Shown: positions 1 to 64,000 of the stretch, in pieces
How positions within the stretch are numbered: position 1 is the stretch's first letter
Layout: each line of letters begins with the position of its first letter
Origin: Vicia villosa
Lineage: Eukaryota; Streptophyta; Magnoliopsida; Fabales; Fabaceae
Direction: 5' to 3'
Assembly (NCBI RefSeq): GCF_029867415.1
Contig: NC_081183.1
Coordinates: 56,990,336-57,054,335 of the forward strand
Length of the DNA: 64,000 bases
The notes under the pieces: model-generated
What the model was told of the DNA's origin: nothing
The model's database searches: none
What the model saw: the letters and a program-made list of their open reading frames with translations, nothing else
Made by a program: the position numbers and the translations under genes

Positions 1-2030
1 AGAAAGTCAACAGACGTCTTGCATAATCTCTGTAAGGAATCAAGCCAGGGTGGTAAGTTTCCCACTTGTCTTTGATTTGGTTGATCACGAGGGCTGAATC
101 TCCATATATGTCGAGGATCTTGATCCTTAAGTCAATGGCTTCTTCGAGACCCATGATACAAGCTTCATATTCTGCGATGTTGTTGGTGCAATCAAATAGT
201 AATCTGGCGGAGAATGGGATGTGAGTACCCTTGGGAGTGATGATGATTGCCCCAATTCCATTTCCAAAAGCGTTTACTGCTCCATCGAAAATTAGGCCCC
301 ATCTTGATCCAGGTTCAGGACCTTCTTCAGGTAACGGTTCGTCACAATCTTTCATCTTCAAGTACAAGACATCTTCGTCAGGAAAGTCAAGCTTGAGAGA
401 TTGATATTCATTAATTGGTTGATGCGCCAAGTGATCGGCGAGAATGCTTCCTTTGACCGCTTTTTGAGCACGGTACTCAATGTCATACTCAGATAACAAC
501 ATTTGCCATCGGGCAATCCTTCCTGTTAAGGCAGGCTTTTCAAAGACGTACTTGATCGGATCCATTTTGGAGATTAACCAAGTAGTATTGTTGATCATGT
601 ATTGGCGGAGACGTTTTGAAGCCCAAGCCAAAGCACAACATGTTTTTTCGAGCATGGAGTAACGAGACTCACAATCTGTGAATTTCTTACTCAAGTAATA
701 GATGGCATGCTCCTTCTTACCGGTTTCATCTTGCTGTCCAAGCATACAACCCATGGATTCTTCCAACACAGTAAGGTACATGATTAGTGGTCTTCCTTCA
801 ACTGGAGGAATCAATATTGGTGGTTCTAACAGGTATTCCTTAATACTGTCAAACGCTTTCTGGCAATCTTCAGTCCATACAACCCCTTGATCTTTGCGGA
901 GAAGCTTGAAAATCGGCCCACAAGTAGCAGTCATTTGAGAGATAAACCTGGAGATATAGTTCAATCGTCCGAGAAATCCTCTTACTTGCTTTTCAGTTTT
1001 TGGTACAGGCATCTCTTGAATAGCTCTGACTTTGTCGGGATCTACTTCGATACCTCTTTGGCTGACAATGAAACCCAAGAGTTTTCCAGATCTAACCCCA
1101 AAAGTACATTTATTAGGATTCAAGCGAAGCTGATATTTCCTTAGTCGTTGAAACAACTTCAAAAGGTATTCAATATGTTCTTCTTCTGTGCTGGACTTGG
1201 CTATCATGTCGTCCACATAAACTTCAATTTCTTTATGCATCATGTCATGAAAGAGAGTAGTCATTTCTCTTTGGTAAGTTGCGCCTGCATTCTTTAATCC
1301 AAACGGCATCACTTTGTAGCAAAAGGTACCCCATGGGGTGATGAAAGATGTCTTCTCCATGTCTTCGGGAGCCATCTTGATCTGATTATAACCAGAGAAC
1401 CCGTCCATGAAGGAAAAGACGTTGAACTTAGCGGTGTTATCAACCAGCATGTCGATATGTGGTAATGGAAAGTCATCTTTTGGACTGGCCTTGTTCAAGT
1501 CACGGTAGTCAACACACATTCTGACTTTGCCATCTTTCTTCGGAACTGGCACTATGTTGGCCAACCATTGAGGATACTCAGAGGTGACAAGAAAACCTGC
1601 GTCGAGTTGCTTTTGAACTTCCACTTTGATCTTATTAGCCATATCAGGTGAGTCCTTCGCAATTTCTGCTTAACCGGCGGACATTCTGGCTTCAATGGCA
1701 AGTAATGCTGAACAATATTCTTTGAGAAGGTCTTGGTAGGACCAGGCAAACACGTCAACATATTCTTTGAGAAGGTCTGTCAACTTACTCTTGACATCAG
1801 TATCAAGCAGCGATCCAATGGTCACTTCTTTTTTGTCTTCTTCAGAACCCAAGTTGATCTTTTCTAAAGGCTCTTTGTGAGGCAGAATGGCTCTTTCCTC
1901 GTGCTTAAGTAATCGAGAGATCTCGTCCGGGATCTCCTCTTCTTCCTCTTCTTCGGCTTCGAACACAGGAAACTCAAAGTTGGGAGAGGGCATAGGGTTA
2001 TTGCATTCAATGGGTTTATCAATAGTAAAT
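1..2030 (-). pseudogene. pol: Ogre A pol: RT, RNase H, start of second RNase H (frameshifted)
   Basis: Pol exon following the intron, starting at 2030. It opens with an acidic linker (Glu run near 1950), then reverse transcriptase with the catalytic YVDDM at 1205-1219, an RNase H around 360-900, and the start of the extra (archaeal-type) RNase H of Tat elements near 1-320 (GLIFDGA motif, then DIYGDSALVINQIK-like residues). Two lesions break the frame. A 19-bp direct repeat (1715-1733 and 1760-1778) lies where copy B has unrelated sequence, so the frame is lost just before the RT. One base is missing near 1645 within the RRTH...MA motif. Downstream of that the frame seems open to the edge. Integrase would lie beyond position 1. 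Confidence 0.85.
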
Positions 2031-2385
2031 CTGCACATATGATTTATATTTATTTCAGAAAATTTATGAATGCAAGAGTGTATGCAGATTTTTTTTGAAA
2101 AAGTTTTTTCTTTATTTTGGTTTTTTAGGATTACCATTTCCAGAAAAAAGCAAAAAATAAAACATATAATGTAGGGAATTCAAAATGACACTTTATTTAT
2201 GATTCATTTTTGAAACAAAGCCCTAAACACAAACTCATCTGTCTTGGGCAGGACAAAGAGGGAAACTTTTAAAACAAAGCCCTATACACAAAGTTATTTG
2301 GGCGGAACATTTAAAAGCAAAGCCCTATAAAACATCTCTCTGCTTTGGGCAAGGCAGGAGGTCAAAATAACAGCGAGGTGATTAC
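2031..2385 (-). other. Ogre A intron between protease and RT
   Basis: Predicted 355-bp intron. The donor GT (2385-2384) overlaps the last codon and TAA stop of gag-pro (stop at 2384-2382). The acceptor is ATATGTGCAG ending at 2031, preceded by A/T-rich sequence. Exon 1 ends two bases into a Lys codon and exon 2 supplies the third, so splicing removes the stop and keeps the frame into pol. An intron at this point is known for Ogre elements. The same arrangement is seen in copy B (54414-54739). Inside are three repeats of a unit starting GCCCAA and ending TAGGGCTTTG. Confidence 0.8.
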
Positions 2386-5300
2386 TTTGAGCGGCGAACA
2401 ACATTTGGAACGTCGACAGCTTTCCAGTAGCAACGAACTCCTCTGTGTATTATGTATTCAGGAAAATTCTCCCCAGAATTATCTTTAGTATTGACATTGA
2501 CCGCTGGTCGAGCAGGATTTGAAGGTCCTGGTTTGTCACCCTTGTTCTTTGTAGAGTTGAAACGGTCTTCTTCTACTTCTTGAAGAGCATAAGACGAGTC
2601 ACAATCTTCAGAATTTTCAGGATGTATTTCCCAGTCTTCAGGATGAAGAGACTCATTGTCAGCGACACTTTCCGAGTCAGTCGCGGGATCATCTTCCCCT
2701 TCATCTTCAAAAATGGCATTTATGTGATAATAACCATCTTCAGGATTATAAACCTTGGCAGATGCGTTGAAGCCGAAATCTTCAGCAACTTCAGGCTGCT
2801 GAGAAAATTGACAGGGCTGATAAACCTCTTCTGGTTGACTATTATATTCAAAGGAATCTCCCCATCCAGTTTGTTGGATATCCTCAATCGCAATCTTGTA
2901 ACTTTCAGGTGCAGTATATTTCACCATATAATCAAATTTTCCACTTGGTTGTCCCAAGGTGTCCCAGACTTCTGTAGGAATAGGCTCAGTTTCTTTGCCT
3001 TTGGATTTCTCTGAAGGAGGATATGGTTCTTCCTGAGATATGTATCCCGAGTCATTGAGATAACATTTCCATTCTTCTTCATCATCGGGTAAACCTTCTT
3101 CGATGCATTCTTCGATAAGGACATTAACCTCTTGAGGAATTGGGATAAGGAATCCTCCACTAATGAATGTTTCTTTGATCGGACGAAAGGTTTCATCCTT
3201 CTTAGTGCAGTTTGAGAATGTTGGTGAACATCCGAGTCCTGCTCTAGTTTCATTCTTGGTCGGGATCACAACTTGCCCCCAGCCAGTGGTAGTTCCATCT
3301 TTCACTACTTTCATCGCCTCTTGGTAAGAAAAGATCGATGCTTTCTTTTTGGAAGATTCGTCTTCTAAAGAGAGACCTTGGAACTGCGTTCCTTCCACAT
3401 CATCGGCACTTATGAAAGAGAAATTGGATAAATGACTCACCATTAAGGCTTGTTCTCCACTTATTGTTACCAATTTTCCATTTGTTACAAATTTTAACTT
3501 TTGGTGGAGCGTAGAAGTTACTGCCCCTGCTTCGTGGATCCATGGTCGTCCTAACAGACAGCTATAAGCAGCCTGAATGTCCATGACCTGGAAGGTGATT
3601 TGAAATGTATGTGGACCAATTGTCATGGGAAGGTTGACTTCGCCGATAACAGATTTTCGCGATCCATCAAATGCTTTGACAACTACACCACTGAACTTCA
3701 TAGGCATTCCTTGGTTAGACAAGCGAGCAAGAGTCGTCTTTGGCATCACATTTAAGGAAGATCCGGTGTCTACCAACACATTGGACAAAGAGTCTGACTG
3801 ACAGTTCATAGAAATGTGTAGAGCAAGATTGTGATTTTTACCCTCCTCGGGGAGTTCTTCATCACAGAAGCTTAAATTGTTACAAGCTGTTATGTTGGCT
3901 ATTATCCCATCAAAATGGTCAACAGTCACATCATGGTCTACAAAAGCTTGATCCAAGGCTCTCATCAGGGCTTCCCTGTGTGCTTCAGAGTTTAACAGCA
4001 ATGAAAGTATTGAGATCTTTGAAGGAGTCTGCATAAGCTGATCCACAATCTTGTATTCACTTCTTTTGATAAGCTTCAAAATTTCATCAAAGTCAGGATT
4101 CACATTGGTTCCACTGGATTGGCCAACATCAGTGTTTGTGTTACTGACAGGAGTTTCCACAGGATTCCCTACTGGTGTATTGATAGGATTTTGTCCGGTT
4201 GCAGGAGCAACAGGCTGCTTTGGAGGTAGTGGAGTATACACACGTCCACTTCTTGTTACTCGACTCACATCGGCGATATTTACGACAGATGAAAGAGTAG
4301 GTAAAGGAACTTCTTGTCCATTCTTTATCATTGTAGCATTGTAGTTGTATGGAACTGCCTTGTCAGAGTCATAAGGAATAGGTCCAGGTAGACAAATGAT
4401 CAAAGGAGCAACAGGAACCTTTGGCTTGTTGTAAGTAACTTCCATGCGCTCAGGCATGTTGAAATGAGGAACGATGACGTTAACTGTAGGCATTTCCGAG
4501 TTGATATCTGAGACTAAAAGCTCATGCGGATAACATCCTATCATGTTAACTTCATTTTCATCCCTATTTCTGTAGATCTGAATAGTACCATTATCCAACA
4601 GAACTTGGAGATCTCTTCTCACAATCGAACATCCGTGAGGATCTACACAACATATGCTACAGGAACCATAGTGATGCTGGCGAAAATTCTGCCCTCGACA
4701 GAGAGTGGCGTGCATTTGCACCAAATTGGCTCTTGAGAAGTTGATACTATAGACTCGATATGGACCAGGACATCCATACACCATGTTTACAACATGCCCT
4801 CCATGATTGGGCAGCGGATTTGCTTGCACATTAGGATTCAAATTTCTGAAAGAGAGGAGATTAGATCTTACCAACCTCTGAACTTCATGTTTCAAAGCTA
4901 TGCAATGCTCGAGATCATGGCCAGGTGCTCCTTGATGATAAGGGCATGAGACCTCAGCTTTGTACCACCATGGGAGTTTCTCAGGTACTGGTGGTGGTGC
5001 TTTAGTTTGAACAAGACCTCTTTCAATCAAAGCAGGGTACAACTCTGTGTAGGTCATTGGAATCGGATCGAACTGTGGAGCTCTTTGTACACGATTCTGA
5101 TTATTGTTAAACTGCTGAGCCTGTGGTCGAGGCTGTTGTTGTTGAAACTGCGGAGTAAACCCCGGATTCGGTGCGGTATTAACGACTGGTGCAATAGCAG
5201 CTACCTGTCGTTGACGATTGACATTTCCTCTTGGCTTTCCTTGGGATACCATGTCAACACTTTGTTCTTTATTCTTTGGGAAACCACTTCCGAACTTTTT

Positions 5301-6314
5301 GGTTCCGCTTGAAGATCCACCTTCTTTAGTTAGACGTCCGGTTCGGACTCCTTCTTCTAGACGCATCCCCATGTTTACCATTTCGGTGAAATCACTTGGA
5401 GCACTAGCAATCATGCGTTCATAATAAAACGGACTGAGAGTATTCAAGAAGATCTTTGTCATCTCTTTCTCTTTTAACGGTGGATTAATCTGAGCAGCAG
5501 TTTCTCTCCATCGTTGGGCATACTCTTTGAAAGCTTCATGGTCTTTCTGAGCCATGGATCGAAGTTGATCTCTGTCCGGAGCCATATCCGAGTTATACTT
5601 GTATTGTCGGACAAAGGCCTCACCTAGATCATTGAATGTTCGAATATTAGTGCTATCCAAGCCTGTGTACCACTTCAGTGCGGCACTGGTCAAACTGTCT
5701 TGAAAGTAATGGATAAGCAACTGATGATTATCTGCATAAGTAGACATCTTTCTGGCATACATCACAAGATGGCTTTGTGGACAAGAACTTCCTTTGTATT
5801 TCTCAAAGTCAGGGACCTTGAATTTAGCTGGTATCTGAACACTGGGAACCAAACATAGCTCCTGGGCATTCTTTCCAAACAAATCTTTTCCACGGATAGC
5901 TTTAACTTCCAGCTGCATCTTGTTAAACTGCTCTTGGAGATCTCCTACAAGATTACGCTGATTTGTGCTATCACCCTGATCATGATAAATCTCATTGTCT
6001 CCGTAAGGAATAGTGTGAACCATAGGAGTCGGAACTGTCATAGTGGGTTGAGAAAGTGCCATAGTGACTTGAGAAAACGTTACCCCCTGATTTGGAGTAA
6101 ACTGTGAACTTTGTGCAGCGGGCGCTTCAGTTGTGGATGTTTGAACTCCAGAGAAATTATGGCGGAATCCTGTACCAAAACTGAAAGGCGTGCCCCAACC
6201 TTCTGGCATGGAGAAAGATGGAATACCGAATGCAACTGTAGAAACTGGAGTAGTGACTTCAGATGTTACCGTCGCTTGGCTGTTGGGTGGCGGCGGCTGA
6301 TTCTGTGCGGCCAT
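2382..6314 (-). CDS. gag-pro: Ogre A Gag-protease polyprotein (1310 aa)
   Basis: Structural Gag fused to an aspartic protease; Gag builds the cytoplasmic particle and the protease cleaves the polyprotein. The N-terminus is Gln/Pro/Thr-rich (residues 1-110). A retrotransposon Gag domain lies at about 165-330, with motifs FKVPDFEKYKG and LKWYTGLD. A Gln/Asn-rich linker follows, then a zinc-binding motif CPYHQGAPGHDLEHC at about 457-471. The protease has DTGSSLNVMP with catalytic Asp near residue 849 and LLGRPWIHEAGA downstream. The C-terminal 250 residues are acidic. The frame is open over 3.9 kb and ends in a stop that overlaps the intron donor, so unspliced RNA would give Gag-Pro only and spliced RNA Gag-Pro-Pol. 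The start is the first ATG after the 419-bp spacer from ORF1. Confidence 0.93.
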   Translation of the reverse strand: MAAQNQPPPPNSQATVTSEVTTPVSTVAFGIPSFSMPEGWGTPFSFGTGFRHNFSGVQTSTTEAPAAQSSQFTPNQGVTFSQVTMALSQPTMTVPTPMVHTIPYGDNEIYHDQGDSTNQRNLVGDLQEQFNKMQLEVKAIRGKDLFGKNAQELCLVPSVQIPAKFKVPDFEKYKGSSCPQSHLVMYARKMSTYADNHQLLIHYFQDSLTSAALKWYTGLDSTNIRTFNDLGEAFVRQYKYNSDMAPDRDQLRSMAQKDHEAFKEYAQRWRETAAQINPPLKEKEMTKIFLNTLSPFYYERMIASAPSDFTEMVNMGMRLEEGVRTGRLTKEGGSSSGTKKFGSGFPKNKEQSVDMVSQGKPRGNVNRQRQVAAIAPVVNTAPNPGFTPQFQQQQPRPQAQQFNNNQNRVQRAPQFDPIPMTYTELYPALIERGLVQTKAPPPVPEKLPWWYKAEVSCPYHQGAPGHDLEHCIALKHEVQRLVRSNLLSFRNLNPNVQANPLPNHGGHVVNMVYGCPGPYRVYSINFSRANLVQMHATLCRGQNFRQHHYGSCSICCVDPHGCSIVRRDLQVLLDNGTIQIYRNRDENEVNMIGCYPHELLVSDINSEMPTVNVIVPHFNMPERMEVTYNKPKVPVAPLIICLPGPIPYDSDKAVPYNYNATMIKNGQEVPLPTLSSVVNIADVSRVTRSGRVYTPLPPKQPVAPATGQNPINTPVGNPVETPVSNTNTDVGQSSGTNVNPDFDEILKLIKRSEYKIVDQLMQTPSKISILSLLLNSEAHREALMRALDQAFVDHDVTVDHFDGIIANITACNNLSFCDEELPEEGKNHNLALHISMNCQSDSLSNVLVDTGSSLNVMPKTTLARLSNQGMPMKFSGVVVKAFDGSRKSVIGEVNLPMTIGPHTFQITFQVMDIQAAYSCLLGRPWIHEAGAVTSTLHQKLKFVTNGKLVTISGEQALMVSHLSNFSFISADDVEGTQFQGLSLEDESSKKKASIFSYQEAMKVVKDGTTTGWGQVVIPTKNETRAGLGCSPTFSNCTKKDETFRPIKETFISGGFLIPIPQEVNVLIEECIEEGLPDDEEEWKCYLNDSGYISQEEPYPPSEKSKGKETEPIPTEVWDTLGQPSGKFDYMVKYTAPESYKIAIEDIQQTGWGDSFEYNSQPEEVYQPCQFSQQPEVAEDFGFNASAKVYNPEDGYYHINAIFEDEGEDDPATDSESVADNESLHPEDWEIHPENSEDCDSSYALQEVEEDRFNSTKNKGDKPGPSNPARPAVNVNTKDNSGENFPEYIIHRGVRCYWKAVDVPNVVRRSK

Positions 6315-6733
6315 TAATTAGTCAACCAGAGTAGTGAGACTTTCCAACTTTTCCTGAAGAGTGGTCACTGTACCACGGAGCTCAATATTCTCTTGTTCAA
6401 AGTGTTCCATTACTCTTCTTCTGTTTGAACGAGTATTGTATCTGTGATCTGATTGCGAGCGCGGTCGAGAAACTTTGAGACGCGACAGCTTGACGATCTA
6501 TTGGAGAAAGATCCAAAAGATGAGACTCTATACAACGGACTCGATATGCAGAATGATGTATGTAAAAAGAAATTTATGATTTTTCCAAACATTTTAAAGA
6601 TTATTTCCTTGCAAACATTTGAACACAAACAAATCTTTTATTCATTCATTTTTTATTGCAATAATGGGAAATGTTACAACATTGGAGCGTAGCTCCGTAC
6701 AAAAGCAAATGATAAATTAAAGGCTAAACAATC

Positions 6734-8257
6734 CTAAGCATCTTCATCAGACGAAGAACCAAATGCATTGTGCAGCTTGAGCTTCATGATTTCTTTCCCA
6801 TAGTGAGCTTTCAATTCGGCCTTTTCAGTCCTCATCTTGTCAACAATATTCTTCCAATCATCAGGAGTCGGAGCGTTGCTTGTTGAGCCTTCCAGATTTT
6901 TCTTGCTTTCTTTGATATACCTCTTGATTGCAGCGTCTTTCTGACGAATCTTCTCATCTTTGCTCATGAGCCATCCATCTTGGTAATAGAGAGTTTCTTC
7001 GTGATCTTTCACTCTTTTCTTCAACTTTCTATTTTCCACCTCAGTGCTACGAAACTTTTCTTCCCAAGCATCTTTTTCTATCCTCATCTTAGCCAAAGTG
7101 TCTTGGTATTCCTCCATAGCGGGAATGTTGGGTCGTTGAGATACTGCAGGAAACATGGGTTTTTCATAAGCATAAGGCATTTGAAACTCCTTTGCTCTTT
7201 TCTTTACCCAGCAGGTGTAGGCGTCCATGGCAATGCAATTTCTTTCCTCGCCTTTTTCTTTCCATCGGACGTCGTACCAAGCTCTCACCATTCTTGCTTT
7301 CAACCTTTTAGGATTATCCCCTTCTCGGTAGAAGTAACCTTCCACTGTAGGACCAATGGGTTTAGCTGAATTTGCATACCCGAGTTGTCGTCGGGCTAGG
7401 ACCGGATTGTAGTTAATTCCTCCTTGCGTACCAATGAGGGGTACGTTGGCGAACTCCCCACAACTATCAATGGTTTCCGTATCACAGCGAGCCAAGGTGT
7501 ACCAATGAATATCATTATTAGTAAGAGACATAAGTCTTCGAGGCCAACGCAAACCTTCTCGGTTTTCTGTTAAAATAGGAGACTCAAGTAAGTGTGAAAC
7601 AATCCATTTGAACAACAATGGTGCACAACAAACAATGATTCCACCGCCTTGGCGATTCCTATGATGGACAGAGAAATACATGTCACCAAGTAAAGTCGGA
7701 ACAGGATTTCCAATCAGAAAGATCTTTATGGCATTGATATCAACAAAGTTGTCGATATTGGGAAACAGAACCAACCCATAGATGAGCAAGGCTAGTATAG
7801 CTTCAAAAGCTATCATGCTACCAGTTTCGATGAAATCAAAGGCTTTCTTTACCAGGAAGTGTGAAGTTAAACCCGGGAGGTTTCCTTTGGTAGTCCAATT
7901 ACTCTCTACTTCAGACTTCTTCATGTGGATACTTGCTGCAATGACGTGTGACTTAGGAATGGCTTCCAAACCATTGAAGGGTATCTTGTCAGACACAGGA
8001 ATACCTAAAAGATTGGCATATTCTTCCAAGGTCGGTACCAACTGGTAGTCTGGAAAGGTGAAACACCGGTAGACGGGATCATAGAACTGAACCAGAGTTT
8101 TGAGAAGTCTTTCATCAACATGAGTGTTCAGGATAGGCAAAAGCTTTCCATGGCTTTTCCTAAAACTACAAGGATCTTGTACAGAAGATGCTAACTCTCT
8201 CAGTTTTTCCACATCAGGCGCTTTGAAACCGTACTTTTTGGTATACCTTTTTTCCAT
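6734..8257 (-). CDS. Ogre ORF1 protein, plant-mobile-domain-like (507 aa)
   Basis: The extra ORF that Ogre elements carry between the 5' LTR and gag. Its biochemical role is not established. Residues about 1-340 form a globular region resembling the plant mobile domain/transposase-like proteins of plant repeats (motifs FPDYQLVPTLEEYANLLG and GGIIVCCAPLLFKWIVSHL). Residues about 385-490 are charged and heptad-like, suggesting a coiled coil, and the tail is acidic (SSSDEDA). I see no signal peptide. Hydrophobic stretches near residues 150-175 look like buried helices rather than membrane spans. The frame is fully open, which is notable beside the damaged pol. The start ATG at 8257 follows an A/T-rich leader. 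Assignment to ORF1 rests on position and similarity of style; the domain name is from memory of the family. Confidence 0.85.
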   Translation of the reverse strand: MEKRYTKKYGFKAPDVEKLRELASSVQDPCSFRKSHGKLLPILNTHVDERLLKTLVQFYDPVYRCFTFPDYQLVPTLEEYANLLGIPVSDKIPFNGLEAIPKSHVIAASIHMKKSEVESNWTTKGNLPGLTSHFLVKKAFDFIETGSMIAFEAILALLIYGLVLFPNIDNFVDINAIKIFLIGNPVPTLLGDMYFSVHHRNRQGGGIIVCCAPLLFKWIVSHLLESPILTENREGLRWPRRLMSLTNNDIHWYTLARCDTETIDSCGEFANVPLIGTQGGINYNPVLARRQLGYANSAKPIGPTVEGYFYREGDNPKRLKARMVRAWYDVRWKEKGEERNCIAMDAYTCWVKKRAKEFQMPYAYEKPMFPAVSQRPNIPAMEEYQDTLAKMRIEKDAWEEKFRSTEVENRKLKKRVKDHEETLYYQDGWLMSKDEKIRQKDAAIKRYIKESKKNLEGSTSNAPTPDDWKNIVDKMRTEKAELKAHYGKEIMKLKLHNAFGSSSDEDA

Positions 8258-9028
8258 AACTTAATCCTATAATGTTTGCAAAGAAAATTCTCTAAAATTT
8301 TGGGAAAAATCATGTTTTTTCATGGAAAAAGATGGTTTTTTTTTTAATGTATGAATGCATGGATGCATGGATGCCACATATTCAAACATGGTAAAGCAAA
8401 CATGGTAGCGCAAACATGGTAACATGGTACTACAAACATGGTAACGCATAAGTTCAAAGGTCCAAAGTCACGAGCATGAGGTCAGAGAACCAAAAATGGG
8501 ATAGTTCTAGTTAATCACCTGCACAACATGTTCTACTGATACGTCAGAGTCTACATTTTTCTTTCGGATATTACCGGCCTTCCACAATTAAACTCATGAG
8601 CCAGCAATATTCGTAAGAAAAACTCGTCTGAGTGTGGTTCTCCGCATGACAACTAATCCAAGTCTTCACCTGAATAGTTTCTGCACCACAACCTAATAAG
8701 GCCAGGATGGGTTGGGGTTCTACGGCCAACTCAGCTTCTACAGTTCAGTGAAAGTAATAATGTCTTCGCTACGAAACATGCTAAACATATATTACCAACA
8801 AGGAAGCTCCACTGAGCGGAAGGATTCTCACGTGCGCCTGCACATGACTATACCCTCCACCTAATTTCTTATGTGTACTTAATCCGGGTTAGGATTTGTC
8901 CATAATGTATCACTTGTAACAGAACCACGCAAGTAATAGAACCAGAGAATCACACATGTAACAAAAAATGAAATGAAAAATAAAGCAAATAGAATTAACC
9001 CTTCCTTTGGAAACAATAAAAAGATGGC
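8258..9028 (-). other. Ogre A 5' untranslated leader
   Basis: About 770 bp between the primer binding site and ORF1. I see no credible gene. Near 8380-8450 the phrase AACATGGTA recurs several times with short spacers (minus strand TACCATGTT), a small irregular repeat with several upstream ATGs in the sense RNA. Confidence 0.7.
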
Positions 9029-9045
9029 CCCCAGTGAAGTCGCCA
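9029..9045 (-). other. Primer binding site of Ogre A
   Basis: Minus-strand TGGCGACTTCACTGGGG starts six bases downstream of the 3' end of the LTR (LTR ends ...CGCGACA at 9052). Ogre elements are known to use a tRNA-Arg type primer site beginning TGGCGAC. The exact tRNA was not checked. Confidence 0.75.
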
Positions 9046-9726
9046 TTTTTCTGTCGCGGGCGAAAAATCGTTTGTCTTTTTTCGGGATGAGACACCTGAT
9101 GCCTTCTTTGGGCTCGAGTGCTCATAAAAATGATTTTTCTTTTGTTCCGACCAAACTTTTTATTATTTCCAAAGGAGGAAAAGGAAAAAAGCTGCAATAA
9201 CCTAAAAGTGGGGGGAGAGATCTTTGGGTAAGAGGGTTGGTTATACGAAGGGAAGGTATTAGCACCCAACGTATCTATAGTACTCTATAGGTTTCTTTGC
9301 TTTGTTTTTCATTCCATGTTATTGAGAGGTTCTTGTGAGATAGGTGGGACCTAAGGTATTTGTTTGATTATGCTTGCAAAGATCATCGCGATCCTCTGCA
9401 TACATATCCCCTAGAGGGAATCAGAGCATCTGTAGCTCGGGGTCTACGGGTGCTAAGGTTTGAATGGTTTTTTTTTTGTTTTGTTTTGCTCGCCAAGGAT
9501 CGACCTTGTGCCTACGTATTCTCAAAGGGATGTTGAGAAAGTCAGAGCAATCGTAGTTCCCACTTATGCTAGTGGAAGCAAAGGATAAGAGACAAATGTC
9601 ATCTAAATGTTCGATGTATCTAATCTATATCATCACATACATCTGTTTGTTTTTTGTTTGAAAATCTTTTCATTATAAGCCCTGGGCCATGCCACTTATG
9701 GCGCTTAGAATGATAAAGATGTTTTT

Positions 9727-9960
9727 TAGCCAGCCTTGTGGCAAAAACTTTTAATGAAGTCAGCCTTGTGACAAAAAGTTTTGATTAATCAGCCAGCCTC
9801 GTGGCAAAAGTTTCAATGAAGTCAGCCTTGTGACAAAAACTTTGATTAATCAGCCAGTATGGTGGCAAAACGGTTTGATTGATTAGCCAGCCTTGTGGCA
9901 AAAAAGTTTGATTGATTAGCCAGCCTTGTGGCAAAAAAGTTTTTGATAAGTTTGATTGTG
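9727..9960 (-). repeat. CAGCCTTGTGGCAAAA phrase array in LTR A
   Basis: About seven copies of CAGCC(T/A)(T/C)GTG(G/A)CAAAA, spaced 25-45 bp and alternating GGC and GAC forms. The same array recurs in LTR B at 46478-46690. Spacers often contain AAACTTT or AAAGTTT, which can pair across units. Confidence 0.8.
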
Positions 9961-10039
9961 ATGATATAGAAGAGATACTCCTATCATAGAGATGATAAAT
10001 GTCTAATCTCCTAGGGTATTTGATTTGGATATTGGGGAT

Positions 10040-10330
10040 GCTTATAAGAAGCCCGTGGGTCCTTGTACGAAGCCCAAGAGGAGGCTATCCGAGGGTCCTT
10101 GCATTGTAAGCCCAAGAGGAGGCTATGGGAGGGACTATCGAGGGTCCTTGTATTGTAAGCCCAAGAGGAGGCTATGGGAGGGTCACTCGTTTGTACAAAG
10201 CCCAAGGGGAGGCATGGTATAGTTGGTCTGAGCTCTTAGAGCGATTTCACCGGGAAACCATACTCTATGTCCTAACCTAAACTAGTGGAGATTCTTTGCA
10301 CGAAGCCCAATAGGAGGCTATGGGGAACCT
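10040..10330 (-). repeat. GCCCAAGAGGAGGCTA phrase array in LTR A
   Basis: Five imperfect copies of (TTGTACGAA)GCCCAAGAGGAGGCTA, ending with a variant GCCCAATAGGAGGCTA. LTR B has the same array at 46795-47075. LTR E has diverged versions (TTGTACAAAGCCCA plus GAGGCTGACTCT) at 30345-30690. Confidence 0.8.
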
Positions 10331-11370
10331 AGTGTTGTACTAAGTTGAACAAGCACACATATCACACATATGAACAAACATGAACAAGTATGAACAAACA
10401 TGAACAGGTATGAACAATTATATATATGACAAAGTGTGTGTATATAATGGAGTTTATGAAGGAAATATACCTGTAAGCATGATCCATTTGTATACACAGG
10501 GCTCGGGACTTATACTCGAGGAGAGGTCCACTTGAATTTATTCAAAGCTATGTAAACAGGTATTCACAAAAGGGCTTGGGACTTATACCTACATGGAGGC
10601 CCATGGTATATTTTTGGGAAGATTTAAAGAAAACCTTCATTTTTGGTTTGTTATTCAAAGTTGAAAATCAAATTGATTGAGATATGTACAAAAATGTGTG
10701 TGTACAATGAAATACCTAATTTCATGTACAGGAATGGGACTTATACCTATGTGGAGGCCCATTTTTTATTTACAAAACATGGTTGATTGTTTTATTACAG
10801 ACGCGTTGTTTGAAAAAACTGTTTGAAAGTTTGTTTTGAAAGAGTTTTTCTGTACAAAGGAAAAAAAAACTGTATAAAAAGGAAAAGGAGTGGGTCTTAT
10901 ACTCTCTAATATTCGAGAGGCCCCACATCATTTTGAAAATCAATTGATCAATTAAGAAGATTTAATCAATAGTTTCAAAAAGAAATGGTTTATCGTTTTT
11001 GAAAAGAAACACAATCGCTTGTTTTAAAATGATTTGAATTTTGAAAGGAGTCAAATTAATCAAGATAAACAAAAAGATTATCTTCAATTAACACTTAGAT
11101 GATTAGGGTTTGCTCCAAAAATAATTACAAGTGATTAAGTTTGAAAATCAAATAAAAAATAATATTTTAAAAGCATTAAAAATACTTAAAAACAAGTCAT
11201 TTTAATCCTATTTTAAAAATGTATCAAATAAATATTTTTTGATGATTTTTTTTGATATTCTTAAAATATATATGTTAAACAAGAAGTGTGTAAAAAATGA
11301 ATGAAAAATGATTTAATTTGATGTATTAAATAATTAAATGAAGTTGTAAAAGAAAATGAAAGAAAAATGG

Positions 11371-11456
11371 TTGTAAAAAATATGTTTTGGCCCCTAGAGG
11401 TGTTGAACTCGTGACCTGAAGGTTACCACTCAAAAACAATACCAACTGGACCACGC
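11371..11456 (-). other. tRNA-like module in LTR A
   Basis: In LTR sense it has an A-box-like TGGTCCAGTTGG (11453-11442), a degenerate B-box-like GAGTTCAACAC (11410-11400), then a T-run (about 11380-11375). Equivalent modules lie at matching places in LTRs B and E. It is not a functional tRNA: no convincing cloverleaf can be drawn by eye. Confidence 0.5.
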
Positions 11457-14003
11457 GCGTGGTCTGATTAACAAAGGCAAGGATTTGGTCATATTTCAAA
11501 CTTAATTTTTGAATTTCCTTCGCAAAAAATGGCGCCAAGAACACCATCCCCATTTGAATTTGAAAATCTCCGAAACTGAACCAAATTGATCAAGTGAAGG
11601 GTCTATCTCACTCGTTTTTTCACAAGGAACATGATGGTGACCTTTAATTTCATTTATTTTTACCCTAAGATCATTGATTTTCTGATGAACACGAAGAACC
11701 CTAATTTCTGAGTTTCAAACTGAAATCGTGTATGTGCAAGATAAGTTGTAATTGATTGAGGGTTAATGATCCTCATGTGTGCAGAAATGAGATGGTATGC
11801 TCATATTTCATTCATGATGCATGATTCATAGAGTTTGAGGTTCAAGTAGCTTACCTTCAAAAACGGCAAAAGTGAGAATCGAATTCTGCAAATGAGGAGT
11901 TCCAGTTGTTGTTTCTTGATCTGAACACCTTCAGTGGACCTTATGGGACATGTTTGGATGCCTGGAACAATTTGAAAACCTCTTGATCAATCCATGGTAC
12001 TCAATCTGCAGTATGGTTCAAGTGAGAATCAAGCTTAGTGATTTTGGTGTTTCAGATCATGTATGATGGTTGGGACAGTTCATATGAAGTATATGGATGA
12101 TGTTTAGAAGGTTAGTTTGGACAGAATTTGCTTGGTATGGATTTTGGCATGATAAGGCTAGTGTTATGCATATTTGGAGGTAAGATGATGATTCTGAGTT
12201 TTGGGGTGATTTGAGGTGTGTGAATGGTTCAAACACATCATATATGATGTTTATGAGATGTTAGAATCATTACTTTGGCCAGAAATTCAAAGGTTTGGAG
12301 GTTGGGATTTCTACCTCACTTTGAAACTTGAAACTTGCAACTTAAGAAAGAAGGGAGAAAACCTATAATTGTGAGGTTTTGGTGTGAATTTGGAAGTGAT
12401 TTGAACCTCTATTTATAGGCCATGGATTCTGAATACAAGGCTCTTGCAAGTTGCTTCAAAGTTTGATGATTTGGCTTAAGGGATAGAAAGGAATCTTTTA
12501 CATTAAATGCATATGGTTAAAGTTACTAAACCATGGTTAAATTCCAAGCTTCCTATCCTCTTCCATTCTGATCTTCAAATCAGAAAATATCATTCAATTA
12601 TTGCTTCTATGCATCATTACTTGGTCCATTTGGCAATTTGGTTCATAACTTTGGCAAAATGACTTGAAATTTCAAGTGAAAAGTTCACTAATGGCAAAAT
12701 TCAAAACCATAGCTACACTCCATATTTTTTCATGCTCTTGGACATTTTGGAAAGCTCATATTACACACTTCAAAACCCTGGTTGAAAGTTTCTTCAAGAC
12801 CTTTAAGGAAATGGGTGAAAAAGATCCATGAACTTTGAAGAAAATGAGATTTCAAGTGAAGTTTTCAAAAAGTACCAACTTTGAAGCACCATATCTCTTA
12901 AATGGTTGATCTTATGGAAAAATTTTATATGTGTCAAAGTTGTTTATTGGATCAAAATCTACAACTTTCATGTTGGAAGTTTTTTTCAGTTTGTAGGTGA
13001 AATTTTGAGAAATTCCCTTCCAAAGTTTGGAAAAAACCATGAAAAACACTTAGAAATTTTTCTAAGTATGAAAAGTCAAACTTTTGACTTTTTGATTCTT
13101 GATTGATTTTCTTGATTTTTCTTGATCAAATGACTTCATATATCATATATTGATGATTCAAAACTTCAAAAGTCATGGTTGACCAAAATTCTCCAAAAGT
13201 CAATGGTGATCTTGTACAGTTGACTTTTTCAGACGAATCGCGTTTCTGGAGATTTCAAATGAAACAGGCTATCCTCATCAAATGAATGGTATGAATGGAC
13301 CACATTGAAGCATTAGAGGATATTGAGCCATGGTTTGAGTTGTGGCACCATGTCCTGATTAAAAAGTCAGTTGTTCAGTGAATTAGGTCAAAAAACCGTA
13401 ATTGTCGACCTGATGAAATTGATGACTGTGGATCTTGAATTGAGATACAATTTCCATTGTATATTGTCATAGGGATTATTTGAAGATCATTGAAACCTTT
13501 GATTGACTCCCTGGGGATTTTTAGGGTTTCCCAAATGTGATCCCTGATTTTAGTCCCTGATAGTTCAAAACCCTAATCTGAGGATTTGAAATTTCACTGT
13601 TGATCAATCCCTGTATAGGAGATGTCTTGAGCCAATGGATTAGGTCAAAATAGTGCACTTGGGGTCTTGAGGTCATGTCCCAAGTCATTAAGTCAAATCC
13701 TGAGCAGAGGTCAGGAATATGCTATCTTCAGTCAAAACCCTAATCTGGTTGATTCAAAGCCTCTGAGCTTGTTGAAATGAATCTTTGAGGACCAGATGTT
13801 GATTGTTGATGAAGATGATTCATTTGAGATGAAGGGAGAACAAAACCCTAATTGATTGTTACTTGTACTGATGAGTGATTTCCTGATTAAATCCTGCTGA
13901 GCCACAAGTAACAAACACAAGCTATGCAATTTGTTAGAGATGCAAATGATGCATATGCAAATGATATGAGGTGGTATCTTAGGTCAAAAATTGGGGTATG
14001 ACA

Positions 14004-15604
14004 CATTGAACTCAGGAGGATGATACGAACTCATCCATAGCTCCGTGATAAATTTTTTATGCTTGTATGAGATTTTGAGGTGTGCAGGTTCTATAGTGAA
14101 GAACTATGTCCGTAGGTAAAAGTATGGATCCTAAAACGACAGTTCCGGGAGGAAGAAGGATACGTGTCCGCCCGCCAATGGTCAGTTTGAATCCCGCGCG
14201 CGTTTTCCCACCCACTGTTTATTTTCATATATGTTGTTTGATGTGTGTAAAGCTAACAAAGGACGTTGTTGGAGTAGATGGAAAAACGTTTCAATGTTTA
14301 CTAAAGGGGCATGGGTTCGACCCCCACCCCCAACGTATTTTTTTTTTTGTGAATTACATGTTTCTTTATCTGGTACACAACGCCTATGGAGTCTCACCAT
14401 GTAGCTTCAACTATGAGCCTTACGATCTCACCAGATCTAGATCCAACGTCGACCAAGCTAGAGGTGCATCATGGAGCCTCAGAAGTCACCCACACAGGAT
14501 CACGCCCAGGTTTTCTTAATCCTTTTATTATCTTTCTTTTTTTATATATTATTTATATAACTATTTAATTAAAACTTAATTATTCTTTTATATATATAAT
14601 TTGATTTAAAAAGTGATTGATTAATAATAAAATTAATATTAAGATTTTATTTATAATTCGTTTCGGTCGAATTAATCGGTCGCGATGATTAATAATCGGT
14701 TAATTAATTAATTAAATAATATAATTCAAATAGGTTTATATGCTAAGGGTTTTAACCGATTCGATTGGTTACGATGATTAGTATTCTTCATAAATTCGTT
14801 AATCGTTTTAATCAAACCTATTGATTACGATAATTAACAATAATTAATTTCTTCATATTAATAATCCATTTAAAATACAATCAATTTGTTAATGGTTATA
14901 ATAGAATCGATCGATTAGGATAATTAACAATCCTTCATTAATTTATTATTCATTTTAATCATACTAATTGGTTGCGATGGTTAATAATAAAATAATTCAA
15001 TTCCAAAAACAATTCAAATAATCTATTAAAACACATTTATTTGCTAATGGTGATAATCGAATCAATCGATTAGAATAATTAGCAATTCTTTATTTTATTT
15101 GTTAATTATGGTGATCAAACCTATTGATCATCGCGATTAATGGAACATATTATAATTATGGTTGTACCCCATATTAAAACACAATTTCTTTTACAAAATT
15201 ACAAACTACGGATTTCAAAACTGCGATAAGGTAATTCAAAAACCTTCAAACATCCTCATATTAAATCTAAGGCGTACAATCCTCCCCGAACTACGTTGAC
15301 TCTGATCCTCCCTAAGGAGGTACGTAGGCAATTGGATAACCAAGGCGAGTCCCGTTCCCCAAAATTCTAATTAGGTTCGAATTTTACCATTCACCCTTGA
15401 AAGCATAAATCTTGCCTTAACATCTTTAGCCACAAACCTTTGCCTTAAACTTAAAACCTTAGGAAAGGGTTAAGGGTGCCTAACACCGTCCCCTTACCTG
15501 AATATAATAACTTATCCAGATCTCTAAACTTCGTAGGGTTTCCTATTCGCCCTGGCAGAATAGGTGACAACTCTAAAATCTATTTTTTAGGGCAGGTTGC
15601 AACA
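14004..15604 (+). repeat. 3' part of a Tat-type LTR (H)
   Basis: Plus-oriented LTR fragment. Its start was displaced by Ogre A at 14003/14004, and its end (GGTTGCAACA, 15604) abuts the env-like frame of Athila G. Diagnostic Tat LTR boxes appear in order: TACGTAGGCA near 15321, GGGTGCCTAACACC near 15474, and a final AGGTGACAACTCT near 15571. Because its 3' end meets host sequence, it is the 3' LTR or a solo LTR of an element inserted in G. The A/T-rich stretch 14540-15200 contains no gene. A 137-codon frame at 14106-14519 is not supported. Confidence 0.75.
14261..14350 (+). other. tRNA-like module in LTR H
   Basis: ACGTTG (14263-14268) pairs with CAACGT (14331-14336) like an acceptor stem. 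Between them are an A-box-like TTGGAGTAGATGG (14269-14281) and a strong B box GGTTCGACCCC (14314-14324), followed by eleven T (14338-14348). This is the clearest tRNA-like fold of the set, in LTR sense. Confidence 0.55.
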
Positions 15605-16041
15605 CCCGGGACAAAAGTGTCGTGTACAACACCTGAAACAATAATTGGGAGATGAAAAATTTCTCCCAATTCATCAACAGTAAGTCCGTGGTCATTATTA
15701 AAAAGGCGGAAGGTTGGAGTACCGTAATACTCCCGCGCCGAGCCAGTTCACCTGTGTTTCTGTTTAAACTCTATAGTGCTAAAAAATTCTAAAGTGATTC
15801 GCTCAAAAGTGGGTTCCTTGCATTGCATAAATTCTTGCATACCTAACGTGTGAAACATGCGATGAATATCCGTTTTTAAACCTAGATCGTCCAGAGTTTT
15901 GTCACAAATAAACCTGGTCAGAATCATTTTACGCTTAAGGTGCACCAAATACCGCTTTTGGTGGTCTGCTTTGACAAAAATAATATCATGAGCATTTGCA
16001 GCTCTCCTAGCACGCTGTCGTGGCCGTGAGGACTCAACCAC
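15605..16041 (-). pseudogene. Env-like ORF of Athila G, truncated
   Basis: Minus-strand frame starting MVESSRPRQRARRAANAHD at 16041. It is open for 97 codons, has a TGA near 15750, then continues in sense with FRLFNNDHGLTVDELGEIF until LTR H cuts it at 15605. The mix (basic N-terminus, then helical segments) resembles the env-like/plant-transposon proteins found downstream of pol in Athila-type elements. A membrane-fusion role for these proteins is not established. The rest of the frame should lie beyond element A and the remainder of H. Confidence 0.6.
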
Positions 16042-16796
16042 GTCACTCGTTGGAACAACTCTTCAAGAAGGCATCTTGTGTGACCTGTGAAAAAGTGAGA
16101 AAAAAACAATAGAATTTGAGGAAAAAGTTACCGCTACAAGGTAGAGGGCGAAAAATAGTGCAACTTTTGTGAAGCGAGTTTTTGAATTGGAGAAGTTTTG
16201 AAAATAAAGATTGAAGGTTTGTGAGATGGTGGCTATGGAGGAATAGGGTTTAAGAGAGAGATGGAGGTTTGAGGTGAAGAGAAAGAGAATAGAATCTGAA
16301 TAATGAGTGGGGTAAAGGAAAAAAGAGGGTTAAATTCGTGTGAGCCCCACAAGAAATTCAAATTTTGTAAAATAATTTTGGGTATTATGCAACGCAACAC
16401 GGACCGTGTCACCCTACACGGGCAGCCGTGTTGCGCCACTAGAAACCCACACAATTTCCCCCTTTTTTAAGCCTTCGGGACGTCTGACACGGGCCATGTC
16501 AGCGTTCTGGAAATTTGTCAATCAATTTTGTTTGCTTTTCTTCAACTTCCTTGGCACGGGCCGTGTCAGGTGACACGGTAGGCCGTGTCAGGCTTCTGTA
16601 ATTCCACAAAACCCCCATTTTTTCACTCTTTTTCAACTTTTTGCCTTGGTATACTCCTCCGCTAATGCACATTCATCTTTTTTGTCACCTACACCAGCAA
16701 CACACTGTGATTACATATAAAATGTAAACACACAAACAAACAAAAAACGAAAATGATTAGAAATAAAAACGTGGGTTGTTGGTCACTCAACGTTTA
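16042..16796 (-). other. Spacer between pol and env-like ORF of G, with paired palindromes
   Basis: No gene is visible. At 16395-16434 and 16486-16589 lie five copies of a palindrome of the form ACACGG(N0-4)CCGTGT. Pairs 1-2 (16397, 16416) and 4-5 (16553, 16572) are both 19 bp apart. The first pair is enclosed by GCAACACGG...CCGTGTTGC, a 9-bp inverted repeat. Confidence 0.75.
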
Positions 16797-17429
16797 ACCT
16801 CGCATGGCTCGACGATCGTTCATCTCGCCCTGCAAGACGAACAACATGTAACTGGCCACTCTCTTGACCTTTGTAATATGGTTTCAACTTTTGCCCGTTA
16901 ACCTTGAAAGTATCCCCATTCGCTTGATTTTTCAATTCAATTGCTCCATGGGGAAACACCTTGTGAACAACAAACGGTCATGATCATTTGGACCTCAGCT
17001 TACCATGAAACAACTTCAACCAGAAGTTGTACAAGAGTACCATTTGTCCTTCCCAAAACTCCTTCTTCTGGATCCTACGATCATGCCATTTTTTGTTTGG
17101 TCTTTGTAAATCTTGGCATTTTCATAAGCTTGATTCCGAAATTCTTCCCGCTTGAGTAAGATCCAAATTAAGGAACTTTGAGGCCCACAGAGTTTTATGT
17201 TCTATATCTAATGGCAAATGAAAAGCTTTTCCATATACTAGTTGGTAAGGAGACATACCTATAAGTGTTTTGAAAGTAGTGCGGTGCGCCCATAATGCAT
17301 CATCCAACTTGCTCGCCCAATCCTTGCGAGAGGATTTAACTGTCTTCTCAAGGATTTGTTCAAGTTGCCTATTAGACACCTCCACTTGCCCGCTGGTTTA
17401 TGGGTGGTATGGAGTTTCTATTCGATGTT
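16797..17429 (-). pseudogene. Athila G integrase, C-terminal part
   Basis: Sense runs from 17429 to about 16797. It includes TPYHP, a stop in place of Gln, then [16 protein letters not shown] carrying the third acidic residue of the DDE triad (the Glu of QVEVSN). [24 protein letters not shown] follows, and further down, with frameshifts, ANGDTFKVNGQKLKPYY. The upstream half lies across the solo LTR at 18487-19273. The CAA to TAA change at about 17399 is a C-to-T transition. Confidence 0.8.
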
Positions 17430-18481
17430 TGATCAGTGCATTTTGATGCACATTCTTCCATGTTTGTACTCAAGCATTTCTTCGGTTTGTTTTATTTATT
17501 TTTATGTTTTAATATGTTTTTATATTTTATTTTATTTTTGCACTTAATTGTTTTTCGTATTAATTTTTCAGCATTAGCAGTCTGCACGGAAACGATCATA
17601 TCTGGAGTTCCAGGAATCTGATTTAGGCGTTCTAATAATCGACGCAAAGCTAAGAGAAAGAGCTACAATTCTTATGTTGGAGACGAAGTCAGAATCGGAC
17701 TGTAGAAGGGCCAGAAAATTCGTTGAAGTTGTAGCACTAGTTTTAGTTAAGTTTCGGGTCAATTAGTTTTGGGCCTGGGTCGTCTGTTTGACCCAGTTGG
17801 ATTGTAAAAAGGGTTGTGCTATTGTCCCTTAGGTTAGAAGCCGCGGTACGGTAGCAATCCATCTTCCATTCACGAGAAAATCAAGCTTGTACGAATTGAT
17901 CCATGGCGAACTAATCCTTTTGAGTTAATCTACCGTGTTCAGGTTCTAATACTATGAGATTAATATAATTTTGCATTGTAATTCTAATTCCTTAAATTCT
18001 ACTTTGTGTTTATCATTTGCTTAATCTGATTATTCGTAGAGTAGATTGTTTGGTTCGATTGATTTATGGTTCCCAAATTTCTATGCGTTTTATCGTATGC
18101 TTAATCGTTAATTCGCCTTTTGCTTAACCGAATGCTTAATTCGGAAAACGGGAAATATAATTCTATAAAATTGTTGCGCTTGTCAATTGATTTTGTGATC
18201 GAACAGGAACGGAATCCGCTTAGGGTAGTGAAATTATAATAATCGATGATTAGTAGGAACCGAATCGGTAGATTGACTTATTTCATAATCACTTATTTCA
18301 AAACAGCTTATCTTCATAATCACTTTTGATAATCTCTTTTTCGACCAAACCAAACCCCCCCTAAATCGATTTAGCTTTAAGTTAATAAAAATCAAGAATC
18401 CTTGCAATACGACTCGAGCCATTGTCGCTGTACTACGTTTTCCAAAATACTCGTTTTTGACCCGCGTGCGACAGCGGATCA
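17430..18481. repeat. Solo LTR (1052 bp) with 5-bp target duplication
   Basis: Starts TGATCAGTGC and ends GCGGATCA, giving TGATC/GATCA terminal inverted repeats and TG...CA ends. It is flanked on both sides by ATGTT (17425-17429 and 18482-18486). It splits the integrase of G exactly within a Lys-His codon pair that is present on both sides. I see no coding capacity. Family and orientation were not determined. Confidence 0.8.
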
Positions 18482-19273
18482 ATGTTTCACATTGTATTTC
18501 AAGAGCAGCTTCTCCATGAGGTCATTGAGAAAATGTGTTCCTTCATCATTTATGAGAGCTCTCGGCACTCCAAACCTCGCAAAGATATTCTCCTTCTAAA
18601 ATTTGACCACCACTCTCGCATCATTAGTTGGAAAAGCAATTGCTTCTACCCACTCTGATACATAATCCACCGCCACTAAAATATAAGTCTTCCCAAACAA
18701 CGGTGGGAACGGGCCCATAAAATCTATACCCCGGACATCAAAGAGTTCGACTTCCAACATGGCATTTTGAGGCATTAGATTCCGTTTCGAAATATTGCCT
18801 GTTCTTTGGCACTTATTGCACTCTTTGATTATCTCTTGGGCATCTTTGAATAGAGAAGGCCAATATAACCCCAACTGGAGGAATTTTGCTGCAGTTCTAT
18901 CACCACTAAAATATCCTCCATACTCTGAGTCATGGCACGCTTTTAAAATGTCCATTTGTTCATCTTTTGGAACACACCTTCTAACCTGCCCATCAATTCC
19001 TTACTCGTACAAGAATGGGTCATCCCACAAGTAGAACCTGTAATCATGCAAAAACTTTTTCTTCATGTTAGAATCAAAGTCATCAGGGATTACCCCACCT
19101 ACCAGATAATTCGCATAGTCTACGAACCATGGTACACCAATAACAGCGAGGATGTGTTCATTTGCGAACTCATCCTTTATTGGACGCTTTTCTTCTGTCT
19201 CCTCAATGGGTGAAATTCGAGAGAGGTGATGCACCATAATGTTTTCACACCCTCTCTTGTCACAATTCTTCAT
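18482..19273 (-). pseudogene. Athila G integrase, N-terminal and core part
   Basis: In sense: the end of RNase H/linker with VHHLSRI (19273 onward), then the zinc region around [18 protein letters not shown]...CNKCQ (the usual second His is replaced by Tyr), the core with first catalytic Asp in GIDFMGPF, and after a frameshift near 18600 FGVPRALINDEGTHF with the second Asp. It ends at KYNVKH where the solo LTR begins. Confidence 0.8.
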
Positions 19274-21011
19274 ATCAAACTCCTGAAGGAGTAAGATCCA
19301 TCTCAGAAGTCTTGGCTTAGAGTCCTACTTAGCAAATAAATACTTCAAAGCAGCATGGTCAGTATAAACAATGACTCTAGAACCCAACAGATATTTCCTG
19401 AATTTCTTGAAGGCATAAACAACAGCTAGCAACTCCTTTTCGGTAGTTGCATAGTTCATCTATGTAGGGTTCAACACATGACTAGCATAGTAAATAACAT
19501 GTAACAAATTTTCTCTACGCTGTCCTAGAACTTCCCCTATTGCAATATCACTTGCATCACACATGATCTCGAAAGGTAGAGACCAATCCGGGGCTACAAT
19601 AATAGGTGCCGATACTAATTTATTCGTTATTGTCTCAAATGCTCTAGCTCACTCTCTATCAAACAGAAAAGCCTTATCCTTAACCAAAAGAGTAGTTAAG
19701 GATTTGGCTATCTTTGAAAAGTCTCTTATGAACCTGCGGTAGAAACCCGCATACCCTAAGAAACTTCTAATACCCTTTTTATTCATTGGCGTGGGAAGCT
19801 TTGATATAACTTCAATCTTTGTTTGGTCCACTTCTATTCCATTGTGGGAAATTTTGAGACCCAAGACTATACCTTCATGCACCATGAAGTGACACTTTTT
19901 TCAATTGAGGATTAAGTTGGTCTGTTGGCATCTTTCTTAAACAAGAGCAAGGTTAGTCAAACAATTATCAAAAGACTTACCAAAAACCGAGAAGTCATCC
20001 ATGAAGACTTCCATATGCTTTTCAAGCATATTAGTATAAATAGATTGCATGCATCTTTGGAATTTGGTCGGAGCAGTACATAACCCAAATGGCACCCTTC
20101 TGTAGGCAAAAATACCAAAGGGGCATGTATACACGGTCTTCTCTTGATCTTCTGGTGCAACAGCTATCTGATTATATCCAGAATAGTTGTCGAGGAAACA
20201 ATAGTAATCATGACCAGCCAACCTTTCCAACATCTGATTGATGAATGGTAAAGGAAAGTGACCTTTCTCGTAGCCAAATTTAATCTTCTATAATCAATGC
20301 AGACTCTCTAACCTATAACTGTCCTTGTAGGGATCAACTCATTTTTCTTATTCTTTTTAACCATAGTTCCCCCCTTCTTTGGCACCACATGCACATGACT
20401 CACCCAAGAACTATCAGATATATGATAAATAATCCCCGCATCTAACAGTTTGACCACTTCTTTTATGACCACCTCTCTCATGGAGGGATTTAGTCGTCTA
20501 TGGGGTTGGACAACTGGTTTATGATCACCTTCCATGAGAATTTTGTGCATGCAAACCATAGGACTAATCCCCTTCAAATCTTCGATCGACCATCCTCTCT
20601 CACTTTTGTGCTTCTTCAAAACTTCGACAAGCTTATCCTCTCGGAGAACTTTAAGATTGGAACTTATTATAGTTGGGCATCTACTTTCAATGTGAAGGAA
20701 AACATATTTGAGGTTCTAAGTGATTGTTTCAATTCAGCCCCCATCTTAGGTTCATCTTTCTCATCCTTCATTAAAGGTTGCCTTAGATCTTCCCACCGGT
20801 TTGGTCGAGATCCTTTAAAAGACGATATTGCTTCCATTATGGCTAACACTTCCTTCTCTATTTCATCAACCTCTTCAGTTTCGTCAAAGATTGATAAGCT
20901 TAACACTCTTTCCAAAGGTAATTGTGGTGTCTTCAAAGAATTTTCATTAGCAACAACTTGATCAATCACCTCAATATGTTGACTACTGGCAACATCATCC
21001 TTATACTTCAT
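19274..21011 (-). pseudogene. Athila G reverse transcriptase and RNase H, decayed
   Basis: In sense: an acidic linker (21011-20667), the N-terminal RT (20619-20308) with SSWVSHVHVVPKKGG, a stop in place of Trp near 20309, the RT core with YNQIAVAPEDQEKTVYTCPFG shortened here and FMDDF at 19991-20005, then the connection LGYAGFYRRFIRDFSKIA (19885-19649) and an RNase H region with further stops to about 19274. Four or more lesions make this clearly non-functional. Confidence 0.85.
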
Positions 21012-21032
21012 GCATCAATTTTTAACTCTTCA

Positions 21033-21452
21033 TCATAGACCTTCAGAGTCATCGTTCTCTCTTTCTATGTCTATCAAACATCGCCCGGTCTCTAAAAATG
21101 GTCTACCCAAAATGATCGGAATCTCTTCATCTTCCGGCATCTCCAAAATAACAAAATCCGTCGGGAACACGAACTTGTCAATTTTCACAAGCACGTCTTC
21201 TATCCCGTATGGTCTTTTCATAGAATGGTTAGCAAATTCGAGTGTAGTCCTTGTATCTTGCACTGTATTTATTCCCAATCTCTTGTAGATGGACAATGGA
21301 ATAAGACTCACACTTGCTCCCAAATCAATAAGAGCTTTTAGATTAGAGACCTTAGCACTAGTTAGAGCACCCGGAGGTTGAGGATTTGCAAGTTGTTGTG
21401 CTATTTGACTTATCTGAATTTCAAGATTCTTAATAGATGACCCGTGTTTCAA
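21033..21452 (-). pseudogene. Athila G aspartic protease
   Basis: 139-codon segment with LKALIDLGASVSLIPLSIYK. The DLGAS variant of the DTG active site is typical of Athila protease. IPIILGRPFLETGRCLIDIE follows downstream. It is open itself but flanked by frameshifts to gag and RT, so it survives only as a fragment. Confidence 0.85.
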
Positions 21453-22186
21453 AAATTACTTCTTGTTTCTTCTTGGAACAGGGAGCTTTGAGCGGCCATC
21501 TTTTTAATGGCGATCTCCCAATCCGCGTTCCTCGGCTCTTGTTGTTGAAATTGTTGCCGCAGTTGCTGATATGGTTGTTGATACGGTTGTTGTTGTGGTG
21601 GTCGATACTGTTGTTGTTGTGGTTGGCTTTGATAAGGAATAGGCTCCTATTTTTGAACATTCCCTTGTTGATCTTTCCAAGAGAAATTTGGATAATTTTT
21701 ACACCCTGGGTTATAAGTGTTGAAGTATGGATTATTCTGCTTCAGAAAGTTTATTTCCTCCACCTGTTGTGAAGTCGCAACATAATGCATGCCAAAATGA
21801 GGTCATCCATAAATTTTACAATTTACTGCATGGATAGATTGAACTAGTTGAACTTGCGCCACATTTTAAGTCTTGAGAGCCATTTTTTAAGTCTTCTTTC
21901 GACTTCAGACGCAATTTGGTCTTCCATTTTCACAACTTGATTTTCCAACTTCAATTCGACTATCCCTTCAGGCTGACTAACACTGCGATCATATAACTCT
22001 AAGTGCTCATTTGCTGCAATGGCTTCTATGATCTTCTTAAGACCAGTGACTGTTGCAAAGTTAGTTGAGCCACCGACAACTGTGTCGATGAGTTTCTAAG
22101 TCTTCATCCTTAGGCCATTCACAAAATTTTGCATATTTTCAGTTGCATCCATGTTATGAGTAAGACATGCAACCTATAGTCATTTA
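21453..22186 (-). pseudogene. Athila G gag remnant
   Basis: The C-terminal part of gag is recoverable only by reading across stops. It has acidic/helical pieces, a YNPGCKNYPNFSWKDQQ-like motif (compare the usual NPGW...NFSW of Athila Gag), then a Gln/Pro-rich stretch (21650-21530). The upstream part is cut at 22186 by the LTR of copia F. Confidence 0.65.
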
Positions 22187-23273
22187 TGAAGGGGTGAAAA
22201 ACACTTAGAAAGGGGGATTGAATAAGGGTTCTTTCTCAAAAATGGTAGATAAAAATAAATAACACAATTATTTTTATCCTGGTTCGTTGTTAACTAAACT
22301 ACTCCAGTCCACCCCTAACAACGTGATTTATCTCAACTGATGATTTAGTCCACTAATCAAACTGATTAAAATGGTTCTCCACTTAGATACCCTCTAACTC
22401 TTCTAGAGTCTACAGATCACAACTTGATCACTCTAGGAAATCCTTTTACAATCAATGTAAAATAAATGTTACAAGAGATTCAAATGCTTCTTAATAAGTT
22501 ATAATCACAAAGTGATTTTTCTCTTAAGTTTAAGATCTAACACTCACTAAGATATTACAAAGTTGTGAGGTTGAAGATGAAGTTCTTCTTTGCTTTTGTT
22601 TGATTTCAGTTTGACAGCGTTTTGGTTCTTTTGCGCAAGAGTTCGTTTTTTTTGCTTCTGAATCAGAACTTCTATTTATAGGCGCTGAGGAAAAGTGACC
22701 GTTGGGAGAATTTAATGCTTTGCGTGAATAGTACATTGCTGCATTTAATGTTTCACTCTTTTGTCAACTACCTCGAGCTATGCTTTCACTGCTTTTACTG
22801 ACTTTGCCTTTTGTAGCTTCTAACGTTCTTTTTGTCAGTCATAGATTTGACGTTATAGCCTTTTCATCTTGTACTTGCTTCTGGACTCAGAATATGTAGA
22901 ATGAACATTTGAATATCAGAGTCTTCAGCTTTGGTGCAGATGCAACTTCTGTCTTCAGACTTGAGAAGTGCTTTGAGCGTAATACCATCAGATCTTCAAA
23001 GCTTTCCTTCTGACTGCCATCTTCTAATGCTTTCCAGATCATGTTCTAATTCTGCAGGACCATCTTCTGATGTCTGCCAGACCATGTTCTGATGAAGCAC
23101 TCCAGAACTTATGGGTCAGAGCCTTTGAGCGCGGATTTTGTGCATACTCTTTTATACTTTTCATGAAATGGAAAACGTGAATAATTAGAGTACCACATTC
23201 TATTATACAATATTCATATATAATGTTATCATCAAAACTAAGAATATTGATCAGAACATTTCTTGTTCTAACA
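22187..23273 (-). repeat. 3' LTR of copia F (1087 bp)
   Basis: In sense it starts TGTTAGAACAAG at 23273, directly after the purine tract, and ends CACCCCTTCA at 22187. It contains several CAGAAC/TCTGA phrases (for example 22870-23130). I see no gene in it. Confidence 0.8.
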
Positions 23274-24135
23274 ATCTCCCCTTTTTGATGATGACAACAA
23301 CATACAAAATTGATATGAATTTGTATCCAGAATATCAGATGAAAAAGACAATACACAGATATAGCATAAAGCATATTAATCAGAGTGTTTGAATATGTCT
23401 CCCCCTGAGATTAGCAATCTCCCCCTGAAATTAATACTAGAAGCTTTTATAATTAAAAGACTTCCTTGAGTATTTTTCCATTTCAATTGAGACTTTCACG
23501 TTGAACTTTAAACTTAAGATAATTCAGAGCTTCACTTCAGAGCTTCCATTGGACAACTTCAGAGCTTTGAATTTCTCTGAGAGCACTTAGCTTTATCAGA
23601 GCATCAAAAAGGCTTGCTTGTATCAAAGCTTCATAGCTTCTTGTATTAGAGCATAGCTTCTTGGTGATCTTGAAACTTCTTGTATTAGAGCAATCAGAAC
23701 AAGGTTTGTATCAGAGCACTTTAAAGCATAGCTTGTATCAGAGCTTGAAACTTTATGTATCAGAACATTAAGCTTGATTGCTTCAACTCTTTAAAGAGAT
23801 TTTCTTCAGATATGCTTCTCCAAATATTCGCTTCCCCCCATATTGAGCTTGTTCAGAGTATCACATTCCTGCAAAACTATCAGAGATAGAAAACTTGCAA
23901 TATAATTGTTAGGAATGTTGAAATTTAAGCCCGGCAAGTGATATTATAAATCAATTCAATTAGCACGCTTCTCCCCTTTTTTGTCATAACATCAAAAAGT
24001 ATAAAAGATTCAGATGAAAGACACAGAGTGAAGAAAGAAACATATTTCATTTATTAATCAGAAGGGAGTACAAAGCAGATGCAAAATAAAACAGATGCAA
24101 AAACAAAGAAAAACAACTAAGACACAAGACACAGA
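23274..24135 (-). other. 3' UTR and polypurine tract of copia F
   Basis: The polypurine tract AAAAAGGGGAGAT (sense) abuts the LTR at 23274-23286. Two further tracts, CAGGGGGAGA (near 23400 and 23425) and AAAAAAGGGGAGAAG (near 23975), lie upstream. The region 23560-23780 repeats (T)CAGAGC(A)/GCTTGTATCAGAGC-like phrases. No coding sequence. Confidence 0.75.
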
Positions 24136-26699
24136 CTACAACTGGTTAAGCTTAGAGGCTAAAGCTTCCAGAAGGTTCTTAATCTCAACAGTATCTTCAG
24201 CTTGCTTCTTGGAGGATTCTTCCTGTCTCTGCATCCAAGTTCTGAATTCCTTATTTGTCTCATCATGCTTTTCCAGAAGACTGACTACCGAAGCTTGGTT
24301 CTCTTGGAGTTCCTGCAGAGTCTCCATCATGACAGAAGTAGAAGGACCAGCAGAAGAAGTAGGAACTTCAGAAGCTGGAGTCATCTGATTTTCAACAAGT
24401 GGTTCCTCTTCAACAGGAATCTCTTCAGCCTGTTGCTCTTCAGCAACTTGTCACTCTTCTTCAGCAGGGTCTTCTTTTGGAGGATACACCAAATCAAGAT
24501 ACTCTTCTAGAGGGTTCTCCCTGAACCAGTCAAACAGAGTCTTAAAGTCTCTAGTCAGAACTGAATATTGATAAAGCTTCCAGACAACCAGAGGCAAAGG
24601 ATTATCCACTTCCATTTCATCAATGAAGGGAGCTTCTTCCAGAGGCTTCCTATCAGAGATAGGATGAGAGTTGATGCTAGAAATGTACTACAAAGCGAGT
24701 CCAACAGGACCAGGAGGAGCAGCTAGACAATCCTTCTGGAGGTCCAGAAACTCTACTTGCACATCCTCAAGAAAAGTTGTCCAGAGCTTTTCTGCAGCCA
24801 CATGATCCAACTTGGAGTCATGGGCAACCTTCAGATAATCTAACCCTGTTCTGACCTTATATTTTAATAATTCAAAACGAATATAAGCAGAAGGTTTGGG
24901 AGGGTTAGATTTGAGAATTGTTTTTGGATTAAAGGGGTTGGAAACATAATAGGGTTCAGAAACTCTATCAAACAAGGAAGTGTTTGAAGAGGATGGTTGA
25001 AGGGATGGTTCTGCTTCATTGTCAAAGTCTAAGACTACGACAACGGGGTCAGAAGGAGGATTTTTAAAGGAGCGCATGAGGCGAATGAATGAGTCAGAAA
25101 AGGATGATTCTGGAGAGGGGAGGTTGAAGAACATTGGAGTGTCAACAACAGGTTGGGGGATAGAAGGTTAAAGTTGAGATTCAGAAGGTGGGGGTTGAGG
25201 TTGAGGTTGAGCAGAAACAAAGATATCTTCATTTGGGAAGATGGTGTTAAAGGATTTGGATCAAGAATTTGGTCAGAATCAAGCATTGACTGCTTGCCTT
25301 TAGACTTGAGGGAAGCAGAAGATTGAGGGTTAGAAATTTTGGTGGTTGGAGGAGGATTTTCTAGGGCTTTTTTTGGTGATTTTATTGGTGGAGCTTCTGT
25401 TGATATAGGCTTAGAAATTAAAACAGGAACACAAACAGGCTCAGAAATAGTAATACCTGAAGATTTTTGCTTCTTCTTCCGAGGCTTGGAAGGTCCATCA
25501 CCAACAGTCTTCCTCTTTTTCTCCTTCTTTTCTTCCATCTGCTCTTCTTCCTTTTCTTGATTTACTTCTTTCTACTCTTCTTTCTTTTCCTTCTTATCTT
25601 TCCTTCCTTCTTGCTGGTCTTGCTTTCTTTTCTTCTTCTTTTTCTCTTCCTCTTTTTCTGGTACTTGATCAGCTGTAGTGAGAAGCTCTTTGTTGCTTAT
25701 CCACACAGGATCATACGCAGAGCCTTCCTCTTTACATAGTTTCATATATTTGACAACAATGTTAGGATGCTCATTTTTTAAAAACAGTTCAAAATCAGCC
25801 AGAGCAGGAGCCCTTATGGTCAAGATTTCATGGTCCACGCTGGGAGTAGCAGCAATTGTCTCAATTAGATTCATCTTTTTCAGAGTGTGGGCATTCATTG
25901 TACTTCCACATATTGCATAGGGATCTATAACAATTCCTGCTTTTTCTAGATCACCAACCAATCTAGTCTGAACAAGAAGATCAGTAATTATCCTTCCAAA
26001 GGGTATGATGTTCCTTTTGTACTTGGTAGACTTCAATCTGGCTTGCTCTCTAGAGTCCCTCACATGATTCCACATGTGGTTGAAAATTATGAAAGGGAGA
26101 TCCACCTTCTCTTTATTACCAATACAATACAGAATGTACTGTTGGTCCTTGTTGACATAGTTAGGAGAAACAGTTGCCTTTCTATGGTATATGCAACCCA
26201 GAAGGATCTTAGCCCAAATTCTGTAAGGATCCTTCAATTCCTTGATGCTGGTAGACTCTTTTCCAGGTTTGAAGATTTCTGCATAAACAGCGTCCCAATC
26301 TGTTCTTCCTACTATTGCTCCAGAAACACCTTCAATAGTTTCCAGACCAAACAATCTTTTGAGAAGATTTTCTGTAATGGAGATCTCTTCTCCATGAACA
26401 AAAGACAGAAATGATTTTGGCATTAAAGATGCATGAACCCAAAACTCTTTAACCAATTCTGGAAAAATTGGTCCACACAGACGATAGAGAAACGCTTCCC
26501 AACCCTGAAATATCATGTTATCCTTCAAATGAATGTCACGTTCATCCAGATTTTCAAAATCAACCATCATTTCACCAAGAACTTTTAATTCGTCCATAGG
26601 AATTAGACAATTCTTCTGAGGAACATTTTGTTGTTGTTGTTGTTCTTGTTGTTGCTGAGAAGGTGAAACCTTTTGTTGAGAGTTTGATGAAGAAGTCAT
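24136..26699 (-). pseudogene. SIRE env-like ORF of copia F, broken
   Basis: Starts MTSSSNSQQ at 26699 with a Gln run, then about 300 residues of globular sequence (MIFQGWEAFLYRLCGPIFPELVKEFW; ITENLLKRLFGLETIEGV) of the type annotated as envelope-like or plant transposon protein in SIRE elements. A Lys/Glu-rich low-complexity stretch follows, with an in-frame stop at 25572. The same frame continues to about 25255, a frameshift follows, then 25134-24688 (stop) and on to a C-terminal coiled coil (METLQELQENQASVVSLLEK) ending at 24136. No clear signal peptide or transmembrane helix is visible in the parts read, which argues against a typical viral envelope. It probably descends from a single frame of about 850 codons. 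Confidence 0.75.
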
Positions 26700-27204
26700 T
26701 GAAGAATGCTTGAGATTTCTGGGTTTCTTACTTTTAGGGTTTTATGAAGAGAGAATAGGAGACAGAAATGCATAAACAAATATGATGAATGAGTGAAAAG
26801 AGAGAAAGTGAATATGAAATGTGTTTATATAGACACGGACGTGAAAACAAAATGCAATGAGATTCTGAGTGCAACGGTTACAGAAACTGAATCATTTACA
26901 TTTAATGCTGAAATACGTTAGTGGAGATAGCGTGAGATTTGAAAATATTTGCACAGTTACCTAGGGCGGCGTCTCATCAACTGCACGCATGCTTGTCCTT
27001 CAGAATGAACATGTGGTCATCATCTGGAATAGCTGGTGACTGCTGTTTTGCTTTAACAGAAGTTCTGTATCATGCTTATACATATGAAACATTAGGAATA
27101 ACAAAATCAGAGTGTCTAAATGATCATACATAACTTGAACATCTGATAAGAGAATAAATAAACATTTTCAAATCTAATCCATATATCAGATCTTCTCAAC
27201 ACCT
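26700..27204 (-). other. Spacer between pol and env-like ORF of F
   Basis: No gene seen. Upstream of the env-like ATG, in sense, it includes a TATATAAACAC stretch (complement of about 26823-26833). This could be a TATA box for a separate env-like transcript, but only the motif supports that. Confidence 0.5.
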
Positions 27205-28637
27205 TCATTCTGGGCATAAATCTATACTGATGTTTTTCAGAATGAACTTAAACCTATCTTCAGCAAGGGGTTTTGTAAAGATATTAGCCCACTGATGTTC
27301 TGTATCAACAAAGTTTAAAGAAAGAACACCCTTCTGAACATAGTCCCTAATAAAGTGATGTTTAATCTTTATATGTTTAGCCTTAGAATGTAAAATAGGA
27401 TTCTTAGATAAACAAATAGCAGAAGTATTATCACAGAATATAGGAATGTTACTCTCATATATCTGATAGTCTTCTAGCTGGCTTTTCATCCAGAGCATCT
27501 GTGTACTACATCTAGCAGCAGCTACGTATTCTGCTTCGGTAGTAGAGAGTGCAATTGTTGCTTGCTTCTTGTTGTATTAGTAGATCATGTTACTTCCCAG
27601 AAACTGGCAGATTCCAGAAGTACTTTTCCTTTCAACCCTATCTCTAGCATAATCAGCATCACAATATCCTACTAAGTTGTATTCTTCAGATCTTCTGTAG
27701 ACTAAACCAACATTAGTAGTACCTTTCAGATACCTAAGAGTTCTCTTAACAACAGTTAAGTGAGATTCTCTAGGATCTGATTGGAATCTAGCACACAAGC
27801 ATACACTGAATAAAATATCAGGTCTAGAAGTAGTCAGATAGAGAAGAGATCCTATCATACCTCTGTAGATCTTTTGATCTACCTTCTTGCTTACCTAATC
27901 CTTCCCTAATATGCAAGTTGGATGCATTGGAGTTTTTACTTCTTTGCTTTCAGACAGATTGAACTTCTTTCACAAGCTCTTTGACATACTTGGTCTGATG
28001 AACATAAGTTCCTTCAGAAGATTTATTGATCTGAATGCCTAGGAAATACTTGAGTTCTCCCATCATGCTCATCTCAAATTCTGCCTGCATAGACTTAGCA
28101 AACTCCTTTCCAAGTGTAGCATTAGATGTTCTAAAAAAATATCATCAACATAAATTTGACAAATAAGCATATCCTTTTTAAAAGTTTTACAAAAGAGAGT
28201 TATGTCTACTTTTCCTCTTGTGAAACCATTATCCAGAAGGAAAGAACTTAATCTTTCATACCAAGATCTGGGAGCTTGCTTCTAACCGTATAATGATTTC
28301 TTTAATTTAAAAACATGTTCTAGAGACTTAGAGTCTTCAAAACCAAGAGGTTGGTGGACATAAACTTCTTCATTTATATAACCATTTAAAAAGCACTCTT
28401 AACATCCATCTGATACAGAGTGATGTTATTCTGAGTGGCAAAAGAAATTAATAATCTAATAGATTCTAACCTGACCACTGGTGCAAAGGTTTCTGTATAG
28501 TCAATACCTTCTTGCTGACTATATCCCTGAGCAACCAGTCTGGCTTTGTTTCTGATGACTTCACCTTTCTCACTCAGCTTGTTTCTGAAAACCCATTTTC
28601 TTCCAATGATATTGAATCCTTTTGGTCTTGGAACCAA
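27205..28637 (-). pseudogene. pol: Copia F reverse transcriptase and RNase H
   Basis: In sense: RT N-terminal half (28637-28386) with GRKWVFRNKL and ARLVAQGYSQQEGIDYTETFAPV. Frameshifts follow around 28380 and 28140-27860. The C-terminal RT/RNase H part (27858-27577) has LLYLTTSRPDILFSVCL and CDADYARDRVERKSTSG. A stop at 27577 precedes RNase H (27530-27205) with STTEAEYVAAA (read across the stop) and IFTKPLAEDRF. These motifs are standard copia. At least three lesions. Confidence 0.9.
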
Positions 28638-29289
28638 ATCCCAAACATCATTCCTTGTAAACTGATTTAACTATTATTGCATAGTAATTATCCAGTCGGC
28701 ATCTTCCAGAGCTTGATCAACAGAAGTTGGCTCAATCAAAGATACTAAACCAAATTGACATTCTGCATTGTTCTTCAGGAATGCTCTTGTCCTGATGGGA
28801 TCATCTTTCTTTATAAAAGTAACATCTTCTGGATGAGCAGAGTTGAGTCTAGAAGATCTTCTGAGTGTAAGCTCTCTACATATATTCTGAGATTCTCTAA
28901 AGACGCTACAACTTGATCTTCTGCATCATCCTTTCTCTTGGGTTCTTCATGATCTGAGTTAGAGATATCTATATCTGCAAAATTCTCAAACTGCTTTGGC
29001 TTTTCAATGCCAAGCTTATCATCAAATCTGTTATTGATTGATTCCTCAATTACCAAAGTTTCAATATTGTATACTCTGTAGCCGTTAGAGCGTTCAGAAT
29101 ATCAAAGAAGGAAACACTTATGAGCTTTAGAATCAAACTTGTCTAGATGATCTTTAGAATTCAGAATATAACAAACACATCCAAATGGATGGAAATATGA
29201 GATATTGGGCTTTCTGTTCCTCCACAATTCATAAGGAGTCTTATTTAGAATAGGTCTTATGGAGATTCTATTCTTTTTTTTTATCACAA
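28638..29289 (-). pseudogene. Copia F integrase C-terminus and linker
   Basis: In sense from the E junction: NRISIRPILNKTPYELWRNRKPNIS-type sequence (split here for length) and HPFGCVCYILN, the GKTPYE-like end of copia integrase, with a stop near 29102. An acidic linker runs to 28811 and degenerate sequence leads to RT. The catalytic part lies on the far side of the E insertion. The matching region of copia I is at 59400-59560. Confidence 0.85.
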
Positions 29290-31394
29290 TGTGTGGTGTC
29301 GTTTTTTTTACCTCCCCGTTTCACTTGGGAGGACGGCACGCTAGACCCTTCACGCAAAATTTGGAAGGAGAATGCGCCCGTGGTAGGATGAATTTTATTT
29401 CAGTTCTTCCTATGATATCACACGAACTTTCTTATTGTCCTACGAGTAGGAAAGGGAAAAAATATCTCAACTAAACCCTAGGAGTTTGCTAAGTGTGGGG
29501 ATTTCACCTAGACTAGAAATTCTGGAGTCCGGGAGGTCGGTTATACATAGGGAAGTGTTTAAACACCCTACATATCTGTAGTACTCTACAGGAACCTTCT
29601 CTGTGTCATTGTGATTGTGTTTACTGCTAATGATTGGGAAAGTTTCTCCTTTGTGTTAGGAGAAGGAATTGAATTGAATAAAAGAAAGACAGACAGACAT
29701 ACTGACTATTTTTGGTATTTTATTAGCTCGCTGAGATTCCTTGTGAACCTCATGCCTACATATCCCTAATGGAAGTCAGAGCTTAATGTAGTTCGGGGCA
29801 CTAATTGGTTATTAATTGTTTTTGGGTGCCTTGCTTGAATCTCAAGGTTGAAGCTTTGAATTAAATCTCTGTTTACAGTAAAGAGACATGAAATCATCTT
29901 TACAGAGAGGTATTTGTACTATTCTACCACAAACATTTTGAAAGAGTGACAGAATAACTGGATTCATTTCATTAAGAGAGTGACCTTACTTGTGTGTTTG
30001 CAAGTATGCTAGTATCTCTTGAATGAAAGAAAGATGCTCGTCCAAATTAGGGAAAGTTACCACATGTCTGGGTTTTACTGCCAGCTCATGCCTTTCAAAA
30101 TCCTAAATGGGAGACTTGATTGAAATTGAAATTGAAATGTTGAAATGTTTGTTTGTTTAAATGTGGTAGAGTAGTAAAAATATCTCTCTATAGAGATAAG
30201 CTATGTCTATCTATTGTATAAAAGATTTGACTTTTTAGCTGGCTTGTATGAGGCCCAAGCTTGAGGCTTTTTGATTGATTGATTGTTTATTGACTCTGGG
30301 AGAAAACTCCACTGGGGATTAATTTACAAGGGATTTTTATGTTCTGTACAAAGCCCAGAATTGAGGCTGACTCTACTTGGGGAGTGTTTATTTGGATGGA
30401 TTTTATTTGGGTGTTCTGTACAAAGCCCAGAATTGAGGCTGACTCTAGCTAGGGAAAACATTATTTTCTGCCTTGTACAAAGCCCATGGTTGTGGCGGAC
30501 TCTTAAATAAACTGAGTATGGATGACTCTATGGGAAAAGATCCTAGATGTTAGGAATCTTTGACACATGAAGTATGGTTTATCTGCCTTGTACAAAGCCC
30601 AAGGTTGTGGCTACTGAATAATGAAGGACTCACTAGGGGAGACTCTATTATCTGCCTTGTACAATGCCCACGGTTGAGGCTGACTATCTTTGTTGGATTT
30701 TTGACTCTATTGAAGGATTTATTTATTAAAAGACTGATCTTTGGAAGCTAACCCTTTCCAGGGATTTTGACTCAGCTGGTAGAATTGTCTGTTAAAAGAC
30801 TGATTTTTGTCATGTTTTTGGAGGCTGACCCTTTCCAAGGGTTTTGACTCTTTTGGGGAAATTATCTCCTAAGAGAAATGAATCTTTATTTTTTGAAGAA
30901 GTGATATTGGAGGCTAACCCTTTCCAGGGGTTTTTTGTTAAAATGAAGGCAGAAAGATTATCTAGTGGAGACTTCTTGTTTAAAGCCCAAGATGAAGGCT
31001 GACACTGACTGAGGATAAGCAAACATGAATCCTAGACTCTGCTAAGGAAGATTGATGAGGATAAGGGTGACAGAGACTGTCCATGTCTCTCATTCCAAAA
31101 GGTGTACTCAATGTAAAATTGAGACAATCTTAGCTTGTTTAAAGTCTGGTTTAAATTGGAAGAAACTCACCAGGGTATGTTAAAAGGTGACTAAAGACCT
31201 GTTCCTATGTTTATAAGAAACCTGATGGGTCCTTGTATACAAGCTCAAGAGGAAGCTGGAAATGCTCTTAAGAAGTTTGTGGGTCCTTGTACAAAGCCCA
31301 AGAGGAGGCTAATCAAGGGTCATCGAGGGTCCTTGTTATAGCACAAGAGAAAGCTATGTAGTTTTGAACTTATTTTGGCTCTAAGCAAATGGGT

Positions 31395-31879
31395 AAGAGG
31401 TTTCACCGGGAATAATTCCTCTTTGGGTGGATGTGTCCTATTTTTTGGATTCTAAGGTTTTTGCCAAGATGTTTCACCGGGAATAATTCATCTTGGGGGT
31501 TTGAACTACAGATCTCTAATTAGGAAAGAGCCTTCAGCGGGAAGACATTCTCAATCCTAGGTCATATTCCTATAATATATATATATAGTTTAACTGTCCT
31601 AGGGTTTATACTCAAACGTAGTTCTAAACTAAAATATATATGCACAGTTTATATTTGACAGTAATTTAAATAAAAGACTGTAAATTGAAAGCTTGTAAAG
31701 CCTAACCTGGATGGAGTGGAGGCCTTTGAAGAAGTATGTACAAAGCCTCAACAGTAATTGATGGATAACAGTTGAATATATAACAGTTAATGGTTTTTTG
31801 AAAACAGAAGAAGTGAAGATGGACAAAGGTCACATAGGTATCTGAAGAGTTTCACCGGGAATAATGCCCTTCAAATACC
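31395..31879 (-). repeat. Four hairpins with constant 17-nt loop in LTR E
   Basis: Loop TTTCACCGGGAATAAT plus one base (plus strand) is enclosed by different complementary arms: AAGAGG/CCTCTT (31395-31423), CCAAGATG/CATCTTGG (31464-31496), and GGTATCTGAAGAG with CCCTTCAAATACC (31837-31879, 11 of 13 pairs). A weaker third copy at 31522-31558 has loop CCTTCAGCGGGAAGACA. All four loops are exactly 17 nt. Confidence 0.85.
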
Positions 31880-32434
31880 AGAAGAATGTTTTGAAAACAG
31901 AAAGAAGATTTTGAAAATACAGTTTTGAAAACAAGCTAAGAAGAGAAGAAGGTGTTGGGACTTACACTCTATTAGAGGCCCACTTGAAAATGATTTACTG
32001 TTTATGAGAAACAGTTGAAAATGATTGAAATGATATAAGGTTTTGTTGTTTGAAAACCTTAATCATCTGTTTAATCAGAGATTGAAAACAGTTTTGTAAA
32101 TTGACAAAAGTCAACTTAATTAAGGCAAAGATGAAATCTATACCTAATTAAGACCTAAATAAATAGGGTCTTATCATAAAATTATTCACAAAGTAATTAG
32201 GTTAAAATAAAATGAAAATATATATTTTAAAGTGTTTAAGAAAACATTTAAAACATACTATTTTAAACCTAATTAAAATACATGAAATAAATAATATTTT
32301 TATGATTTTTTTGGTTATTCATAAAATAGGTATATTAAATAACAAGTGTGTGAAAAATGAAGTGAAAATGAATTAATTTGATAGGTGAATTAATTGTGTG
32401 AAGTTTGTGAGAAAAATGAAAGAAAATAGGTGTT

Positions 32435-32513
32435 AAAAAAAATAGTTTGGCCCTTGGAGGATTTGAACCCACGCCCTCTAGGCCACACACTCAAAACAAA
32501 CACCACTGAGCCA
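32435..32513 (-). other. tRNA-like module E1 in LTR E
   Basis: In LTR sense: A box TGGCTCAGTGG (32513-32503), B box GGTTCAAATCC (32469-32459), eight T (32442-32435). Element C is inserted 5 bp upstream of the A box. Confidence 0.6.
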
Positions 32514-32518
32514 ACGCG
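32514..32518. repeat. Target site duplication of C, left copy
   Basis: ACGCG immediately left of the LTR of C, identical to 40664-40668. Confidence 0.92.
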
Positions 32519-34319
32519 TGTAACACCCTTCTAAACCCCGCGGCAAATTAAACAAATTTATTCAGAGTACATGAAACAAGGGTGCCACAATTTCAAAATG
32601 AATTAAAACATCATTCAGGCATGTCATGCATTCACTGAGGCAATTCTTATAAATCAAAAACAATTCATGTCAACACAGCGGAAATAGTTCAACAGATTAA
32701 GTTTAACATTTTCAAACCAATCCTTCAACATAAAAACAAACTAGAGTTATCAAAACTTAAACTCTAAACGTTCGCGTCCCCAGTGTTACAACTATCAGAG
32801 CATGACACCTGACGCTAACCAAACAACTGACTCATGAGCTAATCCTCACCAAGTCGAATAGCCGCTATCCTCAATCTGAAAATGACAACATGTAAGGGTG
32901 AGTCTTCATCATAATTAACAAATGTTATAAGGCTATAAGGCAATAACACATCATAGCTGTATTGTTCACCCAATTGTTTCACAAACAGACATTCAGACAA
33001 GTTTTAAAATCACAAAGCAATCAATCAACATCATCAATATTTATAACACTGGAATGCATCCAATCATGTTATAAAAGTCATGCATATGAATGCAACTGAC
33101 ACTATGCATGTGGTACCAACATCATCAAATGGGAATAACCCATGACCGATCCAACATCATCAAGATACGGCCCTACCGGCACAGATTCCACACAATGGGA
33201 ATCATGCCCTTCACTGATCCAACACACCCTTATGGATACAATATCACCAATGAACATGAATGAATGCAAACATATATGAACATACTTATACCATCGTCAA
33301 GTCTATGAGTAACATCGTCAAATACCCATTTCATCATAATCATCATCATCATCAAGCATGTTTACATATATATGCATCATTCAATCACAATCACATCATT
33401 AATCATCACATAGATTATTTAATAAGGTTCGTTTAGCTCAAAACGGCACGCGAAATGGACCAACGGATCAAAAGTTATGCATTTTACAAAATTCAGCATT
33501 TTTCAAAAACCTTCAGTGGTAATCGGTTACCCAAAGGCCAGTAACCGATTACCCTGACTCACGAAACACATCCCCCTGGTTTTTGTATGGGTAATCGGTT
33601 ACCCTGCTTTAAGTAACCGATTACCGACTCCCAGCCAGCAATATTTCCCTTTTTACACTGCAGTAATCGGTTACCCTGCTCCCAGTAACCGGTTACTGCG
33701 TACCTGCAACCCCAAATTCTGCAGAAAACAGCATCCCAACCATTCCCAACTCATTCCAATTACACCAATTTGAATAATAGGAAATGAAATGCACACATAC
33801 CACGAAATACACATCACAATGCATCAATTACACATCAAACAAAGCCATGATCACACGATATCATAGATTTCATACACAAGATCAATTATCATACAATTTG
33901 ATTCAATCCCTAAACCTATCATATGACTCAATTGACCCGAATCCTACATCTATTCAATATTATTAACCCCTAACCCGATAATAGATGATAATCAGAGAAG
34001 TCCCCCCTTACCTTAGTCAAATCCTTGAGTGGGTCTTCTCCCTCTTGGTTCTCTTTCACGTTCTTCAGCTCCTCTTCTCATAACTTCTTGTTTTTCACGT
34101 TCTAACTCTTTTTCCTCTTGTTTTTCCTTATTTCATGAAAACATAAAATTAGAGATGGGCTCCCTTACACTTACACCCCCATATTACTAATCCCACCATA
34201 AGGCCCAACAACTTAACATTTTATATTTCTTTCCACATAATTCCAATAAAATGCTAATCCAAACTAATTAATTTAAAATTAAATTAAACTAATTAAATTA
34301 GAAATTTTGGGATGTTACA
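32519..34319 (-). repeat. 3' LTR of C
   Basis: 1801 bp, near-identical to 38863-40663. In sense it begins TGTAACATCCCAAAATTTC and ends GGGTGTTACA. It contains the three-hairpin GGTAATCGGTTACC array at 33518-33698. A 60-codon frame inside it is not a gene. Confidence 0.95.
33518..33698. repeat. GGTAATCGGTTACC paired-motif array (LTR copy 1)
   Basis: Six copies of GGTAATCGGTTACC or its complement form GTAACCGATTACC, in three pairs (33518/33541, 33590/33612, 33663/33684). Each pair can fold as a 12-13 bp stem with a loop of about 9 nt. The same array is at 39862-40042. Confidence 0.9.
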
Positions 34320-34331
34320 ACTCTCCCCCAC
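34320..34331 (-). other. Polypurine tract of C
   Basis: In sense, GTGGGGGAGAGT ends directly at the 3' LTR start (34319), as expected for the plus-strand primer. Confidence 0.8.
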
Positions 34332-34361
34332 TAAAAGAGTTTTCGTCCTCGAAAACATACC

Positions 34362-35717
34362 TCAAGCAAAGAGTTCCGGATAGGAATCTTTCATCTGGCT
34401 TTCCAACTCCCAGGTGACATTCCCCTCAGCCGGTCCTCCCCAAGCTACTCTAACCAAGGCTATTTCCTTGCCACGCAACTGTTTCAGCTTCCGATCTTCA
34501 ATCCTTACAGGTAAGGTTTCAACGGTCAAGTTATCTTTCACCTGCACATCATCTACTTGAATCACATGGGATGGATCCGCAACGTACTTCCTCAATTGTG
34601 ATACATAAAATACGTCATGCAAATTTGCAAGCATTGGCGGCAAAGCAATATGATAAGCTACTTCTCCCACTTTTTCGGAAACTTGGAAAGGTCCAATAAA
34701 ACGCGGAGTCAACTTCTTCGACTTCAACGCCCTACCAATTCCTGTCATAGGAGTAACTCTCATAAACACATGGTCTCCCTCTTGAAACTCAAGTGTTTTC
34801 CTCCTCTTGTCAAGGTAACTCTTTTGACGACTCTGAGACGCTTTCATCTTCTCTTGAATCATCTTAATCTTTTCCGTAGTTTGTTGTACAATTTCCGGTC
34901 CAATCACAACACTCTCACCGGACTCATACCAACATAAAGGCGTCCTACACCTCCGACCATACAAAGCTTCAAACGGAGCCATACCGATACTCGAATGAAA
35001 ACTGTTGTTGTAGGTAAACTCAATCAAAGGCAGATAACTATCCCAAGCACCTCCTTTTTCTAGTACACAAGCACGTAACAAATCTTCTAACGACTGAATT
35101 GTCCTCTCAGTCTGTCCATCTGTCTGCGGATGATAAGCAGAACTCAATCTCAGCTTAGTACCCAAAGCCTTCTGCAAACCTTCCCATAACTTCGACGTGA
35201 ATCTCGGATCTCTGTCTGACACGATACTCGAAGGAATACCATGTAGGCTAACTATCTTCTCAATATACAATTGAGCCAACTTTTCCATCGGATAATCCAT
35301 CCTCACTGGTATGAAATGTGCAGACTTCGTCAACCTGTCCACAACAACCCAGATAGCTTCACAATTCTTAACGGTCCTCGGTAACCCAGAAACAAAATCC
35401 ATTGATATGCTATCCCACTTCCACTCGGGAATAAACATCGGTTGCATGAATCCATATGGCTTCTGATGTTCAACCTTTGACTTCTGACACGTCAAACAAG
35501 AGAATACAAATTCAGCAATTTCCTTCTTCATTCCAGGCCACCAAAACAGCTTTTTCAAATCATGATACATCTTGGTAGCACCAGTATGAATACTCAATCC
35601 ACTACGGTGTCCTTCTTCTAGAATACTCTTCCGGAGTTCAGCAAGATCAGGAACACAAACCCTGTCTCCAAACCTCAATATACCATTCTCGTCAACTCTG
35701 AATTCACCTCCTTTACC
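34362..35717 (-). pseudogene. pol: Chromovirus C integrase with chromodomain-like tail
   Basis: In frame with the RT segment but separated from it by a TAA stop at 35720-35718. Zinc region: GHRSGLSIHTGATKMYHDLKK and FSCLTC, a HHCC-type motif. Core: MDFVSGLP with first Asp, IVSDRDPRF with second Asp, HPQTDGQTER with the Glu. GPFQVSEKVGEVAYHIALPP follows. The tail RGKEIALVRVAWGG...TWELESQMKDSYPELF matches the chromodomain-like end of Tekay integrases, thought to guide insertion into heterochromatin. All DDE residues are present. The stop is the only obvious defect in this part. Confidence 0.9.
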
Positions 35718-37195
35718 TTAATTAATCGAAGTCAACTTATCGATCAACTCAACATCAGCTTTTTGACCCTCTCTGATCTCTTCAAGAATACCACTGGTCA
35801 GCTTCAGCATACCCAATTTAATACTAGTAGTAGTACCTTCGCATACCAAACTCAAATCTCGGAATTGTTCAATTAAATCCAATTCTCTAACCATTAGCAT
35901 AGACATATGCAAAGTTTTCCTGCTCAATGCGTCAGCAACTACGTTTGCCTTACCAGGATGGTAATTCAAACCAAAATCATAGTCCTTCAAGAATTCTAAC
36001 CACCTCCTCTGTCTCATATTCAGCTCTTTCTGGTCAAAGAGATACTTCAGGCTCTTGTGGTCACTGAACACCTCGAACCTCGAACCATACAAATAATGTC
36101 GCCACAATTTCAAGACAAAAACCATAGCTGCCAGCTCTAAATCATGAGTCGGATAATTCCTTTCATGCACCTTAAGTTGTCTCGAAGCATATGCGACCAC
36201 TTGTTGATTCTGCATCAGTACACCACCTAAACCCATCAGCGAAGCATCGCAATAAACAACAAAGGATTCTGCCGGATTCGGCAAAATTAAGATAGGAGCA
36301 CTTGTCAGCCTCTTCTTCAACGCTTGGAGTCCCTCTTCGCATTTTGCATCCCAGATAAAAGTCTGACCCTTCCTGGTCAATTTAGTTAACGGCAATGCTA
36401 ACTTTGAAAAGTCTTCTATAAACTTTCTGTAGTAACCTGCAAGACCAAGAAAACTACGAATTTCCGACACTGATTTCGGAGCTTCCCACTGAGATACCGC
36501 TTCTATCTTCGTAGGATCAACAACAATACCATTCTTAGAAATCACATGTCCAAGGAAACTAACCTCATTCAACCAAAATTCGCACTTTGACAATTTTGCG
36601 AAAAGTTTCTTCTCCTTCAATAATTCTAACACAGTTCTGAGATGTTCTGCATGCTCTTCTTCGTTCTTGGAGTATATCAAAATATCATCTATAAATACTA
36701 CCACAAATTTATCAAGATAAGGATGGAAGATTCTATTCATGTACTCCATAAAAACACCAGGTGCATTCGTAACTCCAAATGGCATCACCGAATATTCATA
36801 ATGCCCATACCTTGTTCTAAACGCCGTCTTCTGAATGTCATCTTCTTTCACTCGAATCTGGTGATATCCAGACCTCAAATCAATTTTACTAAACACGCAA
36901 GCTCCAACCAACGGATCCATCAAGTCATCAATCCTCGGCAACGGATACTGATTCTTGATAGTAACTTTGTTTAATTGTCGGTAGTCTACAGATAGTCTCA
37001 TAGAACCCTCTTTCTTCTTTACCAACAATACCGGTGCACCCCACGGAGAAACACTCGGACGAATGAATTTCTTCTCAAGCAACTCCTCTAATTGCTTCTT
37101 CAACTCGGCCAACTCTGATGGTGACATACGATATGGTGCCATCGACACTGGACTAGTTCCCGGAATCAATTCGATAGTAACTCTACTTCTCTTTC
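35718..37195 (-). pseudogene. pol: Chromovirus C reverse transcriptase and RNase H
   Basis: Open from about 37190 to the TAA at 35718. [22 protein letters not shown], then [15 protein letters not shown] and [10 protein letters not shown] with both catalytic Asp. RNase [18 protein letters not shown] and [20 protein letters not shown], then [10 protein letters not shown]. It is out of frame with gag-pro because one base is missing near 37190 (between EREVE and the IPGTSP motif). The terminal stop probably arose from CAA to TAA. Confidence 0.92.
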
Positions 37196-38728
37196 CGGTG
37201 GTAAGTCATTCACATCTTCAGGAAAAACTTCCGGAAATTCACACACTACTGGTAATTCACTACGCACCACCTTCTCTTTCAGGTCCATCATTGCGAACAA
37301 CATGAACACTGCCGCACCGTCCTTAATGGCTTCTTTCACTTGTCTAGCCGTCATGTTCAGATCATCAGTATTAACAGCTTCGGGAAAGATTACCGTCTTC
37401 GTAAAACAGTTTATATGAACACGGTTGAATTCCAACCAGTTCATTCCCAGGATGACATCGAGTTGTTTCAATGGAAGACACACTAAGTCCATTCCAAATT
37501 CTCTACCAAAAACATCAACAGGACAATTCAAACAAGCAGATGAAGTAGTTACTGAACCCGACGCAGGAGTGTCAATAACCATGCTTCCATTTATTTCAGA
37601 TATTTCTAAATTCAACCTTTTAGCGCAATCCAAGGAAATAAAAGAATGAGTTGCTTCAGTATCAATAATTGCAACCAAAGGTGTGCCATGAATGAAACAC
37701 GTACCTTTAATTAATCTATCCTCTGGAGTAGTCTCTGTCCCAGTCAAGGCAAAAACTTTTCCTCCAGCTTGATTCTTCTTCGGTTTAGGACACTGTGGGC
37801 TAATGTGGCCCTCTTCACCACAATTGTAACAAGTCACAGTCTTCTTCTTACAATCAGCGGCAACATGACCCACCTCTTCACACTTGAAGCACTTCTTCTG
37901 GTTCAGCTTGCACTCATTCCTACAGCGACCGACCTCACCATAGGTATAGCACCTGACAAAAGCACTGGAGTCTCCCCCACTAGGCCTCTTCCAACCACCA
38001 ATCTTTGGATTACCTCTACCATACGGTTTTCCTTTTTCCATAGGCCTCTTACCCTTCCTGTCAACTAACTCGCGAGAGTGAGATGACTTCAGCTTAAGGT
38101 TATCTTCTTCAAAGATCCTGCTACAGTCTACCAAATCAACAAATCTCCGAATCCTCTGGTACCTGATTCCCTGCTTAATCTCATTACGGAGACCGTTCTC
38201 AAATTTGATGCACTTCGAGAATTCACTAGCTTCATCATTGTTGTAGTGAACGTAGTACTTGGCCAACTCAACAAACTTCAAAGCATATTCTGGCACTGTC
38301 ATATTACCTTGAACCAACTCCAGAAATTCAATTTCCTTTCGGCCTCGCACGTCCTCAGGAAAGTACCTTCTCAAAAACTCTCTTTTGAACACAGGCCAAG
38401 AAATACCCACATCATCAGCCTCTAGTTCAGCTCTGGTCGCCATCCACCAGTCATCAGCTTCTTCGGATAACATATGCGTACCATACCTCACCTTCAGATT
38501 TTCAGCACAATCAATGACTCTGAAAATCCGTTCGATCTCTTTCAGCCACTTCTGAGCACCTTCAGGATCATGCGTACCCTTGAACAACGGAGGATTGTTC
38601 CTCTGAAAATTCCCCAGTTGCCTGTCAGCACCGATCCCTGCCCCTCCAGCATTTCCTCCCAGCACACCAGCAATCATGCCCAGAGCCTCAGCGATAGCAT
38701 CATCGTTTCTTCCTCCTCTTCCAGCCAT
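37166..38728 (-). pseudogene. gag-pro: Chromovirus C Gag-protease
   Basis: 520-residue frame from MAGRGGRNDD. Gag domain at about 50-200 (PLFKGTHDPEGAQKWLKEIE). Two good zinc knuckles near 280-315 (CFKCEEVGHVAADC and CYNCGEEGHISPQC) follow a degenerate first one (CYTYGEVGRCRNEC). In the protease the active site reads IIDTEATHSFIS: Asp 356 and Thr are kept but the invariant Gly is Glu (residue 358, codon 37657-37655, GGA to GAA type change), which should abolish activity. The frame ends at 37166 because of a 1-nt deletion near 37190. Confidence 0.9.
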
Positions 38729-38846
38729 TGCTCTTCTTAAATCACAATTAATTTAATTCAGAACAAAAGTAACGACAAGTCAGTTAGTACGAGTCGCATA
38801 CACAGGAAAGACAGACACTAAGACTCTGGTCACAACGACCGACTAT

Positions 38847-38858
38847 GCTCTGATTCCA
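38847..38858 (-). other. Primer binding site of C
   Basis: In sense, TGGAATCAGAGC four bases after the 5' LTR. It differs by one base from TGGTATCAGAGC, the usual initiator-Met tRNA primer site. Confidence 0.85.
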
Positions 38859-38862
38859 CTAT

Positions 38863-40663
38863 TGTAACACCCTTCTAAACCCCGCGGCAAATTAAACAAA
38901 TTTATTCAGAGTACATGAAACAAGGGTGCCACAATTTCAAAATGAATTAAAACATCATTCAGGCATGTCATGCATTCACTGAGGCAATTCTTATAAATCA
39001 AAAACAATTCATGTCAACACAGCGGAAATAGTTCAACAGATTAAGTTTAACATTTTCAAACCAATCCTTCAACATAAAAACAAACTAGAGTTATCAAAAC
39101 TTAAACTCTAAACGTTCGCGTCCCCAGTGTTACAACTATCAGAGCATGACACCTGACGCTAACCAAACAACTGACTCATGAGCTAATCCTCACCGAGTCG
39201 AATAGCCGCTATCCTCAATCTGAAAATGACAACATGTAAGGGTGAGTCTTCATCATAATTAACAAATGTTATAAGGCTATAAGGCAATAACACATCATAG
39301 CTGTATTGTTCACCCAATTGTTTCACAAACAGACATTCAGACAAGTTTTAAAATCACAAAGCAATCAATCAACATCATCAATATTTATAACACTGGAATG
39401 CATCCAATCATGTTATAAAAGTCATGCATATGAATGCAACTGACACTATGCATGTGGTACCAACATCATCAAATGGGAATAACCCATGACCGATCCAACA
39501 TCATCAAGATACGGCCCTACCGGCACAGATTCCACACAATGGGAATCATGCCCTTCACTGATCCAACACACCCTTATGGATACAGTATCACCAATGAACA
39601 TGAATGAATGCAAACATATATGAACATACTTATACCATCGTCAAGTCTATGAGTAACATCGTCAAATACCCATTTCATCATAATCATCATCATCATCAAG
39701 CATGTTTACATATATATGCATCATTCAATCACAATCACATCATTAATCATCACATAGATTATTTAATAAGGTTCGTTTAGCTCAAAACGGCACGCGAAAC
39801 GGACCAACGGATCAAAAGTCATGCATTTTACAAAATTCAGCATTTTTCAAAAACCTTCAGTGGTAATCGGTTACCCAAAGGCCAGTAACCGGTTACCCTG
39901 ACTCACGAAACACATCCCCCTGGTTTTTGTATGGGTAATCGGTTACCCTGCTTTCAGTAACCGATTACCGACTCCCAGCCAGCAATATTTCCCTTTTTAC
40001 ACTGCAGTAATCGGTTACCCTGCTCCCAGTAACCGGTTACTGCGTACCTGCAACCCCAAATTCTGCAGAAAACAGCATCCCAACCATTCCCAACTCATTC
40101 CAATTACACCAATTTGAATAATAGGAAATGAAATGCACACATACCACGAAATACACATCACAATGCATCAATTACACATCAAACAAAGCCATGATCACAC
40201 GATATCATAGATTTCATACACAAGATCAATTATCATACAATTTGATTCAATCCCTAAACCAATCATATGACTCAATTGACCCGAATCCTACATCTATTCA
40301 ATATTATTAACCCCTAACCCGATAATAGATGATAATCAGAGAAGTCCCCCCATACCTTAGTCAAATCCTTGAGTGGGTCTTCTCCCTCTTGGTTCTCTTT
40401 CACGTTCTTCAGCTCCTCTTCTCACAACTTCTTGTTTTTCACGTTCTAACTCTTTTTCCTCTTGTTTTTCCTTATTTCATGAAAACATAAAATTAGAGAT
40501 GGGCTCCCTTACACTTACACCCCCATATTACTAATCCCACCATAAGGCCCAACAACTTAACATTTTATATTTCTTTCCACATAATTCCAATAAAATGCTA
40601 ATCCAAATTAATTAATTTAAAATTAAATTAAACTAATTAAATTAGAAATTTTGGGATGTTACA
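38863..40663 (-). repeat. 5' LTR of C
   Basis: 1801 bp, ends ...ATGTTACA at 40663 (sense start) and TGTAACACCC at 38863. It carries the second copy of the paired-motif array at 39862-40042, with one motif reading GTAACCGGTTACC instead of GTAACCGATTACC. Confidence 0.95.
39862..40042. repeat. GGTAATCGGTTACC paired-motif array (LTR copy 2)
   Basis: Same three motif pairs as in the other LTR of C, offset by 6344 bp. In sense this lies about 620-800 nt from the LTR start. Confidence 0.9.
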
Positions 40664-40668
40664 ACGCG
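40664..40668. repeat. Target site duplication of C, right copy
   Basis: ACGCG directly after the LTR end ACA at 40663. Confidence 0.92.
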
Positions 40669-40737
40669 CGTGTGGTGATAGCAAACTGGCTTCAAGGCAA
40701 TTCATATATTGCTCAAGTGTATAGGAGCAAAAAGAAA

Positions 40738-40835
40738 ATAAAATCAAAAGGTCTGAGGCGAGGGGGATTCGAACCCCAGACCTTGGGCATGAGGAGACTA
40801 AGAGCGCATGTGAGGCCACTAGGGCAAACGATGAA
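40738..40835 (-). other. tRNA-like module E2 in LTR E
   Basis: In LTR sense: A-box-like TGCCCTAGTGG (40826-40816), perfect B box GGTTCGAATCC (40775-40765) inside a T-arm-like GGGGTTCGAATCCCC, then TTTT runs (40750-40738). An 8-bp inverted repeat AAGGTCTG/CAGACCTT (40748-40755, 40777-40784) encloses the B box and ends at the T-run. I do not call it a tRNA gene: acceptor and anticodon arms are not convincing. Confidence 0.6.
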
Positions 40836-43329
40836 TTCGTTTGTAAAACACAAACCATTCAAAATAAAATAAACTTGGCCCTCAGATTTGAAATTTGCGC
40901 GCCACCACCATTGTCATCTTCTTCCTCAAGCTCCAACAATTTGAATTTCTGAACTCTCTCAATTCTCAACCATTTGCAACGGTATAAAGACCAAACTTGC
41001 TCTAAATTCCCTCACGATTCTAGATATGTAACTATTATGAATTTATATTAACTATATCTACTGAATTATCTAAAATACGTGAAGAACCCTAAAATTTGGA
41101 ATTCAAATTAAATGACTATACTGAAGCATAAATGACTGATGATAGAGGGTTTTTAATCCTCTTATGATGCTGAATAGAATGGTGTTGAGTTTTAGCCAGA
41201 AAGATACACGAATCAAAGAGGTGGAGTTGAGAAACTTACCTCTGAAAATGAAGGTCGTGAGGATGTTAGAGAGCACCTGGGCTTGTATGAATGATCCCAA
41301 AAGCTTCCTTGTGACTCAGTGATGCTAACTGGATGTTTATTGTAACTTCAATTCTCCTGAATTGCTCTATGGACCTCCCTCGATTTGAGCTTCAAGTGAA
41401 CATGGAGAGTGATGATTCTTGAGTTACAGACGAGCTGCAACCATCTGGATAGCTCCACTACCTTCTATGGAACGTGCCTGGATGCTTGGCTTTGTTGGAA
41501 ACCTTCTGAATTGCTCTATGGACCTCCAACTGCAACAGCTTCAAAGTGAGAGCAACAATGGCGTTCCTCCACTTACAGAAGTGATCCAGGTGCTTGGATC
41601 ACCTCAAATGAACCTCTTTGAGATGTTAGAATGCTTGCTTTCCAAAAATAAGCTCTGGTTTGAAGAAAACGATTCTTCTTGCCAAAGAACTTTGAAAAAC
41701 AATAAGCATGAGAAGAGAAAGAGAAAGCAAGGAATATGGTTGCTTTGGTGTGTTTTTCTACTGAGGTATGCTCTCCTATTTATAGGCAAATGATTCAATA
41801 CTGATTGAGAGAGTGAGCTTGCTTAGTGAAGTGAATTTGGTTTCTTAGCCATGAAGAAATTTCAAAGAATATCCAAGTGTGATCATTGCATTTTCGAGCC
41901 AGCTCCCTATCCATTGATTCTATCTGATCTTAGGGAACATTTCAGATACAAAGTGAGCTCTAATTGGTTGGTGAGAAGATTCCTTGGGTGATTCATCAAT
42001 TGGCCATAAATTCTCAAATGTAATCATTACATAATCACATGTTCTTGTTTTAGGAATCTTCCTCAATTATCATGGCATGGTGAAAATTAATGCATGGCAT
42101 GTTTTCAGATGTGTTATGGGTCGTGTAGCATCCATAATTGAGGTCATGTGCTTAAAATTGCAAAGTTAAAAAATGATGCATGACCTATAATTTCACTTCA
42201 TGAGGCCAACTTTGAACAAGCATAACTCCTAGCTCAAAATGAATTTGGAGAAGGTTGAACACAATTTGGAAAGCCCTAAACATCTACTTCAAATCATTAG
42301 TTTGGAGTTTCTTCAGAATCCTTTGGCAAATTTGTGAAAAATGAGGCCAAAGTTGGAAGAAAACTAGGTTAAAACACTTAGAAAATTTTCTAAGTGTTTA
42401 TGACTAAAACTTCAAAATTTCCAAAACTCTTAAATGATTGATCTTTTGAAAAAAGTTCCATTGTAAGATGTTGTTTTATTTTGCAAGATCTACAACTTTC
42501 ATGTTGGAAGTTTTTTGAGTTGTGTAGGTGAAATTTTGAGTTCCCACAATGCCCTCGAAAACCCTAATTCCCGACTTTTTGCTCCTTGAAGATTCTTCTT
42601 GAATTTCTTTGGTCAAATGACTTTAATATCCATATATTGATGATATTGATCCTTGAAAGTCATGGTTTGACCAAAAATCTTAAAAGTCAAAGGTGATCCC
42701 ATACAGTTGACTTTTTCCAGATAAGGTGAGATTTGGACTTTTGTGTAGAATCAAGATCTTCTCCTCAAATGAGTTATGTAAATGGGTTATATTGAGGTGG
42801 TAAAAGTTCTTGAATCATGTCTTGAGTTTTGGATCCATGCCTCTGATTAAAAGTCAACTATCCTGGTGAATTAGGTCAAAAACCCTAATTGTCGACAGAT
42901 GAAAATGATGACTGTAGACTTTGAATTGAGGTGTAATGTCCAGTGGATCTTGTTATATGAGCTATTTGAATATGATAGATGTCTTTGAATGATCCCCTGG
43001 GGCTTTTTAGGGTTTCCCAAAGGTGATCCCTGATTTTAGTCCTCGATAGGCTCAAAACCCTAGTCTGGTGACCTGAGTAAATCTGTATTCAGAGGATTGG
43101 GTATCTAATCAATCATAGGTGAGAAAATGAAGCTCTTGAGTCCTATGATTATGTTAGAGACTAATCCCTCTATTGATTGATCCTTTGCCTGAGTTTTCTT
43201 GTCTTTGAACATCCTTGATTAAATGCCAGATGAAGAAGTGACTGCTTTGGGCACTAGTTTTGACCTGATGAAAATCCTGAAGATATGTCATCTCAGGGGG
43301 GTCAAAAATTAGGGTATGACAGATGCCCC

Positions 43330-43402
43330 TATTTAAGTTTCTTTTATCTGGAGGGAGAGAGATTGATATCTCGATCTCTCCTGCGTGAAAGAGACTTAAA
43401 TA
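43330..43402 (-). repeat. Large hairpin next to the E polypurine tract
   Basis: ATTTAAGTTTCTTT-type arm (43330-43344) pairs with 43388-43402 over 15 positions, including one G-T wobble. An inner stem GAGAGAT (43357-43363) pairs with ATCTCTC (43374-43380). Confidence 0.85.
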
Positions 43403-43691
43403 TCAAAGAATGCCCGAATTTTAGGCGCTCCTGAGATGTTGTAATTGACAAAATCCTTGCATGACTTGATCCCGTTGTCGCACTTGGCGGGGGATGAGGA
43501 GACAAACTCCTGTAGAAATACTTGATGTGGACTCTGGTAAATGGATGGCAGTGTAGGATGCGCAATCCATCTTCTTAACTAAGTGTTGACACTTAGAAAA
43601 AGGTAAACAACCTCTCCCTTGTTTCGGATGTCCATATCTCGAAAATGGTCTCAGTCATGTTTGGACAATATCTCAGATAAAGAGAAAAATC

Positions 43692-43999
43692 TCCAAAGAT
43701 TTGTTTCCTCATCAAACTTCTCATCAGCACTTGGAGATGAGATGCCATTTGATGGTAGTAGAGAAACTTCAAAGGTTTGTTTCCTCATCAAACTTCTCAT
43801 CAGCACTTGGAGATGAGACGCCATTTGATGGTAGTAGAGAAACTTCAAAGGTTTGTTTCCTCATCAAACTTCTCATCAGCACTTGGAGATGAGACGCCAT
43901 TTGATGGTAGTAAAGAAACTTCAAAGGTTTGTTTCCTCATCAAACTTCTCATCAGCACTTGGAGATGAGACGCCATTTGATGGTAGTAGAGAAACTTCA
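43692..43999 (-). repeat. 76-bp tandem repeat, four copies
   Basis: Four nearly identical 76-bp units. Each folds as a two-tier hairpin: CATCAAA (43710-43716 in unit 1) with TTTGATG (43748-43754), and inside CTCATC (43720-43725) with GATGAG (43736-43741). The core CAAACT...CGCCATTTG is shared with the following array. Repeated 60-65 codon frames here are by-products. Confidence 0.92.
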
Positions 44000-44085
44000 C
44001 CATCTTTCCTTTTGACTTGACGTCTTGAAAGAATGTCATATGGCCTCATGATCTTTTGAGGGGCTAATGACTTTGCTTGAAAGCG

Positions 44086-44956
44086 GACGAACTGTTTTCG
44101 GGGTGAAAACCGCCATTCGTCGACTTACGCCAGGGAATCAACAAACTGTTTTCCCAAGAGGAAAAACTGCCATTTGTCGACTCATGCCGGGGAATCAACA
44201 AACTGTTTTTCTTAAGAGGAAAACTGCCATTTGTCGACTCTGAGGGGAATTAACAAACTGTTTTCCTAGGAGGAAAACTGCCATTTGTCAACTCTGAAGG
44301 GGATGAAACATCCCAGAAACAGACAAACTGTTTGAAGAAACTGCCATTCGTCGATTTCTTGAGTATTTAACAGACAAACTGTCTTTCCTTGGGGAAAGAC
44401 TGCCATTTGCCAATTGCTAGGGGAACAAACTGTCTTCTACTAGGAGAGACTGCCATTTGTTGATCCTGTCGTGAAAGAGAGTGAGCAAACTGTCTTCTGC
44501 TAAAAGAGACTTCCATTTGCTGACTTTGTTGAGGAATCCTTAAGCGAAACGAACTGTCTTCATGAAGAAGGCTGCCATTCATTATTTTTGTCTGAAAAAG
44601 TGAGTGAACTGTCTTCTGCTGAAAGAGACTGCCATTCACTGACTTCGCTGGGGATCATTCGTCGATCTGTTGGGGAGATTCCCAATTATTTCTTTGGCGA
44701 AGAGTGGCATCTCTTGACCCTGCTGGGGAAATACCAAACTGTTTTCCAGGAGGAAAAGCTAACACTTGTCAATTATGTCAGGGAATCCACACTACTTGGA
44801 GAAGAGAACCGCTCATCGACCCTGTAGGGAATTCCAAAATGCGAAATAGACTATCTTATTTGAAGAAGATTGTCGAGCGTCGCTCTGCAGGAGATTCTCA
44901 ATTGGGGAATTCCAAAAGTGAACAAACTATCTCTTTGAGGGAGACTACCATTTGTT
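44086..44956 (-). repeat. Array of covarying two-tier hairpins
   Basis: About eleven to thirteen degenerate units of 40-90 bp sharing CTGTYTTC and ACTGCCA. Outer arms differ between units yet stay complementary: GACGAA/TTCGTC (44086, 44116), ACAAA/TTTGT (44141, 44198, 44253), AACAAA/TTTGTT (44424 and 44921), AGCAAA/TTTGCT (44484), AGTGAA/TTCACT (44603). Inner arms also change together, such as TTTTCC/GGAAAA and TCTTTCC/GGAAAGA. Units near 44650-44800 are decayed. Confidence 0.88.
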
Positions 44957-45791
44957 GACTTGCTTGGGGAATTTGGGTGTATGAACCTTCTTTATGAAGA
45001 AGAAAACCCTTTCACATCTTTGCAGGGGAGTCTTGAGTATATGCTTTAATGACTCGGGCATTCTCATGATCAAAGCCTGACTCGACTATGCAGTTATAAT
45101 GTATGCATGAATATTATGACAAATATAAAATGTAAAGTGAAAGTGAATAGAATTGTCGCGGATGTAAAATCTATGATACGACTTGAATCTTGTTGATCAG
45201 AAGATGTCTTCTTCTTGTAGTTCGAACTCTATCGGGAATACCTGGTTATCAGTTGTCCGCTGTCCGAAGTGAGTGATATGAATTGAAGTGAAGATCTGTC
45301 ATCGGGAGATGTTCGCAAAGCGACCTCATGGGGAAATCTTGGTTCCCGGAGTCTCAACCGTTCTCGGAGTAGCTGTTTGCATTCTTCCTATTGTTTGTAA
45401 ACCTCAGAAAGAAATTTCACCTTTATTTTTTTGCAAGTAAATTCATTTTATTTTATGAAAACATTTGTTTCAAGAAAATGACTGTTTAAACTTAAAATGC
45501 ATTTCAAGAAACTAAATAAGACTCGATTTGCAAAGAAAGGCACAAGGCTCAAATTATTATATATGGAATGGTAATCCGCCAAATGCTTGATTCCATGGAG
45601 TATTTACAAAGTTGGAAATTGGTAATTTTTCAGGAAAAGGGCTACGATGAAACGTGACGACCGTTATCTTTCCCTTCCACTCCGAGTTGCGCTCTATTCG
45701 TGCTTCGTAGAAGATGACCTAATGCTGATGAATACTCCGCTATGGATTTTTGAATGATCAAGTTTGTCCTGAACACAGTTACTTGCCATAT

Positions 45792-48700
45792 TGTCGCGGG
45801 CGAAAAATCGTTTTTGTTTCCTCTTTTTGTGGATGAGACACCTGATGCCTTCTTTGGGCTCGAGTGCTCATAAAAATGATTTTTCTTTTGTTTCGACCAA
45901 ACTTTTTATTATTTCCAAAGAAGGAAAAGGAAAAAAGCTGCAATAACCTAAAAGTGGGGGAGAGATTCCGGGTAAGAGGGTTGGTTATACGAAGGGAAGG
46001 TATTAGCACCCAACGTATCTATAGTACTCTATAGGTTTCTTTGTTTTGTTTATTCCATTCTTGTTGTGGTGGAGGTTCTTGTGAAATAGGTGGGACCTAA
46101 GGTGTTTGTTTGATTATGCTCGCAAAGATCATCGCGATCCTCTGCATACATATCCCCTAGAGGGAATCAGAGCATCTGTAGCTCGGGGTCTACGGGTGCT
46201 AAGGTTTGAATGATTTTTTTTGTTTTGTTTTGCTCGCCAAGGATCGACCTTGTGCCTACGTATTCTCAAAGGGATGTTGAGAAAGTCAGAGCAATCGTAG
46301 TTCCCACTTATGCTAGTGGAAGCAAAGAAAAATAGACAAATGTCGTCTAAATGCTAGATGTATCTAATCTATATCATCACATACATCTGTTTGATTTGTT
46401 TGAAAATCTTTTCATTATAAGCCCGGGGCCATGCCACTTAGGGTGCTTAGAATGATAAAGATGTTTTTGTTGTTTAACCAGCCTTGTGGCAAAAGTTTTA
46501 ATGAAGTCAGCCTTGTGACAAAAACTTTGATTAATCAGCCAGCCTTGTGGCAAAAGTTTCAATGAAGTCAGCCTTGTGACAAAAACTTTGATTAATCATC
46601 CAGTATGGTGGTAAAACAGTTTGATTAATTAGCCAGCCTTGTGGCAAAAAGAAAGTTGGATTGATTAGCCAGCCTTGTGGCAAAAAAGTTTGATTGATTG
46701 ATTGATTGTTTGTGATGATATAAAAGAGATACTCCTAGCATAGAGATGAAAAATGTCTAATCTCCTAGGGTATTTGATTTGGATATTGGGGATGCTTATA
46801 AGAAGCCCGTGGGTCCTTGTACGAAGCCCAAGAGGAGGCTATCCGAGGGTCCTTGCATTGTAAGCCCAAGAGGAGGCTATGGGAGGGACAATCCAGGGTC
46901 CTTGCATTGTAAGCCCAAGAGGAGGCTATGGGAGGGTCACTCGTTTGTACAAAGCCCAAGGGGAGGCATGGTATAGTTGGTTTGAGCTCTTAGAGCGATT
47001 TCACCGGGAAACCATACTCTATGTCCTAACCTAAACTAGTGGAGATTCTTTGCACGAAGCCCAATAGGAGGCTATGGGGAACCTAGTGTTGTACTAAGTT
47101 GAACAAGCATATAACATAATCACAAATGTGAACAAGTACAAACAAATATGCACAAGTACATGAACATATATGAACAGTTATACATATATGACAAAGTGTG
47201 TGTATATAATGGAGTTTATGAAGGAAATATACCTGTAAGCATGATCCATTTGTATACACAGGGCTCGGGACTCACACTCGGGGAGAGGTCCATTTGAATT
47301 TATTCAAAGCTATGTAAACAGGTATTTACAAAAGGGCTTGGGACTTATACCTACATGGAGGCCCATGGTATATTTTTGGGAAGATTTAAAGAAACCTTCG
47401 TTTTTGGTTTGTTATTCAAAGTTAAAAATCAGATTGATCGAGATATGTACAAAAAGGCGTACGATGAAATACCTAATTTCATGTACTGGAATGGGTATGT
47501 ACAAAAGGGGCTTGGGACTTATACCTACATGGAGGCCCGTGTTTTATTTACAAAACATGGTTGATCGTTTTATTTACAGTCGCGTTGTTTGAAAAACGGT
47601 TTGAAAGTTTGTTCTGAAAGAAAGTTTATTTATTTTGAATAAAAAGACTGTGTAAAAAGAAAAAGGAGTGGGTCTTATACTCTCTAATATTCGAGAGGCC
47701 CCACATCGTTTTGAAAATCAATTGATTAATTAAAAGATTTAATCAAAAGTTTCAAAAAGAAATGGTTCATTGTTTTTGAAAAGAACCGCGATCGCTCGTT
47801 TTAAAACGATTTGAATTTTGAAAGAAGTCAATTTAATCAAAAGATCATCCTCAATTAACACTTAGATGATTAGGGTTTGTTCAAAAAATATTTACAAGTG
47901 ATTTAAGTTTAAAGATTAAGTGAAAAACAATATTTAAAAGTATTAGAAAACACTTAAAAATATGTTATTTTAAACTTAATTAAAAATGTATTAAACAAAT
48001 ATATTTTTGTGATTTTTTTTTATATTCATAAAATACATATATAAAATAATAAGTGTGTAAAAAATGAAGAAAAAATAAGTTAAATTGAATGGTTAAATTA
48101 ATGGTTGAAGTTGTGTAAAAAATCAAAGAAAATAGGTGATAAAAAGAAGGGTTTGGTCCCATAGGGACTTGAACTCGTGACCTTGAGGTCACTACTCAAA
48201 ACAAAAGCCAACTGAGCCACGCTCGTGGCTTGTTAGTAATACGCGCTGGGTACAATATATTTTCAAACTGAATTTTAAAACTCATGAACCAAAAAACGCG
48301 CCAAGAACACAATCCCATTTTGAATTTGAATTTTCTGAAAACTGAACCAAATTGATCAAGTGAAGGGTCTAACTCACTCGTTTTTTCATAAGGATCATGA
48401 TGGTGCCCTCATAATTCATTTATTTTTGCTCTAAGGTGATCAATTTTCTGATGAACACGAAGAACCCTAATTCTGAGATTGATCATGAAATCGTGTATGA
48501 TTGATGAATTGTGAAATTGATTGAGGGTTAATGATCAGTGATAGTGCAGAAACAAGATAGCAACTCAATTTTTCATTTATGATGCATGCATGTATGAGTT
48601 TGAAGTTCAAGTAGCTTACCTTCAAAAACGGCCAAACTGGAAATTGAAATCGTGCCTGGAGGTGTTACAGATGTTGTTTCTTGATCTGGACAGCATCAAT

Positions 48701-50757
48701 GGACCTTATGGAACATGTTTGAATGCTTGGAACAGTTTGAATTCACCTGAGCTAAGCTATGGAACCTGAACTGCAGTTGCTTCAAGTATGAATCGAATTT
48801 GAAGATGGAGATGTTACAGGTCATATGTGAGTGTTTGGATCATTCATATGAAGTATATGGAAGGTGTTGGAAGTGTTATTTTGGACAGAAATGATCTTGA
48901 ATGGATTTTGGCATGATAAGGCTTAGATTATGCATATTTGAGAAGTGAGGTAGTGATTTTGAGTTTGAGATGTTTTTGGAGTGTGTGAGTGGATCAAACA
49001 CATCCCATATGATGTTTGTGGTTTGTGGGAAGCATCACTTTGGTCAGAAATTCAAAGGTTTAGAGGTTGAGCATTTTACCTCTTTGAAACTTAAGAAACT
49101 TGCATTCTAAGAAAGAAAGAGAAAGCCTATAATTTGTGTGACTTTGGTGTGATTTTGAATGGAGTTTGGACCTCTATTTATAGGCCAAAGAGTCTGAACT
49201 CAGAGCTTTGCAACTTGATCAAAGTTTGATGATTTGGCTTAAGAGATAAAAAGGAATCTTTTACATTTAATGCAAAATGGTTAAAGTGACCAAACCATGG
49301 TTAAACTTCAAGCTTCTTATCCTCTTCCATTCTGATCTTCTAATCAGAAAATATCTTCAATTATTGTCTTGATGCATCATTACTTGCATTATTTGGCAAT
49401 TTGGTTCATAACTTTGCAAAAATGGCTTGAAATTTCAAGTGAAATGGTCACTAATGTCAAAATTCAAAACCATAGCTACACTCCATATTTTTTCATGCTC
49501 TTGGACATTTTGGAAAGCTCATGTTACATACTTCAAAACTCTAGTTGAAAGTTTCTTCAAGATCTTTAAGGAAGTGAGTGAAAAAGATCCATGAACTTTG
49601 AGAAAAATGAAGTTTCAAGTGAATTTTTCAAAAGATGCCAACTTTGAAGCTCCATATCTCTTAAATGGTTGATCTTATGGAAAAAATTTATATGTGTCAA
49701 AGTTGTTTATTGGATCAAAATCTACAACTTTCATGTTGGAAGTTTTTTTCAGTTTGTAGGTGAAATTTTGAGAAATTCCCTTTCAAAGTTTGGAAAAAAC
49801 CATGAAAAAACACTTAGAAATTTTTCTAAGTATGGAAAGTCAAACTTTTGACTTTTTGATTCTTGATTGATTTTCTTGATTTTTCTTGATCAAATGACTT
49901 CTCATATCATATATTGATGATTTAAAACTTCAAAAGTCATGGTTGACCAAAATTCCCCAAAAGTCAATGGTGATCTTGTACAGTTGACTTTTTCAGACGA
50001 ATCGCGTTTCTGGAGATTTCAAATGAAACAGGCTATCCTCATCAAATGAATAGTATGAATGGATCACATTGAAGCATTAGAGGATATTGAGCCATGGTTT
50101 GAGTTGTGACACCATGTCCTGATTAAAAAGTCAGTTGTTCAGTGAATTAGGTCAAAAAACCCTAATTGTCGACCTGATGAAATTGATGACTGTAGGTCTT
50201 GAATTGAGATGCAATTTCCATGGGATATTGTCATAGGGATTATTTGAGGATGATTGAAACCTTTGATTGACTTCCTGGGGGTTTTTATGGTTTCCCAAAT
50301 GTGATCCCTGATTTCAGTCCCTGATAGTTCAAAACCCTGATCTGAGGATTTGTCTGATCAATCTTTGTGTAGGAGATGTTCTGAGCCAATGGATTAGGTC
50401 AAAGTGATGTACTTGGGGTCTTGAGGTCATGTCCCAAGCCATTAGGTCAAATTCTTAGCAAAAGTCAGGAGTATGCTGTCTTCAGTCAAAACCCTAATTC
50501 AGTCGATTCAAAGCTGTTGAGTTTGTTGAAGTGAATCTCTGAGGACCAAATGTTGATTGTTGATGAAGATAGTTCTTTTGAGATGAAGGGAGAACAAAAC
50601 CCTAATTGATTGTTACTTGTACTGATGAGTGATTTCCTGATTAAATCCTGCTGAGTCACAAGTAACAAACACAAGCTATGCAGTTTGTTAGAGATGCAAA
50701 TGATGCATATGCAGATGATATGAGGTGGTATCTTAGGTCAAAAATTGGGGTATGACA
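45792..50757 (-). repeat. 3' LTR of Ogre B (4966 bp)
   Basis: TGTCATACCCCAATTTTTG at 50757 (sense start) to CGCCCGCGACA at 45792. It is homologous to LTR A from end to end with scattered substitutions and small indels. The same phrase arrays appear at 46478-46690 and 46795-47075, and the tRNA-like module at 48141-48222. No genes; several 60-80 codon frames appear at equivalent places in A and B simply because the LTRs are related. Confidence 0.93.
48141..48222 (-). other. tRNA-like module in LTR B
   Basis: In LTR sense: A box TGGCTCAGTTGGC (48219-48207), B-box-like GAGTTCAAGTCCC (48176-48164), T-run of five (48145-48141). Its place in the LTR matches the module of LTR A. Confidence 0.55.
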
Positions 50758-50778
50758 CATATATCCCTAAATTTTGCG

Positions 50779-50927
50779 TAAACTACCCCTTTCGGGTTTT
50801 AAGTCTATCGGGATTGATTATTTATTTTTTTATGTCTCTAACTTTTGCCTGAATCGCCCTTTCGGGTTTTCGATTCATCGAGACGCTCCTTTTTGCCTAA
50901 GTCGCTCTTTGCGAGTTTTCAACTTAG
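50779..50927 (-). repeat. Three covarying hairpins in the 3' UTR of Ogre B
   Basis: Three units with core C(C/T)CTTT...G(G/A)GTTTT, enclosed by different complementary arms: TAAACT/AGTCTA (50779, 50802; one mismatch), TGAATCG/CGATTCA (50850, 50871) and CTAAGT/ACTTAG (50897, 50922). They fill most of the 190 bp between the pol stop and the LTR. Confidence 0.85.
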
Positions 50928-50947
50928 CGAGCTGTTCTTTTGTTTAT

Positions 50948-53900
50948 TTAGGCGAAGTATTTCTTGACTGCGTCGACGTTCACAGGACGGTTGAATTCTT
51001 CTCCATCCATAGTCGTGAGTATTAAGGCTCCTCCTGAGAAAGCTCTCTTGACCACGTAGGGGCCGTCATAATTGGGAGTCCATTTCCCTCTTGAATCTGT
51101 GAGAAAAGATTGAATCTTTTTGAGTACAAGGTCGCCTTCTTTGATTGTGAGAGGTCGAACCTTTTTGTCGAAAGCTTTCTTCATTCTTTGTTGATATAGC
51201 TGACCGTGGCATAAAGCTGTCATGCGCTTTTCTTCGATTAAGTTCAATTCATCGAATCTGCTTTGACACCACTCGGCTTCTGTTAATTTTGCTTCCATCA
51301 AGACTCTCATCGATGGAATCTCAACCTCTATAGGTAGGACTGCCTCCATGCCATATACAAGGGAGAAAGGAGTTGCTCCAGTCAAAGTACGCACTGATGT
51401 ACGATAACCATGAAGAGCATACGGGAGCATTTCATGCCAATCTTTGTAAGTGATGACCATCTTCTGAACGGTTTTCTTGATGTTTTTGTTAGCTGCTTCT
51501 ACAGCTCCATTCATCTTTGGTCTGTAAGGAGATGTGTTGTGATGTTCAATCTTGAATTCTTCACAAAGTTCCTTCATCATTTTGTTATTCAAATTTGACC
51601 CATTGTCAGTGATTATTTTGCTAGGAATGCCGTAGCGACAGATGATGTGATTCTTGATAAACCTGACGACAACTTGTCTTGTAACGTTTGCATATGAAGC
51701 TGCTTCAACCCATTTGGTGAAATAGTCTATAGCTACCAAGATGAAGCGATGTTCGTTGGACGCTTTTGGCTCGATCATTCCAATCATGTCGATTTCCCAC
51801 ATGGAGAAAGGCCAAGGGGAAGAGAGTATGTTGAGAAGAGATGGTGGCACATGAATTCTATCGGCGTAGATCTGACATTTGTGACACCTCTTTGCGTACT
51901 GGTAGCAATCTGACTCCATCGTCAGCCAATAATATCCTGCTCTCAGTATTTTCCTTGTCATGGTATGCCCATTGGTGTGAGTACCAAAGGAACCTTCATG
52001 TATTTCTCTCATGAGTACTTCTGCTTCTTTTCTGTCAACGCATCTGAGCAGAACCATGTCGAAGTTTCTCTTGTACAAAACATCTTCATTCAGAAAGAAT
52101 CTACAAGCTAACTTTCTCAAAGTCTTTCTATCTTTCTTTGACGCCCCAAGAGGGTACTCTTGCTTTTGAAGAAAGTTCTTGATGTCGTGATACCACGGTT
52201 TGTCGTCGATGATTGCTTCTACTGTGAAAACATGAGCGGGCCTATCCAGGCGCATAACATCGATCCGAGGAATGTCATTCCAATGATTTATCCTAATCAT
52301 GGAAGAGAGTGTGGCTAATGCATCAGCCAATTTGTTTTCTTCACGAGGAATGTGATGAAAATCTACCCTGTCGAAGAATGGTAACAATCTTCTCGCGTAG
52401 TCTTTGTAAGGAATTAGCCCTGGTTGGCGTGTTTCCCATTCTCCTTTGATTTGATTGATGACCAAAGCAGAATCTCCATATACATCCAAGTGTTTGATTC
52501 TTAGATCCACGGCTTCTTCGAGACCCATGATGCAAGCTTCATATTCGGCCTCATTGTTTATGCACTTGAAAGTTAATCTGGTAGTAAATGGAATATGGGT
52601 ACCCTGAGGTGTAACAATGATTGCCCCAATTCCTCGTCCATAAGCATTGATAGCTCCGTCAAAGATTAAGCCCCATTGGGATCCTATCTCAGGTCCTTCG
52701 TCTGGTAGTGGCTCGTCGTAATCTTTCATCTTGAGGTACATGACGTCCTCGTCCGGAAAGTCGAAACTGGTTGATTCATGACCATTGAGTGGGTGGTGAG
52801 CCAGGTGCTCAGCTAGAATGCTTCCTTTCACGGCTTTCTGTGCGTGATACTCAATGTCATATTCTGATAACAACATCTGCCAACGGGCAATTCTCCCAGT
52901 TAAGGCAGGCTTCTCAAAGATGTACTTGATTGGATCCATATGAGAGATCAAACAAGTAGTATGTCGAATCATGTACTGGCGGAGACGCTTGGCAGCCCAG
53001 GCCAAAGCACAACACGTTTTCTCGAGCATGGAGTAGCGGGATTCACAGTCAGTGAATTTCTTGCTTAGGTAGTAAATGGCACGCTCTTTTCTTCTCGTAT
53101 CGTCTTGCTGTCCAAGGACACAACCCATGGAATCTTCTAAGACGGTTAAGTACATTACCAAAGGTCTTCCTTCCACTGGAGGAGACAAGATGGGTGGTTC
53201 GAGCAGATATTCCTTAATGTTGTCAAACGCTTTCTGACAATCGTCTGTCCAGACGTAACTTTGATTTTTCCGTAGAAGTTTGAAAATAGGAGCGCAAGTT
53301 GCAGTCATGAGATATATGAATCTCGAGATGTAATTCAGACGTCCAAGAAATCCTCTAACTTGTTTCTCGGTTCTGGGTGAAGGCATTTCTTGAATTTCCT
53401 TGACTTTGTCTGGATCTACTTCAATTCCTCGTTTGCTGACGATGAAACTAAGGAGTTTTCCTGAGTAGACACCAAAGGTGCACTTGTTGGGGTTCAGGCG
53501 AAGCTAAAACTTCCGTAAGTGTTGAAATAACTTTGTCAGATTTTGTATGTGATCTTCTTCATTTTCTGATTTGGCAATCATGTCGTCCACATAGACTTCC
53601 ACTTCTTTATGCATCATGTCGTGGAAAAGCGTAGTCATGGCCCTTTGATAAGTTGCCCCTGCGTTCTTTAGTCCAAAAGGCATAACACGATAGTAGAACG
53701 TGCCCCAGGGGGTGATGAAAGCTGTTTTCTCCATGTCTTCAGGTGCCATTTTGATTTGGTTGTATCCCGAAAATCCGTCCATGAATGAGAAAACTTTGGA
53801 TTTTGCTGTACTGTCTACTAACATATCAATTTGTGGTAAAGGAAAATCATCCTTAGGGCTAGCTTTGTTCAAATCTCTGTAGTCGACGCACATGCGGACT

Positions 53901-54413
53901 TTTCCGTCTTTCTTAGGAACGGGAACAATGTTAGCTAACCACTGAGGGTATTCTGAAGTGACGAGGAAACCTGCGTTGATCTGCTTTTGAACTTCCTCTT
54001 TGATTTTCATGGCCATCTCCTGATGAGTTCTTCTCAATTTTTGTTTGACCGGAGGGCATTCTGCTTTTAATGGCAATTGATGCTCCACTATACTGGTATC
54101 CAACCCTGGCATATCTTGATAAGACCAAGCGAAGACATCTGAGAATTATTTGAGCAGTTGTATCAAACTCTCTCTGATCTCTGAACTGAGCGAAGCTCCA
54201 ATCTTAACCTCTCTTCTGTTTCCATCGGAACCAAGGTTAATGATCTCTAGAGGCTCATTGTATGGCTGAATGGCCTCTTCCTTTTGTTGAAGTAATCGTG
54301 AAATTTCCTTTGATATTTCTTCGTCTTCTTCTTCCTCTGCCTCGAATACAGGAAACTCAAAGCTTGGAGAAGTCATACGGTCGCACGTTTCAACGGGGTA
54401 TTTTATGATTAAT
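50948..54413 (-). pseudogene. pol: Ogre B pol: RT, RNase H, second RNase H, integrase
   Basis: Begins at the intron acceptor (54413), with an acidic linker after TSPSFEFPVFEAEEEE. RT has VRMCVDYRDLNKASPKDDF and YVDDM at 53579-53593. RNase H lies around 53200-52750 (FTDCESRYSMLEKTCCALAW shortened). The extra Tat RNase H has GLIFDGAINAYG and YGDSALVINQIKGEWET. Integrase has a HHCC region (THTNGHTMTRKI...CHKCQ), DDE residues in WEIDMIG, IITDNGSN and GAVEAANKN, then a C-terminal GPYVVKRAF domain ending at 50948. Two in-frame stops interrupt it: 54148-54146 (TAA, probably from Glu GAA) and 53506-53504 (TAG, probably from Gln CAG). No frameshift was seen. Confidence 0.92.
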
Positions 54414-54739
54414 CTGCATATGTGTGATAAGTTTTATTTAGACAACGAGGGAAGACTCGGTGTATGCAGTTAATGGAATTTTTGATGTTTTTTAAGGGTG
54501 TTTTTTAGGATTACCAATTTCCGAAAAAAGAAAAGGAAAAACTAACGACAGAACAAAATGACATTTTTATTTATTGACAGTCATTTCTTGAAACAAAGAC
54601 CCTATAAAACAAAACTCTATTGCTTTGGGCGAAGCAAAGAGGGACATTTTCCTAAGAAATAGTAAAATGCAAAGCCCTATGAAACATCTCTTCACCCTGG
54701 GCTATGGTGAGAGGACAAAATAACGGTGAAAGTTCCTAC
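54414..54739 (-). other. Ogre B intron between protease and RT
   Basis: 326 bp. Donor GT at 54739-54738 overlaps the TAG stop of gag-pro (54738-54736). The acceptor CATATGCAG ends at 54414. Phase is the same as in copy A: two bases of Lys before, one after. It has two copies of the GCCC...ATAGGG unit (54595-54700) and the conserved phrase GGTAATCCTAAAAAAC (near 54500). Confidence 0.8.
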
Positions 54740-55024
54740 TTAGGAGTGCGAACAACAGTTGAAACTTCGACAGCTGTCCAATAGTGGCGAACCCCATTGT
54801 GCACTAAGTAATCTGGAACCTTAGGCTTAAGCTGGCCTGTGGTAGGTCTTGATTTACCAACCACTGTCTTTGCAACACTCAGACGATTTTCTTCTACTTC
54901 AGCAGACTGAGCGGTGTGAGCATTCCCATTTCCAAGTGGAGTATGTCGGTCTTTCTTTTGAGGAAACTTCCAATCTTCTGAATGGAGAGACTCGTTGTCG
55001 GAGACACTTTCGAGATCATCCTCT
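54736..55024 (-). pseudogene. gag-pro: Ogre B gag-pro, C-terminal fragment
   Basis: Acidic end of the polyprotein (ESVSDNESLHSEDWKF; YLVHNGVRHYWTAVEV) aligning with the last about 90 residues of gag-pro A. It is cut at 55024 by the LTR of copia I. The stop overlaps the intron donor. Confidence 0.88.
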
Positions 55025-55146
55025 TGTGAATACAAGATCACACTCACAAAGATGTTTTTGATTCATGGCAAACTCCACAAGCATTCAAGCAACAAGGTAC
55101 AAGTAGAAGAACTCAAAGAAAAGCAAGCTTTGGTCTCTCATAATAG

Positions 55147-55530
55147 AGCAGGTCGACCTACTATGCACACAGGTCGACTCAACACAAGCAAAATAAGAGG
55201 AACTCAGAAAATCAGCAGTTAGGTCGACCTACTCCCAACACAGGTCGACCTAAAATGAAGAAATTTACATATTATTCTGCTAGGTCGACCTACACAACAA
55301 CTAGGTCGACCTAATCTGAGAAAATTTCCCCAAAACGCATCTGAAGTGGATTCTGGTCGACCTACCTCTTTGACAGGTCGACCTAACTGGGAACAAATGA
55401 CATCCAAAAGATATGCAGCTCTGTTAGGTCGACCCAGCCCTAAATTAGGTCGACCCATCTGATCAAAACTGACTTCCAAAGGATATGCAGCTCTGTTAGG
55501 TCTACCCAGCCCTAAATTAGGTCGACCTAT
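55147..55530. repeat. TAGGTCGACCTA paired-palindrome array
   Basis: Twelve copies (some degenerate, such as AGGTCGACCCA or AGGTCTACCCA) arranged as six pairs with 19-24 bp between starts: 55148/55172, 55221/55241, 55281/55301, 55354/55375, 55423/55446, 55497/55516. The last two units are about 74-bp tandem copies. The array lies just upstream of the LTR TATA box. Confidence 0.9.
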
Positions 55531-55585
55531 CTGATCAAAACTGTCAAAATTTCTGGTTTTCTCTGCATCAACTGAAAAGCTCTCA

Positions 55586-55592
55586 TATATAT
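55586..55592 (+). promoter_or_regulatory. TATA box of copia I LTR
   Basis: TATATAT about 60 bp after the palindrome array and about 1 kb before the LTR end, a reasonable place for the U3/R promoter. Confidence 0.5.
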
Positions 55593-56589
55593 TGTCCAAG
55601 GTTCAATTATTGAAAACAACACCAACGACTGAAAGATACACAAAGGCTTCTCATCTTCGTTCTTCGTCATCTCCAACACAATTACACATAATCATTCTTG
55701 CGTTGAGGGTTAGTGATCGAGTTCGATAACGTCCATGGAACGGAATTGAAGATTCCTAGTGGGTGAAGATTTGTGGGGTTTTTGGTGAATAAAATCTGCG
55801 GGTTTTGTCCTCCAAGATAGGTGTTTCTTGGGGGTTTTTATCAAGAGGTTTCATCGAGGATCCATCTGAGTGTGAAGATTGAAGAACAAGGGTTCAAGGC
55901 AATTCAAGACACTGCAGAAAAGGGATCGAGTGAAGCTCTTGGATCACCTTGATCTGACTCAAGATTAAGGGGGAAGAAGATTCAAAGGATCGACATAATT
56001 GGTTTATGGTTTATCGCTTTGTTATCTTCTTTGTATAAACTGCTTTCAACATTAATGAAAGATTTCCCAATTTCAGTTTGGAATTGGGGGCAGACGTAGT
56101 CGTAGCGAGGACGATCGACGAACTGTCTAAACAAATATCGTGTTCTTGTCGCTTTTACCTTTTCATTTACGTTCTGTTCATATTTGGTTATAATAGCAAA
56201 TTGATCAACGATTCGAGTGTTAAGATTGTGAATTAAGAACTTATATAAACATCACAATCCATCACACATTGAATCACCATCAATTTGATCATGATCACCA
56301 AGTTTTTGTGTTTTTGTTTCTTTCACTATTACTACATTGCAAACGTCGTTCATCATATAAGAAGTTAATTGATTTTCAATAGAGCGACGTATTGATTCTA
56401 TAGTGTATTCTCTTATCGTTTATCTCAAGCTGGTTAGTGGTTTTAACACATATACAATCGTTTCAATAGTGGTTCGGAATAGACGCGAGTCGATTCAGAA
56501 TCACTTCCGCTTAAAATTCAATTAATTCCGCAAAACTTTGTAAGATCTATTCACCCCCCTTCTAGATCCTAAGGCCAGCGTCTAACAAG

Positions 56590-56602
56590 TGGCATCAAGA
56601 GC
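56590..56602 (+). other. Primer binding site of copia I
   Basis: TGGCATCAAGAGC two bases after the LTR, a variant of the TGGTATCAGAGC initiator-Met tRNA site used by plant copia elements. Confidence 0.8.
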
Positions 56603-56642
56603 TCTGGTTTATTCCGTGCTACGTGAAACACTTATTGGAAAG

Positions 56643-58454
56643 ATGGCTTCCGGACCTAAAGGGGCTCACAATAGAGCTCAAGTTTTCAACGGTGAAAACT
56701 ATGGCTATTGGAAGGATTGTATGTGTGTCCACATCAATGCAATTGATAGGAACATCTGGACAGCTATTGTCAATGGTCCCTTTCAGATCACCATGACAAA
56801 TGCAGCTGGTGCAGTTGTTCCAAAACCAGAAAATACTTGGGATGCTGAAGATGAAAAGAGATATGCATACGATTGGAAAGCGAGAAACATTCTAATCTCA
56901 GCTCTAGGAGTTGATGAATACTATCGTGTTTCCCATTGTAGATCCGCTAAAGCTATGTGGGACACATTGCAAGTTGCCCACGAGGGAACGGATGATGTCA
57001 AACTAGCTAGGATCAATACGTTAACTCAAGAGTTCGAACTCTTCCACATGGAAGATGGTGAATCCATCGAAAACATGCAGAAGATATTCGTTCACCTGAA
57101 AAATCGGTTAAATTCTATTGATAGACCTTTTGCCAATGCAGTTGCTACTAACAAAATCTTAAGATGCTTGAACAGGGAATGGCAACCCAAGGTTACAGCA
57201 ATAATATAAGCAAATGATCTAAACACCTTAGACATTACCACTCTCTTTGGTAAACTAGAGGAACATCAACAACACCTTAAATGCCTTGACATGCATGAGA
57301 AAAGGGCAAAGAAAGAAAAGAACATGGAGAAAGAGGTAGATAAGAAGTCAATAGCTCTAAAAGCTTCAAGCTCCAAGACCTCAAGACAAGAGCTAAAGGA
57401 TAGTGATACAAGTGATGACGAAGACTCCGATGATGAGGAAATGGGACTGTTTGTGCGAAGATACAACAAATATCTAAAGAAAAATGGAGCAAAACATTCT
57501 GACAAAGGCTTGATCAACTATAGAAAGCAATCAAACAAGTTCAAACAAGATGACGACAACAAAGGAAAAATCAAAGGCCCTTGCTTCAATTGTGGGAAAG
57601 CCGGTCACTACAAACCGGATTGTCCATACCTTAAGAAGGAAAAAGAGAAGAACCAAAGCAAAGGTCATAACAAATCTAAAAGAGCCTACATAGCATGGGA
57701 AAGTGATTCATCTAGTGAAAGCTCATCAAGCGATGAAGAAGAATCAGCAAACCTATGTTTCATGGGTCATCAACACAAGAAAAAGAAAGTTGTAAGTCAT
57801 CTTAAACCTGAACTCGTAGATAAGGTATCTCATTCTCAACTAAAACTTGCTTTTGAAGAATTACATAGAGATGCAATTAAAGCTTTCAAACTTTTGGCCT
57901 CAAATAAGAAAATCTTTTCATATCTTGAATCAAAAGTTGAGAAAACCGAAAAGGATATGGAAGCTTTAAAACAATCTATGCTAGACATTCAAAAGGATAA
58001 AGTTGAAATAGATCCTACATCATGGTTTGGTTGTGAGACATGTCACATTTTGCAAAAAGAAGTAAGAGATCTAAAAGCCAAGTTAGACAAGGCTCTACAA
58101 CCAAAAGTGACTTTTGCCGTTGATCCAAATAAGTTCAAAAGATCGTATACTCCTTTATATAGTAAATACACTTTTGTACCAAAAGTATCAACTAGCAAAA
58201 CAGCATATTCTCATCACATTACCTGTCATTATTGTTGCAAAAAGGGACATACCATTGAAAAATGCAAATTTAGGAGAATTTTAGTTCCTAAAGGAGTATT
58301 TCAATGGTTGCCTAAGTGCAACAAATTGTGTACTCACTACCAAGGACCCGATGAAAATTGGGGACCTCCCTCTCTAAATTACTCTTGCAGGAAAAGTGTC
58401 TTGACATTGCCGAAAGGTTGTGGTTCCTTGATAGCGGATGTTCAAGACACATGA
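56643..58454 (+). pseudogene. gag: Copia I Gag with zinc knuckle
   Basis: Start ATG at 56643 (MASGPKG); the reading frame upstream is only the primer site. Gag domain: FNGENYGYWKDCM, WDAEDEKRYAYDWKARN and FELFHMEDGESIENM. A TAA at 57207-57209 interrupts it. The same frame resumes with a Lys/Glu/Ser-rich region, a zinc knuckle CFNCGKAGHYKPDCP (near 57580), acidic repeats, a coiled-coil-like segment and a second cysteine-rich CHYCCKKGHTIEKCK (near 58228). The frame shifts near 58370 relative to protease. The layout fits SIRE Gag. Confidence 0.88.
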
Positions 58455-59856
58455 CTGGAGACCTATCTCTTTTCGTTGAGTTTCAAGCAAAGAAAAAGGG
58501 GTATGTCACCTATGGAGATAACAATCGGGGAGCCATACTTGGTAAAGGAAGTGTAGGTAACCCTTCTACCACTACTATAACTGATGTGCTGCTAGTAGAA
58601 GATCTTAAACATAATCTTTTAAGTATAAGTCAATTGTGTGACAAAGATTTTAAAGTAATGTTTACAAATTCTGGCTGCACAATAGAACATACTAAGAAAA
58701 GAGACATTATGTTTAAGGGCTTAAGAGTAAACAATATCTACATGCTAAACTTGGATGAGGTATCTAAGTCTAGTACCAAGTGTCTAATTGCTCTAGGCGA
58801 AGACTCATGGCTTTGGCATAGACGTCTCGCCCACATAAATTTTGACTTACTAAATAAAGATGTCACAAAAGATTTAGTAATCGGCTTACCTAAAATGAAG
58901 TTTTCAAAAGATCATCTATGTGATGCTTGTCAAAAGGGAAAGCAAACAAAAATCTCTTTTAAATCAAAAAACGTGGTTTCAACATCACGCCCTCTTGAAC
59001 TACTTCACATGGATCTCTTTGGCCCTTCAAGGACTAAAAACATAGGTGGAAACACCTATGGTTTTGTCATTGTCGATGATTACTCTAGATTTTGTTGGAC
59101 AATCTTTCTACCTAGTAAGGATCAAACATTTCCAGCTTTCACACAATTTGCAAGATTATGTCAAAATAAAATGAACAACAAAATAGTTGCAATTCGAAGT
59201 GATCACGGTGGAGAGTTTGAAAACTATCTTTTTGAAAAATACTGTGATAAACATGGAATTGAGCATAACTTTTCAGCTCCTAGAACACCTCAACAAAACG
59301 GAGTGGTTGAACGTAAAAATCGGGTTCTAGAGGAGCTGGCAAGAACAATGCTGAATGAGGGTAATCTACCCAAGTATTTCTGGGCTGACGCGATTAGCAC
59401 CGCATGTTATGTTTTGAATAGGATAATAATACGTCTTATACTGAACAAAACTCCCTATGAATTACTAAAAGGTAGAAAACCAAATGTATCTCATCTCCAT
59501 GTATTCGGTTGCAAGTGTTTTGTCTTGAACAATGGTAAGGATAATCTTGGTAAATTCGATGCTAAAGCTGATGAGGGCATATTCCTTGGTTACTCACAAT
59601 CTAGCAAAGCATATCGGGTATATAATAAGAGATTACTTATAGTAGAAGAGTCAGTACACGTGTCTTTTGATGAATCTTATACAAAATATGTCGAGAAAGG
59701 TCTTTCGTTTAATGGTACAGGTCCATCCACTGAAGACATTGTCAAGGATAAGGAAGACGAGAATGAAAGTATTGTAAAGAAAGATGCTGAGAGAGAGAAA
59801 GATGAGTCTCACGATGAAAATGAAAAAGAAAGCATCTTAAACAATGAAGAACTTCC
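58358..59856 (+). pseudogene. pol: Copia I protease and integrase, truncated
   Basis: Protease active site WFLDSGCSRHMTGD near 58428 (copia DSG type). GAG-pre-integrase LWHRRLAHINFDLL and CDACQKGKQ give the zinc-binding residues. Integrase core has HMDLFGPS (Asp), IRSDHGGEFEN (Asp) and TPQQNGVVERKNR (Glu), followed by NKTPYELLKGRKP and GYSQSSKAYRVYN. The frame remains open into the acidic linker before RT but is cut at 59857 by LTR J. All three catalytic residues are intact. Confidence 0.9.
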
Positions 59857-61152
59857 TGTCATACCCCAATTTTTGACCTAAGATACCACCTCATATCATT
59901 TGCATATGCATCATTTGCATCTCTAACAAATTGCATAGCTTGTGTTTGCTACTTGTGACTCAGCAGGATTTGATCAGGAAATCACTCATCAGTACAAGTA
60001 ACAATCAATTAGGGTTTTGTTCTCCCTTCATTTCAAATGAATTATCTTCAACAACAATCAACATTTGGTCCTCAGAGATTCATTTCAACAAGCTCAAAGG
60101 CTCTGAACCAACCAGATCAGGGTTTTGACTGAAGATAGTATACTCCTGACTTTTGCTCAGGATTTGACCTAATGACTTGGGACATGACCTCAAGATCCCA
60201 AGTACATCATTTTGACCTAATCTATTGACTCAGGACATCCCCTACACAAGGACTGATCAACAGTGAAATTTCAAATCATCAGATTAGGGTTTTGAACTAT
60301 CAGGGACCAAAATCAGGGATCACATTTGGGAAACCCTAAAAATCCCCAAGAAGTCAATCAAAGGTTTCAATCATCTTCAAATAATTCTTATGACAACATC
60401 CAATGGAAATTACATCTCAATTCAAGATCCACAGTCATCAATTTCATCAGGTCGACAATTAGGGTTTTTTACCTAATTCACTGAACAACTGCCTTTTTAA
60501 TCAGGACATGGTGCCACAACTCAAATCATGGCTCAATATCCTCTAATGCCTCAATATGATCCATTCATACCATTCATTTGGTGAGGATAGCTTGGTTCAT
60601 TTGAAATCTCCAGAAACGCGATTCGTCTGAAAAAAGTCAACTGTACAAGATCACCATTGACTTTTGGGGAATTTTGGTCAACCATGACTTTTGAAGTTTT
60701 GAATCATCAATATATGATATGTGAAGTCATTTGATCAAGAAAAATCAAGAAAATTAATCAAGAATCAAAAAGTCAAAAGTTTGACTTTTATACTTAGAAA
60801 ATTTTCTAAGTGTTTTTTCAATGGTTTTTTCCAAACTTTGGAAGGAAATTTCTCAAAATTTCACCTACAAACTGAAAAAAACTTCCAACATGAAAGTTGT
60901 AGATTTTGATCCAATAAACAACTCTGATACATATAATTTTTTTCCATAAGATCAACCATTTAAGAGATATGGAGCTTCAAAGTTGGTACTTTTTGAAAAC
61001 TTCACTTGAAATCTCATTTTCTTCAAAGTTCATGGATCTTTTTCACCCATTTCCTTAAAGGTCTTGAAGAAACTTTCAACTAGGGTTTTGAAGTGTGTAA
61101 CATGAGCTTTCCAAAATGTCCAAGAGCATGAAAAAATATGGAGCATAGCTAT
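59857..61152 (+). repeat. 5' part of an Ogre LTR (J)
   Basis: Plus-oriented copy of the first 1.3 kb of the Ogre LTR, beginning TGTCATACCCCAATTTTTG. It is the reverse complement of 12700-14003 and 49480-50757 with minor differences. Its start abuts copia I, so it is a 5' LTR or solo LTR. Element K interrupts it at 61152/61153, after AGCTAT. Confidence 0.9.
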
Positions 61153-64000
61153 TGTAACATCCTGATTTTTATTAATTATATTAGTAATTATTTAGTGTTT
61201 TTAATAATTATTTGCTTAATTTAGTCGGTATTAGTTCGGGATAGCGGATCGATATTTAATTGAAAATTGTAATATTTTTAGTATTAGAAATATTAATGAG
61301 TTAATATTTAGCGTTTTGGAAATTTTCCGAGTAACTAAGATTTGACCCGAAACATGAGACATTGAGTTATTAGAGGATTTTAATAGTATTTATTTTATTA
61401 TTTATTTAATTAATTTTGGTGCGTTAATTATTTATTTAATTAATTGGTGTGTTAATTGATATATATTAATTAACTTGGTGTGTATATTTGTGTCTATTTA
61501 ATTATTGGTGTTATTTGATTTAGTAACTAAAATAGAAATACTAAATAGTATATATTTTATTGGGCTTAATTATTGATGTTAGGAGTAAATAAGAGGTGTT
61601 ATAATTAGGCCCATATGGTGTAGTTGGTAAGGGTTAAAGAGAGAGGTGCCACATTTTCTCTTCATTTTTCCTTTTCAATTTTCGGGTAGAGAGAAAGAGA
61701 GGCAGGGAAGAAAAGAAGAAAGGAGAAAAAGAGAAAGGGGAAGAAAAGAAGAGTTAGGGTTTGGAGGAGACATTGAAGAGGTAAGGGGGAGAATCCTTAT
61801 TATTATGGGTTAGTATGATTGGGTCAATGGGTAGATTAACATGATTAGGTTATTGTGTAAAAATTAGAATTGAAATTGGAAATTAAGGTTGAAATGATGT
61901 GCGGAATAAAATTGAGGAAAACAAATGCTGCATATGCATTGACGGACAGCATTGTAATGTGCCACATAGCCATATTATTTTGCTTCATTTCTATTCGGTG
62001 TATGTTGTTTGTTGTTTGCGCTACTGTTCTAAAATATGGTTTGTTCTATTTCACTGTGTGCCTATCCTTAAGTAATGTACATGTATAATATATATAATGA
62101 GATATGAAAAGATAAATGAAGACACCATTAAGCCACTTACTATTTCATTTTAGGCTATTATGGTGTGTTGCGATTCTGTTTCCAATTTGTTCATATGCTG
62201 TCCTGAAAATTTTCTATCCATGCTTTATACTATAGCTTAATAAAATATATGATGGTAATATATAATGGAGATAAACATTTATGAGATGAAAATAATATAA
62301 ATAATAGGATAGTGAGATTAGGGAACAATGCTATAAAATAAAATGCAAAACAGTCCCGTTTGATCGAAATAGCCGAATTAAGCGGTATAATTAGTTGTCC
62401 GGAATTTAATGAAAATTTACGTGGTAACTAAGTTTAATTAGTAGATTAACATGGTGGTGTTATTTTGTTGAAAATGTGATATTTACGAACCGACCAAAAT
62501 AGTGTGGATTTAGATATCTTTTATATTAAATATTAGTTTAAGGAATAAAAAAAATGAATTAGTAACTTAGAATAAATGAAGTGTAATTATTAATTAGTTG
62601 ATTTAATTAATAGTTAAATTAATTGCAATGAGCTTAATTGATTGGAATATATTCGAAGTTGGATCAATTATTCGGTTTGTCGGTAAATTACGGTATTTTG
62701 AGGATTTGTCCGTAATTGTGTTTTGTCTTGAATATGTATGTTGAGAAATATATATTTCCATGCCAATGATGTTGTGCTAATATTGATTCTCTGTGAGTAG
62801 TTAGTTAATATTAATTCTAATGATTAATTGCTTGATGTTGAAAGTGTGTGTTCATGTATAATTGGCAAAATGAGAATAAACATGAGATAGTATGGTTACT
62901 AGTGTTAATTGGATTGTGTGAATCGTAATTGATTAATTGGCCTTTTATATGTGAATGATATGTATGTGTTGAGAATGTTGTGTACAATATTATGGATAAT
63001 TCATAGAGTGAATTATTGTGATATGCTAAATATTAAGATGGTAGAGATGATCTTAATTGCATATGTTTGATTAACATTGTACATACATTCATATCATGGT
63101 GTGCCTTGAAACAAAGGTGGTTTGCTTTGAAACAAAAGCGAGGCTTAGATTCTAGAGTGAATCGGAAGCGGTAAACTATATGTTTACATTTTGGTGGGCT
63201 TTGGTCTTGTCCGGATCGGAAGCGTGGCTTGGATTCTAGATATTGAATCGGAAAGCGGTGAAACGTTGGGTTCACATTGCGGTACCACATGCATAGCGTC
63301 ACATATCTTGCATTGAGTCACATTAGAATTATGCTATAATTGATTATGTGAAGTTGATGTAGTGGTGATGTGTGTATGAGCTTGATAATTGAAATGAGTG
63401 ATGTTTGAATGCATATTTGATTAAATGTGTGAATATGTGATAATTATGGCTGTGTGCGTAATTGAGAATATAATATTGGAATTGAAATATTATTATACTC
63501 TTTATACTTGTTGTATACTTGATAACATGTGAAATATCGATCGATTATTATCTACATGGTTATACATAGTGTGATTAATTACTTGAATTGTTGATTTAAC
63601 CATTGTATCTTATTATACTTTCTTCATAATGATTCGTATTCTCACCCTTCTGTTTTAATGTTGCCCTCGTTTGGCGACATGCAGGTCTGGAGTTTAGTAG
63701 CTCGTGTGTGATCTAGTCGGAGATTCTTCCGTGTTTGTTGGAGATTAGGTAGTGAGTCGATGCTCTGGTCATGTAACACTGGGTAGATTAGTCGTGTTGA
63801 ACTCATGTTTCTATTTGGTTATGTATTATGTTTATGACTTGAGAACTTGTTATTTGGCTACTTGCTGTTTGTGAGGCTTTCAAGCCAAATATTCTGAATT
63901 ATGTTTTAATTTATGTTGATATGATTATTGAGACTTGATCATGGTATGGGACATGGATCATTTTATGAAACACATGAGTATTTAGTAGTTTCCGCTGTGA
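61153..64000 (+). repeat. LTR of a Tekay-like element (K), incomplete
   Basis: Starts TGTAACATCCTGATTTTTA, close to the LTR start of C (TGTAACATCCC). Near its end it has CTCACCCTT...TGTTG and TTTCCGCTGTG (63988-63998), which C also has about 150 nt from its LTR end, so K's LTR probably ends shortly beyond 64000 at nearly 3 kb. It is A/T-rich with a purine-rich block at 61680-61780. The 60-90 codon frames (61870-62088, 63033-63302) are not supported as genes. The target duplication is predicted to be GCTAT (61148-61152). Confidence 0.75.

What the first reader, a model, noticed from the sequence alone, without database searches (positions are those of the whole stretch)
44086..44956. Array of hairpins with covarying arms in the Ogre E 3' UTR
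Seen directly: repeated units share a core (CTGTYTTC ... ACTGCCA), but the bases flanking it change on both sides together: GACGAA/TTCGTC, AACAAA/TTTGTT, AGCAAA/TTTGCT and AGTGAA/TTCACT are all perfect 6-bp partners, and ACAAA/TTTGT recurs. The inner arms (TTTTCC/GGAAAA, TCTTTCC/GGAAAGA) also change together. Decay of a direct repeat would not keep complementarity. This suggests selection for the folded form in RNA or single-stranded DNA, or a copying mechanism such as template switching at a fork that rewrites one arm from the other. Ogre 3' UTRs are known to be variable and to seed satellites; I do not know of covarying hairpins being described there.
Basis: seen in the sequence. Interest (0 to 1): 0.82.

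Follow-up and report, generated by a model that had tools for sequence, protein, structure and literature searches.

The report
RNA hairpin array in plant retrotransposon
The tail of a large plant jumping gene carries a row of small RNA hairpins whose two arms change together while the joint inside stays much the same, which suggests that the folded RNA itself does a job in the element's life cycle.

Summary
Read in the element's sense (window minus strand), 43711-44956 holds 16 hairpins by model (14 by a strict grammar), all on one strand: outer stem, 5'-UGGCR/AG-3' internal joint, inner stem. The array lies in the 3' UTR of an Ogre (Ty3) element, which a solo LTR with a 5-bp target duplication splits. 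In 33 sources, 207 distinct units picked by sequence alone pair in 785 of 828 outer cells (shuffles at most 647). Read in sense, G.U outnumbers A.C 102 to 17, which points to selection on sense RNA, against ssDNA or arm rewriting at a fork. A strict tree-aware null is only partly passed (1 of 2080 column pairs below E 0.05), and recent copies show no clear extra conservation of stems. New here: the linkers resemble the 3' end of the primer tRNA, so they complement the PBS; the motif recurs in the element's LTR, sense only. Function is inferred: most likely a multivalent cis-acting element of genomic RNA. Two papers seen in passages describe tandem repeats there, no hairpins.

The parts
43711..43981 (-). 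four hairpins of the 76-bp tandem array (43711-43753, 43787-43829, 43863-43905, 43939-43981): CATCAAA-UGGCR-UCUCAUC-loop-GAUGAGA-AG-UUUGAUG
44086..44121 (-). hairpin GACGAA/UUCGUC
44140..44178 (-). hairpin GACAAA/UUUGUU, outer stem extends to 11 bp with G.U
44197..44235 (-). hairpin GACAAA/UUUGUU
44252..44289 (-). hairpin GACAAA/UUUGUU, best model score
44322..44352 (-). hairpin GACGAA/UUUGUC (one G.U)
44373..44411 (-). hairpin GGCAAA/UUUGUC (one G.U), inner stem 8 bp
44424..44461 (-). hairpin AACAAA/UUUGUU
44484..44521 (-). hairpin AGCAAA/UUUGCU
44548..44583 (-). hairpin AAUGAA/UUCGUU (one U.G); found by the model, not by the strict grammar (inner mismatch)
44603..44640 (-). hairpin AGUGAA/UUCACU
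44733..44770 (-). decayed hairpin GACAAG/UUUGGU (one outer mismatch); found by the model only
44921..44956 (-). hairpin AACAAA/UUUGUU, inner stem closed by G.U
44522..44971 (-). linkers resembling the primer-tRNA 3' end / complementary to the PBS (44522-44536, 44641-44655, 44716-44730, 44957-44971; further, weaker ones in the array by local alignment)
43322..45791 (-). 3' UTR of Ogre E downstream of the solo-LTR insertion; ends in a purine-rich tract (AAATAGGGGCATC) just before the LTR start TGTCATACCC (LTR 5' end at about 43321)
45792..50757 (-). A-type solo LTR inserted in the 3' UTR of E, flanked by ATATG on both sides
50948..54112 (-). pol of Ogre E (RT 53504-54112; two RNase H domains and integrase 50948-53386)
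29291..43321 (-). 3' LTR of Ogre E, split by another Ty3 element at about 32519-40665
30305..31049 (-). second set of PBS-complement motifs (8 sense, 0 antisense in 29300-31100) with short hairpins inside the E LTR

Best explanation
The 3' UTR of this Ogre lineage carries a tandem array of RNA stem - internal joint - stem modules that is kept foldable by selection on the element's sense RNA. Shown: the array, its grammar, its place between integrase and 3' LTR, its recurrence in other copies and subfamilies of the same genome, arm covariation, the G.U bias in sense, and linkers that resemble the primer-tRNA 3' end. Inferred: the joint (UGGCR/AG between A-U pairs) is the site that is read, most likely by a protein; ten or more copies give avidity; and the array marks the unspliced genomic RNA for handling (Gag binding and packaging, or export of the intron-keeping form), with the tRNA-like linkers able to pair with the PBS at the other end. 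New units arise by tandem duplication during reverse transcription, as proposed for Ogre 3' UTRs, and their arms then drift, often through G.U intermediates.
For:: 785 of 828 outer cells paired in 207 distinct sequence-defined units, 0 of 1000 shuffles; G.U 102, A.C 17; the top three of 2080 column pairs are structure pairs; co-substitutions 20 against 8.0 +- 2.7 (tree from all columns) and 39 against 13.2 +- 3.4 (tree without paired columns). G.U bias exceeds the flank spectrum (60 to 25, Fisher p 0.009; 40 to 10 distinct arm pairs, p 0.0008); homologous 76-bp units carry UCUCAUC/GAUGAGA or UCUUACC/GGUAAGA with the same apical loop, two compensated pairs; 114 distinct rows (150 of 222 matches aligned) from 11 further loci, 91.5% of 1475 cells paired, 167 cells changed on both sides (shuffles 53.0 +- 5.8); a hairpin pattern has 435 genome matches, 58 for its reversed control. 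PBS-complement motifs 9 (array) and 8 (LTR part) sense, 0 antisense, shuffles 0.17 each.
Against: With the strict tree-aware null only 1 of 2080 column pairs is below E 0.05. On the all-column tree the largest of 2000 null totals of co-substitutions was 22, above the observed 20. The G.U bias is not uniform: inner pair 5 goes the other way (1 to 4), the flanks already lean to G.U-type changes (265 to 216, p 0.03), all stem changes taken together are 98 to 90, and the bias is seen on terminal branches too (43 to 26; internal 23 to 11), where neutral decay should prevail. One subfamily keeps a C.A mismatch (AGCGAA/UUCACU, 6 distinct units). Two of five pair measures barely exceed shuffles in the 11-locus alignment (32 and 41 of 500 reach them). 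Among 21 recent copies, stems are not more conserved than linkers once only shared variants are counted (19 of 238 stem columns, 57 of 644 linker columns, p 0.79). Array folding is only moderately better than shuffles (z -2.9 sense, -2.1 antisense, 20 shuffles each). No Rfam family matches at threshold. No expression, probing or binding data exist here; the function is not tested.
Confidence: 0.62

Rival explanations
1. Hairpins persist without a function because hairpin-forming RNA templates make reverse transcriptase jump, so units that fold are the ones that get duplicated. Pairing is kept by this bias, not by selection on use.
For: [quoted passage not shown] unit numbers differ between copies. 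It acts on sense RNA, so it would also tolerate G.U. Conservation of stems among recent copies is not significant.
Against: It does not explain the constant internal joint under changing arms, nor compensated changes between homologous units that keep the same apical loop.
Confidence: 0.2
2. The array is a 5'-3' docking element: linkers carry the primer-tRNA 3' sequence and pair with the PBS, closing the genomic RNA or masking the PBS; the hairpins merely space and expose the linkers.
For: Linkers resemble the tRNA end and not its complement (mean score 14.4, 500 shuffles at most 11.7, reverse complement 8.0). The motif sits in three settings, E 3' UTR, E LTR and A 3' UTR, sense only. E and A have different PBSs, and the genome has tRNA-like ends of both kinds (the A-type PBS differs by its last base). 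At 11 of 14 or better, the E 3' UTR has 5 matches to the E-type and 1 to the A-type complement, the A 3' UTR 2 and 4, with CCCCAGTGAAG twice.
Against: Linkers also match the other tRNA end (12.7, shuffles at most 11.1), so the link to each family's own primer is weak; A keeps E-type motifs. Predicted accessibility of CCCC in the array is only slightly above other C (0.54 over 11 sites against 0.48). Copies in one array share descent and are not independent. The best of 500 random 26-mers from the window part that includes the array reaches 14.7.
Confidence: 0.12
3. Arms are rewritten at the DNA level by template switching or arm-to-arm conversion.
For: Many arms are perfect partners.
Against: Predicts Watson-Crick pairs without strand bias; read in sense, G.U 102 against A.C 17.
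Confidence: 0.03
4. Chance: degenerate direct repeats with shared ancestry that look paired.
For: Related units inflate simple shuffles; the tree-aware null is strict and only partly passed.
Against: Slid-partner control 36.7-57.1% against 93.3%; different standard pair types at the same pair, for example AU, GC and UA; the 76-bp units have different arms but the same joint.
Confidence: 0.03

Closest known systems
Hypervariable tandem repeats in the 3' UTR of Ogre/Tat retrotransposons
   Same: same place (between pol and 3' LTR), tandem units, variable number, seed of satellites (PMC7004042 and PMC11963269, passages; Macas 2009 seen only as a citation)
   Different: units here form covarying RNA hairpins with a constant joint and tRNA-like linkers; a word search of the two main texts finds no 'hairpin' and no 'secondary structure'
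Bipartite primer-binding site of yeast Ty3
   Same: a 3'-end RNA sequence tied to the primer tRNA, proposed to cyclise the RNA (PMC11381356 and PMC4974528, passages)
   Different: in Ty3 the 3' part is a binding site for the tRNA; here the linker has the tRNA's own sense and would pair with the PBS
Structured RNA transport elements of retroviruses (recalled; not compared by sequence)
   Same: hairpins with internal joints in an RNA that must leave the nucleus with an intron kept; Ogre RNA of pea and Medicago is reported to have such an intron (PMC6317226, passage)
   Different: no sequence test made; many short hairpins here; export not tested in this element
Retroviral packaging signals (several stem-loops bound by Gag)
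   Same: several stem-loops in genomic RNA
   Different: usually at the 5' end (recalled); no Gag binding shown here

Membership tests
Ogre lineage of Ty3 LTR retrotransposons | gag, protease, RT, RNase H, second RNase H and integrase, with an extra ORF before gag | tested here: met
   RVT_1, RT_RNaseH, RVT_3 and rve in E pol; gag, a weak protease match and an ORF with DUF7745 in the sister element A; in the 20 fetched E copies, E-type pol in 17 and gag-like matches in 11
Ogre lineage of Ty3 LTR retrotransposons | intron between gag-pro and pol | not tested
   reported for pea and Medicago Ogre (PMC6317226, passage); no transcript data here
Ogre lineage of Ty3 LTR retrotransposons | large LTRs and a tRNA-type PBS | tested here: met
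   LTR of about 5 kb in A; PBS at 9028-9045 for A and after an E-type LTR in L017
Hypervariable 3' UTR tandem repeats | tandem units between pol and 3' LTR, varying between copies | tested here: met
Known Rfam RNA families | score above gathering threshold | tested here: not met
   0 matches in the window; two matches below threshold in 43400-45800, 19.5 bits against 70 and 18.2 against 37
RNA with selected secondary structure | covariation above a phylogeny-aware null | tested here: inconclusive
   rank and co-substitution for it; single-pair significance in 1 of 2080
RNA with selected secondary structure | G.U tolerated, A.C avoided in one strand | tested here: met
   exceptions told under evidence against
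Ty3-type bipartite PBS | 3' sequence complementary to the primer tRNA | tested here: not met
   linkers resemble the tRNA itself; the complement scores 8.0, below its shuffle mean of 8.8
Retroviral RNA transport element | drives export of intron-containing RNA | not testable with these tools
   needs a reporter assay

The most novel reading that the evidence does not exclude
Ogre genomic RNA is built from repeated modules, in both LTR and 3' UTR, of a covarying hairpin plus a copy of its own primer-tRNA 3' end, which follows the primer used by each family; the modules join the RNA's two ends or gate primer loading, a tRNA-mimic system in a plant retrotransposon.
Probability: 0.22. Interest if true: 0.86.

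Novelty: new variant of a known kind. Interest (0 to 1): 0.7.

Why it matters
The 3' UTR repeats of Ogre and other Tat elements are common, fast-changing and seed satellites (PMC7004042), and a 2025 paper on the Retand lineage says that the origin and possible function of such arrays remain unknown (PMC11963269, passage). A conserved folded module inside them would give these arrays a job and make the question testable by probing and reporter assays.

Tried and rejected
Rfam search of the region and window: nothing at threshold. Hairpins in the 3' UTR of the sister family A do not fit the UGGCR/AG grammar (0 model hits in L029), although by eye other hairpins (CUAUCA/UGAUAG) are there. Four sites first taken for tRNA genes are not shown to be: no ARAGORN or Rfam hit; the two that I read look like retroelement sequence. 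A first count of stem conservation among 20 copies (stems 2.4-2.7%, linkers 4.8%) was inflated because the window copy's own changes were counted many times; one search corrects it. A first script for LTR hairpins printed nothing because of a pattern error, corrected. DNA-level arm rewriting was set aside on the G.U bias. I searched no other sequence collection (viral, bacterial, phage, plasmid, E. coli) and no protein sequence database: the host is a plant genome, and no relatives of it are held.

Full report
Where it is. The window lies in a 2.03-Gb plant genome; contigs C1-C7 are 138-252 Mb long where their lengths were shown. The minus-strand ORFs at 50948-54112 carry RT, two RNase H domains and integrase. 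The ORF at 50948-53386 is 94-97% identical, in its main matches, to pol in 17 of 20 fetched copies of the same array (the other three pieces show no pol match). In those copies the integrase end lies about 185-190 bases before the 3' UTR stretch that corresponds to window 45791 downward. In the window an A-type LTR (45792-50757) sits exactly there, flanked by ATATG on both sides: a solo LTR that landed in the 3' UTR of Ogre E. The UTR ends at a purine-rich tract, and the E LTR starts with TGTCATACCC at about 43321. So sense is the minus strand.

The hairpins. In sense the unit reads outer arm - UGGCR - inner arm - loop - inner arm' - AG - outer arm'. A scan with this grammar finds 14 hairpins, all minus, none plus, and 0-2 in each of 20 shuffles; the model finds 16, all minus. 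The four units of the 76-bp array just downstream in sense obey the same grammar with arms CATCAAA/TTTGATG and TCTCATC/GATGAGA. On 14 distinct window units, 10 of 13 pairs have a change on both sides (1 of 500 shuffles reaches that), 93.3% of 179 cells pair, and sliding one arm by 1-3 columns drops this to 36.7-57.1%.

Wider sampling. I fetched 20 stretches around close copies and 12 around hairpins of other subfamilies. Units were then chosen by sequence alone (AATGGNR, then AGTT; no pairing used beyond these letters): 447 units from 33 sources, 209 distinct cores, 2 dropped for a short inner part. Of 828 outer cells (pairs 3-6), 683 are Watson-Crick, 102 G.U, 17 A.C, 26 other; the largest of 1000 shuffles pairs 647 against 785. 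Counting each distinct arm pair once: 185 of 216 paired (shuffles at most 163), G.U 40, A.C 10. The A.C cases include a subfamily with AGCGAA/UUCACU (6 distinct units). A few chance matches of the pattern are included. A model alignment of 11 diverged loci gives 114 distinct rows (150 aligned of 222 matches), 91.5% of 1475 cells paired and 167 cells changed on both sides; that alignment is fitted to the structure, and two of its five measures are reached by 32 and 41 of 500 shuffles.

Tree-aware tests. On 312 distinct aligned units a home-made R-scape-like null (60 simulations) puts three structure pairs at ranks 1, 2 and 3 of 2080 column pairs, but their E-values are 0.017, 0.083 and 3.5, so just one passes 0.05. 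Branches where both partners change: 20 against 8.0 +- 2.7 on the tree from all columns (largest of 2000 null totals 22), 39 against 13.2 +- 3.4 on a tree that leaves the paired columns out (largest 27; leaving them out tends to scatter real changes). Single changes away from Watson-Crick pairs, all-column tree: 60 to G.U and 25 to A.C in outer pairs 3-6 and inner pairs 1-4; 5 to 8 in columns 7 and 8 outside; 1 to 4 in inner pair 5; 66 to 37 in all eleven pairs (my sums of the rows). The flank spectrum for the same kinds of change is 265 to 216 (the other tree); Fisher p 0.009. All changes in stem columns, return changes included, are 98 to 90. The bias is about as strong on terminal (43 to 26) as on internal branches (23 to 11), so it does not separate live lineages from dead copies. 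It is in the direction that selection on sense RNA predicts and DNA-level symmetry does not.

Weak points. Among 21 recent copies (window included; the 76-bp array left out), stem columns vary in 45 of 238 and linker columns in 181 of 644, but counting only variants shared by two or more copies it is 19 of 238 and 57 of 644, no difference (p 0.79); apical loops vary in 25 of 70. The letters AA, UGG, AG and UU are fixed by the search pattern, so their invariance there is no evidence. In the 21-copy comparison AG has no column with a shared variant (0 of 20), UGG has 4 of 30 and the next two joint bases 5 of 20, so not all of the joint is invariant. Whole-array folding energy is moderately low.

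The linkers. Between hairpins recurs UUCCCCAGCRRAGUC, in degenerate forms. The PBS after an E-type LTR is TGGCGACTCTGCTGGGGA (L017, one copy; its LTR end matches the end of the window's E LTR) and after the A LTR TGGCGACTTCACTGGGGG. Their complements are TCCCCAGCAGAGTCGCCA and CCCCCAGTGAAGTCGCCA. The genome has 21 sites with a T-arm-like GGGTTCGATCCCCAG followed by CAGAGTC (12), TGAAGTC (7) or TGGAGTC (2), 0 for the reversed pattern: these look like tRNA ends (tRNA-Arg by recall; I could not fetch a gene to confirm). Linkers from 76 clusters match the first tRNA end with mean score 14.4 (500 shuffles at most 11.7), the second with 12.7 (at most 11.1), and the complement of the first with 8.0, below its shuffle mean; 500 random 26-mers from the part of the window that includes the array reach 14.7 at most. 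Motif counts, sense/antisense: array 9/0, rest of that UTR 1/0, E LTR 29300-31100 8/0, A 3' UTR 4/0, A LTR 1/1, A ORFs 0/1, other E LTR parts 0/0. Copies within one array share descent; the three settings do not obviously. In the E LTR the motif again stands among short hairpins with changing arms (CCUUG/CAAGG, UCUUG/CAAGA, GCUUG/CAAGC, UUCUG/CAGAA; 7 of 9 with 5 bp).

What is known. PMC7004042 and PMC11963269 (passages) describe variable tandem repeats between pol and 3' LTR in Ogre/Tat and Retand; a word search of their main texts finds no 'hairpin' or 'secondary structure'. PMC6317226 (passages) reports an intron between gag-pro and pol in Ogre of pea and Medicago, and tRNA-Arg among the primers of the non-chromovirus group. 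Searches for such hairpins, for PBS-complementary repeats, and for Ogre 3' UTRs, primers, splicing or export (listings of titles and abstract starts) showed no report of them; the library lacks most subscription papers. Macas 2009 I saw only as a citation.

Verdict. A real, sense-strand RNA feature of this Ogre lineage, probably under selection for folding; function open. The tRNA-like linkers are an unexpected second layer that deserves its own test.

Noticed in passing
window 30256-31299, minus strand: The E LTR holds nine short hairpin-like units around GGCUUUGUA, seven with 5-bp arms that change together (CCUUG/CAAGG, UCUUG/CAAGA, GCUUG/CAAGC, UUCUG/CAGAA), among the same PBS-complement motifs.
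   Followed up: partly
L029, sense, 3' UTR of Ogre A (left of window): Other hairpins (CUAUCA/UGAUAG, UUAUCA/UGAUAA) and two CCCCAGUGAAG repeats that match the complement of A's own PBS.
   Followed up: partly
window 45792-50757: Solo LTR of an A-type Ogre inserted in the 3' UTR of Ogre E with ATATG target duplication.
   Followed up: yes
genome pattern TTCCCCAGCRRAGTCR: 5220 genome matches, 0 for the reversed pattern; in the part of the list shown, two main forms, one seen in arrays and one seen at an antisense PBS.
   Followed up: partly
L014 (C1:119786001-119796000): Two arrays of the same type about 4.1 kb apart in the same orientation, each after a piece of integrase: probably a local duplication.
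   Followed up: no
window 55355-55543: 72-bp tandem repeat rich in GGTCGACC, near where the E element appears to break off inside its gag region.
   Followed up: no
window 25572-26699, minus strand: ORF with the Pfam domain Transposase_32 (putative plant transposon protein).
   Followed up: no
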